From assembly GCA_902768985.1 (NCBI GenBank), contig CACXNA010000007.1, positions 62,001-126,000 of the forward strand: a stretch of 64,000 bases of DNA, written 5' to 3'. Within the stretch, counting starts at the first letter, position 1, and each line of letters opens with the position of its first letter. A program made the position numbers and the translations under genes. The notes under the pieces are model-generated. The model saw only the letters and a list, made by a program, of their open reading frames with translations. It made no database searches and was not told the DNA's origin. This document shows, piece after piece, positions 1 to 64,000 of the stretch. The stretch comes from an uncultured Bacteroidia bacterium (GTDB lineage: Bacteria; Bacteroidota; Bacteroidia; Bacteroidales; UBA932).

Positions 1-2
1 CC

Positions 3-1001
<999 letters not shown>

Positions 1002-1011
1002 TGCAAGGCCT

Positions 1012-1054
1012 AGCAAAAAGAAAACCCGGTCGCTGACCGGGTTTTCTTTTTGCT
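1012..1054. terminator. Bidirectional rho-independent terminator
   Basis: A perfect 20-bp inverted repeat with a GCT loop, beginning AGCAAAAAGAAAACCCGGTC. It carries an A-tract on the left and a T-tract on the right, so it can end transcripts from both convergent genes. Its last bases overlap the stop codon of the minus-strand peptidase gene (1053-1055). Confidence 0.9.
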
Positions 1055-2885
1055 AATCCAGCAACCATTTTCGCCAGAAGATCGCCTCCGCGGCCGCATC
1101 ATGCTCATGCTGCTTGCCGCGGTACCCGTGCATCCCGTCGGGATAGATCCGCGTCTCGAACTGGTAGCCGGCCTGCTGCAGCGCGTCGATCAGCTGCAGC
1201 GTATTCTGGAAATGGACATTGTCGTCGCCCGTGCCGTGCGTCAGGCACAGCGCATTAGGCAGCGGCTTCAACCCATCACCCGCAAAGACGGAAGGCACCC
1301 AAGTGAGAACCGACGCCTCGGCGTACCCGTCGGGATTAGCCTGCGGCGTGTCCATGAAACGCTCCGTATAATGCGTGTCATAAAGGTGCCAGTCATACAC
1401 CCCGCCCCCGGCGATGCCGCAGCGGAAATACTGCGGATAGCGCAGCACCAGCATCGCGGTGGTCGTGCCGCCGAAGGAAAAGCCCTTCACGCCGATGCGC
1501 GAGCCGTCCACGTACGGCAGCGCCTGCAGCCACTTCGCCCAGGCGATGTAGTCCTGCAGCTCGATCACCGTCATCCGGCGGAACGCCTGGTCCATGCCCC
1601 GGCGCCCGTTCTCCCCCGATGAACGGGGATCCACCACAATATAGATGACGCCGTTCTCGTAGCACCAGGCGTCGGAAGCGTCGCGGTCCTGCCAGTTGTC
1701 GCGCACGTAGGGCGTGCCCGGCCCGCCGTAGAGCTGCATCTGAACGGGATACTTCTTCGAAGCATCGAAACCCGCCGGCAGCGACATCAGTCCGTATAAA
1801 TCAAACCCATCGTTGGAAATCTTGACAATCTGCGGATCCGGATGCGTGTCGGGCGCCTCCACCAGCGTCGAATCGATCTTCATCGTATATTTGTCCGTCC
1901 GCCCCGAAACGGCCCCCCAGGGCATCCGGGCGGTGGAAGCAGCCGCCTGGAACGTCTTCCCGTCCTCGGAAATCTCCACATTGACCACGTTCAGCGCCGG
2001 ATCCGTCAGCGCCGTGATCCGGCCCTTCTTGTCCAATCTGTAAAAAGTCGTGTGCAGGCGGTCGTCCCGCTTCGCGGTGAACCACACATCGCCCTTCTTC
2101 TCGTCGACGCGCAGCAGCTGGATGCTCCAGTTCTCGCCGGAGGTCAGGCGCCGCAAAGTCCCATCGTAACCCAGGAAATAAATCTGCTCCCAGCCCGTCT
2201 CGAAATTGCGCGCCATATACAGCCCCTTCTCCGTAAAGATCATTCCCTCAATCCATTCCACCCACGCGTCCTGATACTCCTCATGATAGACCGGCCGCTT
2301 GGACCCGTCCGCCACGCTCACCGCGTACAAATCCAAAACAGACTGCCGGCGCGGCATGCGCGAAACGTACAGCTCGCGGGAATCCGCCCCCCAGAAGGGG
2401 GTCCCGAAATACTGCTCCGGCGAATCGTCGAAGTCGGCCCACACGGGCTGCGCCCCGGCGCGGGCCTCGATCACCCCGATCCGCACGGACGGGTTGGCCT
2501 CCCCCGCCTTGGGGTAGCGCGTCTGATGCAGCGTCCCATCCTGCCCGAAGGGCGAATAAATGGGGAACATCGGCACGGCCGAATTATCGAAACGGTAGAA
2601 GCCCAGCCGCTGCGAATCGGGACTCCACCAGAAGGCCCGATAGCGCGACGGGCGCCCGAAAATCTCCTCGTAATAGACCCACGAAGCGTATCCGTTCAGG
2701 ATCAGCTCCGACCCGTCGAAGGTCAGGCGCGTCTCCGTGGAATCGGCCACCGAGCGCACCCAGAGGTCACCCCCGCGGGTGAACGCCTCCATCGTCCCGT
2801 CCGGCGACGGCGTCACATTCTGATCCTGCGCCCGCAGCCCGAAGGCCAGGCAAACCAAAACTAAAATAATAAAGGTCTTTTTCAT
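1053..2885 (-). CDS. Dipeptidyl-peptidase IV-like serine peptidase (S9B)
   Basis: A 610-residue secreted peptidase with a Sec signal (MKKTFIILVLVCLAFGLRAQ). The beta-propeller contains SWVYYEEIFGR, whose Glu pair matches the DPP4 N-terminus-binding motif. The catalytic domain has GFSFGG (Ser470; the family usually has GWSYGG), Asp554 in GTGDDNVH and His586 in GMHGY, with family-like spacing. DPP4 enzymes remove X-Pro/X-Ala dipeptides from peptides in the periplasm. At 610 residues it is about 100 shorter than usual Bacteroidota DPP4 proteins, and the signal peptide runs almost straight into a mid-propeller blade, so the first blade appears missing. The start codon overlaps the helicase stop by 4 bp (ATGA), indicating translational coupling in the operon 6587-1053. 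Confidence 0.85.
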   Translation of the reverse strand: MKKTFIILVLVCLAFGLRAQDQNVTPSPDGTMEAFTRGGDLWVRSVADSTETRLTFDGSELILNGYASWVYYEEIFGRPSRYRAFWWSPDSQRLGFYRFDNSAVPMFPIYSPFGQDGTLHQTRYPKAGEANPSVRIGVIEARAGAQPVWADFDDSPEQYFGTPFWGADSRELYVSRMPRRQSVLDLYAVSVADGSKRPVYHEEYQDAWVEWIEGMIFTEKGLYMARNFETGWEQIYFLGYDGTLRRLTSGENWSIQLLRVDEKKGDVWFTAKRDDRLHTTFYRLDKKGRITALTDPALNVVNVEISEDGKTFQAAASTARMPWGAVSGRTDKYTMKIDSTLVEAPDTHPDPQIVKISNDGFDLYGLMSLPAGFDASKKYPVQMQLYGGPGTPYVRDNWQDRDASDAWCYENGVIYIVVDPRSSGENGRRGMDQAFRRMTVIELQDYIAWAKWLQALPYVDGSRIGVKGFSFGGTTTAMLVLRYPQYFRCGIAGGGVYDWHLYDTHYTERFMDTPQANPDGYAEASVLTWVPSVFAGDGLKPLPNALCLTHGTGDDNVHFQNTLQLIDALQQAGYQFETRIYPDGMHGYRGKQHEHDAAAEAIFWRKWLLD

Positions 2886-4312
2886 ACGAAGAACCGGTCA
2901 TTGAAATTCACGAGATATACTTGCCGAACGGCGCGCGTGAGCGCCGTGTAGAGCCATTTCAGGTCGTCGAGCGTCTGCTCGTCCTGCCAGAAGGGGCAGT
3001 CGATGAACACGCAGTCCCACTGCCCGCCCTGCGACTTGTGGCAGGTGATCGCCTCGGCGTATTTGAGCTGGAGCGCGTTGAAATACGGATCCTCCCGCAC
3101 CGCCTCCCAGATTTTCTTCTTGGTCCCCTTGTCGGCGTAGTCCGCCGACACGCCCTGGTAGAGCGCGTTGCTCTGCTCGTAGGTCAGCGACGCCGACTCC
3201 GACTCCAGCGTGTCCAGGCACACCTTCGCGCGGACCTCCACGTCGTCGTAGTCCGGGAAACCGAGCGTCGCCGTCGCGAAATGCAGCCCGTAGCGTTCCT
3301 CGTAATTCCCGATGCGCACCAGCTTCGCGATGTCGCCGTTGGCGATGTAGTCCATCCCCGGCACGTCCTCCACGAACTGGTAGCAGTTCTTGACAATCAT
3401 AAGCTTGTCCCCGCGCACGAGGCGCTCCTCCTTGAACTGCACCGTCGAGCGGACGCCGAGGTTGTAGCGGATCGCCCGCTTGTTGGAGCGGCACAGGATT
3501 ACCGTCCCGTCCTCGCCGTAGCGGCCGTAGGCGTCCGAAAGCGCCTCGATGAGCTCGCCCCCGCCGATCCGGCGAATGTCGTCCGCCCCGCGCAGGTCGA
3601 GCTGCCAGCCGGGGAAGCATTCCTCGCCGGAGGCGATCAGCTCCCGCAAATGCGTAGCATTGCGGAGAATGCCCGATTCGGCGGCCTGCCGCACGACGCT
3701 CGTGAGCTCGCTGTAGCGCACGCCGCCGAACCCGTCCATGAACGCCTTCGACAGCGCCGGCGACGCGTCCAGCCCCACGGGCGGCAGCTGCGCGGCGTCG
3801 CCGATCAGCACCAGCCGGCAGTCGACGCCGTTGCGCACAAAGCTCACCAGGTCCTCCAGGAGATTGCCCGTGCCGAACGCGGCCGTCCCTTGCCCGGAGG
3901 CCGCGTCGATGCCGATCAGGGACACTTCGTCCACGACGAAGAGGGTCCCCTTGGCCTTGTTCGGCGAGAGCGAGAATTGCCCGAAGCCGTCGCTCCCGAC
4001 GCCCTTCTGGCGGTAGATATGCTTATGGATGGTATACGCCGGACGGCGTGAAATGCCGGACAGCACCTTCGCGGCGCGGCCCGTCGGGGCCAGCAGCACG
4101 GACTGCGTCCCGACGTCCTTCAGCGCCGCGATCACGGCCGCGATCGCGGTCGTCTTGCCCGTACCGGCATAGCCGTTCACCACGAGGATGTCGGCGTCGT
4201 CGCAAGTCACGAACGCCGCCACCTCGCGGAACAGCCGCGCCTGGCAGGGCGTCGGCTCCGCCTTGAAACGTTTCAGGAACTGTTGCTCCAGGAAGCCCGC
4301 GCGGTCCATCAT
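2882..4312 (-). CDS. RecD-like/PIF1-type ATP-dependent DNA helicase
   Basis: A 476-residue superfamily 1 helicase. Walker A is GYAGTGKTT (residues 47-55), Walker B FVVDEVSLI (around 126-134), motif III LVLIGDAAQLPPVG, and a C-terminal UvrD-like motif AITCHKSQGGQWDCV followed by YTALTRAV. This matches the short AAA_30/UvrD_C_2 proteins common in Bacteroidota and not a RecBCD subunit, since no recB or recC lies nearby. It probably unwinds DNA 5' to 3' during repair (family knowledge). It overlaps its neighbours by 4 bp at both ends, so it is translated as part of the same message as TrkH and the peptidase, an odd functional mix. Confidence 0.85.
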   Translation of the reverse strand: MMDRAGFLEQQFLKRFKAEPTPCQARLFREVAAFVTCDDADILVVNGYAGTGKTTAIAAVIAALKDVGTQSVLLAPTGRAAKVLSGISRRPAYTIHKHIYRQKGVGSDGFGQFSLSPNKAKGTLFVVDEVSLIGIDAASGQGTAAFGTGNLLEDLVSFVRNGVDCRLVLIGDAAQLPPVGLDASPALSKAFMDGFGGVRYSELTSVVRQAAESGILRNATHLRELIASGEECFPGWQLDLRGADDIRRIGGGELIEALSDAYGRYGEDGTVILCRSNKRAIRYNLGVRSTVQFKEERLVRGDKLMIVKNCYQFVEDVPGMDYIANGDIAKLVRIGNYEERYGLHFATATLGFPDYDDVEVRAKVCLDTLESESASLTYEQSNALYQGVSADYADKGTKKKIWEAVREDPYFNALQLKYAEAITCHKSQGGQWDCVFIDCPFWQDEQTLDDLKWLYTALTRAVRQVYLVNFNDRFFV

Positions 4313-5766
4313 TCGCGGGCGCGTTTGTCGAAGATCATCGCCACCACGGCCAGCACCGGATAGATTTCGATACGGCCCAGGAACATGTCCACGGAGAAAA
4401 TCAGCTTGCCCAGCGCGGGCACGCTATTGAACGAGCCCATCGTGCCGAGGGCGCCGTAGGCCGGGCCCACGTTGCCCAGGCTCGTCACCGAGGCGATGAA
4501 GCTGTTCTGGTGGTCCACGCCGACCAGCAGACTCAGGGTCACGGACACCGCGATCAGCAGGCCGTACATCGCCAGGTACTGCAGGTGCGGCGACACTTCC
4601 TCGTCGCGCAGGATGCGCTTGCCCATGCGGACCTCATTCACCGAAGAGGGGTGCAAAATGCCGTTCACCCGGCGGCCGGTGGCCTTAAATAAAAGGATGA
4701 TGCGGTCCACTTTCACACCGCCCGAGGTCGACCCGGCGCTGCCGCACATAAAGGCGGAGAACATCAGCACCATCATGATCCAGAGCGGCCACTGGGCGTT
4801 GTCCAGGATGGCGAAGCCGGACGTGGTCGTGACGCAGAGCGTCTCGAAGAGGCCGTTCCAGAGGGCCTTCCCCCAGGTATCGCAGATGCCGTTGCCCAGC
4901 AGGCCCGCGCCCACGATGAAGGCCATGACCAGCACCCAGACCGTGTAGAACTTCACGACAGGGTTGTCGTACGGCTTGTTGGAGCGCGTGATGACAGATA
5001 GATAGATGACGCCGAAATGCAGCGAGGACAGGTACATGAACACCATCGTGATGCCCTCGATCCAGCGGGAGTCGAACGCGGCGATCGACGCGTTGCGCGT
5101 GCTGAAGCCGCCGGTGGCGCTCACGCTCATCGCGTGGCAGGCCGCGTCGAAGACCGGCATGCCGGCAATGATGTAAGCGATGAAAGACAGGACCAGCAGG
5201 CCCAGGTACACGAAGGCGAAGATATAGACCGTCTTGTTGGTCCGGGTGGAATAGCCGCCCCGCGAGAGCGAGGTCAGCTCCATGTTCGTCAGGCGCATCT
5301 TCATCTGGTTGGAACCCGGAATGAGGAGCAGCAGGAAGACCACGACTCCCAAACCGCCGATGAAATGCGTGGACGCCCGCCAGAAGAGCAGGCTCTTCGG
5401 CAGGGCTTCAATGTCGTCCAGGATGGTCGCGCCCGTAGTCGTGAAACCGCTCACGGACTCGAACCAGGCGTTCTGCAGCGTGAACGGACCGCCCCACAGG
5501 GCGTACGGCAGCATGCCGAAGATGAACGACAGGAACCAGGACAGGCAGATGATGACGTATCCCTCCTTCAGCGTGATCGCCGTCGTCGAGCGCACGAAAA
5601 TGAAGGGGAAAATGCCGACGATGAAGGTAATCAGGAAGGAAATCATGAGCGCGGCGAGCGCGGAATCGTGCCCGTTCAGCAACGCAACGCCCACCGACAG
5701 CAGCATGAAGAGTGCACTGACGAGGAGGGCGTAGCCGATGTTCCTGCTGATGACCTTCCAGTTCAT
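4309..5766 (-). CDS. trkH: TrkH-type potassium uptake membrane protein
   Basis: A 485-residue inner-membrane protein with many hydrophobic helices and the four pore-loop segments of the Trk/Ktr/HKT family: GFTTTGATIL, SATGGFSTRNA, TTTSGFAIL and SLGNVGPAYG, each contributing a selectivity-filter Gly. It conducts K+ (or Na+) into the cell, normally gated by a cytoplasmic TrkA/KtrA NAD-binding subunit. No trkA is present in this window; the overlapping upstream gene encodes a two-helix sensor-like protein instead. Its stop and start both overlap neighbours by 4 bp. Confidence 0.9.
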   Translation of the reverse strand: MNWKVISRNIGYALLVSALFMLLSVGVALLNGHDSALAALMISFLITFIVGIFPFIFVRSTTAITLKEGYVIICLSWFLSFIFGMLPYALWGGPFTLQNAWFESVSGFTTTGATILDDIEALPKSLLFWRASTHFIGGLGVVVFLLLLIPGSNQMKMRLTNMELTSLSRGGYSTRTNKTVYIFAFVYLGLLVLSFIAYIIAGMPVFDAACHAMSVSATGGFSTRNASIAAFDSRWIEGITMVFMYLSSLHFGVIYLSVITRSNKPYDNPVVKFYTVWVLVMAFIVGAGLLGNGICDTWGKALWNGLFETLCVTTTSGFAILDNAQWPLWIMMVLMFSAFMCGSAGSTSGGVKVDRIILLFKATGRRVNGILHPSSVNEVRMGKRILRDEEVSPHLQYLAMYGLLIAVSVTLSLLVGVDHQNSFIASVTSLGNVGPAYGALGTMGSFNSVPALGKLIFSVDMFLGRIEIYPVLAVVAMIFDKRARE

Positions 5767-6587
5767 TTCTTGCCCATGGTCTTGATCCGGCTGCGGAGCT
5801 GGCGGTTCTCGTTGGCCAGCTCGGAGATGCCGTCATTGAGCTGGGCGAGCTGGTCGTCGCCGTCGAACTTGACGTTGTATTTCTTGTCCCGGGAGCGGTA
5901 GGCATCCAGGCCGTCCAGCATCCGGTAGAGCGGATTCACATAGAATGCAAGCAGGAAGGAGAGCAGCATCACGACCAGCAGCAGGCCCACGCCCACCGCC
6001 ACGATGCCGGGGATGATGCTCCGGTAGAACCCGCCCTCGAAGGTGGCGGAGTTCTTCGCCAGATCCTGGTAGATGGCCTCCGACAGGGCGCCGAGGTCCG
6101 TGCGCAGCCGGTCGTAGCGCGGCTGCAGTCGCTCGAAGTACCAGGAGCGGGAATCGATGAAGTCCGACTGGAGCACGTCCTCCAGCTCCAGCGAGGTCAG
6201 CATGTACGCGGAATAGGAATACATCACCGAATCCGCCAGCGGCTTGACCTGGTTGGACGGGACGCTCGAGCGGAGCAGGTCGCAGTGGGACTTGAAATAT
6301 TCGTCGTCGAAGGCCGGCACCCGCAGGGAGGTCTCGTCGCCGATCACCTCGAGGATCTGCAGGTTGTAGGTATTGCTCATGTCGGCCAGGCGGTTGGCCA
6401 CGTTGATACTGCTGATATCATCCGCGATCAGGTCCGAGACATAGTCACTCATCCCGGAGTATTCCATCACGGATATCGACAGCGAAACCAGCAAGATGGC
6501 GGCGATGGACGAAAGGCTCAGGATGAGCTTCGTACGGATCGACAGCCGGCGCTCCCGGAGTCGTTTGAAGAATTTACCGAACGCCAT
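5763..6587 (-). CDS. Two-TM sensor-like membrane protein without output domain
   Basis: A 274-residue protein. Positive N-terminus, TM1 at about 20-41, an extracytoplasmic helical domain of about 150 residues, TM2 at about 192-216, then a HAMP-like linker beginning at NPLYRMLDGL and a short C-terminal coiled coil (SELANENRQLRSRIK). This is the layout of a chemoreceptor or histidine-kinase sensor half (four-helix-bundle type), but the protein stops before any kinase, cyclase or signalling domain. It is first in the operon and overlaps trkH by 4 bp, so an accessory or regulatory role for TrkH is a reasonable inference. No specific family name is recognised. Confidence 0.6.
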   Translation of the reverse strand: MAFGKFFKRLRERRLSIRTKLILSLSSIAAILLVSLSISVMEYSGMSDYVSDLIADDISSINVANRLADMSNTYNLQILEVIGDETSLRVPAFDDEYFKSHCDLLRSSVPSNQVKPLADSVMYSYSAYMLTSLELEDVLQSDFIDSRSWYFERLQPRYDRLRTDLGALSEAIYQDLAKNSATFEGGFYRSIIPGIVAVGVGLLLVVMLLSFLLAFYVNPLYRMLDGLDAYRSRDKKYNVKFDGDDQLAQLNDGISELANENRQLRSRIKTMGKK

Positions 6588-6600
6588 TATTAAATTTCTT

Positions 6601-6620
6601 CAAAAATAATGGCAAATATA
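6601..6620 (-). promoter_or_regulatory. -7 boxes for the sensor-trkH-helicase-peptidase operon
   Basis: On the minus strand two perfect Bacteroidota -7 boxes occur, TATTTTTG (6601-6608) and TATATTTG (6613-6620), 13 and 25 bp upstream of the start codon at 6587. No clear -33 element was identified. Confidence 0.6.
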
Positions 6621-6632
6621 AGGAAAATTTTA

Positions 6633-6640
6633 TATTTTTG
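6633..6640 (+). promoter_or_regulatory. -7 box of the ROK/ABC-F operon
   Basis: TATTTTTG matches TAnnTTTG, 24 nt upstream of the ATG at 6665. A TTG at 6638 opens the same frame but lies inside this box, which argues for the ATG start. Confidence 0.65.
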
Positions 6641-6664
6641 CACGGACTGTACACGAGAACCGCT

Positions 6665-7867
6665 ATGACATCTTCTTTTCTCAACGACACCACCAGCAAG
6701 AGCGCCACTGTGAAGCGGGAAATCTTGCGTTTGTGCATCACTCACAACAACTATAGCATCGCCGACTTCAGCCGCGCGTTGGGAATCAGCGTCCCCACCA
6801 TCACCAAGTTCGTTTCCGAACTCATGGAGGAGGACTTTATCAAAGATGAAGGCAAGGTGGGCACCTCCGGCGGCCGTCGCCCGAGCGTGTACGGCCTCAA
6901 CCCGGATGCCGGCTATTTCGTGGGCGTGGACGTCGCGCGCCACCATTTCCACATCGCCATCAGCGATTTCAAGGGCAAGGTCATTTCCTATATCCAGGAC
7001 ATCGAGTTCGTGCTCGTCGCCAACGAGAACTCCTTCCGCACCATGTGCCGCATGGTCATGGACGAGGTCATCCGCAGCGGCATTCCCTGGATCAAGGTCC
7101 TCGGCGTGGGCGTGAGTCTCTCCGGCCGCGTCAACCCCGAGAAAGGCTACAGCCTCACCTATTTCGTCAGCGACGACCTCCCGCTGGGCAGCATCTTCCA
7201 GAAGGAATTCAACGTTCCCGTCACCATCGAGAACGACTCCCGCGCCATGGCCTACGGCGAATTCATGTCGCTCGGCAAGAAGGCCGACCCCGACATGATC
7301 TTCATCAACGTCAGCTGGGGCCTCGGCATGGGCATCATCATGGACGGCAAGCTCTACTACGGCAAGTCCGGCTACTCCGGCGAGCTGGGGCACTTCCCCG
7401 TCTTGGACAACGACATCATCTGCCGCTGCGGCAAGGTCGGCTGCCTCGAGACGGGTGCGTCCGGCTCGGCGCTGCACCGCATGATCATCGAGAAACTCAA
7501 GAAGGGACAGGCCTCTTCGATGGCCGACGCCTATAACACCAAGGGCGACGTAGAGCTGGACGAGATCCTGCGCGCCGTCGAGGAGGGCGACGTGCTCGCC
7601 ATCGACGCCATCGGCCAGATCGGCGACACGCTCGGCCGTGGCATCTCCGGCGTGCTGAACGTCTTCAACCCGGGCCTCGTGGTGATCGGCGGCCGCCTGA
7701 TCGTCGGCAAGGATTATCTCCTGCTCCCGATCAAGACGGCGGTCAACCGCCTCTCCCTGCCGCGCGTCTCCGCCGACACGACCCTCGTTCTCTCGCAGCT
7801 GGGCCGCAAGGCCGCGTCCGTGGGCGACTGCCTGCTCTCCCGCTCCCGCGTGCTGGGCTTGATGTAG
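6665..7867 (+). CDS. ROK-family transcriptional regulator / sugar kinase homologue
   Basis: A 400-residue protein. An N-terminal winged helix-turn-helix (about 15-65, YSIADFSRALGISVPTITKFV) precedes a ROK actin-like domain starting at FVGVDVARHH. The ROK zinc motif is intact (CRCGKVGCLE, around 253-262), and END at about 189-191 marks the sugar-binding/catalytic segment. Such NagC/XylR-type proteins repress sugar catabolic genes and release DNA on binding a sugar or sugar phosphate; the cognate sugar cannot be read from the sequence. The next gene, an ABC-F ATPase, starts 1 nt after the stop, so the two are probably co-transcribed. The xylose operon at 19-23.6 kb is a possible target but is not adjacent. 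Confidence 0.85.
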   Translation: MTSSFLNDTTSKSATVKREILRLCITHNNYSIADFSRALGISVPTITKFVSELMEEDFIKDEGKVGTSGGRRPSVYGLNPDAGYFVGVDVARHHFHIAISDFKGKVISYIQDIEFVLVANENSFRTMCRMVMDEVIRSGIPWIKVLGVGVSLSGRVNPEKGYSLTYFVSDDLPLGSIFQKEFNVPVTIENDSRAMAYGEFMSLGKKADPDMIFINVSWGLGMGIIMDGKLYYGKSGYSGELGHFPVLDNDIICRCGKVGCLETGASGSALHRMIIEKLKKGQASSMADAYNTKGDVELDEILRAVEEGDVLAIDAIGQIGDTLGRGISGVLNVFNPGLVVIGGRLIVGKDYLLLPIKTAVNRLSLPRVSADTTLVLSQLGRKAASVGDCLLSRSRVLGLM

Positions 7868-7868
7868 T

Positions 7869-9770
7869 ATGCCCAGCTACCTGCAGATCGAGAACATCTC
7901 CAAGGCGTACGGCCCCAAGATTCTTTTCGAGCACATCGGCTTCAACATCAACGAAGGCGACAAGATTGCCCTGATCGCGCCGAACGGCACGGGCAAGACT
8001 TCGCTGCTGCGCATCCTTGCCGGGGAGGACAAGTCCGACTCCGGCGGGCGCGTGCTCTTCCTGAAGGACATCCGCATCGCGTTCCTGCAGCAGGACTACG
8101 CCTACGACCCCGCGCTTTCGATCGAGGCGCAGATCTACGCCCACGCCGCCCCGACGCTCGCGACCTTCCACGAGGAGGAGCTACGCGACTACCGTCAGCG
8201 CTTGCGCGAAATTCTGACATCCTTCCGCCTGCCGGACTTCGACAAGCCCATGGCGGCCTTGTCCGGCGGCGAGGTCAAGCGCGTGGCGCTCAGCGAGCTG
8301 CTCGCCCTGCAGGCGGACTTCCTCATCCTCGACGAACCCACGAACCACCTCGACATCGAGGCGGTCGAGTTCCTCGAGGGCTACCTCAAGCGCAGCCGCT
8401 GCACGCTGCTGATGGTCACGCACGACCGCTACTTCCTCGACCGCGTGTGCAATACCGTGATGGAGCTGGACCACGGCGCCGTCTATATTTATAAAGGAAA
8501 CTACCAGAATTATCTGGAGAAGCGCGACGAGCGCATCGCGCACTACAACGCCGAGACGGACAAGGTCCGCAACCTGCTCCGCCGCGAGCTGGAGTGGATC
8601 CGCGCCACGCCCTGCGCCCGCACGGGCAAGGCGCAGTACCGCATCGACGCCTTCCACGAGCTCGCGGACCGCGCCGCGCAGGTGTACCGCACGCAGCAGG
8701 TCAGCTTCGACGGCGTGGGCGGCAGCGCGCGGCTCGGCGGGAAGATCATCAATTGCAAGGGCGTCAATTATTCCTGGGAGGGCCTCCCGATGCTGCGGGA
8801 TTTCACCTACGATTTCCAGCGTTGCGACAAGATCGGCATCGTGGGGCGCAACGGCGTGGGCAAGAGCACGTTCCTGGATCTGCTGACCGGCGCCGTCGCG
8901 CCCGACAGCGGGCTGATCGACCGCGGCGAGACGCTGCGGATCGGCTATTACCGCCAGGAGGGGATGGAGTTCCGGCCGGGCGACACGGTGCTGGACATCG
9001 TGCCCGACACGCGCCTGCTGAGCCGCTTCCTCTTCCCGCACGACATGCTCTCCACGCGCGTGGAGCGGCTCTCCGGCGGCGAGCGCCGGCGCCTCTACCT
9101 GCTGACCATCCTCCTGCAGGAGCCCAATCTGCTGATTCTCGACGAGCCCACCAACGACCTGGACATCGTCACGCTCAATATCCTGGAAGAATACCTCCGC
9201 GAATTCCAGGGCAGCCTGCTGGTCGTCAGCCACGACCGCCACTTCCTCGACCGCGTCACCGACCACCTGCTGGTCTTCGTTGGCGACGGCCGCGTCAAAG
9301 ACTTCATCGGCTCCTTCTCCGAGTACCGCGCGTACGTCCGCGACCTCGAGAAAGGTCGGGCCGGGCTTGCCTCCGCCAACAAGCGGCCCGACTCGTTGCC
9401 TCGTGGCAGTTCGAGCGAAGCGAAGTCCGCATCAGCGGACCGGCCGGCCCCGGGACTTTGTGATAGCAAAGTCGGAAAGGGGCTTGAGGCCGCAGGGGGT
9501 TCGGGGGATATGCCCCCGTATCCGATGGGAGCGGGGGCAGCTGCCGTCCCGGCTAAAAAAGCGCGAAAGCTAACTTGGAGAGAGCAACGAGAATTAGAGG
9601 CGATCGAGGCAGAATTGCCAAAACTGGAGGCCGAAAAGGCGGAGCTGGAGGCGAAGATGTCCTCCGGCACACTCCCCTACGCCGAACTGCAGGCCGCCTC
9701 TGAGCGCATCCAGACGCTGATGAACGAAATCAGCCAGCGCGAAGAGCGCTGGCTGGAACTTTCGGAATAA
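7869..9770 (+). CDS. ABC-F family ATPase (Uup/EttA-like) with repeat-derived linker
   Basis: A 633-residue soluble protein with two ABC cassettes and no membrane segments. Cassette 1 has NGTGKTS, LSGGEVKR and LILDEPTNHLD; cassette 2 has GRNGVGKST, LSGGERRR and LILDEPTNDLD. The C-terminus (from about 562) is a charged coiled coil like the Uup C-terminal domain. ABC-F proteins act on ribosomes in translation or, for Uup, on branched DNA intermediates. Between cassette 2 and the coiled coil lies about 66 residues (about 496-561) rich in Gly, Ala, Ser and Pro, encoded by hairpin-forming DNA that resembles an intergenic repeat at 62060-62100. The reading frame stays open through it. Confidence 0.85.
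   Translation: MPSYLQIENISKAYGPKILFEHIGFNINEGDKIALIAPNGTGKTSLLRILAGEDKSDSGGRVLFLKDIRIAFLQQDYAYDPALSIEAQIYAHAAPTLATFHEEELRDYRQRLREILTSFRLPDFDKPMAALSGGEVKRVALSELLALQADFLILDEPTNHLDIEAVEFLEGYLKRSRCTLLMVTHDRYFLDRVCNTVMELDHGAVYIYKGNYQNYLEKRDERIAHYNAETDKVRNLLRRELEWIRATPCARTGKAQYRIDAFHELADRAAQVYRTQQVSFDGVGGSARLGGKIINCKGVNYSWEGLPMLRDFTYDFQRCDKIGIVGRNGVGKSTFLDLLTGAVAPDSGLIDRGETLRIGYYRQEGMEFRPGDTVLDIVPDTRLLSRFLFPHDMLSTRVERLSGGERRRLYLLTILLQEPNLLILDEPTNDLDIVTLNILEEYLREFQGSLLVVSHDRHFLDRVTDHLLVFVGDGRVKDFIGSFSEYRAYVRDLEKGRAGLASANKRPDSLPRGSSSEAKSASADRPAPGLCDSKVGKGLEAAGGSGDMPPYPMGAGAAAVPAKKARKLTWREQRELEAIEAELPKLEAEKAELEAKMSSGTLPYAELQAASERIQTLMNEISQREERWLELSE
9354..9551 (+). repeat. G+C-rich palindromic repeat inside the ABC-F coding sequence
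   Basis: This segment contains a hairpin CGGGGG-ATATG-CCCCCG (9502-9518) preceded by CAGGGGGTT, and a GAGCGAAGCGA motif near 9414. The reverse complement of 62060-62100 has the same order: GAGCGAAGCGA, GAGGGGGTAT, then CGGGGG...CCCCCG. This suggests one repeat family present between genes at one site and in frame within a gene at the other. Boundaries are approximate. Confidence 0.55.
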
Positions 9771-9777
9771 CGGAAAA

Positions 9778-11433
9778 CTACTCCGGCTTGTAGGAATCCT
9801 TTAGGGAGACGGTCTTGTTGAAGACGGCCTTCTCCGGCGTGGAATCCGGATCCTTCACGTAATAGCCGGTGCGCTCGAACTGCACGGCGCTGCCGGAGGC
9901 GTCGTCCAGCAGGGCGGGCTCCGCGAGACCGCGGCCCAGCACCAGGGATTCGGGGTTCAGATAATCCTTATAGTCCTTATCCTCAGGCACCTGGCTCATG
10001 TCGGCCAGCGTGAAGAGGCGATCGTAGTTACGCAGCTCGATCTCCTTGGCGTGCGCGCAGGAGACCCAGTGGATCGTGCCCTTGACGGAACGCCACTCGC
10101 CGCCGCCCGGCTTGGTGGTCGGGTCGTAGGTGCACTCCAGCTCGACAACGTTGCCGGCGGCGTCCTTGACGACCTTCTCGCACTTGATAATATAGGTGTA
10201 CTTCAGGCGCACCTCGCCGTCCGGCTTGAGGCGGAAGAACTTGTTCGGTGCGTCCTCCATGAAGTCGGCGCGGTCGATCCACAGCTCGCCGGTGAACGGC
10301 ACCTTGCGGGTCGCGCCCTCCGGCTCGGCCGGGTTCAGCGGGCAGTCGTACCACTCCACGAGGCCTTCCGGCCAATTGGTGATCTTGACCTTCAGCGGAT
10401 CCTGCACCACCATGTAGCGGTTCGCGCGGGCGTTGAGATCCTGGCGCACGCACCACTCCAGCAGCTGGATGTCCATCAGCTGGTCGCGCTTGCTGACGCC
10501 AATCTTCTCGCAGAACATCTTGAGGGCGTCCGGGGTGTAGCCACGGCGGCGCACGCCGCAGAGCGTCGGCATACGCGGATCGTCCCAGCCGGCCACGAGG
10601 CCCTTCTGCACGAGCTCGAGCAGCTTGCGCTTGCTCATCAGCGTATAGGTCAGGTTGAGGCGGGCGAATTCATATTGGTGGGACGGGTAGATCCCGAGCG
10701 TCTCGATGAACCAGTCGTAAAGCGGACGGTGCACGTCGAACTCGAGCGTGCAGATGGAGTGCGTGATGTGCTCGATGGAGTCGCACTGGCCGTGCGTGAA
10801 ATCGTACATCGGGTAGATGCACCACTTGTCGCCGGTGCGGTGGTGCGAGGCGTGCTTGATGCGGTACAGCAGCGGGTCACGCATCATCATGTTCGGGTGC
10901 GCCATGTCGATCTTGGCGCGGAGCACCTTCTCGCCGTCGGCGTATTTGCCGTCGCGCATCTCGCGGAAGAGCTTCAGGTTCTCCTCGACGCTGCGGTTGC
11001 GGTACGGGCTCTCGATGCCGGGCTTGTCCACGGTGCCGCGGCCCTTGGAGATCTCCTCCTGGGTCTGGTCGTCGACATATGCGAGGCCGCGCTCGATGAG
11101 CTGCTCCGCCCAGGCGTAGAGCTGGTCGAAGTAGTCGGAGGCGTAGCACTCCTTCTCCCACTGGAAGCCCAGCCACCGGATGTCTTCCTTGATGGCGTCC
11201 ACGTATTCGGTATCCTCCTTGACGGGGTTGGTGTCGTCGTAGCGGAGGTTGGTCTTGCCGCCATATTTCATGGCGAGACCGAAGTTGATGCAGAGGGATT
11301 TTGCGTGACCCAGGTGCAGGTAGCCGTTCGGCTCCGGCGGGAAGCGGGTCAGGATGGCCGGCACCTTGCCGGTCTTCAGGTCGTCTTCAATAATCTCCTC
11401 GAGGAAATTGAGTTTCTTCTCGTTCTCTTCCAT
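9778..11433 (-). CDS. glnS: Glutaminyl-tRNA synthetase
   Basis: A 551-residue class I synthetase that charges tRNA-Gln with glutamine. The HIGH motif appears as HLGH (40-43) after RFPPEPNGY, and the KMSKS loop as MSKRK (266-270). The C-terminal beta-barrel anticodon domain is present, and the length matches bacterial GlnRS. GlnRS rather than GluRS is supported by PPEPNGYLHLGHAKS. It is convergent with the ABC-F gene (7 bp between stops) and divergent from yicC. Confidence 0.95.
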   Translation of the reverse strand: MEENEKKLNFLEEIIEDDLKTGKVPAILTRFPPEPNGYLHLGHAKSLCINFGLAMKYGGKTNLRYDDTNPVKEDTEYVDAIKEDIRWLGFQWEKECYASDYFDQLYAWAEQLIERGLAYVDDQTQEEISKGRGTVDKPGIESPYRNRSVEENLKLFREMRDGKYADGEKVLRAKIDMAHPNMMMRDPLLYRIKHASHHRTGDKWCIYPMYDFTHGQCDSIEHITHSICTLEFDVHRPLYDWFIETLGIYPSHQYEFARLNLTYTLMSKRKLLELVQKGLVAGWDDPRMPTLCGVRRRGYTPDALKMFCEKIGVSKRDQLMDIQLLEWCVRQDLNARANRYMVVQDPLKVKITNWPEGLVEWYDCPLNPAEPEGATRKVPFTGELWIDRADFMEDAPNKFFRLKPDGEVRLKYTYIIKCEKVVKDAAGNVVELECTYDPTTKPGGGEWRSVKGTIHWVSCAHAKEIELRNYDRLFTLADMSQVPEDKDYKDYLNPESLVLGRGLAEPALLDDASGSAVQFERTGYYVKDPDSTPEKAVFNKTVSLKDSYKPE

Positions 11434-11456
11434 AAGTCTCTATTCGCTTGAACGCG

Positions 11457-11464
11457 CAAAATTA
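11457..11464 (-). promoter_or_regulatory. -7 box of glnS
   Basis: Minus-strand TAATTTTG matches TAnnTTTG, 23 bp upstream of the glnS start at 11433. The yicC promoter lies 12 bp away on the other strand. Confidence 0.65.
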
Positions 11465-11476
11465 CGAATAAATCCG

Positions 11477-11484
11477 TAAATTTG
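11477..11484 (+). promoter_or_regulatory. -7 box of yicC
   Basis: TAAATTTG lies 23 nt upstream of the ATG at 11508, divergent from and close to the glnS promoter. Confidence 0.65.
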
Positions 11485-11507
11485 CGATGCTAAAAAGAAA
11501 CCTGTAG

Positions 11508-12383
11508 ATGATTAAATCCATGACCGGCTACGGCAAAGGGATTGCCGAGCTCTCCACCGGGCGCCTCACGCTCGAAATACGCACCCTGAACGGTAAAAGC
11601 TGCGATATCAATATCAAATCTTCCCTCCTGCCCAAGGACAAAGAGCTGGAGGTCCGCAAAACCCTTTCCGACGCGCTCCAGCGCGGCACGGTGGACGTCC
11701 TGCTGAGCTTCGAGCCGAAGGCCGGCGCCGCCGCGCGCCAGATCGACGCGGCGCTGGTGGAGAACTACTTCCGCCAGATCCACGCGATCGGCTGCAAGGT
11801 CGGCATCGCGATGCCGAAGGAGGAGTACCTGGAGGCGATTCTCCGCTTCCCGGACGTCTTCGAGGGCGGGAAGCAGGAGACCATTCCCGAGGAGGAATGG
11901 CCGAAGGTCGCCGCGGCGCTGCAGGATGCCCTGACGGCGCTGGACGCCTTCCGCAGCCGCGAAGGCGCCGCGCTCTACGCGGACGTGACCGGCCGCGTGA
12001 AGACCATCCTCGGCCTCTACGACGAGGTCGAGAGCCACGAGGCCGAGCGCCTGCAGACGGTGCGCGAGCGCATCCTCAAGGCCGCCGAGGAACTGCAGGT
12101 CAAGCTGGACAAGGAGCGCTTCGAGCAGGAGATGATCTTCTACCTGGAGAAGCTGGACATCAACGAGGAGAAGGTCCGCCTGCGCCAGCACTGCAAGTAT
12201 TTCATGGATACGATCGACGGCGAGCCTTGCCCGGGCAAGAAGCTGGGATTCATCATCCAGGAGATGGGCCGGGAGATCAACACCACCGGCTCAAAAGCCA
12301 ACCACGCGGAAATCCAGAAGCTCGTCGTCAAGATGAAGGACGAGCTCGAGAAGATCCGCGAGCAGTCGATGAATATTCTTTAG
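11508..12383 (+). CDS. yicC: YicC-family endoribonuclease
   Basis: A 291-residue protein that starts with MIKSMTGYGKG, the hallmark of YicC, and ends with the DUF1732 region (PCPGKKLGFIIQEMGREINT...SKANHAEIQKLVVKMKDELEKIREQ) carrying the conserved E-GREINT and KxxLEKIREQ-type helices. YicC proteins are cytoplasmic RNases affecting stress and stationary-phase physiology. Its length is standard. It has its own promoter and is convergent with the bactofilin gene (8 bp between stops). Confidence 0.92.
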   Translation: MIKSMTGYGKGIAELSTGRLTLEIRTLNGKSCDINIKSSLLPKDKELEVRKTLSDALQRGTVDVLLSFEPKAGAAARQIDAALVENYFRQIHAIGCKVGIAMPKEEYLEAILRFPDVFEGGKQETIPEEEWPKVAAALQDALTALDAFRSREGAALYADVTGRVKTILGLYDEVESHEAERLQTVRERILKAAEELQVKLDKERFEQEMIFYLEKLDINEEKVRLRQHCKYFMDTIDGEPCPGKKLGFIIQEMGREINTTGSKANHAEIQKLVVKMKDELEKIREQSMNIL

Positions 12384-12391
12384 TCGGAAGA

Positions 12392-12910
12392 CTACTCCTC
12401 TATCTCGAGGACGGGAATCGTCTTGGGAGCGGGTTCCGGATCGGGAGCCGGAGCGGCCTTCGGAGGCCGGCCGGGATGCCGGACCGGCGCCTGAACGGGA
12501 GCCGGCCGCTTCACCATTGTGTTCACGAGCTGGTTGTACTCCTGCTCGGTGATCATCTTGAAGGAGCCGTTGATCTGCGCGCCCATTTCCACTTGGATGC
12601 GGCGGACGTGGATATTGCCATTGACCACGGAGGAGCTCTTCAGCGACAGCGTGTCGCTGACGAACACATCGCCGTCCATCTTGCCCCAGAAATCGATCAT
12701 CGTGCCAAAGAGCTTGCCGGAGAGGCGGGCGGACTCGCCCACCACCACCTTGCCGTCGGAGAAGAGGGAACCGTCCACCTGGCCGTCCACACGGATATCG
12801 GTGGGAGAAGTCAGATCTCCGTGGATGCAAGTACCCTGGGAGATGCGGCTGACATCGTTCACATTCTGTTCGACTGTCTTGACAGTTTTATTGCTCGGAC
12901 TGAAATTCAT
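12392..12910 (-). CDS. Bactofilin (polymer-forming cytoskeletal protein)
   Basis: A 172-residue protein with a central right-handed beta-helix of repeating 'hydrophobic-x-G-x-hydrophobic' turns (GTCIHGDLTSPTDIRVDGQV, DGSLFSDGKVVVGESARLSG, INGSF) between a short polar N-terminus and a Pro/Ala-rich C-terminal tail (PAPVQAPVRHPGRPPKAAPA). Bactofilins polymerise without nucleotide and scaffold cell-wall or envelope enzymes. It starts 12 nt after the secA stop and is probably co-transcribed with it. The disordered tail is normal for the family. Confidence 0.88.
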   Translation of the reverse strand: MNFSPSNKTVKTVEQNVNDVSRISQGTCIHGDLTSPTDIRVDGQVDGSLFSDGKVVVGESARLSGKLFGTMIDFWGKMDGDVFVSDTLSLKSSSVVNGNIHVRRIQVEMGAQINGSFKMITEQEYNQLVNTMVKRPAPVQAPVRHPGRPPKAAPAPDPEPAPKTIPVLEIEE

Positions 12911-12922
12911 GGCTATGTAGTT

Positions 12923-15900
12923 TTAGACCAGGCCTTTGCCGTGGCATTGTTTATACTTCTTGCCACTGCCGCACGGGCAGGGATCGTTGCGGCCCACCTG
13001 CTTGTCCACCTTGACCGGGGCGTTCGCCTTCTGCTCGCCATTGGTGCTGAGGTCGCTGTGGCGGGCCTGGTAGCGGGACATGTCGGTCTGCGGACGGACG
13101 GCACGCTGCGGCTGCTGCGGGCGGTCCTGGAGCGGCACGAAGGCCTTGAAGAGGAAGGACAGGACGTCCTGGTTGAGCGTCTCGAGCATCGAGGCGAAGA
13201 GGTTGTAGCTCTCCAGCTTGTAGACCACCACCGGGTCCTTCTGCTCGTAGGAGGCGTTCTGGACGCTCTGCTTGAGGTCGTCCATCTCGCGGAGGTGCTC
13301 CTTCCAGTGCTCGTCGATCTGGTAGAGGATGATGTTCTTGCTCAGGGTCTTGGCGATCTCGCGGCCCTCAGAGTTGTAGGCGCGCTCGAGATTGACCGAG
13401 AGGGTCATCTGCTTGCGGCCGTCTGAGATGGGGATGGCGATGTTCTGGTACATCGAGCCCTGCTTCTCATACACGTCCTTGATGATCGGGTAGAGGCGCT
13501 CCACGAGCGTATCCATCCTGCGGCGGTACACCTCCTGCATGTGCTCCACGATGCGGTCCTCGATCTCGGCGGGCTTTGCCTTCTCGTAGGTCTGCTCGTC
13601 CAGGCCGGTGTCGATGGAGAGCTGGGCCATCAGCGAGACCTCGAACTCCTCGAACGGAAGGCCCTTGTTGTTGTCAACGAAGACCGCGGCGGTGTCCTTC
13701 ATCATGTTCTGGAGGTCGATCTCGATCTTCTCACCGCTGATGGCGTTGCGCCGGCGGGAGTAGATCGCTTCACGCTGATAGTTCATCACGTCGTCGTATT
13801 CGAGCAGGCGCTTACGGACGCCGAAGTTGTTCTCCTCGACCTTCTTCTGCGCGTTCTCGATGGCGTTGGAAAGCATCTTGCTCTCGAGGGCCTCGTCGTC
13901 CGCCATGCCCATCTTGTCGACCATGCCGGCGATACGCTCGGAGCCGAACAGACGCATCAGCTTGTCCTCGAGGGAGATGTAGAAGGTGGACGAACCCGGG
14001 TCGCCCTGACGGCCGGCGCGGCCGCGCAGCTGGCGGTCGACGCGGCGGGAGTCGTGGCGCTCCGTGCCGATGATCGCGAGGCCGCCTGCGGCCTTCACGT
14101 CGTCGGAGAGCTTGATATCCGTACCACGGCCTGCCATGTTCGTGGCGATGGTCACGGCCGAGGTCTGGCCCGCCTGGGCCACGATCTCGGCCTCGCGGGC
14201 GTGCTCCTTGGCGTTCAGCACGTTGTGGCGGATGCCGCGCATCCGGAGCATGCGGCTGAGGAGCTCGGAGGTCTCGACGTCCGTCGTACCGACGAGCACC
14301 GGGCGGCCGGCGTTCGACAGCTCCACGATGCGGTCGATGACGGCCGCGTATTTGGCTTTCTTCGTCTTATAGATCAGATCGTTCTGGTCGTCGCGGATCA
14401 CCGGGCGGTTGGTCGGGATGACCATCACGTCCAGCTTGTAGATGCTCCAGAACTCGCCCGCCTCGGTCTCGGCCGTACCGGTCATACCGGCGAGCTTGTG
14501 ATACATGCGGAAGTAGTTCTGCAGGGTGATCGTCGCGAAGGTCTGCGTGGCGCCTTCCACCTTGACGTTCTCCTTGGCCTCGACGGCCTGGTGGAGACCG
14601 TCGCTCCAGCGGCGGCCCTCCATGATACGGCCCGTGGACTCGTCCACGATCTTGATCTTGCCGTCCATGATCACGTAGTCCACGTCCTTCTCGAACATGG
14701 TGTAGGCCTTCAGGAGCTGGATGACCGTGTGCACGCGCTCGCTCTTGGTGGAGAAGTCCGCCATGAGCTCGTCCTTCTTCTGCTGCTTCTCCAGCAGGGT
14801 CGCCTCGGAGTGCTCGATTTCCGCGATGCGGGAGCCCACGTCCGGCAGGACGAAGAAGTCGTCCTCGCCCACGGCCTTCGCCAGCACCTCGTGGCCCTTG
14901 TCGGTCATATCCACGGAGTGCAGCTGCTCGTTGATCACGAAATAGAGCGGGTCGGTGACCACCGGCATCTCCTTCTCGTTGTCCTGCATGTAGTAGTTCT
15001 CCGCCTTCTGGAGGAGCACCTTCATGCCCGGCTCGGAGAGGAACTTGATGAGCGGCTGGTATTTCGGGAGACCCTTGTGGGCCCGCAGGAGGAGCTTGCC
15101 GCCCTCGGCCTCGTCGCCCTCGGCGATCTTCTTCTTGGCCTCGTTGAGCACCTGGTTCACCAGGGTGCGCTGCGTCTGGTAGAGCCGCTCCACGTAGGGG
15201 CGGAACTCCATGAACTGCGCCTCGTCGGCCTCGTTGCGCGTGATCGGACCGGAGATGATGAGCGGGGTACGCGCATCGTCGATGAGCACGGAGTCCACCT
15301 CGTCCACGATGGCGAAGTGGTGCTTGCGCTGCACCAGGTCCTCCTGGCTGATGGCCATGTTGTCACGCAGGTAGTCGAAACCGAATTCGTTGTTCGTACC
15401 GAAAGTAATGTCGCACTCGTAGGCCTTGCGGCGCGGGTCGGAGTTGGGCTGGTGCTTGTCGATGCAGTCCACGGACAGGCCGTGGAACATGTACAGCGGG
15501 CCCATCCACTCGGAGTCACGCTTGGACAGGTAGTCGTTGACGGTCACCATGTGCACGCCTTTGCCCGCGAGGGCGTTCAGGAACACCGGCAGGGTCGCCA
15601 CGAGGGTCTTACCCTCACCCGTCGCCATCTCCGCGATCTTGCCCTGGTGCAGGGCGATGCCGCCGATGAGCTGGACGTCGTAGTGGACCATATCCCAGGT
15701 GATCTCGTTGCCACCGGCCAGCCAGTGGTTGCGGAAGACGGCCTTGTCGCCCTCGATGTCCACGAAGTCGTGGTTCACCGACAGGTCGCGGTCGAACTGC
15801 GTCGCCGTGACCGTGATGGTCTCGTTCTCCTTGAAGCGGCGCGCCGTGCTCTTCACGATGGCGAAAGCCTCCGGGAGGATCTCGTCGAGGGCCTTCTCGA

Positions 15901-16198
15901 TGGCCTCGTCCTCGTCCTTGACGAGCTTGTCCGACTCGCCGGCGAGGCGCTCCTTCTCGGAGATGGGAATATCTTGATCCAGTTCCTGTTTAATCTCGTT
16001 GATGCGGTCCTCGAAGGGCTTCTCCACTTCGCGCAGCTGGGCGCGCAGCGCCGCGGAGCGGGCGCGAATGTCGTCGTCGGAGAGGGCGTCGATTTCCGGG
16101 TAGACGGCGAGGATCTTGTCCAGGATGGGCTTCACGGCCTTGAAGTCGCGTTCCGACTTCGAGCCGAAGATCTTGCCGATGACAGATGCAAATGACAT
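12923..16198 (-). CDS. secA: Protein translocase ATPase SecA
   Basis: A 1091-residue motor ATPase that drives Sec-dependent export at the SecYEG channel. Features include [21 protein letters not shown] (Q motif and Walker A), [19 protein letters not shown] (Walker B region), AGRGTDIKL and [23 protein letters not shown] (helicase motifs), and a C-terminal SEC-C zinc motif [14 protein letters not shown]. The length is greater than E. coli SecA (901), as usual in Bacteroidota, because of inserted segments in the pre-protein cross-linking and helical regions. It is probably transcribed with the downstream bactofilin. Confidence 0.97.
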
Positions 16199-16257
16199 TT
16201 TGACAGTATTATTCGTTTTCTGTTATGCAAATACATACGCGCGAGCGCGTAATCGTA

Positions 16258-16265
16258 CAAAGTTA
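16258..16265 (-). promoter_or_regulatory. -7 box of secA
   Basis: Minus-strand TAACTTTG matches TAnnTTTG and gives a leader of about 55 nt that includes the palindrome at 16237-16250, which could pair in the mRNA. Confidence 0.55.
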
Positions 16266-16325
16266 GCGCATTTGCAGCAACTTTGCAAATGCGCCCTCCC
16301 CTACCGCAAAAACCGCACCTGTCAT

Positions 16326-16472
16326 TCCCGCTTGCCATCCCTCGCGGGCGGCCTTGTTCAAAATCATCTGCGGAGCCGACCGGCATTTGGCGCCACTGCA
16401 GGGCACATCAGGTCCGCAGGTGCACGCCTCAGGCCGCCACCTGCGGACCTCACCGGCCACCGGCGCGCCTCC
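16326..16472 (-). repeat. 147-bp repeat, left copy (inverted relative to 19099-19245)
   Basis: Read on the minus strand, this stretch matches 19099-19245 over its whole 147 bp with only a handful of differences by eye. It contains a 13-bp-arm hairpin, AGGTCCGCAGGTG ... CACCTGCGGACCT (16410-16450), with a smaller GCCT-CA-GGC palindrome in the loop, like REP-type elements. Confidence 0.85.
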
Positions 16473-16529
16473 AGGGCACATTGCCTCTCCTGATGTTTTT
16501 GATTAAGGACGCGGATGTTCTTTTTTTGT

Positions 16530-16537
16530 TATCTTTG
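16530..16537 (+). promoter_or_regulatory. -7 box of the GH2 gene
   Basis: TATCTTTG ends 5 nt before the ATG at 16543, so the transcript would begin at or almost at the start codon (near-leaderless). Confidence 0.55.
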
Positions 16538-16542
16538 CCAAC

Positions 16543-18972
16543 ATGAAACGCTTGCTGATAACCCTGTTACCGCTGTTCCTGCTGGCCGGTTGCCTCACCG
16601 AGACCGCGCCGCTGCAGCGCGGCGAAGATTTCAATTTCGACTGGAAGTTCACCCTCGGCGACGAGCCGGCCTACGCGGAGAGCGCCTTCGACGACGGCGC
16701 CTGGCGCGACCTGCACCTGCCCCACGACTGGAGCATCGAAGGGGAATTCTCCGCTGACAACCCCTCCACCCCCGGGGGCGGCGCGCTGCCGGGCGGCATC
16801 GGCTGGTACCGCAAGCATTTCGAGGCGCCCGCGGGCGCCTTCGGTCCCGACGGCAAAGCCGTCAAATGCGTACGCGTGGAATTCGACGGTGTCTTCATGA
16901 ACAGCACCGTCTACGTGAACGGGCAGGCCCTCGGCACGCGCCCGTACGGCTATAGCTCTTTCTCCTATGATATCACCCCCTGCCTGCGGCCGGGCGAAAA
17001 CGTGATCGCGGTCCGCTGCGACAACGCCGAGCAGCCGAACTCCCGCTGGTACGCCGGCTGCGGTATCTACCGCCCCGTGCGGCTGGTCGTCAGCGACCCG
17101 CTCCACGTGGCCTACAACGGCGTCTACGTGCGCGCGACGAACGTCTCGGACGAGCGCGCCACCGTGGTGCTGACCGTCGAGACCGAGGGCAGTACCCCCG
17201 GGCAGGACCTGCAGTACGATATAAGGATCGCGGACGCCCGCGGGCGCACAGTGGCGAAGACTTCCGCGCTCGGCGCGCCGGTCTTCGAGACGCGCGTCGA
17301 GCTCCCGGCGCCCCGCCGCTGGGACGTAGACGATCCTTATCTGTATACCGCGCACGTGAAGGTGTCCGCGGCGGGCCAGGAGGACAGCTACGCCGTCCGC
17401 TTCGGCGTCCGCACGACCGCGTGGGACGTCGACCGCGGCTTCTTCCTGAACGGCCGCGCGCTCAAGCTCCGGGGCGTCTGCCTGCACCATGACATGGGGT
17501 GCCTCGGCACCGCCGTGCACCGCCGCGCCCTGGAGCGCGAGCTGCAGATCCTGCAGGACATGGGCGTGAACGCCATCCGCACCTCCCACAACCCGCCCGC
17601 GCAGGAGCTCCTCGAGCTCTGCGACGAGATGGGCCTGCTGGTGATGGACGAGGCCATGGACATGTGGCGCAAGCCCAAGACGCGCTACGATTATTCCCGA
17701 TTCTTCGACGAATGGCATGTCCGCGACATGCAGGACTTCGTCCGCCGCGACCGCAATCACCCGTCGGTGGTGATGTGGAGCATCGGCAACGAGATCATCG
17801 AGCAGAGCGATTCGCCCTTCGACGAGCCGGAGGCGAATGTCGAACTCACGCGCCACATGGCGCAGCTCATCCGCGACCTGGACACGACGCGCGCCATCAC
17901 GGCAGGTTGCAACGGCGTCTGGCCGGGCAACAACCTGCTGCGCAGCGGCGCGCTCGACGTCTACGGCTTCAACTACCATCCGCACCTGTACGATTCCTGC
18001 CGCGTCTGGTTCCCGGACAAGCCGCTGATCGGCTCCGAGACCGTCTCCTCCCTGAACAGCCGCGGGATGTATTTCCAGCCTTCGACCGACCGCAAGAAGC
18101 TGCCGAGCCGCGGCTGGCAGTATACCGCCGAGGGCGAGGTGGACTGGGACCACCAGGTCACGGCCTACGACGCCTGCTGCGCCCCGTGGGCGAATTATCA
18201 CGAGGAAGCGTGGATCGCCGTGCGCGACCGCGACTTCATCGCGGGCACCTTCATCTGGACGGGCTTCGACTACCTGGGTGAGCCGACGCCGTACGGCTGG
18301 CCGTCGCGCAGCTCGTATTTCGGTGTCGTGGACCTGGCCGGTTTCCCGAAGGACGCGTACTGGATGTACCAGTCCGAGTGGACGGACAAGACGGTGCTGC
18401 ACCTCTTCCCGCACTGGAACTGGACCCCGGGCGAGCCCGTGGACGTCTGGGTCTATTACAACAATGCCGACGAGGTGGAGCTCTTCGTAAATGGCGTGTC
18501 GCAGGGCCGCCGGGCCAAGACGCACACCCAGCTCCACGCGGAGTGGCTGGGCGTGCCGTTCGAGCCCGGGCGGATCGAGGCAGTGTCCTACCGGGGCGGC
18601 AAGGAAGTGGCGCGCGAGGCGCGCTATACGTCCGGCGCCCCCGTCACGCTGCGCCTGACGCCCGACCGGACGACCATCGCCGCCGACGGCTATGACCTCT
18701 CCTACGTGACCGTCGAGGCCCTCGACGCCGACGGGCGCGTGGTGCCGAACGCCACCGACCTGCTGCGCTTCAGCGTGGCGGGCGCGGGCGAGCTGGCGGG
18801 CGTTGACAACGGCAACGCCGCCGACACGCTGTCGCTGAAGGGCGACGAGAAAGCCCTCTTCAGCGGCAAGGCGCTGGCCGTCGTCCGCTCCCTGCGCGGC
18901 CAGCCCGGCATCGCCACCCTGAGCGTCAGCTCCCCCTACGCCACCGTCAAGACCAACATCGTCATCAAGTAG
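16543..18972 (+). CDS. GH2 family glycoside hydrolase lipoprotein (beta-galactosidase-like)
   Basis: An 809-residue lipoprotein (signal MKRLLITLLPLFLLAGC, lipidation at Cys17). Domain order: N-terminal jelly-roll sugar-binding domain with the WRDLHLPHDWSIEG signature, an Ig-like domain, a TIM barrel with proton donor Glu417 (WSIGNEII) and probable nucleophile Glu499 (LIGSETVSS), then a DUF4982-like domain (FPHWNWTPGEPVDVWVYYNN) and a C-terminal Ig/Big-like domain. Members act as exo beta-galactosidases or beta-glucuronidases; the exact sugar is not decidable here. It has its own promoter and lies between two inverted 147-bp repeats. Its stop codon directly abuts the stop codon of the transposase-like fragment on the other strand. 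Confidence 0.9.
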   Translation: MKRLLITLLPLFLLAGCLTETAPLQRGEDFNFDWKFTLGDEPAYAESAFDDGAWRDLHLPHDWSIEGEFSADNPSTPGGGALPGGIGWYRKHFEAPAGAFGPDGKAVKCVRVEFDGVFMNSTVYVNGQALGTRPYGYSSFSYDITPCLRPGENVIAVRCDNAEQPNSRWYAGCGIYRPVRLVVSDPLHVAYNGVYVRATNVSDERATVVLTVETEGSTPGQDLQYDIRIADARGRTVAKTSALGAPVFETRVELPAPRRWDVDDPYLYTAHVKVSAAGQEDSYAVRFGVRTTAWDVDRGFFLNGRALKLRGVCLHHDMGCLGTAVHRRALERELQILQDMGVNAIRTSHNPPAQELLELCDEMGLLVMDEAMDMWRKPKTRYDYSRFFDEWHVRDMQDFVRRDRNHPSVVMWSIGNEIIEQSDSPFDEPEANVELTRHMAQLIRDLDTTRAITAGCNGVWPGNNLLRSGALDVYGFNYHPHLYDSCRVWFPDKPLIGSETVSSLNSRGMYFQPSTDRKKLPSRGWQYTAEGEVDWDHQVTAYDACCAPWANYHEEAWIAVRDRDFIAGTFIWTGFDYLGEPTPYGWPSRSSYFGVVDLAGFPKDAYWMYQSEWTDKTVLHLFPHWNWTPGEPVDVWVYYNNADEVELFVNGVSQGRRAKTHTQLHAEWLGVPFEPGRIEAVSYRGGKEVAREARYTSGAPVTLRLTPDRTTIAADGYDLSYVTVEALDADGRVVPNATDLLRFSVAGAGELAGVDNGNAADTLSLKGDEKALFSGKALAVVRSLRGQPGIATLSVSSPYATVKTNIVIK

Positions 18973-19098
18973 TTAGAGACAGCCTGCCAGCTCCTCTGCC
19001 CGCAGGCCCACCATTCTCGCAACCTGCTTGACAGAGCAGTTGTACCGGCGACGAAGCTCCCTGCCAAGACGGAGCCGTTGCGTCGTGGACAGCTCCCG
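18973..19098 (-). pseudogene. Remnant resembling the C-terminus of a REP-associated transposase (RAYT)
   Basis: Minus-strand codons end in STTQRLRLGRELRRRYN, CSVKQVARMVGLRAEELAGCL and a stop at 18973. The pattern (basic helix, 'N-C-S-V-K-Q-V-A-R', then a second helix) resembles the helical tail that follows the Y1 transposase domain in Bacteroidota RAYT proteins. The frame continues upstream only into the 147-bp repeat; the HUH/Tyr catalytic domain is absent. I read it as a decayed or captured transposase end. Recognition is by pattern only. Confidence 0.45.
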
Positions 19099-19245
19099 GG
19101 AGGCGCGCCGGTGGCCGGTGGGGTCCGCAGGTGGCGGCCTGAGGCGTGCACCTGCGGACCTAATGTGCCCTGCAGTGGCGCCAAATGCCGGTCGGCTCCG
19201 CAGATGATTTTGAACAAGGCCGCCCGCGGGGAAAGGCAAGCGGGA
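19099..19245 (+). repeat. 147-bp repeat, right copy
   Basis: Inverted partner of 16326-16472. The internal hairpin is GGTCCGCAGGTG ... CACCTGCGGACC (19122-19160). It lies against the RAYT-like fragment, as expected if the transposase mobilises this repeat class. Confidence 0.85.
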
Positions 19246-19266
19246 GAAAGCAAGCCGGGGAAATAT

Positions 19267-19301
19267 AAAAAACCGGCCGGATGGGTGTCCGGTCGGTTTT
19301 T
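19267..19301. terminator. Terminator after the xylose operon
   Basis: Stem AAAACCGGCCGGA / TCCGGTCGGTTTT (one G-U pair) with flanking A and T tracts, 20 bp downstream of the transporter stop on the minus strand. Confidence 0.8.
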
Positions 19302-19320
19302 AGTTGCGGGTTCAGCAGAA

Positions 19321-20745
19321 TTATTTCGCTTGCTGACGGCTGCGCCAGAGCGTGGACATATCCTCGAGGGTCTTGCCCTTGGTCTCGGGGACCAGGCGCC
19401 ACACGAAGAAGGCAGCCAGGAGGCACATCGCGCAGTAGAGACCGTAGGTGAAAGCCGGACTCCAGGTGTAGAGCGGCACGAAGGTGGAGCTCACGATGAA
19501 GTTCGAAATCCACTGGAAGGCCACGGCGATAGCCACAGCGGCGCCACGGATCGTGTTCGGGAAGATCTCGGAGATGAGCACCCAGCAGATCGGACCCCAG
19601 CTGAACATGAAGGAAGCGGAGTAGATCATGATGCTGAGCACGCCCACGATACCGGGCACGCCCGGGACCGCGTCCGCCAGGGCCACACCGAGGGCGCCCA
19701 GGGCCATGCCCAGGGAGCCGGTGATCAGCAGCGGCTTGCGGCCGAGCTTCTCCACGGTGAAGATGGCGACGAGCGTGAAGCTGATGTTCACGATACCCAT
19801 CATCACGGTCTGCGTCATCGGATCGCCCATGTCCATCGACTCGAAGATGCGCGGCGCGAAGTATAGCACGGCGTTGATGCCGACGAACTGCTGGAACACG
19901 CTGAGCATGCAGCCGATGAAGATGACGATGAAGCCGTAGGCCATGAGCTTCTCCTTCTTCTCCACGACGGTGTTCTTGATGTCGGAGAGAATCTGGGAAG
20001 CCACAGTGCTGCCGTTGATACGGGACAGCACAGCCAGGGCCTTGTCATCCTGGCCGGACATCACAAGGTAACGCGGCGTCTCCGGCACGAGGAGGATCAG
20101 CAGGGTAAAGAGACCTGCCGGCACACACTCGGAGCCGAACATCAGACGCCAGCCGATCTGGTTCGTCCATTCGACGATGGCGGGATCGTTCTTGTGCGAC
20201 TGGAGGATGAGGAAGTTCACGAAGTACACGACCAGCTGGCCGAAGATGATCGCGAACTGGTTCCAGGACACCAGCGTGCCGCGCTTGTTGGCCGGGGCCA
20301 CCTCGGCGATGTACATCGGGCAGATGGCGGAAGCCATACCCACGCCGATGCCGCCGAGCACGCGGTAGAGGTTGAACGCGACCCAGAGGGACTGGGTGGG
20401 CACGCCCTTCTCGAAGAACAGGAACTCCGGATAGTAGGAACCGGCGGCGCTCAGGAAGAAGCAGACACCTGCGAAGAACAGGCTCTTCTTGCGGCCGAAC
20501 TTGCCGGCGAACAGACCGGAGAGTGCGCTACCGATGATGCAACCGATCAGAGCGCTGGAAGAGGTGAAGCCGTGAAGAGCATTGGTGTAGTCGAAGTCTG
20601 AGGCGCCCTCGAAGAACGCCTGCAGACCCCGTTCTGCACCGGAAATCACAGCCGTATCGTATCCGAACAGCAGGCCGCCGAGCACGGCGACGAGCACGAT
20701 CGAAAACAGATACGCACCTGATCCTTTATCTTGCTGAGCAGCCAT
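19321..20745 (-). CDS. xylE: MFS sugar-proton symporter (D-xylose transporter type)
   Basis: A 474-residue inner-membrane protein with about 12 helices and sugar-porter signatures: GLLFGYDTAVISGAE at the N-terminus, GKFGRKKS after TM2, RVLGGIGVGMAS, QQFVGINAVLYF (substrate-binding QQ...N in helix 7) and PETKGKTLED at the C-terminus. It imports a pentose with H+. Xylose specificity is inferred from its position 2 bp downstream of xylA in the xylulokinase-isomerase-transporter operon. Confidence 0.92.
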   Translation of the reverse strand: MAAQQDKGSGAYLFSIVLVAVLGGLLFGYDTAVISGAERGLQAFFEGASDFDYTNALHGFTSSSALIGCIIGSALSGLFAGKFGRKKSLFFAGVCFFLSAAGSYYPEFLFFEKGVPTQSLWVAFNLYRVLGGIGVGMASAICPMYIAEVAPANKRGTLVSWNQFAIIFGQLVVYFVNFLILQSHKNDPAIVEWTNQIGWRLMFGSECVPAGLFTLLILLVPETPRYLVMSGQDDKALAVLSRINGSTVASQILSDIKNTVVEKKEKLMAYGFIVIFIGCMLSVFQQFVGINAVLYFAPRIFESMDMGDPMTQTVMMGIVNISFTLVAIFTVEKLGRKPLLITGSLGMALGALGVALADAVPGVPGIVGVLSIMIYSASFMFSWGPICWVLISEIFPNTIRGAAVAIAVAFQWISNFIVSSTFVPLYTWSPAFTYGLYCAMCLLAAFFVWRLVPETKGKTLEDMSTLWRSRQQAK

Positions 20746-20747
20746 TA

Positions 20748-22067
20748 CTATTTGGCGTAGAGGTTCAGCATGGTCTCATAAAGCTCCTGCTTGCCGGAAG
20801 CAGCCACGACCGTACCGTTCTTCTTGGCATAGTCATAGAGCTCCTCAAGCGTAGCCTTGCCTTCCTCGAACTTCTTGCCGAGGCCGCTGTCGAAGGAAGC
20901 ATAACGCTCCTTGACCATCTGGCAGAGCGGGCTCTCCTCGAGCACGGCAGCTGCGTTGAGCAGGGCGTGAGCCATGGCGTCCATAGCGCTGATGTGGGCG
21001 ATGAAGATGTCCTCAGGATCCGTGGAGGAACGACGAAGCTTGGCGTCGAAGTTGGTACCACCGTCCTTGAAGCCGCCGTTGCGGATGATCTGCATCATGG
21101 CCTGGGTCAGGTCGAACGCATCCACCGGGAACTGGTCGGTATCCCAACCGTTCTGGGCGTCGCCGCGGTTGGCGTCGATGCTGCCGAGGAAGCCGTTGTC
21201 AACAGCCACGGTGAGCTCGTGCTCGAAGGTGTGGCCGGCGAGGGTGGCGTGGTTGACCTCGATGTTCACCTTGAAGTCCTTGTCAAGACCATTGGCCCTC
21301 AGGAAGCCGATCACGGTCTCGGTGTCGACATCGTACTGGTGCTTGGTCGGCTCCATCGGCTTCGGCTCGATGAGGAAGGTGCCCTTGAAACCGTTGGCGC
21401 GAGCGTAGTCGCGGGCGGCGGTGAGCATCTTGGCGAGGTGGTCCTTCTCGCGCTGCATCTGGGTGTTCAGCAGGCTGTAGTAGCCCTCACGGCCACCCCA
21501 GAACACATAACCGGTGCCGCCCAGCTTGATGGTGGCGTCGATGGCGTTCTTGATCTGGAGAGCGGCGCGGGCGACGATGTCGAACTGCGGGTTGGTAGCG
21601 GCACCGTTCATGTAACGCTTGTTACCGAACACGTTGGCGGTACCCCACAGGTTCTTGATGCCGGTGGCCTTCTGCTTCTCGAGCAGATAGTCCGTGATGT
21701 CCTTCATGCGGGCCTCGTACTCGGCGATGTCCTCGCAGTCCTCGACGAGGTCGATATCGTGGAAGCAGTAGTAACCGATACCGAGCTTCTCCATGATCTC
21801 GAAGCCGGCGTCAGCCTTCTCACGGGCGCGGGTGTAAGGGCAGTCAGCCTTGTCCCACTCGTAGCTGCGGGTCTGGCCGCCGAACGGATCGGCAGAAGCC
21901 TGGCCGAGGGTGTGCCACCAGGCCATGGCGAACTTGAACCAGTCCTTCATCTTCTTGCCGCAGACGACCTGATCGGCATTGTAATAATGGAAAGCAAGAG
22001 GATTTTTGGAATCCTTACCTTCGAACTTGATTTTCCCAATACCAGGGAAGTACTCTTTGTTTGCCAT
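20748..22067 (-). CDS. xylA: Xylose isomerase, class II
   Basis: A 439-residue enzyme, the standard length of class II XylA, converting D-xylose to D-xylulose. Motifs include YYCFHDIDLVED (catalytic His and Asp), GYVFWGGREGY, FLIEPKPMEPTKHQYD and VNIEVNHATLAGH with metal-binding Glu and His. It is the middle gene of the xylose operon, 33 bp after xylB and 2 bp before the transporter. Confidence 0.97.
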   Translation of the reverse strand: MANKEYFPGIGKIKFEGKDSKNPLAFHYYNADQVVCGKKMKDWFKFAMAWWHTLGQASADPFGGQTRSYEWDKADCPYTRAREKADAGFEIMEKLGIGYYCFHDIDLVEDCEDIAEYEARMKDITDYLLEKQKATGIKNLWGTANVFGNKRYMNGAATNPQFDIVARAALQIKNAIDATIKLGGTGYVFWGGREGYYSLLNTQMQREKDHLAKMLTAARDYARANGFKGTFLIEPKPMEPTKHQYDVDTETVIGFLRANGLDKDFKVNIEVNHATLAGHTFEHELTVAVDNGFLGSIDANRGDAQNGWDTDQFPVDAFDLTQAMMQIIRNGGFKDGGTNFDAKLRRSSTDPEDIFIAHISAMDAMAHALLNAAAVLEESPLCQMVKERYASFDSGLGKKFEEGKATLEELYDYAKKNGTVVAASGKQELYETMLNLYAK

Positions 22068-22100
22068 AATGATTAAAAATAAGATTGATTATTGGTTTGA

Positions 22101-23582
22101 CTATTTGAGTGCATTGCTGACTTCCTGCTTCCAGTGGCCGTAGGCCTCTTCGAGCGGCTGCTTCCAGGCCTTCTCCGGCTCGATGATGTCGAGCTTCTTG
22201 AGGGTGGCGAAAGCCTCGTCCGTCGACTTGTAGATGCCGGCACCCAGGGCGGCGCCGCGGGCAGCGCCCAGCGAGCCGTCGGTGTCGAAGAGCTCGATGC
22301 GGGCGTCGCACAGCGTGGCGAGCGTCGAGCGGAAGAGCGGGCTGAGGAACATGTTGGCCTTGCCGGCGCGGATCACGTCGGGCTTCAGGCCCATTTCCTT
22401 CATGATATCGATGCCGTAGCGGAAGGAGAAGGCGATGCCCTCCTGGGCGGCGCGCACGATGTGCGCCTGCTTGTGGCGCACCAGGTCCACGCCGACGAGG
22501 CGGGCGCCGGTGGAGCGGTTCGCGAGGACGCGCTCCGCGCCGTTGCCGAACGGCAGCACGAGCAGGCCGTCGGAGCCCACGGGGGCGGTGGCGGCCAGGT
22601 CGTTCATCTGGGGATAAGAGAGTTCCGGGGTGATGTTGTGGTGCACCCAGGAGTTCATGATGCCGGTACCGTTGATGCAGAGCAGCACGCCGAGGACCGG
22701 GTGCTCCGTCTGCGCGGTGACGTGCAGGAAGGTGTTCACGCGGGACTGCGGGTCCGCCTTCGGCACATCGGTGACGCCGTAGACGACACCGCTGGTGCCG
22801 CCCGTCGCGGCGATCTCGCCCGGCTTCAGGACGTCCAGGGAGAAGGCGTTGTTCGGCTGGTCGCCGGCGCGGTAGGAAACGGGCGTGCCGGCGGGGATAC
22901 CGAGCTCGGCGGCCACCTTGGCCGTCACCTTGCCCTGCTCGCCGATGGCCTGCACCACGGGGCAGAATTTATCGGACTCGATGCCGTAGTAGTCCGCCAC
23001 GAAGTGGGCGCGGCGACGGTCCACGAAGTCCCACAGGATACCTTCGGACATACCCGTGGCCGTGGTCGTGGCCTCGCCGGTCAGGCGGTAGGCGATGTAG
23101 TCGCCGGGGAGCATGAAACGCCAGATCTTGGCGTACACGTCCGGCTCGTTGCGCTTCACCCAGGCCAGCTTGGAAGCCGTGAAGTTGCCCGGGGAGTTGA
23201 GCAGGTGCTCCATGCAGCGGTCGTAACCGATGGCCTGCAGGGCCTCGGCGCCGATCGCGACGGCGCGGGAGTCGCACCAGATGATGGCGTCGCGCACCGG
23301 CTGGCCTTTCTGGTCGAGGGCCACGAGGCCGTGCATCTGGTAGGAGATACCGATCGACTGGACCTTGCTCAGGTCATAGCCGGCGTTTGCCATCTCCTTG
23401 ATGCCTTCGACCATATATTTCCACCAGGACTTCGGGTCCTGCTCCGCCCAACCCTTCTGGACGGCCTTGATGGGGGCTTCGGACTTGGGGTTGGTGGCTG
23501 AACAAACACATTTGCCTCCCTTGATGTCGAGGAGGGCTACTTTGACGGATGAAGATCCGACGTCGATTCCCAATGAGTACAT
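22101..23582 (-). CDS. xylB: Xylulokinase
   Basis: A 493-residue FGGY-family kinase phosphorylating D-xylulose to xylulose 5-phosphate for the pentose phosphate pathway. It begins MYSLGIDVGSSSVKVALLD (phosphate-1 loop) and has ISYQMHGLVALD, WCDSRA, and GGTSGVVYG in the C-terminal ATPase lobe. I chose the ATG at 23582 because it sits at the beginning of the kinase fold; an in-frame TTG six codons upstream adds nothing conserved. First gene of the operon. Confidence 0.95.
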   Translation of the reverse strand: MYSLGIDVGSSSVKVALLDIKGGKCVCSATNPKSEAPIKAVQKGWAEQDPKSWWKYMVEGIKEMANAGYDLSKVQSIGISYQMHGLVALDQKGQPVRDAIIWCDSRAVAIGAEALQAIGYDRCMEHLLNSPGNFTASKLAWVKRNEPDVYAKIWRFMLPGDYIAYRLTGEATTTATGMSEGILWDFVDRRRAHFVADYYGIESDKFCPVVQAIGEQGKVTAKVAAELGIPAGTPVSYRAGDQPNNAFSLDVLKPGEIAATGGTSGVVYGVTDVPKADPQSRVNTFLHVTAQTEHPVLGVLLCINGTGIMNSWVHHNITPELSYPQMNDLAATAPVGSDGLLVLPFGNGAERVLANRSTGARLVGVDLVRHKQAHIVRAAQEGIAFSFRYGIDIMKEMGLKPDVIRAGKANMFLSPLFRSTLATLCDARIELFDTDGSLGAARGAALGAGIYKSTDEAFATLKKLDIIEPEKAWKQPLEEAYGHWKQEVSNALK

Positions 23583-23605
23583 GTCTACGTTTAATTTCAA
23601 GTTGT

Positions 23606-23613
23606 CAAATTTA
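23606..23613 (-). promoter_or_regulatory. -7 box of the xylose operon
   Basis: Minus-strand TAAATTTG, 23 bp upstream of the xylB ATG. The tRNA promoter diverges 12 bp away, so a regulator here could affect both. Confidence 0.6.
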
Positions 23614-23625
23614 CGAATAATTTGC

Positions 23626-23633
23626 TATATTTG
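23626..23633 (+). promoter_or_regulatory. -7 box upstream of tRNA-Gly
   Basis: TATATTTG matches the consensus and would start a precursor about 55 nt before the tRNA. Confidence 0.5.
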
Positions 23634-23640
23634 CATCGGG

Positions 23641-23683
23641 ATTGAATCAAATTCTTCCCAAAGATTTTCGAATCTGATTCAAT
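23641..23683. repeat. 9-bp inverted repeat in the tRNA leader / xylB upstream region
   Basis: ATTGAATCA (23641-23649) and TGATTCAAT (23675-23683) form an interrupted palindrome between the tRNA promoter and the tRNA. It could be a leader hairpin or an operator half-site pair; it lies upstream of the xylose promoter on the other strand. Confidence 0.5.
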
Positions 23684-23693
23684 GTCGCACTTA

Positions 23694-23764
23694 GCAGGAT
23701 TAGCACATCGGTAGTGCATTGGCTTCCCAAGCCAAGGAGGAGGGTTCGACTCCCTTATCCTGCT
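23694..23764 (+). tRNA. tRNA-Gly (anticodon CCC)
   Basis: A cloverleaf can be drawn: acceptor stem GCAGGAT/ATCCTGC (7 perfect pairs), D arm TAGCACATCGGTAGTGCA, anticodon stem TTGGC/GCCAA with loop TTCCCAA (CCC at the centre), and T arm with GGGTTCGACTCCC. The discriminator base is T; no CCA is encoded. CCC reads GGG glycine codons. Confidence 0.93.
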
Positions 23765-23770
23765 CGAGAG

Positions 23771-23794
23771 TCCGGCCGCCAAAGCCGGATTTTT
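23771..23794 (+). terminator. tRNA terminator
   Basis: TCCGGC / GCCGGA stem with loop CGCCAAA followed by five T, 6 nt after the tRNA and before menG. Confidence 0.8.
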
Positions 23795-23806
23795 CATTTC
23801 AAGACC

Positions 23807-24508
23807 ATGCCGCAAAAAGAGAAAATCCAGCAGATGTTCGACGGGATCGCCCCCGACTACGACCGCCTCAACCACCTGATGTCCCTCGGGGTGGACCGCA
23901 GCTGGCGCCGCCGCGCGCTGCGCGAAATCGTGACGCCCGAGCGCCCGCAGGCGCTCCTGGACATCGCCTGCGGCACGGGCGATTTCGCGCTCGCCCAGGC
24001 GCGCCGCATGCACGCCGACAGCCGCATCACGGGGCTTGACCTCTCCGAGGGCATGCTGGCCGTGATGCGGGAGAAAGTGGAGAAGGCCGGCCTGGCCGGC
24101 CGCATTTCCTGCGAGCAGGGCGACTGCGAGCAGATGCGATTCGCCGAAGGCAGCTTCGACTGCGCCACCATCGCCTTCGGCATCCGAAATTTCGCGCACC
24201 GCGAAGCGGCGCTGGAGGAGATCCTCCGCGTCCTCAAGCCCGGCGGCCGCCTCGTCATCCTGGAGCTCTCCGTTCCGGAAAATAAGCTCCTGCGCTGGGC
24301 CTACAACCTCTATTTCATGCACTTCGTGCCCTGGATCGGCGGGCTCGTTTCCGGCGACAAAGCCGCCTACAAGTACCTCCCCGCCTCGGTGCAGGCCTTC
24401 CCCGGCCGCCGCGAATGGACGGCCACGATGGTGCGCTGCGGCTACGCGAACGTACGCCACCGCGCCTTCACCTTCGGCCTCTGCCGGATGTATATCGGGG
24501 AAAAATAA
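23807..24508 (+). CDS. menG: Demethylmenaquinone methyltransferase (MenG/UbiE)
   Basis: A 233-residue SAM-dependent methyltransferase completing menaquinone synthesis by C-methylation of demethylmenaquinone. It starts MPQKEKIQQMFDGIAPDYD and has the SAM-binding LLDIACGTGDFAL, plus the UbiE signatures YDRLNHLMSLGVDRSWRR and AFGIRNFAHREAAL. The frame is open further upstream but that part overlaps the tRNA, so the ATG at 23807 is used. It is convergent with menA, the preceding step of the pathway. Confidence 0.93.
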   Translation: MPQKEKIQQMFDGIAPDYDRLNHLMSLGVDRSWRRRALREIVTPERPQALLDIACGTGDFALAQARRMHADSRITGLDLSEGMLAVMREKVEKAGLAGRISCEQGDCEQMRFAEGSFDCATIAFGIRNFAHREAALEEILRVLKPGGRLVILELSVPENKLLRWAYNLYFMHFVPWIGGLVSGDKAAYKYLPASVQAFPGRREWTATMVRCGYANVRHRAFTFGLCRMYIGEK

Positions 24509-24512
24509 CGTC

Positions 24513-24533
24513 ATGCCCGACCTGATCGGGCAT
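24513..24533. repeat. Intercistronic hairpin between menG and menA
   Basis: ATGCCCGA-CCTGA-TCGGGCAT lies between the two convergent stops. It resembles a divergent member of the GTCATTCCGGGCTTGACC palindrome family seen elsewhere in the window and may serve as a terminator, though it has no T-tract. Confidence 0.5.
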
Positions 24534-24536
24534 CTT

Positions 24537-25424
24537 CTAGCAACAGATACCTGCCAGCAACGCGAACGTGAACGTGCTGACGACCAGCACCGGGAGCATC
24601 GGGTCCAGCGCCCGGTCCTCGCGCGTCCACACGCCATGCAAGTGCTTCAGGAAGCCCGGCAGCGCGAGCACGTACGCGAAATGGAGCCAGTGCAGCGGCT
24701 CCGTCGCCGCGTAAACCGTCATCAGCACCCAGCCCGCAGCGATCAGCGCGGTCTGGTAAATGCGCGCGCGGCGCAGACCGAGCTTCAGCGCCACGGTCGT
24801 GCGCGTCGCGGCGTCGCTCTTCATGTCGCGTATGTTGTTGACATTCAGCACCGCCACGCTGAAGCAGCCGATCGCCGCGGCCGGCAGCAGGATGCGCCAG
24901 TCCCAGACCAGGCAGGTCAGGAAATAGCCGCCGCACACGGTCGCGAGACCGAAAAAGATAAACACGAAAATGTCCCCCAGCCCGCGGTAGCCGTAGGGGT
25001 GCTTCCCCAGCGTATAATGCATCGCCGCCCAGACGGCGGCGGCGCCGAGCGCCAGGAAGGCCGCCGGCAGCGGCGAGAGCACCGTGCCGAAGGCGCGCCA
25101 CACCATGACGAAGCCCACGAGGCAGGACAGGACGGCGAAGCAGCCGATCAGCCGCTTCATTTCCGGGACGGTCATCTCCCCGTCCTGGATAGAATAATGG
25201 ATACCCTGCCGGTCGGAGCGATCCGTCCCGGACAGGGTATCCCCTAATTCATTCGATAAATTGCTGAGAATCTGAAGGCAAACCGTCGTCAGCGCCAGCA
25301 GCACGACCGTCAGCACGTCGTAGTCGCAGATCTTCGCGGCGAGCAGCTCGCCCAGCACGATTCCGGCGAGCGAGAGCGGCAGCGTGCGCAGCCGCATCGA
25401 GCGCAGACAGGCCTTCAGCGTCAT
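24537..25424 (-). CDS. menA: 1,4-dihydroxy-2-naphthoate polyprenyltransferase
   Basis: A 295-residue multi-pass membrane prenyltransferase joining DHNA to a polyprenyl diphosphate to make demethylmenaquinone. The Asp-rich substrate motif is NLSNELGDTLSGTDRSDRQG, and a second lies at NNIRDMKSDAATRTTVALKLG. About eight hydrophobic segments are present. It starts 1 bp after the M16 peptidase stop on the same strand, so it can be read through from there; menG, the next enzyme, is convergent. Confidence 0.93.
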   Translation of the reverse strand: MTLKACLRSMRLRTLPLSLAGIVLGELLAAKICDYDVLTVVLLALTTVCLQILSNLSNELGDTLSGTDRSDRQGIHYSIQDGEMTVPEMKRLIGCFAVLSCLVGFVMVWRAFGTVLSPLPAAFLALGAAAVWAAMHYTLGKHPYGYRGLGDIFVFIFFGLATVCGGYFLTCLVWDWRILLPAAAIGCFSVAVLNVNNIRDMKSDAATRTTVALKLGLRRARIYQTALIAAGWVLMTVYAATEPLHWLHFAYVLALPGFLKHLHGVWTREDRALDPMLPVLVVSTFTFALLAGICC

Positions 25425-25425
25425 A

Positions 25426-28329
25426 CTAGTAGCCGAAAATCTCCTCGAGGCTCAGCACCTGCACAGGGCCGAGGGTGGCGAGGAACTTGGTGTCCAGATC
25501 CTTGATGTCGCCGAGGATCGCATAGGTGTAGTTGCGGTCCTTGACCCACTTCTGCTGCGTGGCCACGATGTCGGCGAGCTCGCTCTTCTGCGCGGTCTCG
25601 AAGATGGCACGGTCCATCGGCTCGGCGATGCCGAGACGGCGGCAGGCCAGGTAGCTGCGAAGCACGTCCATGCCCGTCGTGCGCTGGGTGCGCAGGCGGC
25701 TCAGGAGGGCCTCCTTCGCCACGGCGAAGGCAGCCTCGGACTCCGGCATGTTGTTGATGATCTCGTCGAAAGCCTCGACCGCCTGGCGCATCTTGTCATT
25801 CTGCGTAGCGATGAAGGCGATGAAGGAATACGTGTCCTCCTTGACGGACGGGTCACCCAGGTACGCCTGGGCGCTGTAGGCCAGGCCGCGCGCCTCGCGC
25901 ATCTCCTGGAACACGATCGTGTTCATGCCGCCGCCGAAGTACTCGTTGTACATGGCGATCTCGCCCGTGTTCGCCGGGTCGAAGGACTCGCCGCGGTCGG
26001 AATACTGCAGATAGTAGATCTGCGCGGCGTCGTACTGCGCCATCACCACGCGGTTGGACGGGGTCTGCTGGTGGATCGGATACTGCTCGGGGAGCATCTG
26101 GGCGCCCTCCGCCACATAATGGGCGTCGGCGAGGGCGGACTTGAGCTCATTCTCGGACATCGGTCCGTAGTAGAGGATCTCGTGGCCCAGGTTGAAGACC
26201 TCGCGCACCTTGGCGAGGAGCTCCTCGGAGCTCAGCGCCATCAGCGCGTCGTTGGTCAGGGTCGTGGTCTTGATGAAGTCGGGACCGTAGTAGAGGTAGC
26301 GCTGCAGGGCACTGAAGCAGCTGCGCTGCGCCTTCTTGCTGTCGGCGCGGTCCTTGATCAGGTCGGCCTTCAGGTTGGCCAGGATGGCCTCGTCGGGCAC
26401 GGCGTTCTGCACCAGGTTCTCCACCAGGCGCAGCGCCTCGGCCATGTTCTCGGACAGGCCGCTGACGCGAATCGAAGTCGACGTGGCGCCGGCGCCGGCG
26501 CTGTAGTCGCAGGCCAGGGAGTACATCTTGGAAGCCATCTCCTCGGCGCTCATGTCCGGGGTACCCAGATAGCCCAGGTAAGTCATCGCCAGGCCCAGGG
26601 CGGGATCCTGCTGGGAACCCTTATTATAGACAACCTGCACGTCGAACACGTCGTTCAGGTCGTTCTTCTTGTAGAGCACCTCGGCGCCCTCGGCCAGGCC
26701 GAACTTGGACATATCCTTGTCGAAGTTGACGAACACCGGCTCGATCGGCTTCACCTCGCTGTTCTGGATCTCGGTCAGGAAGTCGCTGGCCATGTCGCGG
26801 TTGGTCACGATCGGGGTGATCTTCGGGGCGGAGATCTTCTGGACGGTCTTGTCCTCGCCCTGGCGCTTGTACACCACGGCGTAGGCGTTCTCGCCCAGGT
26901 ACTCGTTCGCGAAAGCGATCACGTCGTCCTTGGTCACGGCCGCCAGGCGGTCGATGTCCTTGCAGGCGTCCTTCCAGGGAATGCCGTTGATGAAGGCGGT
27001 CACGTAGTTCTGCGCGCGGGAGGCGTTGTCCTCCAGCTGGCGCATCTTGTTCAGTTTGATGTTGTTGACGGTCGCCTCGAGGAGGGCCTCGTCAAAGTCG
27101 CCGCTGCGCAGCTTCGCCACCTCCTCGAGAGCGAGGTCGCGGACCTGCTCCAGGGTCTGGCCCTGCTTCGGGGCGCCCAGGGCGAGGAAATAGCTGTAGT
27201 CCGCCTGGGCCTCGTAGCCGCCGTAGACGTACAGCGCTTTCTGCAGCTGGTTCACGTCCAGGTCCATCAGGCCGGCCTGGCCGTTGTAGAGGACGGCGCC
27301 GGCGATCTCGGCCACGGCCGCGGTCTTCAGGTCGGACGGGGCGGGCAGGCGCCACGCCATGGCAACATTCTCGGCCTCCAGGCCGTAGACCTCACGCACG
27401 ATGGGCTCCGTGATGGGCGCCTCCGGCTCGAACTGGAGCGTCGGAATCTCAGGATTCGGCTCCCAGTCGCCGAAATATTTCTCGATGGCGGCCACCATCT
27501 CGTCCGGATCGAAGTCGCCCGACACGCACACGGCGATGTTGTTCGGCACGTAGTACACGTCGTGGTACTTCTTCACGTTGGTGATGGACGGATTCTTCAG
27601 GTGCTCCTGGCTGCCCAGGGTGGTCTGCAGGCCGTACGGGTGGTGCGGGAACAGAGCCTTGTCGATGGCCTCCCACAGCTTGCGGCTGTCCTGGGTGAGG
27701 GACATGTTCTTCTCCTCGTAGATCGTCTCCAACTCCGTGTGGAAGCCGCGGATCACGCCGTGGCGGAAGCGGTCGGCCTGGATGCGGGCCCAGTTGTCGA
27801 TCTGGTTGGAGGGGATATCCTCGGTGTAGACGGTCTCGTCGGCGGAGGTCCAGGCGTTGGTGCCGTCCGCGCCGATAATGGCCATCAGCTTGTCATACTC
27901 ATTGGGAATCGCGAGCTTGGAGGCCTCGTAGCTCACCGAGTCGATGCGGTGATAGATGGCCTGGCGCTCCGCCTCGTCCGTCGTCTTGCGGTAGGTCTCG
28001 AAGAGCTGCTCGATCTCATCAAGCATCGGCTTCTCGGCCTCATAGTCCACAGTACCGAAATGCTCCGTGCCCTTGAACATCAGGTGCTCGAAGTAGTGGG
28101 CAAGACCGGTCGTCTCGGACGGATCGTTCTTGCTGCCCACCTTCACGGCCATGTAGGTCTGGATGCGGGGCTGCTCCTTGTTGACGGACATGAAGATCTT
28201 CATGCCGTTGTCCAGGGTGTAGATCTTGGTCTGCAGCGCGTCACCGGGAACGGTCTCGTAGCGCTTGCACGAAGGCATCACCGCCAGCAGTGCGGCAGCG
28301 ATGAAAAGAATAAAGGGATGTTTAACCAT
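25426..28329 (-). CDS. M16 family zinc metallopeptidase, two-domain lipoprotein
   Basis: A 967-residue pitrilysin/M16 peptidase. The start MVKHPFILFIAAALLAVMPSC gives a lipoprotein signal; an in-frame ATG 11 codons upstream would bury it. The inverted zinc motif HYFEH (78-82) with a downstream Glu in TIYEEKNM marks the active N-terminal half, and a second M16 half (from about residue 500) lacks the zinc motif, as is usual for the non-catalytic half. It probably degrades peptides in the periplasm. menA follows 1 bp after its stop. Confidence 0.9.
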   Translation of the reverse strand: MVKHPFILFIAAALLAVMPSCKRYETVPGDALQTKIYTLDNGMKIFMSVNKEQPRIQTYMAVKVGSKNDPSETTGLAHYFEHLMFKGTEHFGTVDYEAEKPMLDEIEQLFETYRKTTDEAERQAIYHRIDSVSYEASKLAIPNEYDKLMAIIGADGTNAWTSADETVYTEDIPSNQIDNWARIQADRFRHGVIRGFHTELETIYEEKNMSLTQDSRKLWEAIDKALFPHHPYGLQTTLGSQEHLKNPSITNVKKYHDVYYVPNNIAVCVSGDFDPDEMVAAIEKYFGDWEPNPEIPTLQFEPEAPITEPIVREVYGLEAENVAMAWRLPAPSDLKTAAVAEIAGAVLYNGQAGLMDLDVNQLQKALYVYGGYEAQADYSYFLALGAPKQGQTLEQVRDLALEEVAKLRSGDFDEALLEATVNNIKLNKMRQLEDNASRAQNYVTAFINGIPWKDACKDIDRLAAVTKDDVIAFANEYLGENAYAVVYKRQGEDKTVQKISAPKITPIVTNRDMASDFLTEIQNSEVKPIEPVFVNFDKDMSKFGLAEGAEVLYKKNDLNDVFDVQVVYNKGSQQDPALGLAMTYLGYLGTPDMSAEEMASKMYSLACDYSAGAGATSTSIRVSGLSENMAEALRLVENLVQNAVPDEAILANLKADLIKDRADSKKAQRSCFSALQRYLYYGPDFIKTTTLTNDALMALSSEELLAKVREVFNLGHEILYYGPMSENELKSALADAHYVAEGAQMLPEQYPIHQQTPSNRVVMAQYDAAQIYYLQYSDRGESFDPANTGEIAMYNEYFGGGMNTIVFQEMREARGLAYSAQAYLGDPSVKEDTYSFIAFIATQNDKMRQAVEAFDEIINNMPESEAAFAVAKEALLSRLRTQRTTGMDVLRSYLACRRLGIAEPMDRAIFETAQKSELADIVATQQKWVKDRNYTYAILGDIKDLDTKFLATLGPVQVLSLEEIFGY

Positions 28330-28359
28330 AATAATTGTGTTGTGGGCTAACCAACGCCA

Positions 28360-28367
28360 CAAAATTA
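28360..28367 (-). promoter_or_regulatory. -7 box of the M16 peptidase-menA operon
   Basis: Minus-strand TAATTTTG, 30 bp upstream of the ATG at 28329. Confidence 0.55.
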
Positions 28368-28456
28368 CAAAATAAATCCAATCAAAATTTGCATTTCTCC
28401 CAAAATCTCTCTACCTTGGCCACGAAGTTTTTCATAGTTTAAGTTTAGGTTAAGTA

Positions 28457-28497
28457 ACGGGCTAGTCGCAGTGATGCAACTGGCCCGTGAATTTTTT
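28457..28497 (+). terminator. Orphan rho-independent terminator
   Basis: ACGGGCTAGT / ACTGGCCCGT (9 of 10 paired plus one G-U) closes a 12-nt loop and is followed by GAATTTTTTCTT on the plus strand. No plus-strand gene precedes it, so it may end a small RNA starting somewhere between 28370 and 28450. Confidence 0.6.
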
Positions 28498-28519
28498 CTT
28501 CTTCCCTCTCTCTATTTCC

Positions 28520-28630
28520 CTGTGAGCTATAATTAATTAAAAGACAGCAAAATACTATTTAACACTCCCCCATTTTCGAGGGGAGTATAAAGAAGTAACA
28601 CCCTGGCCCCCAGCCACATCCACCTCACAG
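28520..28630. mobile_element. 111-bp MITE-like element, copy 1
   Basis: Terminal inverted repeats CTGTGAGCT ... CACCTCACAG with a central hairpin ACTCCCC ... GGGGAGT. The 8 bases on each side are identical (CTATTTCC at 28512-28519 and 28631-28638), a perfect target-site duplication. No internal coding sequence. Confidence 0.85.
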
Positions 28631-28665
28631 CTATTTCCGCATTTGTCGCAGTGTTGGTCGCTCAC

Positions 28666-28690
28666 CGCCTCCCATTACGGGAGTCGTCGG
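28666..28690 (+). repeat. 25-nt G+C-rich motif, copy 1
   Basis: CGCCTCCCATTACGG followed by GAGTCGTCGG; inverse orientation to copies 2 and 3. Confidence 0.7.
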
Positions 28691-28919
28691 TTCGCGCCAA
28701 GAGAGGTATGCGATTGGAGTATGCAGGAGGAAGGTCTGAGCCTAGAGGCACCCGCGCCTCGCATTACGAAGCTCGGCGCGTACAGGCTAGGGGGCGTCGC
28801 TGAGCTCGTCGGAGCGGCTCGCGACGCCACGCCTGTTGCCTGGGGCTTGCCGATCCAACCGGGCAGCAAGCGGGCGAGTCGGAGAGCCCCCATGGCTCTC
28901 CGAACCGCCCGCCTTGCAG

Positions 28920-28944
28920 CCGCCGACCACCGTAATGGGAGGCG
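28920..28944 (-). repeat. 25-nt G+C-rich motif, copy 2
   Basis: Minus-strand CGCCTCCCATTACGG followed by TGGTCGGCGG. The flanking GCCGCC/GGCGGC can form a stem. Confidence 0.7.
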
Positions 28945-29009
28945 GCGGTGCCCCCAAGCACTACCAGTTCCTTCAATCACTCGGCCAGCACATTGATCAC
29001 CCGCGGGAG

Positions 29010-29034
29010 CCGCCGACTACCGTAATGGGAGGCG
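29010..29034 (-). repeat. 25-nt G+C-rich motif, copy 3
   Basis: Minus-strand CGCCTCCCATTACGG followed by TAGTCGGCGG; 90 bp from copy 2 in the same orientation. Confidence 0.7.
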
Positions 29035-29106
29035 GCGACAGCCCATACCAGCCCAAACTCAACTGGCTGCCGTATTTCATAAACTACTTCATTTCAAGTA
29101 ATTACA

Positions 29107-29140
29107 AAAGTAACCGGTTACTCTAGGACCCGGTTACTTT
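29107..29140. repeat. AAAGTAACCGG hairpin, copy 1
   Basis: AAAGTAACCGG / CCGGTTACTTT, an 11-bp perfect stem with a 12-nt loop TTACTCTAGGAC. A degenerate copy follows about 147 bp downstream. Confidence 0.7.
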
Positions 29141-29253
29141 CATAAAACACTCAACAACAATCAGTTATAAAAAACAGCACGAAACGCAATGTGCTGGAAG
29201 AATGTCGTCAAATTACCCGTTATTCATAAACAACTATCAGCCAGAAGATTGCC

Positions 29254-29287
29254 AAAATAACCGGGTACTCTGGGGCCTGGTTACTTT
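29254..29287. repeat. AAAGTAACCGG hairpin, copy 2 (degenerate)
   Basis: AATAACCGGGTACTCTGGGG then CCTGGTTACTTT aligns with copy 1. Similarity continues past the hairpin (CAGTTAT...AAAACAG), so the duplicated unit is longer than the stem. Confidence 0.6.
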
Positions 29288-29342
29288 CGCAATAAAATCA
29301 TTTACAGGCAGTTATGCAAAACAGTATTTTTGGGAAGATTTG

Positions 29343-29453
29343 CTGTGAGCTGGAAGTAGTTAGTAGATTGGTATTTATGACATTATACTCCCCCGAAAAA
29401 GTGGGGAATATAAAATTATATTCTTCTGTCTTCCAACAGATTACACCTCACAA
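29343..29453. mobile_element. 111-bp MITE-like element, copy 2
   Basis: Left end CTGTGAGCTGGAA, right end TTACACCTCACAA, central TATACTCCCCC ... GGGGAATATA. Same length and layout as copies 1 and 3; flanks show no clear duplication, consistent with age. Confidence 0.75.
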
Positions 29454-29528
29454 TGTAGCGGAGAAGCGGCGTGGCGGCAAGGCGGCAAGGCGGCGTGGCA
29501 GGGAGGCAGGAAGGCAGAGCGGCAGGGC

Positions 29529-29582
29529 CACAGACCTACAGCTGCCCACAGACCTACAGCCACACACAGACCTACAGCTGAG
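29529..29582. repeat. 18-nt tandem repeat, three units
   Basis: CACAGACCTACAGCTGCC-like unit repeated three times; the last unit supplies the stop codon and final residues of the M28-like gene. A short GGCGGCAA-rich tandem stretch lies just upstream (29465-29500). Confidence 0.75.
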
Positions 29583-30480
29583 CACGGAGCCAGGTGGCGA
29601 TGAGGTCGATGCGGCGGCTCAGGAGGTCGTAGTCGAGGGTGGCGGGGGTGTCGGTGACCTGGTTGGTGTGCTGGGTGATGCCGGAGGTGAACATGACGGC
29701 GGGGATGCCGGCCTCCAGGAAACAGCGCTGGTCGCTGGCCTGACGATAAAACAGCTCCGTGAATGCCTCACTCCCGTAATAATCATAGGTAAGGTCGAGG
29801 CGCGGGCCGCGGGCCGCGGACTCGAGGGACCAGCGGAACGGCCCGCCGCCGAGGGCGATCAGGTAGTCGGGCCGGGAAGGACTGACCGGCGCGAGCGAGG
29901 AGCCGAGCAGGTCAAGGTTGACCATCAGCACCGGCGGATAAACCGAGCGATACCGAGAAAGGAAAGCGCTCGCGCCGGCGAGGTCGGCGGCGTGTCCGTC
30001 GAAGGCGACGAACACGAGCCCCACCTCGCCGGCACATACCGAAGGGAGCTCCCGCGCGAGCGCGAGCAGCGCGGCCACGCCGGAGGCGTTGGCGTCGGCG
30101 CCGGGGAAAAGACGGCCGTCCAGCGTGCCCAGGCCGTCGAAATAGGCGCCGACGACGATGTAGCGCCGGAACCAGCCGGGCGTCACGGCCACCACGTTGT
30201 GGCCGACCCGCCCGCGGGCGGCAAAGGACTGCACGGTAGTGCGGAGCCCGGCGTTGCGCAGCTGCCGCAGCAAATAGAGCGTCGCCCCCTGCGCCCCGGC
30301 GGTGCCGAAGGCCCGCCCGGCGCAGAGCGAGTCGCAGAGGAATTCCACCTCGGCGCGCAGCTCGGCCATCCGGCCGGCCGACTCAGAAAGCGCAAACTGC
30401 TGCGCACGCAGCGCCGCCGGCCGCACAAGCAGGGCGGCCGGCAGGAAGAAGATGAGCAGAAAAATGCGCAGGCGCTTCAA
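29572..30480 (-). CDS. M28-like secreted protein lacking several zinc ligands
   Basis: A 302-residue protein with a hydrophobic N-terminal signal (LRIFLLIFFLPAALL) and an aminopeptidase Y/M28 fold. Landmarks align as IVVGAYFDGLG (family usually AHYD, first ligand His), FPGADANASG (usually GADDNASG, bridging Asp) and FVAFDGHAAD (usually FSGEE, catalytic and ligand Glu). The later Asp (MVNLDLLG) and His (ITQHTNQVTDTP) are present. The changes suggest an inactive or altered enzyme. Translation probably begins at a TTG at 30480, since no in-frame ATG lies upstream before a stop. Promoter TACCTTTG abuts that of the divergent TPR gene. Confidence 0.75.
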   Translation of the reverse strand: MKRLRIFLLIFFLPAALLVRPAALRAQQFALSESAGRMAELRAEVEFLCDSLCAGRAFGTAGAQGATLYLLRQLRNAGLRTTVQSFAARGRVGHNVVAVTPGWFRRYIVVGAYFDGLGTLDGRLFPGADANASGVAALLALARELPSVCAGEVGLVFVAFDGHAADLAGASAFLSRYRSVYPPVLMVNLDLLGSSLAPVSPSRPDYLIALGGGPFRWSLESAARGPRLDLTYDYYGSEAFTELFYRQASDQRCFLEAGIPAVMFTSGITQHTNQVTDTPATLDYDLLSRRIDLIATWLRAQL

Positions 30481-30499
30481 TTCGGGTCCGATAATTGTT

Positions 30500-30515
30500 T
30501 ATCTTTGCAAAGGTA
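30500..30515. promoter_or_regulatory. Back-to-back -7 boxes of the TPR and M28-like genes
   Basis: Plus-strand TATCTTTG (30500-30507) directly abuts minus-strand TACCTTTG (30508-30515), making a CTTTGCAAAG palindrome. The two transcripts would cross by a few bases at their 5' ends, so initiation on one strand should exclude the other. Confidence 0.6.
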
Positions 30516-32498
30516 ATGAAAAAGTTTCTCCTGACCATAGCGATCCTGCTCTCCGCAGCCTCCATCGCGTCCGCCCAGTACGACAAGGATGTCTTCATGT
30601 GGCGGGGGCGCCAGGCGCTCAGCGACGGGCGCTACGCCCTGGCCATCGAGAACTTCAACGTCCTGGCGCGCCTGGACACCACCGACTACTGGAGTTTCTT
30701 CTTCCGCGGCATCGCGAAATACAACCTCGGCGACCTGCGTGGCGCGCAGACGGACTTCAACACCTCCGTGCGCCTCAACCCCGTCTTCACCAACGGCTTC
30801 CACTACCGCGCCATCACCGAAAGCCGCTTCGGCGACTACGAAGCCGCCTTCCGCGACTTTGGCCGCGCGCTGGAGCTGCGCCCCGGCCAGATCGGCATCT
30901 ATTTCTCGCGCGGCGTAGCCAACTTCCTCGCGCAGAAATTCGACGACGCCGTCGCGGACTTCGACTTCTACATCAAACGCGAACCGCGCGACCCCGCGGC
31001 CTTCCTGAACCGCGGGGCGTGCTACCTCTTCCTAGCGGACACGACCAAGGCGATGGCGGACTACAACCGCGCCATCCGCCTGGACCGCACCGAGCCCGAG
31101 GGCTTCGTCCGCCGGGCCCGCGTCTACGCCGCCCAGGGCCAGTACGACGAAGCCGTCGCCGACCTGGACGAAGCCATCGCGCTGGACCCGCAGAACACCT
31201 TCGCCTACTTCAACCGCGCGCTGATCTACTACGAGCAGAAGCGCTACAACGAGGCCGTCGCCGACCTGGACACCGTGCTCGAACACGAGCCCGGCAACGC
31301 CCTCACGCTCTACAACCGCAGCCTCATCTACGCCCAGGTGGGCGCCTTCGAAGAGGCGCTCGCGGACATGGACCGGGTGATCAACATCAACCCGGGCAAC
31401 GTCCTCGCGCACTACAACCGCGCGGCCATCTTCGTGGAGATGGCCCGCTGGCAGGACGCCCTCGAGGACTACAACAAGGCCATCGAACTCTATCCCGATT
31501 TCGCGAAAGCGTACCTCAACCGCTCCTACGTGGAGAATATGCTCGGCCGCACCCGCGAGTCGCGGGCGGACTACCAGACGGCGCAGCAGAAGGTGCGCGA
31601 CTACCGCTCCCGGAGCGGCGAGACTTCGTTCGCCGACACCACGCGCCAGTACAACTCGCTGCTCGCCCTGGACGCGGACTTCGCGAAAAAGGACTTCGAC
31701 AACGAGCTCCTGCAGCACCGCGACATCGACATCCGCCTGCGGCCGCTCTACAAATTCAGCCTCGCCCGCGAGCGGGAAAATCGCAACGTGGCGCTCTCGC
31801 GCCAATATGAGAACGTGCTGATCGACCGCTTCATCGACGCGGCGCCGACGCCCATCACCCTGGGCAACACGGAGAGCACCGGCACGGACGAATACCTCTT
31901 CACGGCGAACGCCGAAGAATACTTCGTCAAGGGCCTCCAGGAGCTGCAGCGCAAGCAGTTCAACTCCGCGCTCAGCTGGTTCGACCGGGCGGTGAACGCC
32001 GCGGAAGACGACGTCTCCCGCGACCGCTACGCCCGCTACTACAAGGCCTTTTACCTGATGAACCGCGGCGTGCTGAAGGCCGAAATGATCGACTTCATCG
32101 CCTCGCTCGAAGGCAGCGTGCAGACGCTGTCGATGGACACCGAGGGCTCCACGCGAGCCCGCGTGAGCGACCGCGTGGCGCGCACCTATGATTATTCCGA
32201 CGCCATCGCCGACATCAAGGAGGCGCTCTCCATCCTGCCCGACGTGCCGTACCTCTACTTTGACCTGGGCAACCTGGAGTGCCTGTCCTCCCACTTCATC
32301 GAAGCGCTGGAGAACTACGACATGGCCATCAAGCTCTACCCCAACATGGGCGACGCCTACTACAACCGCGGTCTGGTGCTCATCTACCTGAAAGACAAGG
32401 AGAAAGGCTGCATCGACCTGTCGCGCGCCGGCGAGCTCGGCGTGGCGGATTCCTACAGCGTCATCTCCAAATACTGCGCGGAGGATGAAACAAATTAA
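30516..32498 (+). CDS. Secreted tetratricopeptide-repeat protein
   Basis: A 660-residue protein with a Sec signal (MKKFLLTIAILLSAASIASAQ) followed by about eight consecutive 34-residue TPR units to about residue 350 (for example AIALDPQNTFAYFNRALIYY), a charged linker, and three further TPR-like units near the C-terminus. It probably acts as a periplasmic protein-interaction scaffold; partner unknown. The ATG at 30516 is preferred to an upstream TTG (30495) because the -7 box lies between them. Its last 14 bp overlap the hydrolase gene that follows. Confidence 0.85.
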   Translation: MKKFLLTIAILLSAASIASAQYDKDVFMWRGRQALSDGRYALAIENFNVLARLDTTDYWSFFFRGIAKYNLGDLRGAQTDFNTSVRLNPVFTNGFHYRAITESRFGDYEAAFRDFGRALELRPGQIGIYFSRGVANFLAQKFDDAVADFDFYIKREPRDPAAFLNRGACYLFLADTTKAMADYNRAIRLDRTEPEGFVRRARVYAAQGQYDEAVADLDEAIALDPQNTFAYFNRALIYYEQKRYNEAVADLDTVLEHEPGNALTLYNRSLIYAQVGAFEEALADMDRVININPGNVLAHYNRAAIFVEMARWQDALEDYNKAIELYPDFAKAYLNRSYVENMLGRTRESRADYQTAQQKVRDYRSRSGETSFADTTRQYNSLLALDADFAKKDFDNELLQHRDIDIRLRPLYKFSLARERENRNVALSRQYENVLIDRFIDAAPTPITLGNTESTGTDEYLFTANAEEYFVKGLQELQRKQFNSALSWFDRAVNAAEDDVSRDRYARYYKAFYLMNRGVLKAEMIDFIASLEGSVQTLSMDTEGSTRARVSDRVARTYDYSDAIADIKEALSILPDVPYLYFDLGNLECLSSHFIEALENYDMAIKLYPNMGDAYYNRGLVLIYLKDKEKGCIDLSRAGELGVADSYSVISKYCAEDETN

Positions 32499-33312
32499 GT
32501 TCAAGTCCTTCACCTCCGGCAGCTGCGGCAACTGCTATTTCCTGGGTATATTCAATGAGATTGACGCCTGCGAGGCCGGCGTGCTGATCGACGCCGGCTT
32601 CAGCCCGCGCCGGCTCAAGAAAGAGCTCGCCGCCGAGGGCCTCTGCTTCGACGACTTCGCCGGCCTGCTGGTCACGCACGACCACAACGACCACATCCGC
32701 TCGCTCGGCTCCTACTGCAAACACCTCCGCAAGCCCATCTGGACGCCGCCGGAGCTCGCAAAAGCGCTGACGCACCATTTTATCACGGGAGAATACTACG
32801 GCGCCTGCCGCGCCCCGCTCGCGCCGGGCTGGAACGAACTCGTGCCCGGCCGCATCCGGGCGCAGTACTTCGAAGTCCCCCACGACGCCTCCTTCACCTA
32901 CGGCTACGCGCTGATGTTGGATGATTATAAGTTCGTGATTATGACCGACATCGGCCGCATGGTGCCGCAGGCGCTCGCCTTCGCCCAGCAGGCCGACACC
33001 GTCGTCATCGAATCCAACTACGACCTGGAGATGCTCCGCCACGGCCCCTACCCCAAGGTCCTGCAGGACCGCATCTGCGGCGGCCACGGTCACCTCTCCA
33101 ACGCCGAGTGCGCCGAAGCGCTGCGCGCTTTCGCGCACCCCGGCCTCCGCAACATCTTCCTCTGCCATCTTTCCGAGCATAATAATACCCCCGAACTCGC
33201 TTATCAGGAGAGTTCCGCGGTACTGCAGGGCATTTACGCCGACGTCGAGGGCCGCATCCCCCGCCTCTGCCCGCTCCCGCGGATGACGCCCTCCCCGCTT
33301 TTCGTGCTCTGA
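32485..33312 (+). CDS. Metallo-beta-lactamase-fold hydrolase, YycJ/WalJ-like
   Basis: A 275-residue cytoplasmic protein starting KQIKFKSFTSGSCGNCYFLG, typical of the YycJ (WalJ) nuclease-like group. The metal motif is VTHDHNDHIRSL (HxHxDH); further ligands are likely in VPHDASF, MTDIGRM and CHLSEHNN. Members have 5'-3' exonuclease activity or roles in cell-division signalling; which applies here is unknown. It overlaps the TPR gene by 14 bp. Confidence 0.88.
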   Translation: MKQIKFKSFTSGSCGNCYFLGIFNEIDACEAGVLIDAGFSPRRLKKELAAEGLCFDDFAGLLVTHDHNDHIRSLGSYCKHLRKPIWTPPELAKALTHHFITGEYYGACRAPLAPGWNELVPGRIRAQYFEVPHDASFTYGYALMLDDYKFVIMTDIGRMVPQALAFAQQADTVVIESNYDLEMLRHGPYPKVLQDRICGGHGHLSNAECAEALRAFAHPGLRNIFLCHLSEHNNTPELAYQESSAVLQGIYADVEGRIPRLCPLPRMTPSPLFVL

Positions 33313-33425
33313 TTTTTTGTCTGATCGGAAAATCGGAAATTATTTCACAAATTATCTCGAAATAGATACGAATTTTACTGTGGCGTATCGGGATTTTCCC
33401 CATCTTGGGCCCAAAACCGAACGCC

Positions 33426-33881
33426 ATGAAAAACGCACCTCACCTCCTGGCGGCCGTCGCCGCCCTCCTGCTCCTCGCCGCCTGCGAGGACCTCTTCCAG
33501 CCCAACAAGCCCGCCGGCCCGCCCGACGAAGCCTACGACGTCGTCGAGGCGCGCGAGCACGCCGGCGAGACCGGCGCCTGGGTGCAGGGTTACATCGTGG
33601 GCATCGCCACGGGCAGCAAGAAATACGTCTTCGGCGCGCCCTACACCAAGAACACCAACCTCATCCTGGGCCTGACCGACACCACCACGGTCCGGGAAAA
33701 CTGCCTCGCAGTCCAGCTCCCTTCCGGCCAGCTGCGCGACGACCTCAACCTGATGGACCACCCCGACCTGACCGGTCGGGAAATATACATTCAAGGAGAC
33801 CTGGTGGACGCGTATTACGGAATACCCGGCCTCAAGTCTCCTCGAGCGTATTGGATGCACGCCGGGTCAAGCCCGGAGTGA
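33426..33881 (+). CDS. DUF6359-type lipoprotein
   Basis: A 151-residue lipoprotein (signal ending LLLLAAC, Cys about 20). The rest is a small beta-barrel with GAWVQGYIVG, NLILGLTDT, CLAVQLPSG and YIQGDLVDAYYGIPGLKS, the pattern of the Bacteroidota DUF6359 OB-like domain. Function unknown. The last residues (HAGSSPE) and stop are encoded by a copy of the CCGGGCTTGACCCGG palindrome (33859-33880), so the native C-terminus was probably replaced or extended by repeat insertion. Convergent with pgi (2 bp between stops). Confidence 0.75.
   Translation: MKNAPHLLAAVAALLLLAACEDLFQPNKPAGPPDEAYDVVEAREHAGETGAWVQGYIVGIATGSKKYVFGAPYTKNTNLILGLTDTTTVRENCLAVQLPSGQLRDDLNLMDHPDLTGREIYIQGDLVDAYYGIPGLKSPRAYWMHAGSSPE
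33859..33880 (-). repeat. CCGGGCTTGACCCGG palindrome, gene-terminal copy
   Basis: Minus-strand CACTCCGGGCTTGACCCGGC, a member of the family described at 55667, 59957, 60904 and 63179. It supplies the last codons and stop of the DUF6359 gene. Confidence 0.75.
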
Positions 33882-33883
33882 TT

Positions 33884-35215
33884 TTACTGGATCCGCTTCA
33901 GGATCTCCTCGGTCTGCGCCTCGAAGCCCGGCTTGCGGAGCAGCGCGAACATGTTCTTCTTGTACGCCTCGACACCCGGTTGGTTGAACGGGTTGATGCC
34001 CAGCGTGTAGGCGCTGACGCCGCAGGCGAACTCGAAGAAATAGAACAGCGCGCCGAGGCTCGCCTCGTCGAGCTTCTCCACGGTCACCTCCATCTGCGGC
34101 ACGCCGCCGTCGATGTGGGCGAGCTGGGTGCCCAGCTGCGCCATCTTGTTGCAGTGCTCGACGTGCTGGCCGGCCAGGTAGTTGAGCTGGTCGAGGTTCT
34201 GCTCATCGGAGCCGATCACCACCTCGCGGTTGGCTTTCTGCACGGTGACGGTGGTCTCGAACAGGGTGCGGTCGCCCTCCTGGATGAACTGGCCCATGGA
34301 GTGGAGATCGGTGGTGCACACCACGGAGGCCGGGAAGATACCCTTGCACTCCTTGCCCTCGGACTCGCCGTAGAGCTGCTTCCACCACTCGCCCAGGTAC
34401 TGGAGCTTGGGGTTGAAGGTCACAAGGATCTCAATCTTCTTGCCCAGCTCGCTGTAGAGCAGATTACGCATCGCGGCGTACTGCACGGCCGGGTTGTCGG
34501 CGGACTTCTTCAGCAGGGCCGCGCGCTCCTCGGCGGCGCCCTTCAGCATGGCGCGCATGTCGAAGCCGGCCAGGACGATGGGCAGGATGCCCACCGGGGT
34601 CAGGACGCTGTAGCGGCCGCCCACGTTGTCGGGCACGACGAAGGTCTTGTAGCCCTCCTGCGTGGCGAGGGTCTTCAGGGCGCCCTTCTTCGCGTCGGTG
34701 ATGGCGACGATGCGGGACGCAGCCTCGGCCTTGCCGTAGGTCTTCTCGATATATTCCTTGAAAATGCGGAAAGCGACGGCCGGCTCGGTGGTGGTGCCGG
34801 ACTTGGAGATCACCACGCAGGCGGTGCTGCGCATCCGGGCGAGGTCCATCAGTTCGGCGAGATAGTCTTCGGAGAGGTTGTTGCCGGCGAAGGCAATCTG
34901 CGGCACACCCTCCTTGCGCACGAAACCGTGCGAGAGGGCCTCGATGGCGCAGCGGGCACCCAGGTAGCTGCCGCCGATGCCGATCACGACCACGAGCTCC
35001 ACGCCCTTCTCCGCCCACGCGTCGCGGATCGCCTCACAGTCGGCGATCAGCGAATCGGGCGTATCCACGGGCAGGGTCTTCCAGCCGAGGAAATCGTTGC
35101 CCGCGCCGCTTCCGGACTCAAGCACATCAAAGGCCTCGAGGGCTTTCCCGACATATTTCTGATATTCTGCATCTTTGACAAAGGAGCTGCAGCCTCCCAC
35201 ATTGACTTTAACCAT
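33884..35215 (-). CDS. pgi: Glucose-6-phosphate isomerase
   Basis: A 443-residue enzyme, typical of the shorter bacterial PGI form, interconverting glucose 6-phosphate and fructose 6-phosphate. Signatures: VVVIGIGGSYLGARCAIEAL (first SIS domain), VISKSGTTTEPA (phosphate-binding), DNVGGRYSVLTPVG and a C-terminal GINPFNQPGVEAYK. It is monocistronic with its own promoter; the next upstream gene on the strand is 109 bp away. Confidence 0.95.
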   Translation of the reverse strand: MVKVNVGGCSSFVKDAEYQKYVGKALEAFDVLESGSGAGNDFLGWKTLPVDTPDSLIADCEAIRDAWAEKGVELVVVIGIGGSYLGARCAIEALSHGFVRKEGVPQIAFAGNNLSEDYLAELMDLARMRSTACVVISKSGTTTEPAVAFRIFKEYIEKTYGKAEAASRIVAITDAKKGALKTLATQEGYKTFVVPDNVGGRYSVLTPVGILPIVLAGFDMRAMLKGAAEERAALLKKSADNPAVQYAAMRNLLYSELGKKIEILVTFNPKLQYLGEWWKQLYGESEGKECKGIFPASVVCTTDLHSMGQFIQEGDRTLFETTVTVQKANREVVIGSDEQNLDQLNYLAGQHVEHCNKMAQLGTQLAHIDGGVPQMEVTVEKLDEASLGALFYFFEFACGVSAYTLGINPFNQPGVEAYKKNMFALLRKPGFEAQTEEILKRIQ

Positions 35216-35249
35216 ATTGCTGTGTTTTAATTGTATTGCTAACGTTCAG

Positions 35250-35257
35250 CAAAGTTA
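35250..35257 (-). promoter_or_regulatory. -7 box of pgi
   Basis: Minus-strand TAACTTTG, about 34 bp upstream of the start. The region just downstream contains GCTAAC ... GTTAGC, a potential leader hairpin. Confidence 0.6.
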
Positions 35258-35324
35258 GCAATTATCCGCGATTATCGCTCCGCCCCTTTACATCCCCGAA
35301 AACAATCGACAGAATAGACAACAA

Positions 35325-36299
35325 CTACGGGCGCACAACATTTCCCTCTGCGGTTTGGCGGATGACTATGTTGAGATACTGGCTCGCCTGCACAGGAGTC
35401 ATCTCCATGATCCTCGGGCCGTATGATTCAATCCTCGGGCCGTATGATTCAATCCTCGGGCCGTATGGATTAATAATCGGACGGAAGGGATCAAGCTTCG
35501 GGCCCCGACTGATAATCTCCGACAGATTCACATTGCCGACGACGAGCTGGTCAAGGATGTCTTTATAAACGCTCGTACCGTTGTTTTCCGCGTTGAGGAC
35601 GTCGGCGTCACGGAAAATCTCAGAGGCCTTTAAAGCCTGCTCGGCAGTAAGGAGCGTACCTTTCTTATCCAGGGCCCTGGCAGCTTTCTTGTCTCCTTCC
35701 AGGGCGGCGGTCATCTGCTGATAGTCCACCCACAGGTCGCGGACGAGCATCAGATCTTCAGGTGCTTCGGTCTTCCGGACATACTCGTCGGTGGTATCAA
35801 TGAAGCGATCGGCCAGGCCGTTCTGCTTCTGGAGCGTGGTATAAGAAAGTGCGGCGTTCATGGTACTCTGGGCGACCTCGGGGCAAGGCATGTCGTACAG
35901 AACGGTTTCAAGGTCGTCACCGGCTTCCACCAGGGCATTGGCCACGTTGGCGAAGACGGGGACATTGTCGTTCATCTCCTGGAGGATGCCCTCGAATTCG
36001 GGGATGCCTCCGGCCGCCTGGTTGGACATGTCCACCAGGGTGCCGAACTGGACGGCGCGGGTATACATGACCGAATAGGCCAGGACGATGCTGGATTTGT
36101 AATCCTCATCGGTCCGGAGGAGCTCCTCCATATTATCGATCGGTTCGGTGACGACTTTGCGCGAGAAGCGGGAAGCCTTGCCGATGCTGCCGCTGGCGCT
36201 TTCCGAACTGACGGGCCAGTTGAACAGGAAAGAAGAAAGAAGGCCGACGGCGCAAAGGGCGATCAAAGTGGCCAGGATAAAAGTATTTTTCTTTTTCAT
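35325..36299 (-). CDS. Unrecognised membrane-anchored protein with C-terminal heptad repeats
   Basis: A 324-residue protein starting MKKKNTFILATLIALCAVGLL, a signal anchor, then a mostly helical, acidic extracytoplasmic domain (for example MEELLRTDEDYKSS, ALEGDKKAARALDKKGTLL). Near the C-terminus are three direct heptads, YGPRIES, YGPRIES, YGPRIME, preceded by a related NPYGPRIES-like start; the DNA is a 21-nt tandem repeat. I recognise no family. It lies 66 bp downstream of the Cache-phosphatase gene and is the last gene of the 48.8-35.3 kb minus-strand array. An ATG 11 codons upstream exists but would precede the signal. Confidence 0.6.
   Translation of the reverse strand: MKKKNTFILATLIALCAVGLLSSFLFNWPVSSESASGSIGKASRFSRKVVTEPIDNMEELLRTDEDYKSSIVLAYSVMYTRAVQFGTLVDMSNQAAGGIPEFEGILQEMNDNVPVFANVANALVEAGDDLETVLYDMPCPEVAQSTMNAALSYTTLQKQNGLADRFIDTTDEYVRKTEAPEDLMLVRDLWVDYQQMTAALEGDKKAARALDKKGTLLTAEQALKASEIFRDADVLNAENNGTSVYKDILDQLVVGNVNLSEIISRGPKLDPFRPIINPYGPRIESYGPRIESYGPRIMEMTPVQASQYLNIVIRQTAEGNVVRP
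35411..35473 (-). repeat. 21-nt in-frame tandem repeat, three units
   Basis: Plus-strand unit TCCTCGGGCCGTATGATTCA plus A, repeated at 35411, 35432 and 35453 (the third diverges at its end). It encodes the YGPRIES heptads of the gene above. The length, a multiple of three, allows copy-number change without frameshift. Confidence 0.9.
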
Positions 36300-36365
36300 A
36301 CTTGATGTGGTTATAGTTAGTTCCTGATGCAAATATACCCGCTCTTCTCCACGCTTCTGGAGGGG

Positions 36366-37991
36366 TCATTTCCGCGTGACGGACATGATGGCGATGTCGT
36401 CGGCCTGTTCGGCGCCGGCGGAGAAGCGGCACACGACATCGTACACCGTCCGGTCATCGATCGGTTGCGGACATGCGTGCAGCAGCTCCAGCAGCGGGTC
36501 GAAGCCCAGCAGCTCATTCCGGACGTTGGCGGCTTCGGTGACGCCGTCGGTGTAGAGGATGATCTGCTCGCCGTGGTCGATCGTGGCAGTCTGCTCGGAG
36601 AAATGGAAATCGCCGTCGATGCCCAAAAGCGTATTCGTCTCCGTCAAGTCGAGCCAGCGGCACCGGCCGTCCTTGACGAGGATGGGCGGCAGATGGCCCG
36701 CGTTGCAGTACGAGAGCTGCCCCGTGGGCAGATGGAGCTGACCGATCAGTGCCGTGACGAACATCATCGAGCGGTTGTTCAACGAGAGGATGGAGTTGAT
36801 CTCTTCCATGATGACGTTGGTGGTCGAGTGATGCCTGACGGCAGAGCGGAAGAGCGTGACGGCGGCGGACATGAACATCGCCGCCGGCACACCTTTCCCA
36901 CTGACGTCACCGATGATGAAGGTGACATAATCGCCGTCCCGGTAGAAATCGTACAGGTCGCCCCCGATACTCCGCATCGGCACGAGCGTCGCATGGAGAG
37001 CGAGCTGGTCGTCATCTATGAAATCGTTCACCAGGATGCCGGTCTGAATGTTCTTGGCCAGTTGCATCTCCTTCTGCATCAGCTTATGATGATTCTCAAC
37101 CTGCAGGTACGCCTTCTGGTTCAGTCCGATCCGGCGGAACAAAAGGATGAGGATTACGATGCCGATGATGAGGATGAAGAGCGTGACGATGCTTCTCCAT
37201 TTGATACTCTGCCAGATGACGGTGTTCGGAACGGCGATCATCAGCTGCGTGTTGATCGGAGTCATCGTCTGCGAATAGACCAGCCAGTGCTTCCCGTCGT
37301 TCCGGAACCGCATCTCATCCTCCGGCGTCACGCTGTCGGATGAAGCGACGAGCGAGCCGTTGGTACCGTAGATGAGGCACACAGCCTCGTCGTAAGGCTT
37401 GATATCCTGCAGGATGGCTTCCATCCACTCGATCGTGAAATCGTCCCCCACGACGCCGATCAGCTTCCCCTGTCCGTCTTCTATCCGGATCGAATGGGAA
37501 GCGATCAGCGTCTGCGTGCTGGCGCCGATATACGGCTCCGACCAATAGCCGTCGCTGTCGCATTCAAGCGCACCGGCGTACCAGTCCCGGGCGTAGTAAT
37601 CCAGCCCGTCGGCACCCCGGTCGGTCGTGAAGGTCTCGCCATGGAAGCGATACGTACGCGGGAGATAATTGTCCACCCTGCCGCGATAGACGCCCGGCGC
37701 GAACTTGACGAACATATTGTCAATGTTCGGATAGCGGTCGAGCATCTCGCGGGTCGCCTCCAAAATATCCTGCTCATTATCAGGGTGTTCGAGGACAAAT
37801 TTCCGCATTTCGTCAGCGGCGTTGTGGAAGCCCACCAGAATATGGAAGAAATCCTTCTGCGCCAGCTGCATTTTGTATTCCACCACTTCGCGCACATGCT
37901 CCTTCTCAAGGGAAGATGAGATGGCAAACTGAACGACCATGGCCGCCGCGATGAACAGGAAGGCGACGATGGGTAAAGTACGGAATTTCAT
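36366..37991 (-). CDS. Membrane Cache-domain PP2C/SpoIIE-type serine phosphatase
   Basis: A 541-residue protein: TM1 (about 8-27), an extracytoplasmic dCache-like sensor domain with DYYARDWYAGAL and WSEPYIGASTQTLI, TM2 (about 275-297), a coiled linker, then an RsbU/SpoIIE phosphatase domain with metal-binding Asp in SIGGDLYDF, GDVSGKGVPAAMFM, LYTDGVTEA and ADDIAIM. Such proteins dephosphorylate anti-sigma-factor antagonists in response to an external ligand. No anti-sigma or antagonist gene lies nearby. It lies between a XylF-like lipoprotein (31 bp) and the heptad-repeat protein (66 bp). Confidence 0.88.
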   Translation of the reverse strand: MKFRTLPIVAFLFIAAAMVVQFAISSSLEKEHVREVVEYKMQLAQKDFFHILVGFHNAADEMRKFVLEHPDNEQDILEATREMLDRYPNIDNMFVKFAPGVYRGRVDNYLPRTYRFHGETFTTDRGADGLDYYARDWYAGALECDSDGYWSEPYIGASTQTLIASHSIRIEDGQGKLIGVVGDDFTIEWMEAILQDIKPYDEAVCLIYGTNGSLVASSDSVTPEDEMRFRNDGKHWLVYSQTMTPINTQLMIAVPNTVIWQSIKWRSIVTLFILIIGIVILILLFRRIGLNQKAYLQVENHHKLMQKEMQLAKNIQTGILVNDFIDDDQLALHATLVPMRSIGGDLYDFYRDGDYVTFIIGDVSGKGVPAAMFMSAAVTLFRSAVRHHSTTNVIMEEINSILSLNNRSMMFVTALIGQLHLPTGQLSYCNAGHLPPILVKDGRCRWLDLTETNTLLGIDGDFHFSEQTATIDHGEQIILYTDGVTEAANVRNELLGFDPLLELLHACPQPIDDRTVYDVVCRFSAGAEQADDIAIMSVTRK

Positions 37992-38022
37992 AGGGTCGAA
38001 GTGGTGTTATACGCGAATAATC

Positions 38023-39021
38023 TTAATAGCTGTCTACGGTCATCACGGTAAGCGGAGAGTAGAACACCGGGATACCGGAGACTTTCTGGCTGGCCTGGAC
38101 CGGAGAATTGGAGAGCAGGCCGTTCACGATCAGGCCCGTATTGTAGGCCATGTCCATCAGGTTCTTGTCGATGGTCATGGTCTGCAGGTGGCGCTTGATG
38201 TTGGACTGCGCCATGGCGGTATTGTCCTGGCCCGTGATGACCGGCATGTCCGTAATGCCCGCCAGACCCAGCGCCTCGATGACTCCCTGAGCCTGATTGT
38301 CGATGGCGGCAAGCACCATATCCGGGCGATCCCCTTCATTATAGAAGGTCAGACGGTCCTGCATTTCTATCTTGGCGTCGGAAATCATCCAACTGTCAGC
38401 ACTCACCTGACCGTATTCCGTCCTGTTGCTCACGACCTGCAGTTTCCCGCTGGCGATGTAAGGATTGAGCAGTTCCATCGCGCCGTCATAATAGGCCTTG
38501 GCGTTGATGTCGGTATCCGGGCCGGCGAGGATTTCGAGGGACATGACAGGCTCGCCGCAGGAATGGAAATGGTTGAGCAGGAACTGCGCCTGCAGACGCC
38601 CTACTTCCCGCGTGTTGGCGGAGGAGATATAAGCGACGCGGGGGTTGTCCAGGATAAAGCGGTCGTGGCATACCACCTTCACTTCGGGATGCTGCTCAAG
38701 CAGACCGGACTCGTTGATTTTCTTATAGTCGATGGCCGTCAGCACGACACACTTGGCGCCGGCATTGATGGCTTCCCGGAGCTGCTCCACCTGCTGGGCA
38801 GCACCCGCCTCCGTCTCCGGGGCGATGTAGAAAGTGGTGTTGAAGCCGTACGATGCCATCACCGTCTCGAGGTTAGACTTGTCTGTAGCCCAACGGTCAA
38901 GACTGGAAGCGTCGGGAAGCAGCACGGCTACTTTCTTCTGATTACCCTCTTTCGTGCAAGCAAGTGCCAGCAGCATCGCTGCGCCGAGGATCAAAGCTTT
39001 AGCAAAATAATTCTTTCTCAT
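38023..39021 (-). CDS. XylF-like sugar-binding lipoprotein, paralogue A
   Basis: A 332-residue lipoprotein (signal ending MLLALAC) with a type I periplasmic-binding fold close to D-xylose-binding XylF: AVLLPDASSLDRWATDKSN, VCHDRFILDNPRVAYISSA and GQDNTAMAQSNIKRHLQTMT. It is clearly homologous throughout to the product of 42134-43135. No ABC permease or ATPase accompanies either, so a sensing role or presentation of ligand to another envelope protein is more likely than transport (inference). It is separated from the AMP ligase gene by 80 bp of A+T-rich DNA that may carry an internal promoter. Confidence 0.88.
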   Translation of the reverse strand: MRKNYFAKALILGAAMLLALACTKEGNQKKVAVLLPDASSLDRWATDKSNLETVMASYGFNTTFYIAPETEAGAAQQVEQLREAINAGAKCVVLTAIDYKKINESGLLEQHPEVKVVCHDRFILDNPRVAYISSANTREVGRLQAQFLLNHFHSCGEPVMSLEILAGPDTDINAKAYYDGAMELLNPYIASGKLQVVSNRTEYGQVSADSWMISDAKIEMQDRLTFYNEGDRPDMVLAAIDNQAQGVIEALGLAGITDMPVITGQDNTAMAQSNIKRHLQTMTIDKNLMDMAYNTGLIVNGLLSNSPVQASQKVSGIPVFYSPLTVMTVDSY

Positions 39022-39086
39022 AATTGATAAAAAAATAGGTTGATAAAAATAATTGGTTTATTGTTTATGTGTTAATTCAGTATTTT

Positions 39087-39102
39087 GTGGACGGCAGTCC
39101 AC
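39087..39102 (-). repeat. Small hairpin after the AMP-ligase gene
   Basis: GTGGAC-GGCA-GTCCAC immediately follows (and touches) the ligase stop codon on the minus strand. There is no T-run, so it may attenuate or stabilise the message within the array and not fully end it. Confidence 0.45.
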
Positions 39103-40757
39103 TAGCGCTTGTGGGGCTCGTAATAGCCGGTGAGGATGCGGGTGTAGTAATTCCGGTCGATTTTCCCGACCACATTGATGCGCAGATGCTCACGCTCGAT
39201 GCGGTATCTGTCTATGCGAAGCCCGGATGGAAGGAACGTCCGCATGGTACTGTCCAGTCGGCAGAAGACTTCTTCTTCTGTTTCCCGGATGCCGTCTTCC
39301 AATACAACGTGCGCCGCCAGCGGACTGTTTTCTGCAGCCAACGGGCACACCAGGGCCTCTTTGACGGCAGGGTCTTCCCGCAGCCGGTTGGCGATGTCGA
39401 ACAGATAAACCTTTTCTCCGCCGGGCGCAGCCACGAACTGATTCATCCGGCCATACACGAAGAGTTTACCGCTGTCATCCATCTCTCCAATGTCCTGGGT
39501 ACGGAGCCAGCCGCCTTGCAGCCTGTCCCGGTTCATCTGAGGATTGTTGATATAGCCGATGGTCAGGGACTGGGTCTTCACCCAGATTTCTCCGCGTTGA
39601 TTGGGCCCCAGTTCTTGGCCGTCTACGTCAAAAATGCCCACCGTGACGCCGGGGAAAGGAGCGCCCACACATATGACGGGGCGGGAATAATCTTTTTCGA
39701 AACCTGCGGGCGCATAGTCCACCGTGCATACGGAAAAAGTTTCACTGAGCCCGTAGCCCGAGGCAAGGGCCACACGACTGCCGCAGACTTCCAGAACATC
39801 ATTGATGTGGCGCAGCGCCTCGGGCGTACAGCCTTCGCCGCCCATAACGGGAAATCGGAAAAAACTCAGGTCGGGACGGTTCCCGCTTTGGACAAGCCGG
39901 TCTATATGACGGAAGAAGTACACCCAGAACCCGCCGGGAATCACGACAACCTGCGGTTTGAAAGCAAGGATGTTCTTGATCATCTGCCGGGCCGTTGCCC
40001 GCGGATCCACATACACCGTCATTCCGCGGAATAGAGGTGCCAGCACCTCTACGAACAAGCCGGTACACACAAAGGGCGGAAGATGCCAATAAGATTTTCT
40101 CCCTTCGAGGAAAGGCGTACCGCTTTGGTTAAATGCCAGCGCATTCCGGAACATGGCAATCATCGCCTCGTCACTCATCCCAATCTGGTTGGCGGCCCTT
40201 GCACCCGACGTTCCGGAAGAGCAGAAAATGAAGGCCGCTTTCCCCGGGACGGGCTCCGCTTCCAGAGGCCCGTCGCAGGACCCGAAACGCCGGATGGCGG
40301 CATCGGCCGTCATATATTTGGCCCGCAATCGCAGGCCGAATCGCACCAGACCCAGCAGCGGCGTAGCCGGGAGAAGGACCACGTGCCGGAATTGCTCCCG
40401 CCGGAGGGTTTGCCGTATCTTTTTCTCCATCCCGTCGAACACAAAGGCGACGCGGCTCCGGCCCACCATGGCATCCAACGCCTCCGGCGAGGCCATCAGG
40501 TTGGGGAGGTTGGCGGTGACGCCCGTCATATCGGCCGCCAGCATAATATATACGAATTCCGGCAAGGCCGGGCCGAAGATAAGCAGCTCGTCTCCCGGCT
40601 CCAGTCCCATTCCCCTGATGACGCGTCCCCAAAGCTGCACCCGCTCCACCAGCGTTTGGCGGCTGATCCTGCGGCCGAAATACACAAAAGCGTCGTGGCG
40701 GTTCCTGTCAGCCAGGATACCGCTCTCCATATATTTCCACAATGTTTGATCTTTCAT
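39102..40757 (-). CDS. AMP-forming acyl/aryl ligase-like protein
   Basis: A 551-residue member of the ANL superfamily (acyl-CoA synthetases, adenylation domains). The nucleotide loop is FCSSGTSGARA, the A5-like motif SGYGLSET, then GEIWVKTQSLTIGY, and a hinge/A8 region WLRTQDIGEMDDSGKLFVYGR. The N-terminus has no signal, so it is cytoplasmic. The catalytic C-terminal A10 lysine is expected in NVVGKIDRNYY. The substrate is unknown; no carrier protein or CoA-pathway gene is adjacent. It starts 3 bp after the alpha/beta hydrolase stop and is co-transcribed with it. Confidence 0.85.
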   Translation of the reverse strand: MKDQTLWKYMESGILADRNRHDAFVYFGRRISRQTLVERVQLWGRVIRGMGLEPGDELLIFGPALPEFVYIMLAADMTGVTANLPNLMASPEALDAMVGRSRVAFVFDGMEKKIRQTLRREQFRHVVLLPATPLLGLVRFGLRLRAKYMTADAAIRRFGSCDGPLEAEPVPGKAAFIFCSSGTSGARAANQIGMSDEAMIAMFRNALAFNQSGTPFLEGRKSYWHLPPFVCTGLFVEVLAPLFRGMTVYVDPRATARQMIKNILAFKPQVVVIPGGFWVYFFRHIDRLVQSGNRPDLSFFRFPVMGGEGCTPEALRHINDVLEVCGSRVALASGYGLSETFSVCTVDYAPAGFEKDYSRPVICVGAPFPGVTVGIFDVDGQELGPNQRGEIWVKTQSLTIGYINNPQMNRDRLQGGWLRTQDIGEMDDSGKLFVYGRMNQFVAAPGGEKVYLFDIANRLREDPAVKEALVCPLAAENSPLAAHVVLEDGIRETEEEVFCRLDSTMRTFLPSGLRIDRYRIEREHLRINVVGKIDRNYYTRILTGYYEPHKR

Positions 40758-40760
40758 AGG

Positions 40761-42122
40761 CTATTGGACGGATTTGTTCAGCTTGCACATATCTTCGGGA
40801 TTCTGGACAAAAGCCATGATGACTTGTTCCACAAAGGCAATGATAAAATGCGGATTCATGCCGCCACGGGGCAAAAAGCGCCAGGAAGGAACGGACAGCA
40901 TATGCACCCTGGCATTCCGCCCCTCGTTGCTGATGGTCCGGTACAGATCGTAGACCATTTCGAACGGAATCATGCCATCCTCCGGACTGTGGGCGATGTA
41001 AAGGGAATGAGCGGGCGTCCAGCCTTCCACATCGTTGTGTTTCCTGAGGCAGGAGAACCATGCACGGACTTTGGGGCTGTCCAGGTCCACCTCCCCGTCG
41101 GCCGAAAGCATGTCCGGCGCTACAAGCTGGTCAAAAGAATTCATCTTTTTGACCACCGGGTCCGTAAACTGAGGATAGTAAAGACTGATGGCATCGAGGA
41201 AAGAAATCTCCTTTCCATCCACCTGGAATTTGGTGTCCATATACCATCCCGGCACAAAGTCCCGGGGCCGATATCCGCCCAGCTGTTCCGGGCTGAAGGC
41301 TTGGAAATACCCCACAAGCGGAATGTGGCCCATAAAAATGAGTTCCGGATGGTGATACGTGTATTTGACCAGTTCCGGCAGGAAAATGGCGCCTTCTGCG
41401 ACAAAAGTAGACCGCAGCCTCAAGGTCTCTTTGAACCATTGCGGCGCCTCGGTGTCGTACCACTTGGCAAATAGCAGCGCGGGGAAGGCGCCCTGTGAAC
41501 TGCCCCAGTTGGTGGTATATCCATTCGGATCCAGGGTAACCCCGCGCTGTTGCATAAGCTCCAGCGCTGCAACGGTACAGTCGGCCAGCTGGCGGGCCAT
41601 ATGGAGGGCCGATCCGCCGCCATCGGGCTCAACCCCGTGATTGATGCCCCATTTCTGCAGATCCGGCTCAATGACGGCAGAATCCCACAGGGCTTTGAGC
41701 GGCATGAACATCAGGTTTTGGGACGGCGCCCACTCCGGGTAAAAGAACGCCTGGTGCGTATGGAGCGAGATGGTTTTCACCGCATTGGGAATACCTTCTT
41801 CCTTGTTGCCCGGGAACGTTACCCGGCCCGACAGGATGATTTCCCGTCCATCCACCGCCTGGCTGCGGTAGGTAAAAGTATAGCTTTTGATTTCCCAGCA
41901 GCCTTTGGAGAACCGTTTGTTCAGTCCACGCCGGTGATGACGCACCTTGGCCTTCAAGAGCGCATTGAAGCACGGCACGGCTATAGGCTTGATACTCTTA
42001 AGCAAAGCCGTGAACGAGGGCGCCCCCAGGGCGTCCACAAATTCATCGGGGGTATAATGTTTCTCCCCCAGAATATCCACCAGGCTCTGCCGGGAGAGTT
42101 CCCACTGTCCTTCTGTCCACAT
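40761..42122 (-). CDS. Cytoplasmic alpha/beta hydrolase, secretory-lipase-like
   Basis: A 453-residue protein without signal peptide. Nucleophile elbow NWGSSQGAFPAL, probable acid SPEDGMIP and probable His in GGMNPHF. The order of motifs parallels the lipase-like lipoprotein encoded at 43157-44719, suggesting distant homology, but this one lacks an export signal. It is sandwiched between a XylF-like lipoprotein gene (11 bp) and the AMP ligase (3 bp). A hydrolase-ligase pair suggests editing or making of an acyl or ester compound; this is inference. Confidence 0.7.
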   Translation of the reverse strand: MWTEGQWELSRQSLVDILGEKHYTPDEFVDALGAPSFTALLKSIKPIAVPCFNALLKAKVRHHRRGLNKRFSKGCWEIKSYTFTYRSQAVDGREIILSGRVTFPGNKEEGIPNAVKTISLHTHQAFFYPEWAPSQNLMFMPLKALWDSAVIEPDLQKWGINHGVEPDGGGSALHMARQLADCTVAALELMQQRGVTLDPNGYTTNWGSSQGAFPALLFAKWYDTEAPQWFKETLRLRSTFVAEGAIFLPELVKYTYHHPELIFMGHIPLVGYFQAFSPEQLGGYRPRDFVPGWYMDTKFQVDGKEISFLDAISLYYPQFTDPVVKKMNSFDQLVAPDMLSADGEVDLDSPKVRAWFSCLRKHNDVEGWTPAHSLYIAHSPEDGMIPFEMVYDLYRTISNEGRNARVHMLSVPSWRFLPRGGMNPHFIIAFVEQVIMAFVQNPEDMCKLNKSVQ

Positions 42123-42133
42123 GATATGCGATG

Positions 42134-43135
42134 CTAATAACTGTCGACGGTCTTCAGCGTGACCTTGGAGTAGAGCACCGGGATGCCGGAGATGCTCTGG
42201 CTGGTCTGGACCGGGGCGTTGGCGATGAGGCTGTTGATGATCATCGCGGTGTTGTAGGCCATATCCTGCAGGTTCTTGTCGATGGTCATGGCCTGCTTGC
42301 CGTGCTTTATGTTGGACATCGCCATGGCGGTATTGTCCTGGCCGGTGATGACCGGCATATCCGTAATGCCCGCCAGGCCCAGCGCCTCGATGGCGCCCTC
42401 GGCCAGGTTGTCATTGGCCGCAAGGATCATGTCCGGACGCTCGCCCGCCCCGTAGCTGGCCAGGCGATCCTGCATGGCCTTCTTGCCGTCGGCGATCAGC
42501 CAGCTGTCGGACTTCACCTGAGCGTACGTCGTCTTGCCGCTCTTGACCACCAGCTGACCACTGTCGATATACTTTTTGAGATAGTCGTAGGCGCCCTCAA
42601 AATAATCCTTGGCGTTGACGTCGTTCTCGGGACCCTCCAGGAACTCAATCGTCATGGAAGTGGCACCGGAAGCATGGAAATGGTTGAGCAGGAACAGCGC
42701 CTGCATCCGCCCGATCTCCTTCGTGTCGGTGGAAGAGATATAGGCAATGTTGGGATTGTCCAGCACAAAGCGGTCATGGCAGACGACCTTGACCTCGGGA
42801 TGCTTCGCAAGCAGCCCGGACTCGTTGATCTTCTTGTAGTCGATGGACGTCAGCACGATAAACCGCGCACCGACCTGGATGGCCTCGCGGAGCTGCTCCA
42901 CCTGCTGCGCCGCACCCGCCTCCGACTCCGGAGCCTCGTAGAACGTCGTATTGAAGCCATACTTGGCCATAACCGTCTCCAGGTTTGCCTTGTCGGTGGT
43001 CCAACGGTCGATAATGGAAGCATCAGGAAGCAGCACCGCCACTTTCTTCTCGTTGCTGTTGTCCTTGGTGCACGCCAGCGCCAGCAGCGCCACGGCGGTA
43101 AGGACGAAAACTTTAGCTAAACCATTCTTTTTCAT
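42134..43135 (-). CDS. XylF-like sugar-binding lipoprotein, paralogue B
   Basis: A 333-residue lipoprotein (signal ending ALLALAC), collinear and strongly similar to the product of 38023-39021 (AVLLPDASIIDRWTTDKAN, VCHDRFVLDNPNIAYISST, GQDNTAMAMSNIKHGKQAMT). The N-terminal binding-lobe segments and the C-terminal NDNLAEGAIEALGLAGI region match XylF-type proteins. The two paralogues bracket the hydrolase and ligase genes. They differ mainly in surface segments, so they may bind different ligands. Confidence 0.88.
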   Translation of the reverse strand: MKKNGLAKVFVLTAVALLALACTKDNSNEKKVAVLLPDASIIDRWTTDKANLETVMAKYGFNTTFYEAPESEAGAAQQVEQLREAIQVGARFIVLTSIDYKKINESGLLAKHPEVKVVCHDRFVLDNPNIAYISSTDTKEIGRMQALFLLNHFHASGATSMTIEFLEGPENDVNAKDYFEGAYDYLKKYIDSGQLVVKSGKTTYAQVKSDSWLIADGKKAMQDRLASYGAGERPDMILAANDNLAEGAIEALGLAGITDMPVITGQDNTAMAMSNIKHGKQAMTIDKNLQDMAYNTAMIINSLIANAPVQTSQSISGIPVLYSKVTLKTVDSY

Positions 43136-43156
43136 ATACTTAATGGGGTAAAAAAT

Positions 43157-44719
43157 CTACAGTTTCTTATGGATAGACGTCCACTTGCCGGAGAGGATAT
43201 CGTTGGTATAGGAACCGCTGTACGAGATCATGAATTGGACGCCGGCAGCCTTATGGTAGTACGTTGTGGCCTTGGTGAGCAGATAAGAAGAATAATTCCT
43301 GCTCGCCGTATCCCACATCTCATGCACGGTCTCCAGGTTCGAGTAAGGAACCACCTCGTCCGTCTCCGAATGGAAGAAGGTGAGGCCGCCGCTCTGCGGA
43401 GGAAGCCATCCGTCCGCGCACAGGCTGTTCTCTTCCATGCACTGCTCGAAGGCGCGCACCTTTTCGGACGGGATATCGGAGGGAATCGTGCCGCTTCTGA
43501 AGTACTCCACAAGGGAAGGCTTGAGGCACATCTCGATGGGGACGTAGTTCATGCCGTTGCAGTTGCTCAGGTCCAGTTTCAGACTGGAGTTGCCGGCATT
43601 GTTTGCATTGTACGGGAGATATTCCCGCCGGCTTTCGGACCAGCAATACACTTTGAAGCCGCTGTTGCTGCTCTGGGAGATCGCCAGGAATTTCTTGTGG
43701 ATATCAGCGGTACTCATGGACATGTCCGCCAGCCAGTTGAAGATACCCGTTTGTACGAACTCGGGCGTGCAGAAATCATCATAAGTGCAACCCAGCGCCC
43801 TGAGACGGGGATTCGTATCCACCGCACCCTTCAGCAGGAGGGCGGCAGCGACGGGCATGAACAGTTTTCCGATCTCCACATACTTGCCCACCGTGGACAT
43901 CGGGTCGTACGGACCGTCCCCGCAAACGGCACCTGCCAGGCGAAGGCCGCTCTCACGGTTCTCCTGACAGTAACGATACACACCGGCCGCCACGGCGCCG
44001 CCCTGGGAATACCCCACGGCCACCGACTTCCAGTTGTCCGCCAGCTTCATCTTTTCCTTTTCATACCAGGCAATGCCGGCCTTCGCGCCGTCCACTACCT
44101 GCCGGGCGGTAGCCTCGCGGTTCAGATAGGGGTGGTTGCGGGATTTGGTGGCGCCGTAGCCCTCATAATCGGGAAGGATAACCAGGGCTTTCTGGCTCAG
44201 GGGATTGGCAAAACAGGCCAGCAGATTGGCATCACTGGTGATCCCCAGATTGGAGAAATTGCTGGGGCGTTCCGCATCGGAAGTGATGGTGAGATGGCAG
44301 CCGATCACCACATTGCCGGGCCGCTGTTCCGTGAAAGGGACATAAGGCCAGACCAGCAGTTCGGAGCACATGATCTCCTCGCCCGTCGCGCTGAGCGTCT
44401 TATAGCGAAGCGTAGTCCAGGCATAGGCCATCGTGGCGCTGGAACCGCTGTCCTCAGCCTTGGTCTGGCCACCTTGTGACTGCTTCAGCAGGTCGGAATA
44501 ATAGCCGTACAAAGACTCGTCATATTCCCCGTTGCGGGCCGTGGCATCCTGCAGGATTTTGGAGTAGAACTCCTCCAGCGGGATGGTGCCGGAATCCACG
44601 ACAGACACCTGAGAAAGGTCGTACAGGCCGTCGTCGTACGTCTCCGGGTCAGGAGTCTTCCCGCAGGACACGGCCAGAGCCAGGGAGATTATTGCCAAAA
44701 AGGGTAAAATCCGTTTCAT
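43157..44719 (-). CDS. Lipase-like alpha/beta hydrolase lipoprotein
   Basis: A 520-residue lipoprotein (signal MKRILPFLAIISLALAVSC). The hydrolase domain has an oxyanion/lid region VVIGCHLTI, DYEGYGATKSRNHPYLN, nucleophile GYSQGGAVAAG, acid HSETDEVVP and His in TYYHKAAGVQF, the layout of the secretory lipase (LIP) family. It acts outside the cytoplasm on an unknown ester or polymer. 12 bp separate it from the protease-fusion gene upstream and 21 bp from the binding protein downstream, indicating one operon. Confidence 0.82.
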   Translation of the reverse strand: MKRILPFLAIISLALAVSCGKTPDPETYDDGLYDLSQVSVVDSGTIPLEEFYSKILQDATARNGEYDESLYGYYSDLLKQSQGGQTKAEDSGSSATMAYAWTTLRYKTLSATGEEIMCSELLVWPYVPFTEQRPGNVVIGCHLTITSDAERPSNFSNLGITSDANLLACFANPLSQKALVILPDYEGYGATKSRNHPYLNREATARQVVDGAKAGIAWYEKEKMKLADNWKSVAVGYSQGGAVAAGVYRYCQENRESGLRLAGAVCGDGPYDPMSTVGKYVEIGKLFMPVAAALLLKGAVDTNPRLRALGCTYDDFCTPEFVQTGIFNWLADMSMSTADIHKKFLAISQSSNSGFKVYCWSESRREYLPYNANNAGNSSLKLDLSNCNGMNYVPIEMCLKPSLVEYFRSGTIPSDIPSEKVRAFEQCMEENSLCADGWLPPQSGGLTFFHSETDEVVPYSNLETVHEMWDTASRNYSSYLLTKATTYYHKAAGVQFMISYSGSYTNDILSGKWTSIHKKL

Positions 44720-44731
44720 CTTCTGTTAGTG

Positions 44732-46903
44732 TTAGTTCTTGATGGGTTCAAAAAATTCAGCCAGGGTACTGTAGTATACGTTACCGTACCACTCGTAATT
44801 GTAAATCATGGCGTGGCTGGCGGTGGTGTGGCGCGCCACCCTCGAGTACAGTTCGTAGAGGTTGATGTGGGGGTTCGCCTCCACTTCCTCGCGGAACACG
44901 CGCGTGAAGGCGTTGGAGAGGTAGATGTTGCCTTCCAGCACGTCCGCGTGCGAGGTCTCGCCGGGAGCGGCGGCGGTGAGCAGCAGCACGCCGGGGATGC
45001 CCGGCATGTCCTCGCCGACGGAGCCGCTGTAGCAAGTTTCCATCACGAAGAAAAGCTTGCGGAAGTTGTCCTGCGCGTTCTGCAGGATGCTGTGGATCTC
45101 GCCCGCCCAGATATAATCGTCCCCCCAGTTGATCTTCGTATTGTAGGTGCCGTGGCCGCTCCAGAACAGCACGACGTTGGTGTTCTTGCTGCCATGCACT
45201 ACCTGCGGTGTGCGCGCGGTGACGTTGCCTTTCAGGATGTTGCCGAAGTCCTCCGGCGTGAGCTCGCTGATCTTGTAGTCCACCTGGATGTTGGTGTGCA
45301 GGTTCTCCCCGTCGGGGGTCACGTGTACCACGCCCGGATGCGGGTTCTCGGGATTGTTTGCGATATCATCCTCAACAATCAGGACGATGTGGTCGTCGTC
45401 ATAGCCGGCGTTCTTGAGCATCCGGTAGAATTCCAGCGCATCCGCCTGGTGGCGGTAGTTGATCCAGCCGGTGGAGGTGGCCATCACCACGGCGCAGCGG
45501 TCGGTGAGCGGCTCGTAGGAGACGCCCTTGATGTTCTTGTCAAAATTCATCAGCTCGTCCGCCACGAAATCCCACATCTGGTCCATACTGCTCTTCCGCG
45601 CGTGGTCGCTGCGGGTCAGATAACCCGCCAGGTGGTACTGCCCGTCGTAATAACGCCAATGGCCGTACCAGGTGCCCAGCTGGCTGATGTGCGTCTCTCT
45701 GTCGAATATCCAGCTGCCGGACGCGCCGGACATGCTGGGAATGTGACCGTTACGGATGGACTGGAAGCCATGGCGGAGGCCGTCGGGCGTCCAGGATAAT
45801 TCGTCGGCGTCGCCGTCGCAGGCGTCCATCACGGCCACGATGGCCTCGCGGACCGTCTCCAGCTGCGCCGTCTCCTTGTGAGCGAGCGAGAGCGCCAGCA
45901 GGGTAAAGCTGTCGTAAAGTTGTGCATAGCCGTTCTGAATCTCGCGGCCCGTGACGGCTTTGCGGGTGGCGGGGAACCCGCTTTCAGGGTCACCGCAGAG
46001 GGCGATGCCCTGAAATTCGTGGGTCAATTTCCCTTCCAGCAGCGGATTGCAGCCGATGTCGGTACAGTAAATTTCGGGGAAGTAATCCTTGATGTTATGA
46101 AAGGAGCCCGCCTCCATGCCCAGGTTGATACCCTCTTCATCAAGCACTTCGTTCAGCATCAGCATATCCTCTACAGAAGAGGGGACAAATATGATGGTGG
46201 GAAGAACGAAGAAATACGAGGACATGCTGGCCTTGATCTGTCTGATGCAGGAGCGCAGGCTTTCCTTGTCTGTGAATATGGATTCCTTGTAGGATTCATA
46301 CCTCAACTCGGTGGTAAAGTATTTCGCATAGGAGGCAAAGGAGTAGACATAGTCGTCCGCGTCCCTGCCTCGCGACAGCATGATGATGTGGCCAGCCAGA
46401 AGCTGCTTCCGGAGGACGTTCAGCATGGCCTGGGTCTGGGCCAGGTCGCTCTCGCTCATGCAGAATATGTTGGGGGCGGTCCTGTTGCTGCCCCCGTAGA
46501 TGCGCTGGATCTCGGCCGAGGTGACGCTTGGCATGATGACCGGGATGCGGTAGCTCAGGCTTTCGCGGGCCAGCATCCGCGCGTGACGGCTGTACTTCGG
46601 TCCCACGATGGCGGCATAGGAGTCGTCATGGGTGATGCGATAGACTTCGTCCTCCAAATTGGCATCTTCCTCATCGATCCATTCCAGATCCAGCTTCACG
46701 CGCTGCTGGAGGCCCTCCTGGGCCTGATCGATGGTGGCGAGTGCCCCTTGCACCAGGAGCTTCTCGCTGTCCCACTGGGACTGGGGCATCACGACGGCCA
46801 CCTTGTAAGTGGTGGTCCCGCTCTGCGGCCCGGGCATTTCCTTGCCGCAGGCAAGCAGAATCAGGGAGGCTGCAAGCAGCCAGAAAAAACGGTCAATACG
46901 CAT
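44732..46903 (-). CDS. Lipoprotein fusing a ligand-binding domain to a legumain-like (C13) protease
   Basis: A 723-residue lipoprotein (MRIDRFFWLLAASLILLAC, lipidation Cys about 19). Residues about 30-440 form a type I periplasmic-binding fold of the Leu/Ile/Val receptor class (YKVAVVMPQSQWDSEKLLVQ; AAIVGPKYSRHARMLA; IPVIMPSVTSAEI). Residues about 520-723 match peptidase C13: ATSTGWINYRHQADALEFYR, DDIANNPENPHPGVV, catalytic His584 in FWSGHGTYN and Cys624 in METCYSGS, 40 residues apart as in legumain. The ATG at 46903 starts the signal; longer frames lack one. It overlaps the BMP-like gene by 11 bp. A ligand-gated periplasmic Asn/Asp-specific protease is the inferred role. Confidence 0.85.
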   Translation of the reverse strand: MRIDRFFWLLAASLILLACGKEMPGPQSGTTTYKVAVVMPQSQWDSEKLLVQGALATIDQAQEGLQQRVKLDLEWIDEEDANLEDEVYRITHDDSYAAIVGPKYSRHARMLARESLSYRIPVIMPSVTSAEIQRIYGGSNRTAPNIFCMSESDLAQTQAMLNVLRKQLLAGHIIMLSRGRDADDYVYSFASYAKYFTTELRYESYKESIFTDKESLRSCIRQIKASMSSYFFVLPTIIFVPSSVEDMLMLNEVLDEEGINLGMEAGSFHNIKDYFPEIYCTDIGCNPLLEGKLTHEFQGIALCGDPESGFPATRKAVTGREIQNGYAQLYDSFTLLALSLAHKETAQLETVREAIVAVMDACDGDADELSWTPDGLRHGFQSIRNGHIPSMSGASGSWIFDRETHISQLGTWYGHWRYYDGQYHLAGYLTRSDHARKSSMDQMWDFVADELMNFDKNIKGVSYEPLTDRCAVVMATSTGWINYRHQADALEFYRMLKNAGYDDDHIVLIVEDDIANNPENPHPGVVHVTPDGENLHTNIQVDYKISELTPEDFGNILKGNVTARTPQVVHGSKNTNVVLFWSGHGTYNTKINWGDDYIWAGEIHSILQNAQDNFRKLFFVMETCYSGSVGEDMPGIPGVLLLTAAAPGETSHADVLEGNIYLSNAFTRVFREEVEANPHINLYELYSRVARHTTASHAMIYNYEWYGNVYYSTLAEFFEPIKN

Positions 46904-47906
46904 ATTCGGCCTCCTTTTCCAAAGCTTTGTCCCTATATTGATTTTCCAGCGCAGTCCAGGCATCCAGCGATAACGTCCAATCATCGGTCTGACTTGCAAA
47001 AAGCTCAAAGAAACGATCGTTGAAGCTGATGTACACATGCCCCGTGGACATGCCGTAGTCTGCATGCGCCGGCCAGGGGCTGTTCTGCGCCCACCCGGAT
47101 ACGTATTCTTTCAAGATGCCTCCCAGATCCAGGATCAGGGAGAAGGGCAGGATGTCGGTATAAGAGCTGCCGTCATCCCCGACGCCAATGGTAGCAAAAT
47201 ACCTCCAGGAGAAATCGAATGCACCCAGGCGGGAGGTCCCGCACACCGGGGCGATGATGCCGTCGGCGTAATAGAACAGCTCCACGACTTCCTGTTCCCA
47301 CAGGATGCTGTAAAGCCCGTCCGCCATATCCAGGCCATCATAGCCCGAGGAAAGGACGTATTTCTGCAAGCCCGCTCCCCCGTTCTCTTTGTAACCGTCC
47401 TCGAGGCCCTGGGAGATTTCGTCGATGATGCGGTCGCCGTCCAGGCCCTTGATGAGCAAAAGCTCGAAATCTTTCATGATGGCCCCGGCCAGCCAGGCGC
47501 CGCCGTAGCGTTTGAGCTGAGCCGTGGCAATGCGATCGCCGTAAGTCTTGTCGCTGTCCAGCAGCAGGATACGGCCCTTCTCAAGGCTAACCCCCTCTAC
47601 CAGCGACTCGAATTCCGGGCCGCAGAGGACCAGGGCCTTGCGGTCGTCGGCGCCGGAGAGCCACTCGTCAAACTGGCTGCGGGCCTCGGAGAGGTTGTCG
47701 GGCTTGAGCATGTGGATCGTCATGCCGGGCTGCGCCGACACAGTCTCCATCAATGCTTTGAGAATGGGCTCATTGTATCCGTCGCCGGCCAGACCGGTGG
47801 TCGTGGCGAAGATAATGGTCAAATCCTTGCCACCCTCTTCCTTGCGGCAAGCCAGGAAGAGGACGGACAGAAGGAGCAAAGTCACTATTTTAACGCCTTT
47901 CATCAT
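46893..47906 (-). CDS. BMP/PnrA-like substrate-binding lipoprotein
   Basis: A 337-residue lipoprotein (signal ending LLSVLFLAC). The fold reads as a type I binding protein of the basic membrane protein/PnrA class: IIFATTTGLAGDGYNEPILKAL, KALVLCGPEFES, IATAQLKRYGGAWLAGAIM, YYADGIIAPVCGTSR and GHVYISFNDRFFEL. PnrA proteins bind nucleosides, but ligand residues cannot be assigned here. No transporter genes are adjacent. It overlaps the following protease-fusion gene by 11 bp, so the two are translationally linked. Confidence 0.75.
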   Translation of the reverse strand: MMKGVKIVTLLLLSVLFLACRKEEGGKDLTIIFATTTGLAGDGYNEPILKALMETVSAQPGMTIHMLKPDNLSEARSQFDEWLSGADDRKALVLCGPEFESLVEGVSLEKGRILLLDSDKTYGDRIATAQLKRYGGAWLAGAIMKDFELLLIKGLDGDRIIDEISQGLEDGYKENGGAGLQKYVLSSGYDGLDMADGLYSILWEQEVVELFYYADGIIAPVCGTSRLGAFDFSWRYFATIGVGDDGSSYTDILPFSLILDLGGILKEYVSGWAQNSPWPAHADYGMSTGHVYISFNDRFFELFASQTDDWTLSLDAWTALENQYRDKALEKEAEYAY

Positions 47907-47921
47907 GCAGTTGTGAAGGGA

Positions 47922-48833
47922 CTACCAGAATTTGATCTTGTCACCGTTCGGTTTGAAGCAATAGACGTGCGCCATTGCGCGATCACCCGGGGCGGTCCAA
48001 AACCAATCATCTTTTCCGGTTGCCAGATTCACATAATAATCCAGGACATAAGCTTTTTTATCTTTAGCCATGTACCAATCGTCAAGTCTTGGCCAGTTGT
48101 GCTGTTTCGCATAACCATTGACCAGGAGATCGTAGTTGGCATACAGGGCCTTGTGCACATTTTTCAGCGTCTTTACGCTGCTGCACTCATCGTCCGGATA
48201 ATCGTAAGGAGCATCCAATGTGATCATGATACCGCATTCGCTGGGCGACCAGGGACGGACCACCAGGAACTCTCCGCTGCCATAGCCAAGATTTTTCTCC
48301 ATGTACACGGCCGCACCGAGGTAATAGTCCCTTTCCAGGATCTCTTCGGCGGCGCCGGCGTTTTGCGGCCAGGTGCTCGTCAGGATGAAATGGACCGACG
48401 GGCTGACTTGTTTTGCCGCACCCGCCTGGAGGACCGGCTTGACGGTCATGGCGGCGATGGCGCCCAAGCCGGGATCCTCGGCGAACTCCGCCGTGGCCTC
48501 CGGCTTGTTTTCCCCGTCGGTCATCGTCCAGATCAGGGTCTTTCCGCTGGTCGTGACCTGCGCATCGTCCGGGAGAAGATCGCGGAAAATTGCGGCCGCC
48601 TCTTCGTAATTGTTCACGGGGACGGAAATCTCCCACGGGTTGGCTTCATTGAGGCAGTCGCCGATCATGTAGCCGGTGATGTTCCCGGCATCGTCGGTCC
48701 GCACCAGGCCGTCAATCAGATACTGCAGGTCGCTCATCTTGCCGGAAGCCTCGTCCGGCTGGCCCTGCTTGTTGCACGCACAGGCCACCAGGATCATGGC
48801 GGCGATGGAGAGATACGATACTAATTGCTTCAT
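47922..48833 (-). CDS. Unrecognised lipoprotein, first gene of the array
   Basis: A 303-residue lipoprotein (MKQLVSYLSIAAMILVACAC). The mature part is acidic and Trp/Tyr-rich (WPQNAGAAEEILERDYYLGA, LVVRPWSPSECGIMITLDAP, KNVHKALYANYDLL) with no motif I recognise. It starts the run of closely spaced minus-strand genes down to 35.3 kb and is 15 bp upstream of the BMP-like gene. A 253-bp gap separates it from the AraC gene. Confidence 0.7.
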   Translation of the reverse strand: MKQLVSYLSIAAMILVACACNKQGQPDEASGKMSDLQYLIDGLVRTDDAGNITGYMIGDCLNEANPWEISVPVNNYEEAAAIFRDLLPDDAQVTTSGKTLIWTMTDGENKPEATAEFAEDPGLGAIAAMTVKPVLQAGAAKQVSPSVHFILTSTWPQNAGAAEEILERDYYLGAAVYMEKNLGYGSGEFLVVRPWSPSECGIMITLDAPYDYPDDECSSVKTLKNVHKALYANYDLLVNGYAKQHNWPRLDDWYMAKDKKAYVLDYYVNLATGKDDWFWTAPGDRAMAHVYCFKPNGDKIKFW

Positions 48834-49020
48834 TCCCTTATCAGTTTTTAGTAGTTATTAATTCGTTTATCCGCTACAAAGGTGGGGGCTTTATTTCGTA
48901 TTCGAGTAAAAGTCCTACAATTGTTTGTCAAAAGAAATCAAAAGATTTCGACGGATTCTTGTGGTTATCGTCTCGCGCTTGCACACGTTAATTGCGTTTA
49001 AGATACGTATTCCCGTTCTT

Positions 49021-49036
49021 CTAAGCAAGAGCTTAG
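49021..49036. repeat. Hairpin between the AraC gene and the lipoprotein array
   Basis: CTAAGC-AAGA-GCTTAG, a 6-bp stem 51 bp downstream of the AraC stop on the minus strand. It may be part of the AraC terminator or of the control region for the array. I found no exact TAnnTTTG box on the minus strand in 48834-49086, so the array promoter is atypical or activator-dependent. Confidence 0.45.
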
Positions 49037-49086
49037 CGGAAAAATAAACGCAAAATCAAGAAATTAGGGTATAAATTTACGCAGAA

Positions 49087-50226
49087 TCAATTTTTCACCC
49101 ACTCCTTGGGCGACTGGCCGGTGATGGTCATAAACGTGCGGCTGAATACGGAAGGTGACGAAAAGCCGCAATTAGATGAAACCTCGGCCATTTTCATCCC
49201 GGGATGCTCGCTCATCACGCGCTTGGCCTCCTCTACTCGGTAGCGGTTCACGAAAACATAAAAACTGCAGTCGTATTCCGCATGGATAAACTGCGAAAGG
49301 TAGGTGCGGTTCATGGGCAGCACCTTCTGCAGGTCCACGAGCTTGAAGTCCGGATTCCGATAAGGCTTCTCCTGCTCCATCCACGCTTCCAGCGCCTGGC
49401 GGTACGCCTCGTTGGACTGCGGCGGAAGATCCTCCTTGGGGGCGGCGTCTTTGGCCGCCTGCTTCACCTGCTCCCACGGGTCCGGGCGGAACAGGATCAG
49501 GTCCGTGCCGTAAGCCAGGGCGAAGATGACCAGCCACTGCTGCGTGAACCCTCGCGCATGGTCATGGGAAACACACATATAGAAGTAGACCAGGCCAACC
49601 AGGACTCCGACGCACATGAAGCGGAGGATACTCTTCTCGTCCACATCCTCCAGGGAGGAGAAATTGTCCTCGCACCAGAGCCGGTACTCCCGCACATGCG
49701 TAAACAGCAGGATCAGCAGGAAAACCGGATACAGACCCACCAGGACCCGCAGGCTGAAAGGGAGAAGATAGTCCAACCCGACCAGGGCGAAGATGGGCAG
49801 GACCTGAATCAGGGCGCGACGGACATTCAGCCACCCCGGACGGAGCGCCTCCGTGGGGAACAGCAGCAGAGACCAGCCCAGCAGATTGCCCAGCGCAATC
49901 TCCATCGTCGAGAGCTCGTAGGCGCCCATATTCATCACGGGCTTCCCCATGAACAGCCAGGAGATGACATAAAAACCATCCAGAACGGCCCAAAGAATAA
50001 GCATCCAGCCCCAGATCCGCCGCATGCGGTATCCCTCCGTATGCCGGAAAGTGATCCAGGCACAGCACAGGGCGACGGCGGTGGTGGCCGACACGAGAAT
50101 CGGCGTGACGGCACTGTCGAAATACGCCTCCGGAATATACCGCGACACCCAAACGCTCAGCGCCACCACAGCAAACAGCAGGGCGCCAAAGCGAATCTCG
50201 CTCGTATAATGGTTTATGGAGGACAT
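49087..50226 (-). CDS. Membrane-embedded AraC-family transcriptional regulator
   Basis: A 379-residue protein with about seven hydrophobic helices in the first 240 residues (FGALLFAVVALSVWV, ILVSATTAVALCCAW, WMLILWAVLDGFYVISW and others), then a linker and a C-terminal AraC DNA-binding domain (about 275-379, LQKVLPMNRTYLSQFIHAEY and MAEVSSNCGFSSPSVFSRTF). This architecture couples a membrane sensor directly to DNA binding without phosphorelay. It lies directly upstream of the lipoprotein/protease array on the same strand and is the best candidate for its regulator (inference). Confidence 0.85.
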   Translation of the reverse strand: MSSINHYTSEIRFGALLFAVVALSVWVSRYIPEAYFDSAVTPILVSATTAVALCCAWITFRHTEGYRMRRIWGWMLILWAVLDGFYVISWLFMGKPVMNMGAYELSTMEIALGNLLGWSLLLFPTEALRPGWLNVRRALIQVLPIFALVGLDYLLPFSLRVLVGLYPVFLLILLFTHVREYRLWCEDNFSSLEDVDEKSILRFMCVGVLVGLVYFYMCVSHDHARGFTQQWLVIFALAYGTDLILFRPDPWEQVKQAAKDAAPKEDLPPQSNEAYRQALEAWMEQEKPYRNPDFKLVDLQKVLPMNRTYLSQFIHAEYDCSFYVFVNRYRVEEAKRVMSEHPGMKMAEVSSNCGFSSPSVFSRTFMTITGQSPKEWVKN

Positions 50227-50242
50227 CTCAGTTTTGCAACTT

Positions 50243-50250
50243 CAAATATA
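50243..50250 (-). promoter_or_regulatory. -7 box of the AraC gene
   Basis: Minus-strand TATATTTG, 16 bp upstream of the start at 50226. Confidence 0.6.
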
Positions 50251-50348
50251 ATGAAATTTTCATGCCATGTAACCCTCCGCACCCCAAATTCCCTCCACCC
50301 GGAAAAACCCGCCCTTCCCCGGGCAGCAGGTTAAGCTCCCGATCCTGG

Positions 50349-50457
50349 GCGGGCGGGGGCTGTGGGTTGGCGTTGCGGAGGGCGGAGCGGAAATTGGTTT
50401 TTCGAGCAACTGCACGAAAAATAATTTCCGGCCGCCCGCGAGGGAGCCCCCGCCCGC
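50349..50457. other. 109-nt rod-like inverted structure (possible ncRNA or mobile hairpin)
   Basis: The outer arms GCGGGCGGGGGCT (50349-50361) and AGCCCCCGCCCGC (50445-50457) pair perfectly. Inside, GGGCGG/CCGCCC, CGGAAATT/AATTTCCG and TTTTTCG/CGAAAAA stack into a long rod closed by the loop AGCAACTGCA (50405-50414). It lies between the divergent AraC and ABC exporter promoters. It has neither a T-tract nor a coding frame. Whether it is transcribed cannot be judged from sequence. Confidence 0.6.
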
Positions 50458-50479
50458 AACGACTATAAAAGAATATTGC

Positions 50480-50487
50480 TATATTTG
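50480..50487 (+). promoter_or_regulatory. -7 box of the ABC exporter operon
   Basis: TATATTTG ends 8 nt before the ATG at 50496, giving a very short leader. Confidence 0.6.
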
Positions 50488-50495
50488 TAAGCTAT

Positions 50496-52325
<1,830 letters not shown>

Positions 52326-52736
52326 ATGAAACCCAACCGCAAAAGATCCATCATCTTCACGATCGCGATGGTCCTCTACCTCGCGGTCGTCGGCTACCTG
52401 CTCTTCGCCAACTTCGAGAAGCTCTCGAGCGTGCCGAAGATCTTCCTCGGCATCCCGACCGACAAGATCGTCCACTTCTGCATGTTCTTCCCCTTCCCGA
52501 TCCTCGCCTACCTGGCCTACGACAAGTACACGGACACGCCCCTCAAGGCCCTGGCCGCGCTGGTGAGCATCTGCGCCATCGGCGCCATCTTCGCCGGCCT
52601 CACCGAGATCGGGCAGAGTCTGCTCCCCTACCGCTACGAGGACATCAGCGACTTCCGCGCCGACTGCCTGGCGATCGTCCTCGCCGGCATCCTGACCTTC
52701 ATCATCGACGTCTCCAAAATGCGCCGCGCGTCATGA
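52326..52736 (+). CDS. VanZ-family membrane protein
   Basis: A 136-residue integral membrane protein with four predicted helices (for example SIIFTIAMVLYLAVVGYLLF, KALAALVSICAIGAIFAGL) and VanZ-like features: TDKIVHFCMFFPF near the N-terminus and GLTEIGQSLLPYRYEDISDF with DCLAIVLAG later. VanZ was named for teicoplanin resistance, but most relatives are of unknown function. The ATG immediately follows the exporter stop codon; the next gene overlaps by 4 bp. Confidence 0.82.
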   Translation: MKPNRKRSIIFTIAMVLYLAVVGYLLFANFEKLSSVPKIFLGIPTDKIVHFCMFFPFPILAYLAYDKYTDTPLKALAALVSICAIGAIFAGLTEIGQSLLPYRYEDISDFRADCLAIVLAGILTFIIDVSKMRRAS

Positions 52737-55624
52737 GAACGCGCCGGCTCATCCTCCTGCTCGCGGGCCTGCTCGCCGTGCTCCCCGCAGGGGCCCAGGC
52801 GCCGCGCGCCCGCGACTTCCGCACCATCTGCGACACCCTCCAGGCCCGGCTCAAGCGCCGCACCACCGTCGACTACCGCCTCTCCGTGAGCCGCGTGACG
52901 GTCAGCGGCAAGAAGCTCAACCTGACCTTCAACAACAACCTCTCCTACTTCCCCTGGCACGAAAACGATGTCACCTGGTTCCGCGCCGAGCTGGAGAAAG
53001 AATGGAAATGGAAGGACTACGGCCTCGGCCTCATCCAGACCAACCGCTACGAGCTCGGCGAGCTCGCCACGCCCGTGCTGGGCTCCGACGGCAACCCCTC
53101 CGCCGACTACTCCTTTAAGATAAAAGACCCCCGCCAGACGCAGGCGCGCTTCATCGAGCGCACCGGCGCGCGCCGCTGGCTCAAGGGCCTCAACGACCGC
53201 TACATCGTGCTCTGGCAGAGCCACGGCCGCTACTACGACGAGGAGCAGGACGCCTGGATCTGGCAGCGCGCCCCCATCCACCGCACCGTCGAAGACATGT
53301 ACACGCAGACCTACGTCCTCCCCTTCCTCATCCCGATGCTGGAGAACGCAGGCGCCTACGTGATGACCCCGCGCGAGCGGGACACCCAGACCCGGGAAAT
53401 CATCGCCGACAACGACCCGGCCTTCCCCGGCCCCCGCGAGGGGCAGATGCGCACCCGCGGACGCTACCAGGAGCAGGGCGAATGGGCCCTCGCGGGCGAA
53501 GGCTTCGCCGACGCGAAGCCCGTCTACACCTTCGCCGACCGCCCATTCAGCGCCGGCACCGCCCGCATGGCGGACTGCTCCGGCGCCACGGCGACGGCCA
53601 GCGCCACCTGGATCCCCGACATAAGGGAGCGCGGCCGCTACGCGGTCTACATCTCCTATAAAACCCTCCCCAACAGCTGCACGGAGGCGCACTACACCGT
53701 CCACCACCTCGGCGGGCGGACGGAGTTCACCGTCAACCAGCGCCGCGGCGGCGGCACCTGGATCTACCTCGGCACCTTCGAATTCGCCGAAGGTGCCGAA
53801 GGGCGCGTGGTGCTCGACAACCGCGGCGGCTCGGGCTACGCGGTCAGCGCCGACGCCGTCAAATTCGGCGGCGGCATGGGCAAGCTCGAGCGCGGCGGCC
53901 GGATCTCCGGCATGCCGGCATTCGCCGAAGGCGCCCACTACTGGCTGCAGTGGGCCGGCGCGGACAGCACGGTCACGCGCGCCTGGGAGACCGACTACAC
54001 CTGCGACTACTCCGCCCGCGGCGCCTGGACGCGCTGGATGCACGAGGAGAAGGACATCCCCGTCGACCTCGCGTTCGCCTTCCACACCGACGCCGGGCTC
54101 ACGCCCAACGACAGCACCGTCGGCACGCTGGCCATCTACACGCTGCGCGACGACGACGGCAAACGCAAGTTCGCCGACGGCCGCGACCGCGTGGTCAGCC
54201 GCGTCCTCGCCGACTACGTCCAGTCGCAGGTCGTCCAGGACCTGCGCCTCGACTACGACCCTGACTGGTCGCGCCGCGGCACCTGGGACCGCAACTACAA
54301 CGAGCCCCGCACCCCGGGCGTCCCGGCCATGATCCTGGAGCTGCTCAGCCACCAGAATTTCGCCGACATGAAATACGGCCTCGACCCGTCCTTCCGTCTC
54401 ACGGTGTGCCGGGCCGTCTATAAAGGTATCCTCAAATCCCTCAGCGAATTATACCACACGCCCTACGTGGTGCAGCCCCTGCCGCCGCGCGCCTTCTCGG
54501 TCCGCCTGCAGGACAGCGGCCACGCGCGGCTGGAGTGGCAGCCCACGCCCGACCCCAAGGAGCCCACGGCCACGGCCGACGGCTACCTCGTCTACACCCG
54601 CATCGACAACGGCGGCTGGGACGCGGGCGTCGAGTGCGCCGAGCCCGTGCTGACGCTCGACATCGAGCCCGGCCACATCTACAGCTACAAAGTCGAAGCC
54701 TTCAACGCCGGCGGCAAGAGCTTCCCGTCCGAGGTCCTCTCGGTCGGCGCGCCCGTCGGGACGAAGCGCGCCCCCGTGCTGATCGTCAACAACTTCGACC
54801 GCATCTCCGCCCCGGCGTGGGTGGAGAGCCCGGGCTACGCCGGCTTCGAGAGCCGGATCGACACGGGCGTACCTTATATGAATGAGATCGGCTACATCGG
54901 CGAGAACTACGAATTCCGCCGCTCCGCGCAGTTCGTGGACAACGAGTACCCCGGCTTCGGCGCCTCCTTCGACGACCAGGCGGGCCTCGTCTTCGCCGGC
55001 AACACCTTCGACTATCCCTACCGCCACGGCGTGCACCTGATGCGCCTGGGCTACCCCTTCTATTCGATGTCCCGCGACGCCTTCACGGCAAATGAGGTCC
55101 CGGCCTACGTCATCGACCTCATCTGCGGCAAGCAGGGCCGCACGCCCGTCGGGCGCGGCGCGGTGCCGGAGCGCTTCGCCGTCTGGCCGGAAGCGCTCCA
55201 GGCCGCCCTGCGCCGCCAGGTCGATGCCGGCGCGCGCCTGCTCGTCAGCGGCGCCAACATCGCCTCCGACTCGCCGGACGACGCCGTCTTCCTCGAGCAG
55301 CTGCTCGGCATCCAGCTCGCCAACCCCTTCGGCACCAACAGCGGCGAGATGGCCGGCATGCCCTTCAGCAAGAATATGAACGCGGAAATCTACTGCGTGG
55401 AGCGCCCCGACGGGCTCAAGGCCGTCGGGAAAGGCGCCAAAGTCTGGCTCACCTACCCCGGGCGGCAGTACGCCGCCGCGGTGATCAACCAGGGTGAAAA
55501 CGCCAGCAGCGTCGCCATCGGCGTGCCGATCGAAACGCTGCTGCATGCCGCCGACCGGGAATGGATCCTCCGGGAGGCGCTTGACTATCTCTATAACGGG
55601 AAGAAACCGGCGACTAGAAGATAG
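52733..55624 (+). CDS. Large secreted N-acetylmuramoyl-L-alanine amidase-like protein with golvesin-type and Fn3 domains
   Basis: A 963-residue protein with a Sec signal (LILLLAGLLAVLPAGAQA). Amidase_3-like landmarks are spread around an inserted domain: VLWQSHGRYYDEE (first His), FAFHTDAGLTPND (second His) and GVPAMILELLSHQNFADM (Glu). The insert (about 255-385, TFADRPFSAGTARMADCSGA to VSADAVKFGG) resembles the golvesin C-terminal/xanthan-lyase CBD. A fibronectin III-like domain (about 590-670, RAFSVRLQDSGHARLEW) and a further globular region follow. It probably cleaves peptidoglycan side bridges or binds polysaccharide. It overlaps vanZ by 4 bp (ATGA). Confidence 0.75.
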   Translation: MRTRRLILLLAGLLAVLPAGAQAPRARDFRTICDTLQARLKRRTTVDYRLSVSRVTVSGKKLNLTFNNNLSYFPWHENDVTWFRAELEKEWKWKDYGLGLIQTNRYELGELATPVLGSDGNPSADYSFKIKDPRQTQARFIERTGARRWLKGLNDRYIVLWQSHGRYYDEEQDAWIWQRAPIHRTVEDMYTQTYVLPFLIPMLENAGAYVMTPRERDTQTREIIADNDPAFPGPREGQMRTRGRYQEQGEWALAGEGFADAKPVYTFADRPFSAGTARMADCSGATATASATWIPDIRERGRYAVYISYKTLPNSCTEAHYTVHHLGGRTEFTVNQRRGGGTWIYLGTFEFAEGAEGRVVLDNRGGSGYAVSADAVKFGGGMGKLERGGRISGMPAFAEGAHYWLQWAGADSTVTRAWETDYTCDYSARGAWTRWMHEEKDIPVDLAFAFHTDAGLTPNDSTVGTLAIYTLRDDDGKRKFADGRDRVVSRVLADYVQSQVVQDLRLDYDPDWSRRGTWDRNYNEPRTPGVPAMILELLSHQNFADMKYGLDPSFRLTVCRAVYKGILKSLSELYHTPYVVQPLPPRAFSVRLQDSGHARLEWQPTPDPKEPTATADGYLVYTRIDNGGWDAGVECAEPVLTLDIEPGHIYSYKVEAFNAGGKSFPSEVLSVGAPVGTKRAPVLIVNNFDRISAPAWVESPGYAGFESRIDTGVPYMNEIGYIGENYEFRRSAQFVDNEYPGFGASFDDQAGLVFAGNTFDYPYRHGVHLMRLGYPFYSMSRDAFTANEVPAYVIDLICGKQGRTPVGRGAVPERFAVWPEALQAALRRQVDAGARLLVSGANIASDSPDDAVFLEQLLGIQLANPFGTNSGEMAGMPFSKNMNAEIYCVERPDGLKAVGKGAKVWLTYPGRQYAAAVINQGENASSVAIGVPIETLLHAADREWILREALDYLYNGKKPATRR

Positions 55625-55687
55625 TCATTCCGGTACAACAATAGTCATTCCAGCACAACAATAGTCATTCCGGGCTTGACCCGGAAT
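55621..55687 (+). repeat. Truncated-head array followed by a full CCGGGCTTGACCCGG palindrome
   Basis: The ATAGTCATTCC head recurs at exactly 20-nt spacing (55621, 55641, 55661). Only the third copy continues into the full palindrome ATTCCGGGCTTGACCCGGAAT (55667-55687). The first head overlaps the amidase stop codon; the palindrome ends one base before the stop codon of the minus-strand dehydratase gene. Confidence 0.85.
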
Positions 55688-57607
55688 CTATTTCTTATCG
55701 TATTCCTCGAACCGGGAATTGTTCGACACATACTCCGGCACCACCGACTTCATCAGCTTCACCGTGGACGGAATGTCCACCACGCGGCTCAGCTTCGTGA
55801 GCTCGTCGACCGCCTTGACGGCGTCGCCGTACGCATACTCGCGGACGCGGGCGATGCGGATGCGGTCGTGCGAAGTCTCGTCGGTATTCTCCTTGTTGGA
55901 GAGCACCTCCTCGTAGAGCTTCTCGCCCGGACGCAGGCCCGTGTAGGCGATCTCGATGTCCTGGCCGGGCACGAGGCCCGCCAGTTCGATCATCCGGCGC
56001 GCCAGGTCGTCGATCTTGACCGGCTGGCCCATATCGAACACGCAGATGCGGTTCTCCGTCGGGAGCGTCGCCGCCTCCATCACGAGCCGGCAGGCTTCCG
56101 GAATGGTCATGAAGTAACGGGTGATCTTGGGATCCGTCACCGTGACGGGGCCGCCGCGCTCGATCTGCTCGCGGAAGCGCGGGATCACGGAGCCGTTGCT
56201 GCCCAGCACGTTGCCGAAGCGGGTGGTCACGAACTTCGTCTTGCCCGCCACCGAGCCGGCCTCGATGGCCTTGCCCAGGCTCTGGACGTAGATCTCCGCC
56301 AGACGCTTGGTGCAACCCATGATATTGGTCGGATTCACGGCCTTGTCCGTGGAGATCATCACCATCTTCTCCACCTCATATGCGATACACTTGTCGGCCA
56401 CGTTGCGTGAGCCGTACACGTTCACCAGCACGGCCTCGCAGGGATTCTCCTCCATCAGCGGCACATGCTTGTAAGCCGCCGCGTGGAAGACCACCTGCGG
56501 CCGGTGCGTGCGGAACGCGAAGTCCAGGCGCTCGACCTGACGGACGTCGCCGATGATCGGCACGAAAGTCAACTGCTTGAAGCGCTCCTCCAGCTCCAGG
56601 CGGAGGGTGTGCATCGGGGTCTCGGCGTTGTCGAAGAGCACGAGCTTCTTCACGCCGAAGCCGGCCAGCTGCCGGCAGAGCTCGGAGCCGATGGAGCCGG
56701 CCGCGCCGGTCACCATGACCACCTTATCCTTGAAGTTCGCCTGGATGGCGTCCATCGAAATCTTGATTTCCTCGCGGCCCAGCAGGTCCTCGATCTTGAT
56801 ATTACGGACCTGCAGCTTGGGCGTCGGAGCGCCCGTGATCTCATCCACCGCCGGGGCGATGAGGATCTTCAGGCCGCGCTCGGTGCAGAAGCGCACCAGG
56901 TGGCCCTCCTCCGCAGCGACATCCTTTTCACGCGTGAAGATGATGCCCCGCAGGGAGAGTTGGTTCACCACCGTTTCGAATTCTTCCTGCGTATCGAGGT
57001 GGTACACCTTCTGGTCGGCGATCATCGAATGCTCGATGTCCGTCCGATTGGAGATGAGTCCCACCACTTCATAGCGCTTGGAGCCGCGCAGGCGGGAGGA
57101 CGTGGCCACCGCCTTGTCTTCGATGCCGTAGATCAGCACGCGCTCGCGGCGCTCCAGCTCACGTACCTGCTTCTTGTAATTGTCGTAGACGTAGATCATC
57201 AGCAGGCGCACCGTACACTGCGCCACGGTCGTGGCCACTATGTCGAAAAGCAACAGCACGAAGACCTCCACGTTGTATCTCCCAAGCAGAATCGCCACCA
57301 GGGCCAGGACCAGGCCTTTGCCGATCGCAGCCGCACCGAGCAGGAAAGTATCCTTGAAGGAGAAATGACGGATGACGATGACGTAAGTCTTTAGCAGCCA
57401 GTACATCAGCGCGGAACCCGCGCCAGCGGCAACACCCCAGATCAGGTCGAAGAGGCGGTCCTGGAAGATGTCCTGATCCAACAGGAAGGACACGATGGCG
57501 ACGATGACCGAACAAGCAATCGAAATGGTCAGGTCCATCAGGAAAACCTGCGACCGACCGAGAAATTTTGCGCTGTATTTATCCAGACTCTTACTGAATC
57601 TTCCCAT
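55688..57607 (-). CDS. CapD/FlaA1-like UDP-GlcNAc 4,6-dehydratase (membrane form)
   Basis: A 639-residue protein with four N-terminal helices (about 25-130), a CoA/Rossmann-like linker domain, then an extended SDR dehydratase: VTGAAGSIGSELCRQ (NAD loop), FHAAAYKHVPLMEENP, active-site ISTDKAVNPTNIMG, and TRFGNVLGSNGSVIPRF. This is the PglF/CapD type that makes UDP-4-keto-6-deoxy sugars for capsule or O-antigen. I chose the ATG at 57607 (MGRFSKSLDKYSAKFLG); the frame is open 11 codons upstream, through the promoter. It follows two PAP2 genes and rmlB on the strand. Confidence 0.92.
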   Translation of the reverse strand: MGRFSKSLDKYSAKFLGRSQVFLMDLTISIACSVIVAIVSFLLDQDIFQDRLFDLIWGVAAGAGSALMYWLLKTYVIVIRHFSFKDTFLLGAAAIGKGLVLALVAILLGRYNVEVFVLLLFDIVATTVAQCTVRLLMIYVYDNYKKQVRELERRERVLIYGIEDKAVATSSRLRGSKRYEVVGLISNRTDIEHSMIADQKVYHLDTQEEFETVVNQLSLRGIIFTREKDVAAEEGHLVRFCTERGLKILIAPAVDEITGAPTPKLQVRNIKIEDLLGREEIKISMDAIQANFKDKVVMVTGAAGSIGSELCRQLAGFGVKKLVLFDNAETPMHTLRLELEERFKQLTFVPIIGDVRQVERLDFAFRTHRPQVVFHAAAYKHVPLMEENPCEAVLVNVYGSRNVADKCIAYEVEKMVMISTDKAVNPTNIMGCTKRLAEIYVQSLGKAIEAGSVAGKTKFVTTRFGNVLGSNGSVIPRFREQIERGGPVTVTDPKITRYFMTIPEACRLVMEAATLPTENRICVFDMGQPVKIDDLARRMIELAGLVPGQDIEIAYTGLRPGEKLYEEVLSNKENTDETSHDRIRIARVREYAYGDAVKAVDELTKLSRVVDIPSTVKLMKSVVPEYVSNNSRFEEYDKK

Positions 57608-57628
57608 GGAATAGCTTTTCTTAGTTTG

Positions 57629-57636
57629 CAAATATA
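57629..57636 (-). promoter_or_regulatory. -7 box of the CapD-like gene
   Basis: Minus-strand TATATTTG, 21 bp upstream of the ATG at 57607, inside the short gap after the PAP2 gene. Confidence 0.6.
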
Positions 57637-57647
57637 ACAATAATATC

Positions 57648-58394
57648 TTAAAATGCGAACGCCAATGACGCGCAGACGGTCCCGCTCATCGGATCCATCG
57701 TCGGCACGACGGTCAGCGGGCCGATGTTGAAGAAGCGCTTCGTGGGCTCGAGGAGCCACTCGCCCACGTGCGCGCCCAGGATGCCCAGGCCCGCGCCGAA
57801 GAGGATGTCGCTCATCCAGTGGCGTCCCTGATACACGCGCATGAACGCGACGACCGACGCCACGGTATACGCCCCGAGGCCCCAGGCCCAGCCGTAATTC
57901 ATGCGGACCAGCTCCGCACCCACGAAACCCAGCACGGTGTGCCCGGAGGGGAAAGAATTATAGTTCGTCATATCCGGCCGGGCGGCCGTGATCACGTTCT
58001 TCAGGAGCAGGCAGGTGCCGCCGGCCACCAAAGACGCCAGGCCCGCTTCGATCACGCGGTCCTGCAGGTCGTACTTCGACGGCACGCCGGTCAGTCCGAG
58101 GCCGAGGTCCACGACCATCGGCACCACGGGGACGTACTTCAGGACGGCGTCGGCGCCCTTCAGGACGCCCTTTTCCTCACGCAGATGCGCAAACGTCTGA
58201 TACACCGGCACGTCGATGGCCTCGTGCCCCGTGAGATGGATGCCCAGGCCGGTGGCGAGCAGCAGGCCGGGCGCGATGAGCTGCGTGGCTTTGAAGACCG
58301 ACGACGTGTCCCGCTGGCGCACCACCTGCGCCTGGCCGGGCCAGGAGCCGAGCAGCAACGCCAATAGCATGATAATACGGACAGTACGGGACAT
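57648..58394 (-). CDS. PAP2-family phosphatase, paralogue 1
   Basis: A 248-residue protein with a signal (MLLALLLGSWPGQAQ) and several hydrophobic helices. The phosphatase tripartite motif is KNVITAARP, FPSGHTVLG and RVYQGRHWMSD. Family members remove phosphate from undecaprenyl diphosphate, phosphatidate or glucose 6-phosphate on the periplasmic face. Its sequence order matches the neighbour at 58418-59185 (shared DSSVFK.TQLIAPG and GHDAIDVPV-like segments), so the pair arose by tandem duplication. Confidence 0.88.
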   Translation of the reverse strand: MSRTVRIIMLLALLLGSWPGQAQVVRQRDTSSVFKATQLIAPGLLLATGLGIHLTGHEAIDVPVYQTFAHLREEKGVLKGADAVLKYVPVVPMVVDLGLGLTGVPSKYDLQDRVIEAGLASLVAGGTCLLLKNVITAARPDMTNYNSFPSGHTVLGFVGAELVRMNYGWAWGLGAYTVASVVAFMRVYQGRHWMSDILFGAGLGILGAHVGEWLLEPTKRFFNIGPLTVVPTMDPMSGTVCASLAFAF

Positions 58395-58417
58395 ATATGT
58401 GGTTAGTTAGTAATTGC

Positions 58418-59185
58418 CTAAAACACGAACGCCAGCGAGGCGCACAGGGTGCCGCTCACGGGGTCCACCCGCGGCACCAGGGCGGTCTGCACCTGCGTCT
58501 TGCGCAGGCCGTCCCACTGGATCGTCGGGATGTTGAGCCAGTCCTTGACCGGCTCCAGCAGCCATTCGCCCACGTGGGCCGTCAGGATGCCGAGTCCGGC
58601 ACCGAAGAGGCAGTCGCTCAGCCAGTGCCAGTTGTTGTAGTTGCGCATCACGGCCACGGTCATGGCGATGGCGTACGCACCCGCGCCCCAGCCCCAGCCG
58701 TACTCCATGCGCACCAGCTCCGCCCCGATGAACACCCAGTCGGTGTGCCCCGAGGGGAAGGATTTCGCGTTCGCGCCATTGGGGCGCGGCGAATAAATCA
58801 GCTCCTTGCAGGACCAGGAGATGATGCCCAGCGTGGCGCAGGAGATCACACCCTGGATCATGCGGTCGGTGAAGGCGTGCTTCGCCGGCACGCCCAGCAG
58901 GCCCAGGCCCACGTAGCCCGTAATGGGCACATACTGGATATAATTGTCGAAGCCGCGCTCCGGGCCGCCGGCGCGCCACTTCTCCTGGAACCACTGGTTC
59001 ACGGGCACGTCGATGGCGTCGTGCCCCCAGCAATGGATCCCGATTCCCGATGCAATCAGCACGCCCGGCGCAATCAGCTGCGTGGGCTTGAACACCGACG
59101 AGTCGGCCTGGCGGACCCGCTGCGCTTGCGCACGCGGTCCGGCCAACAGGCTGAGGATCAGGAATATGGGGAGCAGTCGCCTCAT
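58418..59185 (-). CDS. PAP2-family phosphatase, paralogue 2
   Basis: A 255-residue protein with a signal peptide (LLPIFLILSLLAGPRAQAQ) and PAP2 motifs KELIYSPRP, FPSGHTDWV and RNYNNWHWLSD. I chose the ATG at 59185, giving a 4-bp overlap (ATGA) with the rmlB stop; longer versions of the frame run through rmlB and lack a signal. Translational coupling to rmlB suggests a role in nucleotide-sugar or undecaprenyl-carrier recycling for envelope glycan synthesis. Confidence 0.88.
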   Translation of the reverse strand: MRRLLPIFLILSLLAGPRAQAQRVRQADSSVFKPTQLIAPGVLIASGIGIHCWGHDAIDVPVNQWFQEKWRAGGPERGFDNYIQYVPITGYVGLGLLGVPAKHAFTDRMIQGVISCATLGIISWSCKELIYSPRPNGANAKSFPSGHTDWVFIGAELVRMEYGWGWGAGAYAIAMTVAVMRNYNNWHWLSDCLFGAGLGILTAHVGEWLLEPVKDWLNIPTIQWDGLRKTQVQTALVPRVDPVSGTLCASLAFVF

Positions 59186-60348
59186 CGGCCGGCGTACATG
59201 TTCTCGTAGTACTTCTGATAGTCGCCGGAGGTCACGTTGTCCAGCCAGGCCTGGTTGTCCAGGTACCAGCGGACCGTCTTTTCGATGCCCTCCTCGAACT
59301 GCAGGCTCGGCTCCCAGCCGAGTTCGCGCTGCAGCTTCGAGCTGTCGATCGCGTACCGCAGATCGTGGCCCGCGCGGTCGGTCACATAGGTGATCAGGTC
59401 CATATCCTCGCCCTCCTTGCGGCCCAGGAGCCGGTCGGTGGTGTTGATCAGGACCTTGATGATGTCGATGTTCTTCCACTCGTTGAAGCCGCCGATGTTG
59501 TACGTCTCCGCAATCTTGCCCTTGTGGAAGATCACGTCGATGGCGCGTGCGTGGTCCTCCACGTACAGCCAGTCGCGCACGTTCTCGCCCTTGCCGTAGA
59601 CCGGCAGCGGCTTGCGGTGGCGGATGTTATTGATGAAGAGCGGGATAAGCTTCTCGGGGAATTGGTACGGGCCGTAGTTGTTCGAGCAGTTCGTCACGAT
59701 GGTCGGCAGCCCGAAGGTGTCGTGGAATGCCCGCACGAAGTGGTCCGAGCTCGCCTTCGCGGCGCTGTACGGGCTGTGCGGCTGGTACTTCAGCTCTTCG
59801 GTGAAGAATTTCTCGCCGTACGCGAGATGATGCTTCCCCGAGCTCGCCTTCGTCGTGAACGGCGGCTCGACGCCCTCCGGGTGCGTCATCTCCAGCGCCC
59901 CGTACACCTCGTCGGTGGAAATGTGGTAGAATCTGCATTCTACTTCTTTCATAGTCATTCCGGGCTTGACCCGGAATCCCGTCGGCTCCCAGTAGGCCTT
60001 CGCGGCCTGGAGGAGCGAAAGCGTACCCATCACGTTCGTCTGCGCGAAGGTGAACGGGTCCTTGATCGAGCGGTCCACGTGCGACTCGGCGGCCAGATGG
60101 ATGATGCCGTCCACCTTCTCCTCCTGCATCAGCTTCAGCACACCCTCGAAATCGCAGATGTCCATCTTCACGAACTTGTAGTTCGGCTTGTCCTCGATAT
60201 CCTTGAGATTCGCGAGGTTACCGGCGTACGTCAGCTTGTCCAGATTGATGATCTTATAGTTCGGATACTTGTTCACGAACAGGCGCACGACATGGCTGCC
60301 GATGAAACCGGCACCGCCGGTGATGATGAGGGTTCGCTCGAAATTCAT
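59182..60348 (-). CDS. rfbB: dTDP-glucose 4,6-dehydratase with repeat-encoded insertion
   Basis: A 388-residue extended SDR. Landmarks: IITGGAGFIGSHVV, HLAAESHVDRSI, ISTDEVYGAL and YSAAKASSDHFVRA, and TNCSNNYGPYQFPEKLIP, all diagnostic of RmlB, which makes dTDP-4-keto-6-deoxyglucose for rhamnose and related sugars. Just before the active-site STDEVYG, where other RmlB proteins go nearly directly from AKAYW to RFYHIS, an extra PTGFRVKPGMTMKEVE is present. Ten of those residues are encoded by the CCGGGCTTGACCCGG palindrome (59957-59977). The frame is intact, and the site is a surface loop in known structures, so activity may survive. Confidence 0.93.
   Translation of the reverse strand: MNFERTLIITGGAGFIGSHVVRLFVNKYPNYKIINLDKLTYAGNLANLKDIEDKPNYKFVKMDICDFEGVLKLMQEEKVDGIIHLAAESHVDRSIKDPFTFAQTNVMGTLSLLQAAKAYWEPTGFRVKPGMTMKEVECRFYHISTDEVYGALEMTHPEGVEPPFTTKASSGKHHLAYGEKFFTEELKYQPHSPYSAAKASSDHFVRAFHDTFGLPTIVTNCSNNYGPYQFPEKLIPLFINNIRHRKPLPVYGKGENVRDWLYVEDHARAIDVIFHKGKIAETYNIGGFNEWKNIDIIKVLINTTDRLLGRKEGEDMDLITYVTDRAGHDLRYAIDSSKLQRELGWEPSLQFEEGIEKTVRWYLDNQAWLDNVTSGDYQKYYENMYAGR
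59957..59977. repeat. CCGGGCTTGACCCGG palindrome inside rfbB
   Basis: ATTCCGGGCTTGACCCGGAA with T, preceded by ATAGTC, identical to the intergenic copies at 55667 and 60904. In frame it encodes GFRVKPGMTM. Confidence 0.92.
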
Positions 60349-60373
60349 ACTCGGTTATTATTCTATTAGTCCA

Positions 60374-60381
60374 CAAAAATA
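60374..60381 (-). promoter_or_regulatory. -7 box of the rfbB-PAP2 operon
   Basis: Minus-strand TATTTTTG, 25 bp upstream of the rfbB start, 2 bp from the opposing rnhA box. Confidence 0.6.
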
Positions 60382-60383
60382 AC

Positions 60384-60391
60384 TATTTTTG
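60384..60391 (+). promoter_or_regulatory. -7 box of rnhA
   Basis: TATTTTTG ends 6 nt before the ATG at 60398, so the leader is almost absent. Confidence 0.6.
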
Positions 60392-60397
60392 CACATA

Positions 60398-60850
60398 ATG
60401 CCAACGCGACCTCCCATATATCTCTACACCGACGGCGCAGCCAGCGGCAACCCCGGCCCGGGCGGCTGGGGCGCGGTCCTCGTCTGCGGCGACGCGCGCA
60501 AGGAGATGTCGGGCGGCTTCGCCAAGACCACCAACAACCGGATGGAGCTCCTGGCCGTCATCAACGGCCTGGAAGCGATCAAGTGGGACGGCGCCGAGGT
60601 GCGCGTCTTCAGCGACTCCACCTACGTCGTGAAGACCGTCACCGAGGGCTGGAAGCGCAAGAAGAACCACGACCTGTGGGCCCGCTTCGACGCGCTCGCG
60701 GCCCGCTTCCGGCTGGAATTCACCTGGATCAAGGGTCACGCCGGCCACCCCGAGAACGAGCGCTGCGACCGCCTCGCCGTCGCCGCCTACTCCCTCCCCG
60801 GCCTGCCCGACGACGAAGGTTACTTAGCATCAACTGAAACCCTTTTATAG
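60398..60850 (+). CDS. rnhA: Ribonuclease HI
   Basis: A 150-residue enzyme cutting RNA in RNA-DNA hybrids. The DEDD active site is visible: [17 protein letters not shown] (Asp), [15 protein letters not shown] (Glu), VFSDSTYVV (Asp) and [10 protein letters not shown] (Asp), with [11 protein letters not shown] carrying the flexible-loop His. The ATG at 60398 is preferred because the alternative TTG at 60389 lies within the promoter. The stop is followed directly by a repeat array. Confidence 0.95.
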
Positions 60851-60924
60851 TCGTTGCTTTTTTATAGTCATTGCTTTTTATAGTCATTGCTTTTTATATA
60901 GTCATTCCGGGCTTGACCCGGAAT
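60846..60924 (+). repeat. Truncated-head array followed by a full palindrome, second locus
   Basis: TATAGTC(A/G)TTGC heads begin at 60846, 60863 and 60879 (16-18 nt apart, separated by T-runs). A fourth TATAGTCATTCC at 60897 continues into the full palindrome 60904-60924. The first head overlaps the rnhA stop codon. Confidence 0.85.
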
Positions 60925-60940
60925 CTAATACAACTAAGAT

Positions 60941-62029
60941 ATGCAAAACGGAAAAATCATAGTGGGCATCACCCAGGGCGACTCCAACGGCATCGGCTAC
61001 GAAGTCATCATCAAAGCACTCGCCGACCCGCGGATCCTCGAGCAGTTCACCCCCGTCATCTACGGCTCCTCCAAGCTCTTCGGCTTCTACCGCAAGACCA
61101 TCCCCGAAGTGGAGTCCATGGACACGAACGCCATCGGCAGCGCCTCCGAGGCACACCCCAAGCGCATCAACATCGTCAACTGCCTCCCGGACAGCGCCTA
61201 CGCCGAGCCCGGCCAGGCCACGGCCGAGTCGGCCGGCGGCGCCATCAAGTCGCTCGAGCGCGCCGTCGCCGACCTCAAGGCGGGCCTCATCGACGTGCTC
61301 GTCACGGGCCCCATCAACAAGAAGGCCATGTCGCTCGAGGGCTTCGGCTTCCCGGGCCACACCGAATACATCCAGAACGCCTTCGGCGCCCCCGATTCGC
61401 TGATGTTCATGATCAGCCACCGCCTGCGCCTCGCCGTCGTCACGGGCCACATTCCCCTCAAGGAAGTGGCCGCGCAGATCACCGAAGAGCGCATTCTGAG
61501 CAAGCTGCGCCTCATCAACAAGTCCCTCAAGGAGGACTTCGTGGTGGACCAGCCGCGCATCGCCGTGCTGAGCCTCAACCCGCACAGCGGCGACGGCGGC
61601 CTGCTCGGCTCCGAGGAGCAGGACATCATCATCCCCGCCATCAAGAAGGCCACCGACGAGGGCATCCTCGCCTTCGGTCCCTTCTCCCCCGACGGCTACT
61701 TCGGCCTCAATCATTTCGAGAATTTCGACGCCACGCTGGCGATGTACCACGACCAGGGCCTCGCGCCCTTCAAGGCCCTCTCCTTCGAGGACGGCGTCAA
61801 CTTCACCGCCGGCCTGCCGTACGTCCGCACCTCGCCGGACCACGGCACGGCTTTCGAGATGGCCGGCCGCGACGAGGCGGACCCGCGCTCGATGCGCGCC
61901 GCCATCTTCGCCGCCTGCGACATCTTCCGCAACCGCGTCCAGTGGCAGGAGCTCCAGGACGGCAAAATGCCCGACCGCTTCCTCCAGCGGGAGAAAAAAG
62001 ATCGCTCCGGCAAACCCCAAATTGCATAA
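60941..62029 (+). CDS. pdxA: 4-hydroxythreonine-4-phosphate dehydrogenase
   Basis: A 362-residue NAD-dependent enzyme of DXP-dependent pyridoxal 5'-phosphate synthesis. Signatures: ITQGDSNGIGYEVIIKAL, VTGPINKKAMSLEGFGFPGH (metal and substrate His), LSLNPHSGDGGLLGSEE and MYHDQGLAPFKALSFEDGVN (metal His), DHGTAFEMAG. The length is slightly longer than E. coli PdxA, as in other Bacteroidota. The last codons and the stop lie in an 11-bp-stem hairpin (62015-62041). Confidence 0.95.
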   Translation: MQNGKIIVGITQGDSNGIGYEVIIKALADPRILEQFTPVIYGSSKLFGFYRKTIPEVESMDTNAIGSASEAHPKRINIVNCLPDSAYAEPGQATAESAGGAIKSLERAVADLKAGLIDVLVTGPINKKAMSLEGFGFPGHTEYIQNAFGAPDSLMFMISHRLRLAVVTGHIPLKEVAAQITEERILSKLRLINKSLKEDFVVDQPRIAVLSLNPHSGDGGLLGSEEQDIIIPAIKKATDEGILAFGPFSPDGYFGLNHFENFDATLAMYHDQGLAPFKALSFEDGVNFTAGLPYVRTSPDHGTAFEMAGRDEADPRSMRAAIFAACDIFRNRVQWQELQDGKMPDRFLQREKKDRSGKPQIA

Positions 62030-62041
62030 CGCAATTTGGGG
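62015..62041 (+). terminator. Perfect hairpin spanning the pdxA stop codon
   Basis: CCCCAAATTGC-ATAAC-GCAATTTGGGG; the stop TAA (62027-62029) lies in the loop. It has no T-tract, so whether it ends transcription or is a repeat insertion is open. Confidence 0.5.
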
Positions 62042-62059
62042 TTGCCGCTATCGCTATGA

Positions 62060-62100
62060 CGGGGGAAGAATCCCCCGATACCCCCTCGGTCGCTTCGCTC
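62060..62100 (-). repeat. G+C-rich repeat shared with the ABC-F gene insert
   Basis: Hairpin CGGGGG-AAGAAT-CCCCCG (62060-62077) followed by ATACCCCCTCGGTCGCTTCG. On the minus strand the motif order matches 9410-9520. Confidence 0.55.
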
Positions 62101-62127
62101 CGAATCTTCTCTCCGCCTCCGGTTTTG

Positions 62128-62238
62128 CTGTGAGCTGTAAGTAATTACAGATCAGCAATATAACAAATTATACTACCCCCAAAATGGGGGTAGTATAATT
62201 TTATTATTAACTATCAATCAGCTAGTTACAGCTCACAG
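62128..62238. mobile_element. 111-bp MITE-like element, copy 3
   Basis: Perfect 13-bp terminal inverted repeats CTGTGAGCTGTAA (62128-62140) and TTACAGCTCACAG (62226-62238). A perfect 16-bp-stem hairpin AAATTATACTACCCCC-AAAAT (62165-62185) with its complement to 62201 occupies the centre. The best-preserved copy. Flanks show no clear target duplication. Confidence 0.88.
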
Positions 62239-62252
62239 ACAAACTTATCATT

Positions 62253-63132
62253 CTACTGCCACCACCAGTTTACGAGGGAAGGTTTTTCGGATTTGATGGA
62301 GTTGGCGACATTCACGCCCACGACCTCGTCGAGGTTCACGAAAAGTTTGTAGCCGAGTTTCTCTTCGAGGTCCTTCACCGACATCGACTCGCTTTTTGAG
62401 AAGTAATTCGGGTAACTATCGTGGTTATACCAGAACGCCGCGGCCATGAAACCTCTGTCCCCCTGCGTGATATCCTTGCTATAGCGGAGCACCGCTTTGA
62501 AATAGGCCGCCGGGACGGTCACTTTGTTATCGCTGCGGTCGTACACATAATGTGTCGCGCCGTCCGACACGCAACCGGACACGACGTACAGGGTATCGGA
62601 CTTAGCCGCCCAGACGCGAATCTTGCCCTCCAGGGTCGCCCACACGCCGCCAGCGAATCCGCTATCCTGCGGGGTGATATTGGTACTGTAGAAGGTCGTA
62701 GCGTTGAGTTCACCGTTGGCAGTGCGGTCTGCCGACGGAAGCTGGAGTCCACGGTCGTACCAGTTGTTGTCTCCCTTCCTAAAGCCGCCGCTCACGTTAG
62801 ACTGCTTCGAAGCGGGAAGGAACGGGTCATAGCCCCACGCCTCGCTACGGCCCGAATTGCCCAGATAGACGCCGCATAGCGGATAGGCCACCCAGCGAGA
62901 CACGCGGTTGGTGTAGTCCCAGTAGTAGGAATAGTTGCGGAGCGCCTTCCCATCGATCGAACAGCTCCGGGAAAAGAAGTCCAGTCCGTCCGTGGCCGAC
63001 GTCTCCGGCAGCTCCAGCCAGTGCGCCTGCGCAATCGCCTCCCCCGGTCCTGCCCCTCCCGGCACATCCAGCCCTCCCTCACAGGACAGCACGCACAGCG
63101 CCAAAGGCACCAGTAGAAGAAAAGGCTTCACG

Positions 63133-63137
<5 letters not shown>
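62253..63137 (-). CDS. NUC-type DNA/RNA non-specific endonuclease homologue with catalytic His replaced
   Basis: A 294-residue lipoprotein (MTVKPFLLLVPLALCVLSC). The fold matches Bacteroidota NUC endonucleases (GYDPFLPASKQSNV, then YDRGLQLPSADRTAN, TFYSTNITPQ and GVWATLEGKIR). The family motif is DRGH, whose His is the general base; here it reads DRGL (codon CTC instead of CAC/CAT). The metal-binding Asn (STNITPQ) and downstream Glu are kept. It is therefore probably inactive as a nuclease or recently mutated, while still exportable. The start codon lies inside a truncated copy of the GTCATT repeat head. Confidence 0.8.

Positions 63138-64000
<863 letters not shown>

What the first reader, a model, noticed from the sequence alone, without database searches (positions are those of the whole stretch)
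44732..46903. Ligand-binding lipoprotein fused to a legumain-like caspase-fold protease
One reading frame joins a Leu/Ile/Val-receptor-type periplasmic binding domain (about residues 30-440) to a complete C13 legumain domain with His584 and Cys624 in their expected contexts. C13 proteases and type I binding proteins are established families; their fusion in one surface or periplasmic lipoprotein suggests a protease gated by a small ligand, or a receptor that transduces by proteolysis. I know of no described system with this layout.
Basis: partly seen in the sequence, partly recalled or inferred. Interest (0 to 1): 0.8.

Follow-up and report, generated by a model that had tools for sequence, protein, structure and literature searches.

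The report
Surface lipoprotein joining sensor and protease
A gut and rumen bacterium encodes a lipoprotein in which an amino-acid-receptor-like domain is joined to a legumain-like protease; relatives encode it paired with a second receptor-like lipoprotein and often beside three perforin-like proteins, which suggests a bacterial weapon switched on by a small molecule.

Summary
Window 44732-46903, minus strand, is one intact 723-residue frame: lipoprotein signal, type I binding (Venus-flytrap) domain (about 29-431), linker, and C13 legumain domain (471-702) with His584 and Cys624. It is a family: 321 of 329 pattern-matched genome stretches encode relatives, and both catalytic residues are kept in 53 of 53. 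A BMP/PnrA-like second flytrap lipoprotein lies directly upstream of 72 of 76 fusions with a called upstream gene. And 34 of 81 fusions share a same-strand run with MACPF (perforin/complement-fold) lipoproteins, 22 of them with exactly three upstream. The window's assembly has no MACPF match; its run carries an unknown lipoprotein, a secretory-lipase-like lipoprotein and sugar-binding lipoproteins instead. Residues matching the amino-acid recognition motif of class C receptors are well conserved near the window's branch, less so in a divergent branch. I think it is an amino-acid-sensing receptor protease that processes co-encoded surface lipoproteins. Ligand, gating and substrate are inferred. 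Eight paper searches listed no description of this architecture.

The parts
44732..46903 (-). Fusion lipoprotein, 723 aa: signal peptide with lipobox (Cys19), type I binding (Venus-flytrap) domain about 29-431, linker about 440-466, C13 legumain domain 471-702 (His584, Cys624)
46893..47906 (-). Partner lipoprotein, 337 aa, BMP/PnrA-like type I binding protein; overlaps the start of the fusion gene by 11 bases
   Evidence: family profile: Lbp 7x0r E 1e-7, TmpC 2fqw E 6e-5; PF02608 in 7 of 31 members; the window copy itself has no Pfam match
47922..48833 (-). Lipoprotein of an unnamed superfamily (called LPX here), 303 aa, confident AlphaFold model but no match among solved structures at E<=0.001
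49087..50226 (-). AraC-family regulator, upstream gene on the same strand (253 bases before LPX); membrane part judged by eye from hydrophobic stretches
   Evidence: HTH_18 E 2.7e-16; an AraC-labelled gene at 17 of 80 loci, window included
43157..44719 (-). Secretory-lipase-like (LIP) lipoprotein, 520 aa, 12 bases downstream of the fusion; possible local effector or substrate (inference)
   Evidence: (PF03583 E 1.3e-8)
42134..43135 (-). ChvE-like sugar-binding lipoprotein, 333 aa
40761..42122 (-). 453 aa protein without a Pfam or NCBIfam match; GSSQG elbow suggests an alpha/beta hydrolase (by eye)
39102..40757 (-). AMP-binding (acyl-CoA-ligase-like) enzyme, 551 aa
   Evidence: PF00501 E 3e-41
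38023..39021 (-). Second ChvE-like sugar-binding lipoprotein, 332 aa
36366..37991 (-). SpoIIE-type phosphatase with a PDC/Cache-like sensor part, 541 aa, end of the same-strand run described
   Evidence: PF07228 E 7e-46; PF22673 E 3e-12

Best explanation
The protein is a lipid-anchored, probably surface-exposed receptor protease. Its N-terminal flytrap binds an alpha-amino acid or a close derivative; together with the BMP-like flytrap lipoprotein made from the gene before it, it forms a sensor that controls the legumain domain. When active, the legumain domain cleaves after Asn or Asp in co-encoded surface lipoproteins and so activates them: MACPF pore formers, often three, in many relatives; in the window the substrate would be the LPX lipoprotein and/or the secretory-lipase-like lipoprotein. 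SHOWN by computation: domains, catalytic residues, conservation of pocket positions near the window's branch, the partner gene, MACPF linkage in relatives. INFERRED: ligand class, gating, pairing of the two proteins, surface location, cleavage specificity, substrates, and use in antagonism.
For: Domains and catalytic residues. Legumain's S1 residues R44, H45, S216 (passages of PMC4357240) align with R484, H485, S651, kept in 53, 46 and 53 of 53. The five mGlu1 amino-acid-binding residues (S165, T188, D208, Y236, D318; passage of PMC2680970) map to S105, T128, D153, Y185, D282, kept in 45, 47, 53, 46 and 47 of 53, within the top 36 of 401 domain positions. BMP-like gene directly upstream in 72 of 76, and before each fusion in 7 of 7 loci that hold two. 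MACPF in the same run for 34 of 81 fusions; 22 of the 28 with MACPF upstream have exactly three; 56 of 72 labelled proteins match PF01823. In an even sample of 295 genomes of the order, the 5 MACPF matches found in the six strong-C13 carriers all lie within 7 kb of the fusion gene. Precedent: surface C11 proteases of the same clan activate CDCL pore formers (passages of PMC11169675).
Against: No ligand, activity or substrate was measured. The window assembly (95% complete) has no MACPF match, and 4 of the 6 strong-C13 genomes of the even sample have none, so MACPF is not the universal substrate. In the 20 fusions of the window's genus the motif is weaker: of 17 rows not gapped there, position 105 is Ser in 11 and Asn in 6, and position 282 is Asp in 6 of 19 (the second fusion of the same genome has Tyr; the alignment is gappy there); 128, 153 and 185 hold. 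The motif mapping rests on remote profile alignments and, for mGlu1, on reading by eye. Legumain's D231 is Asn in 52 of 53 but Asp in 9 of 20 genus rows. For BSAP-1, a known MACPF toxin, changing three possible C11 cut sites one at a time did not affect killing (PMC12853789 section 8), so proteolysis need not be how a MACPF toxin is armed. Surface export signals are only weakly indicated.
Confidence: 0.38

Rival explanations
1. The flytrap domain is not a sensor but a docking or scaffold module: it pairs with the BMP-like lipoprotein or a substrate, and the protease is always on or is activated by self-cleavage, as legumain is.
For: Type I binding folds often dimerise (family knowledge, recalled). 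The low-confidence stretch at 448-453 could be a cut site. The gene pair (72 of 76) fits a structural partner. Two of five pocket positions are not kept in many genus rows.
Against: In the 53-row set the pocket positions are among the best conserved of the domain, unexpected for a mere scaffold.
Confidence: 0.28
2. Signal transduction: the receptor protease cuts a membrane regulator such as the AraC protein or an anti-sigma factor, and so changes transcription of the locus.
For: An AraC-labelled gene lies at 17 of 80 loci, window included; the window run also holds a SpoIIE-type phosphatase with a sensor part.
Against: 63 of 80 loci show no AraC label in the DNA fetched, though many are short; the protease should lie outside the cytoplasm, away from an HTH.
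Confidence: 0.13
3. Nutrition: the locus senses or takes up peptides, sugars and lipids, and the protease digests external protein.
For: ChvE-like binding lipoproteins, a lipase-like lipoprotein and an acyl-CoA-ligase-like gene lie downstream in the window.
Against: No importer and no SusCD-like pair appears among the 15 window proteins scanned; the one transporter found is an exporter-type ABC protein on the other strand. In relatives the run often holds MACPF and other lipoproteins.
Confidence: 0.12
4. The C13 domain is a transamidase or ligase (like GPI transamidase or plant peptide ligases) that couples co-encoded lipoproteins to one another or to a surface acceptor.
For: GPI transamidase and plant peptide ligases are among the matches after legumain (E 4.7e-48 for GPI transamidase).
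Against: Animal legumain scores better; I saw nothing in the loci that suggests an acceptor.
Confidence: 0.06

Closest known systems
Legumain / peptidase family C13 (and GPI transamidase)
   Same: Fold, catalytic His/Cys, equivalents of Asn42, Arg44, His45, Ser216
   Different: The chain ends about 20 residues after the C13 domain, so no C-terminal LSAM-like domain; an N-terminal flytrap domain and lipid anchor instead; Asp231 is Asn in the window
Class C receptors and Venus kinase receptors (flytrap joined to an effector; passage of PMC2680970)
   Same: Flytrap with much of the five-residue amino-acid motif, joined to an enzyme as in Venus kinase receptors
   Different: The enzyme is a protease and, by inference, on the same side of the membrane; no transmembrane domain seen between the two
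C11 surface proteases (fragipain, DpnB) that activate CDCL toxins (passages of PMC11169675) and Fab1 (abstract of PMC8406203)
   Same: Clan CD cysteine protease lipoprotein of Bacteroidales acting on pore-forming or other toxins
   Different: C11 enzymes cut after Arg/Lys (PMC12853789); here C13, a fused flytrap domain, a dedicated partner, and frequent genetic linkage to MACPF genes
BSAP toxins (MACPF surface lipoproteins of Bacteroidales; passages and section 8 of PMC12853789)
   Same: MACPF domain and lipoprotein anchor
   Different: The BSAP-1 studied there kills through a receptor-binding C-terminal domain and did not need the three C11 sites tested; here often three different MACPF genes stand with a protease pair
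Caspase-like (clan CD) processing peptidases of polymorphic toxins (passages of PMC3482391)
   Same: Clan CD peptidase linked with toxins in bacteria
   Different: There the peptidase domain lies inside the toxin chain; here it is a separate lipoprotein with a flytrap domain
BMP/PnrA family (PF02608) binding lipoproteins
   Same: The partner family matches by profile
   Different: Gene overlaps a protease gene; no importer genes seen among the window neighbours scanned

Membership tests
Peptidase family C13 (PF01650) | Profile match over the catalytic domain | tested here: met
   E 2.2e-47, 471-702; 53 of 53 members
Peptidase family C13 (PF01650) | Catalytic His and Cys | tested here: met
   His584 and Cys624, 53 of 53 and 20 of 20 genus rows; aligned to legumain
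Peptidase family C13 (PF01650) | Zwitterionic S1 pocket R44, H45, S216, D231 | tested here: inconclusive
   R484 53/53, H485 46/53, S651 53/53, but the D231 position is Asn in 52/53; Asp in 9 of 20 genus rows
Peptidase family C13 (PF01650) | Asn/Asp endopeptidase activity | not testable with these tools
   needs an enzyme assay
Type I binding / ANF receptor (flytrap) domain | Profile match above the curated cut-off in the window protein itself | tested here: not met
   ANF_receptor 20.8 bits against 25.4, Peripla_BP_6 17.4 against 31.7
Type I binding / ANF receptor (flytrap) domain | Profile match across the family | tested here: met
   ANF_receptor in 42 of 53 members, best E 6e-15; family profile to 4gnr E 3.3e-12
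Type I binding / ANF receptor (flytrap) domain | Amino-acid recognition residues of class C flytraps | tested here: inconclusive
   S105, T128, D153, Y185, D282 kept in 45-53 of 53, but 105 and 282 vary in the genus set; mapping partly by eye
Type I binding / ANF receptor (flytrap) domain | Ligand binding | not testable with these tools
   needs a binding assay
MACPF (BSAP-like) toxin system | MACPF gene in the genome of the window | tested here: not met
   no PF01823 match in G000, 95% complete
MACPF (BSAP-like) toxin system | MACPF gene beside relatives of the fusion | tested here: met
   34 of 81 fusions; PF01823 in 56 of 72 labelled proteins
Protease-activated pore-former system (CDCL type) | Cleavage of the pore former by the protease | not testable with these tools
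   needs purified proteins
Known anti-phage systems (PADLOC) or phage families (PHROGs) | Model match at E<=0.01 | tested here: not met
   PADLOC none for 8 proteins; PHROGs for 5 proteins: only families of unknown function (fusion E 0.007, lipase-like E 8e-13)

The most novel reading that the evidence does not exclude
A bacterial analogue of complement: two flytrap lipoproteins sense an amino-acid cue at the cell surface, the fused legumain domain fires, and it converts a co-encoded set of three different MACPF lipoproteins into a mixed pore. In the window's lineage the pore formers have been exchanged for other lipoprotein effectors (unknown LPX, lipase-like). In the window's branch the Asn in place of legumain's Asp231 could let it cut after Asp at neutral pH, caspase-like.
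Probability: 0.24. Interest if true: 0.92.

Novelty: new variant of a known kind. Interest (0 to 1): 0.74.

Why it matters
If true it would be the first small-molecule-gated receptor protease of this build that I know of, and would give Bacteroidales pore formers a sensor-controlled activator encoded beside them. It makes an open question testable: how MACPF proteins of gut bacteria are kept harmless on their own surface and then armed. The gene set is present in named strains (Prevotella communis E15-14, Paraprevotella xylaniphila YIT 11841), so it can probably be worked on.

Tried and rejected
Two separate genes or a frameshift in the window: rejected, one open frame, and 81 full-length fusions (at least 650 aa) among the window and 79 fetched loci. 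Against this: in two loci the frame is split in two by my gene calls (L097 433+247 aa, L105 272+465 aa), three are short (L091, L095, L098), and one has no C13 gene called (L081). Chance or single-assembly artefact: rejected. MACPF in the window genome: sought, none. LPX or LP800 as hidden MACPF: profile-profile comparison aligned LP800 only over the signal and BACON-like part and LPX only over the signal peptide; no convincing solved-structure match for either profile (best E 0.037 and 0.39) and none at E<=0.001 for the LPX model. Plasmid carriage: no tblastn match. Defence or phage families.

Dropped from counts: nine MACPF-labelled proteins under 350 aa or under 50 bits were left out of the strict count, which fell from 36 of 81 to 34 of 81; three of them score 95 bits or more and are probably cut or split MACPF genes, so the strict count is low rather than high. 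Five fusions with no gene called upstream were left out of the 72 of 76; the four that fail are L082, L111, L112, L113. The 20 loci were hand-picked from 79 and lean towards MACPF; in their 19 genomes 42 of 50 MACPF matches lie within 15 kb of a C13 match on the same contig and 8 do not (G552 one, G553 four, G554 one, G561 two). The even sample is the fairer check. Several fetched loci are near-copies (for example L131/L136, L133/L134/L137, L122/L123, L140/L142), so counts are not independent events. Genes in relatives were called by my own script, not by an annotation pipeline. One search timed out and was repeated faster.

Full report
WHAT IS THERE. Window 44732-46903 on the minus strand is a single open frame of 723 residues. 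The start at 46903 gives a typical lipoprotein signal with a lipobox Cys at 19. Pfam places Peptidase_C13 at 471-702 (E 2.2e-47) and finds the binding domain only below its cut-offs in this sequence (ANF_receptor E 2e-4, Peripla_BP_6 E 0.004). A profile of 53 family members (A2) matches legumain (E 5.2e-58, positions 457-697) and branched-chain amino-acid binding proteins (4gnr E 3.3e-12 over 52-336, 3td9 E 7.3e-9), then taste and glutamate receptors. At E<=0.001, C13 is found in 53 of 53 members, ANF_receptor in 42 of 53, Peripla_BP_6 in 21 of 53. AlphaFold2 gives mean pLDDT 87.9 and pTM 0.79, with a weak stretch at 448-453 between the two halves. Foldseek's best match is human legumain (E 4e-20); the fifty rows shown are all C13-type, so the fold of the first half rests on the profiles, not on Foldseek.

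CATALYTIC AND BINDING SITES. Aligned with legumain, Asn42, Arg44, His45, His148, Glu187, Cys189, Ser216 and Asp231 correspond to N482, R484, H485, H584, E622, C624, S651 and N664 (R44, H45, S216, D231 are named in passages of PMC4357240; the other legumain numbers are recalled). The first seven are kept in 53, 53, 46, 53, 49, 53 and 53 of 53 rows, and N664 is Asn in 52 and Asp in 1. In the 20 genus rows of A1 the D231 place is Asn in 11 and Asp in 9, the second fusion of the same genome among the latter. The paper's passage says Asp231 is probably protonated when Asp is accepted at P1; an Asn there might allow Asp at neutral pH (inference). For the flytrap, alignments to 4gnr, 3td9 and T1R3, read with the mGlu1 motif S165, T188, D208, Y236, D318 (passage of PMC2680970), point to S105, T128, D153, Y185 and D282; these are kept in 45, 47, 53, 46 and 47 of 53 and rank 36, 28, 6, 33 and 26 among 401 positions. 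The step to mGlu1 numbers was made by eye. A2 was built from the best-scoring relatives; in A1, which holds the divergent branch, T128 is Thr in 16 of 17 ungapped rows, D153 and Y185 are kept in 17 of 17, but S105 is Ser in 11 and Asn in 6, and D282 is Asp in only 6 of 19, in a gappy part of the alignment. So an alpha-amino-acid ligand is suggested for the window's branch, not shown, and the divergent branch may bind something else.

HOW WIDESPREAD. In the window's genus, 20 of 151 genomes have a PF01650 match, 16 of them strong (20 genes, E<=1e-28). Those 20 genes were aligned (A1): three are cut by a contig end (L051, L052, L053); the other 17 align along most of the flytrap domain, one (L059) without a matching first part. 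In an even sample of 295 genomes of the order, 43 have any match and 6 (window genome included, 8 genes) strong ones. In 395 genomes of the phylum no genome other than the window's has a match better than E 2.3e-12. A scan of GTDB genomes with A1 gave 329 pattern matches, 321 of them relatives; of the best 79 loci (L064-L142) the titles name Bacteroidia, Bacteroidales or taxa within it, largely rumen and gut, and include Prevotella communis E15-14 and Paraprevotella xylaniphila YIT 11841.

A FIXED PARTNER. My gene calls on these loci plus the window give 81 fusions of at least 650 aa at 74 loci, window included. Directly upstream on the same strand lies a BMP-like lipoprotein in 67 of the 76 with an upstream gene called; five more unlabelled 350-397 aa genes in that place also match the BMP profile (weakest E 1.3e-7 in a five-sequence search), making 72 of 76. 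The commonest spacing is an 11-base overlap (18 of 67), as in the window. In 7 of 7 loci with two fusions, each has its own BMP-like gene before it. The partner family matches PnrA-type proteins (7x0r E 1e-7, 2fqw E 6e-5; PF02608 in 7 of 31 members). So the core unit is a pair of flytrap lipoproteins, one bearing the protease.

PORE FORMERS IN RELATIVES. Many loci carry lipoproteins of 420-930 aa whose sequences hold a MACPF-like signature. Pfam finds MACPF above cut-off in six of the 20 neighbours first scanned, and below it in one more, and at E<=0.001 in 56 of 72 labelled proteins, with a BACON domain in 26; 16 of 72 do not reach that limit. Their profile matches insect-active MACPF proteins (E 1e-22), perforin (6e-10) and complement C6 (1e-9). 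By strict criteria 34 of 81 fusions at 31 of 74 loci share a same-strand run with MACPF; in 28 cases MACPF is upstream, in 22 of these exactly three genes, and in 6 only one gene downstream. P. communis has a second fusion locus that I had not chosen for this: AraC-labelled genes, three MACPF, two LPX, BMP-like, fusion (L143). In the even order sample there are 27 MACPF matches in 20 genomes; only two of the six strong C13 carriers are among them, but in both every MACPF match (2 and 3) lies within 7 kb of the fusion gene, in the layout MACPF x3, BMP-like, fusion (L144, L145; the third MACPF of L144 is cut by the contig end and weak, 27.8 bits). The other loci of that sample have BMP-like plus fusion without MACPF (L146, L148, L149) or the fusion alone (L147). 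On a quick tree of the 81 fusions the looser MACPF label (36) is spread over most deep clades and needs 11 changes against 26.7 in shuffles; the window's clade of 20 has none (several long branches).

THE WINDOW LOCUS. The window assembly has no PF01823 match. Its run, in order of transcription, is AraC regulator, LPX lipoprotein, BMP-like, fusion, LIP lipase-like lipoprotein, ChvE-like lipoprotein, 453 aa protein, AMP-ligase, ChvE-like lipoprotein, SpoIIE-type phosphatase. LPX is a large lipoprotein superfamily that shares the run with 59 of 81 fusions. Its window member folds confidently (pLDDT 86.1) but matches no solved structure at E<=0.001. A further unknown family, LP800 (about 800 aa, with a BACON-like N-terminal part), is found in 14 of 81 runs.

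LOCATION. Among genes not cut at the 5' end, my lipobox rule fires in 67 of 84 C13-labelled, 63 of 67 BMP-like, 81 of 83 LPX and 72 of 78 MACPF-labelled proteins, against 85 of 448 others. Of those, 32 of 67, 41 of 63, 46 of 81 and 59 of 72 have two or more acidic residues at +2 to +7, against 30 of 85. That fits surface lipoproteins but does not prove it; BSAPs are described as surface lipoproteins with an export signal after the Cys (passages of PMC12853789).

HOW IT PROBABLY WORKS. I think the flytrap pair senses an amino-acid-like cue and unlocks the legumain domain, which then cuts neighbouring surface lipoproteins made from the same run. The nearest proven case is activation of CDCL pore formers by surface C11 proteases of the same clan (passages of PMC11169675), and of Fab1 by fragipain (abstract of PMC8406203); BcpT is another proteolytically activated toxin (abstract of PMC9308784). 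Against it, BSAP-1 kills without the three C11 sites tested, one at a time (PMC12853789 section 8). Small-ligand control of a clan CD protease has a precedent in the InsP6-activated MARTX domain (passage of PMC4357240). Ligand, gating, substrate and purpose remain inference.

IS IT KNOWN. Eight paper searches in the held open-access library listed nothing that I could recognise as a binding-domain-C13 fusion or as C13 beside MACPF; a ninth was for the motif. The library misses most subscription papers, and I saw only abstracts, passages or single sections of the papers cited. The words legumain, C13 and MACPF do not occur in the held text of the polymorphic-toxin survey PMC3482391, and C13 does not occur in PMC12853789 or PMC11169675. 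Each part belongs to a known family; the combination appears undescribed. I rate it a new variant of a known kind (protease-activated toxin systems of Bacteroidales), with a bolder reading in the section on the most novel reading.

Noticed in passing
G000:C2:208934-209701 (L063:15426-17741:+): A second, divergent PBP-C13 fusion (29% identical) in the same genome, also with a BMP-like lipoprotein directly upstream; it has Asp at the legumain D231 place and Tyr at position 282.
   Followed up: partly
L071-L075, L080, L083-L085, L088, L090, L124, L127, L130 (e.g. L072:12172-14571:+): LP800: an unknown family of about 800 aa lipoproteins with a BACON-like N-terminal part and, by eye, a Gly/Ala-rich hydrophobic middle, found beside the fusion in lineages that mostly lack MACPF there; could be another membrane-active protein.
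   Followed up: partly
L064:4943-8762:+: Four tandem LPX lipoproteins (65-95% identical to the window copy) just upstream of the BMP-like and fusion genes; such arrays look like immunity or variant-effector genes.
   Followed up: no
window 38023-39021 and 42134-43135, minus strand: Two ChvE-like sugar-binding lipoproteins with no importer genes among the neighbours scanned; role unclear.
   Followed up: no
window 36366-37991, minus strand: SpoIIE-type phosphatase with a PDC/Cache-like sensor part at the end of the run; a homologue lies just before the BMP-like gene in L065.
   Followed up: partly
window 52733-55624, plus strand: A 963 aa protein with Golvesin_C, fn3 and a weak Amidase_3 match; possibly a peptidoglycan amidase of unusual make-up.
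   Followed up: no
L097 and L105: The fusion reads as two frames in these two loci (433+247 and 272+465 aa): decayed genes or assembly errors.
   Followed up: no
G552:C24:25205-25483: A MACPF match interrupted by a stop codon, on a contig where no C13 match was found.
   Followed up: no
L143, L136, L093 and similar loci: MACPF genes often come as three different paralogues; one of them often lacks the His of the YGTH signature (for example YGPVVVTG..GG), which suggests a mixed, multi-component pore.
   Followed up: partly
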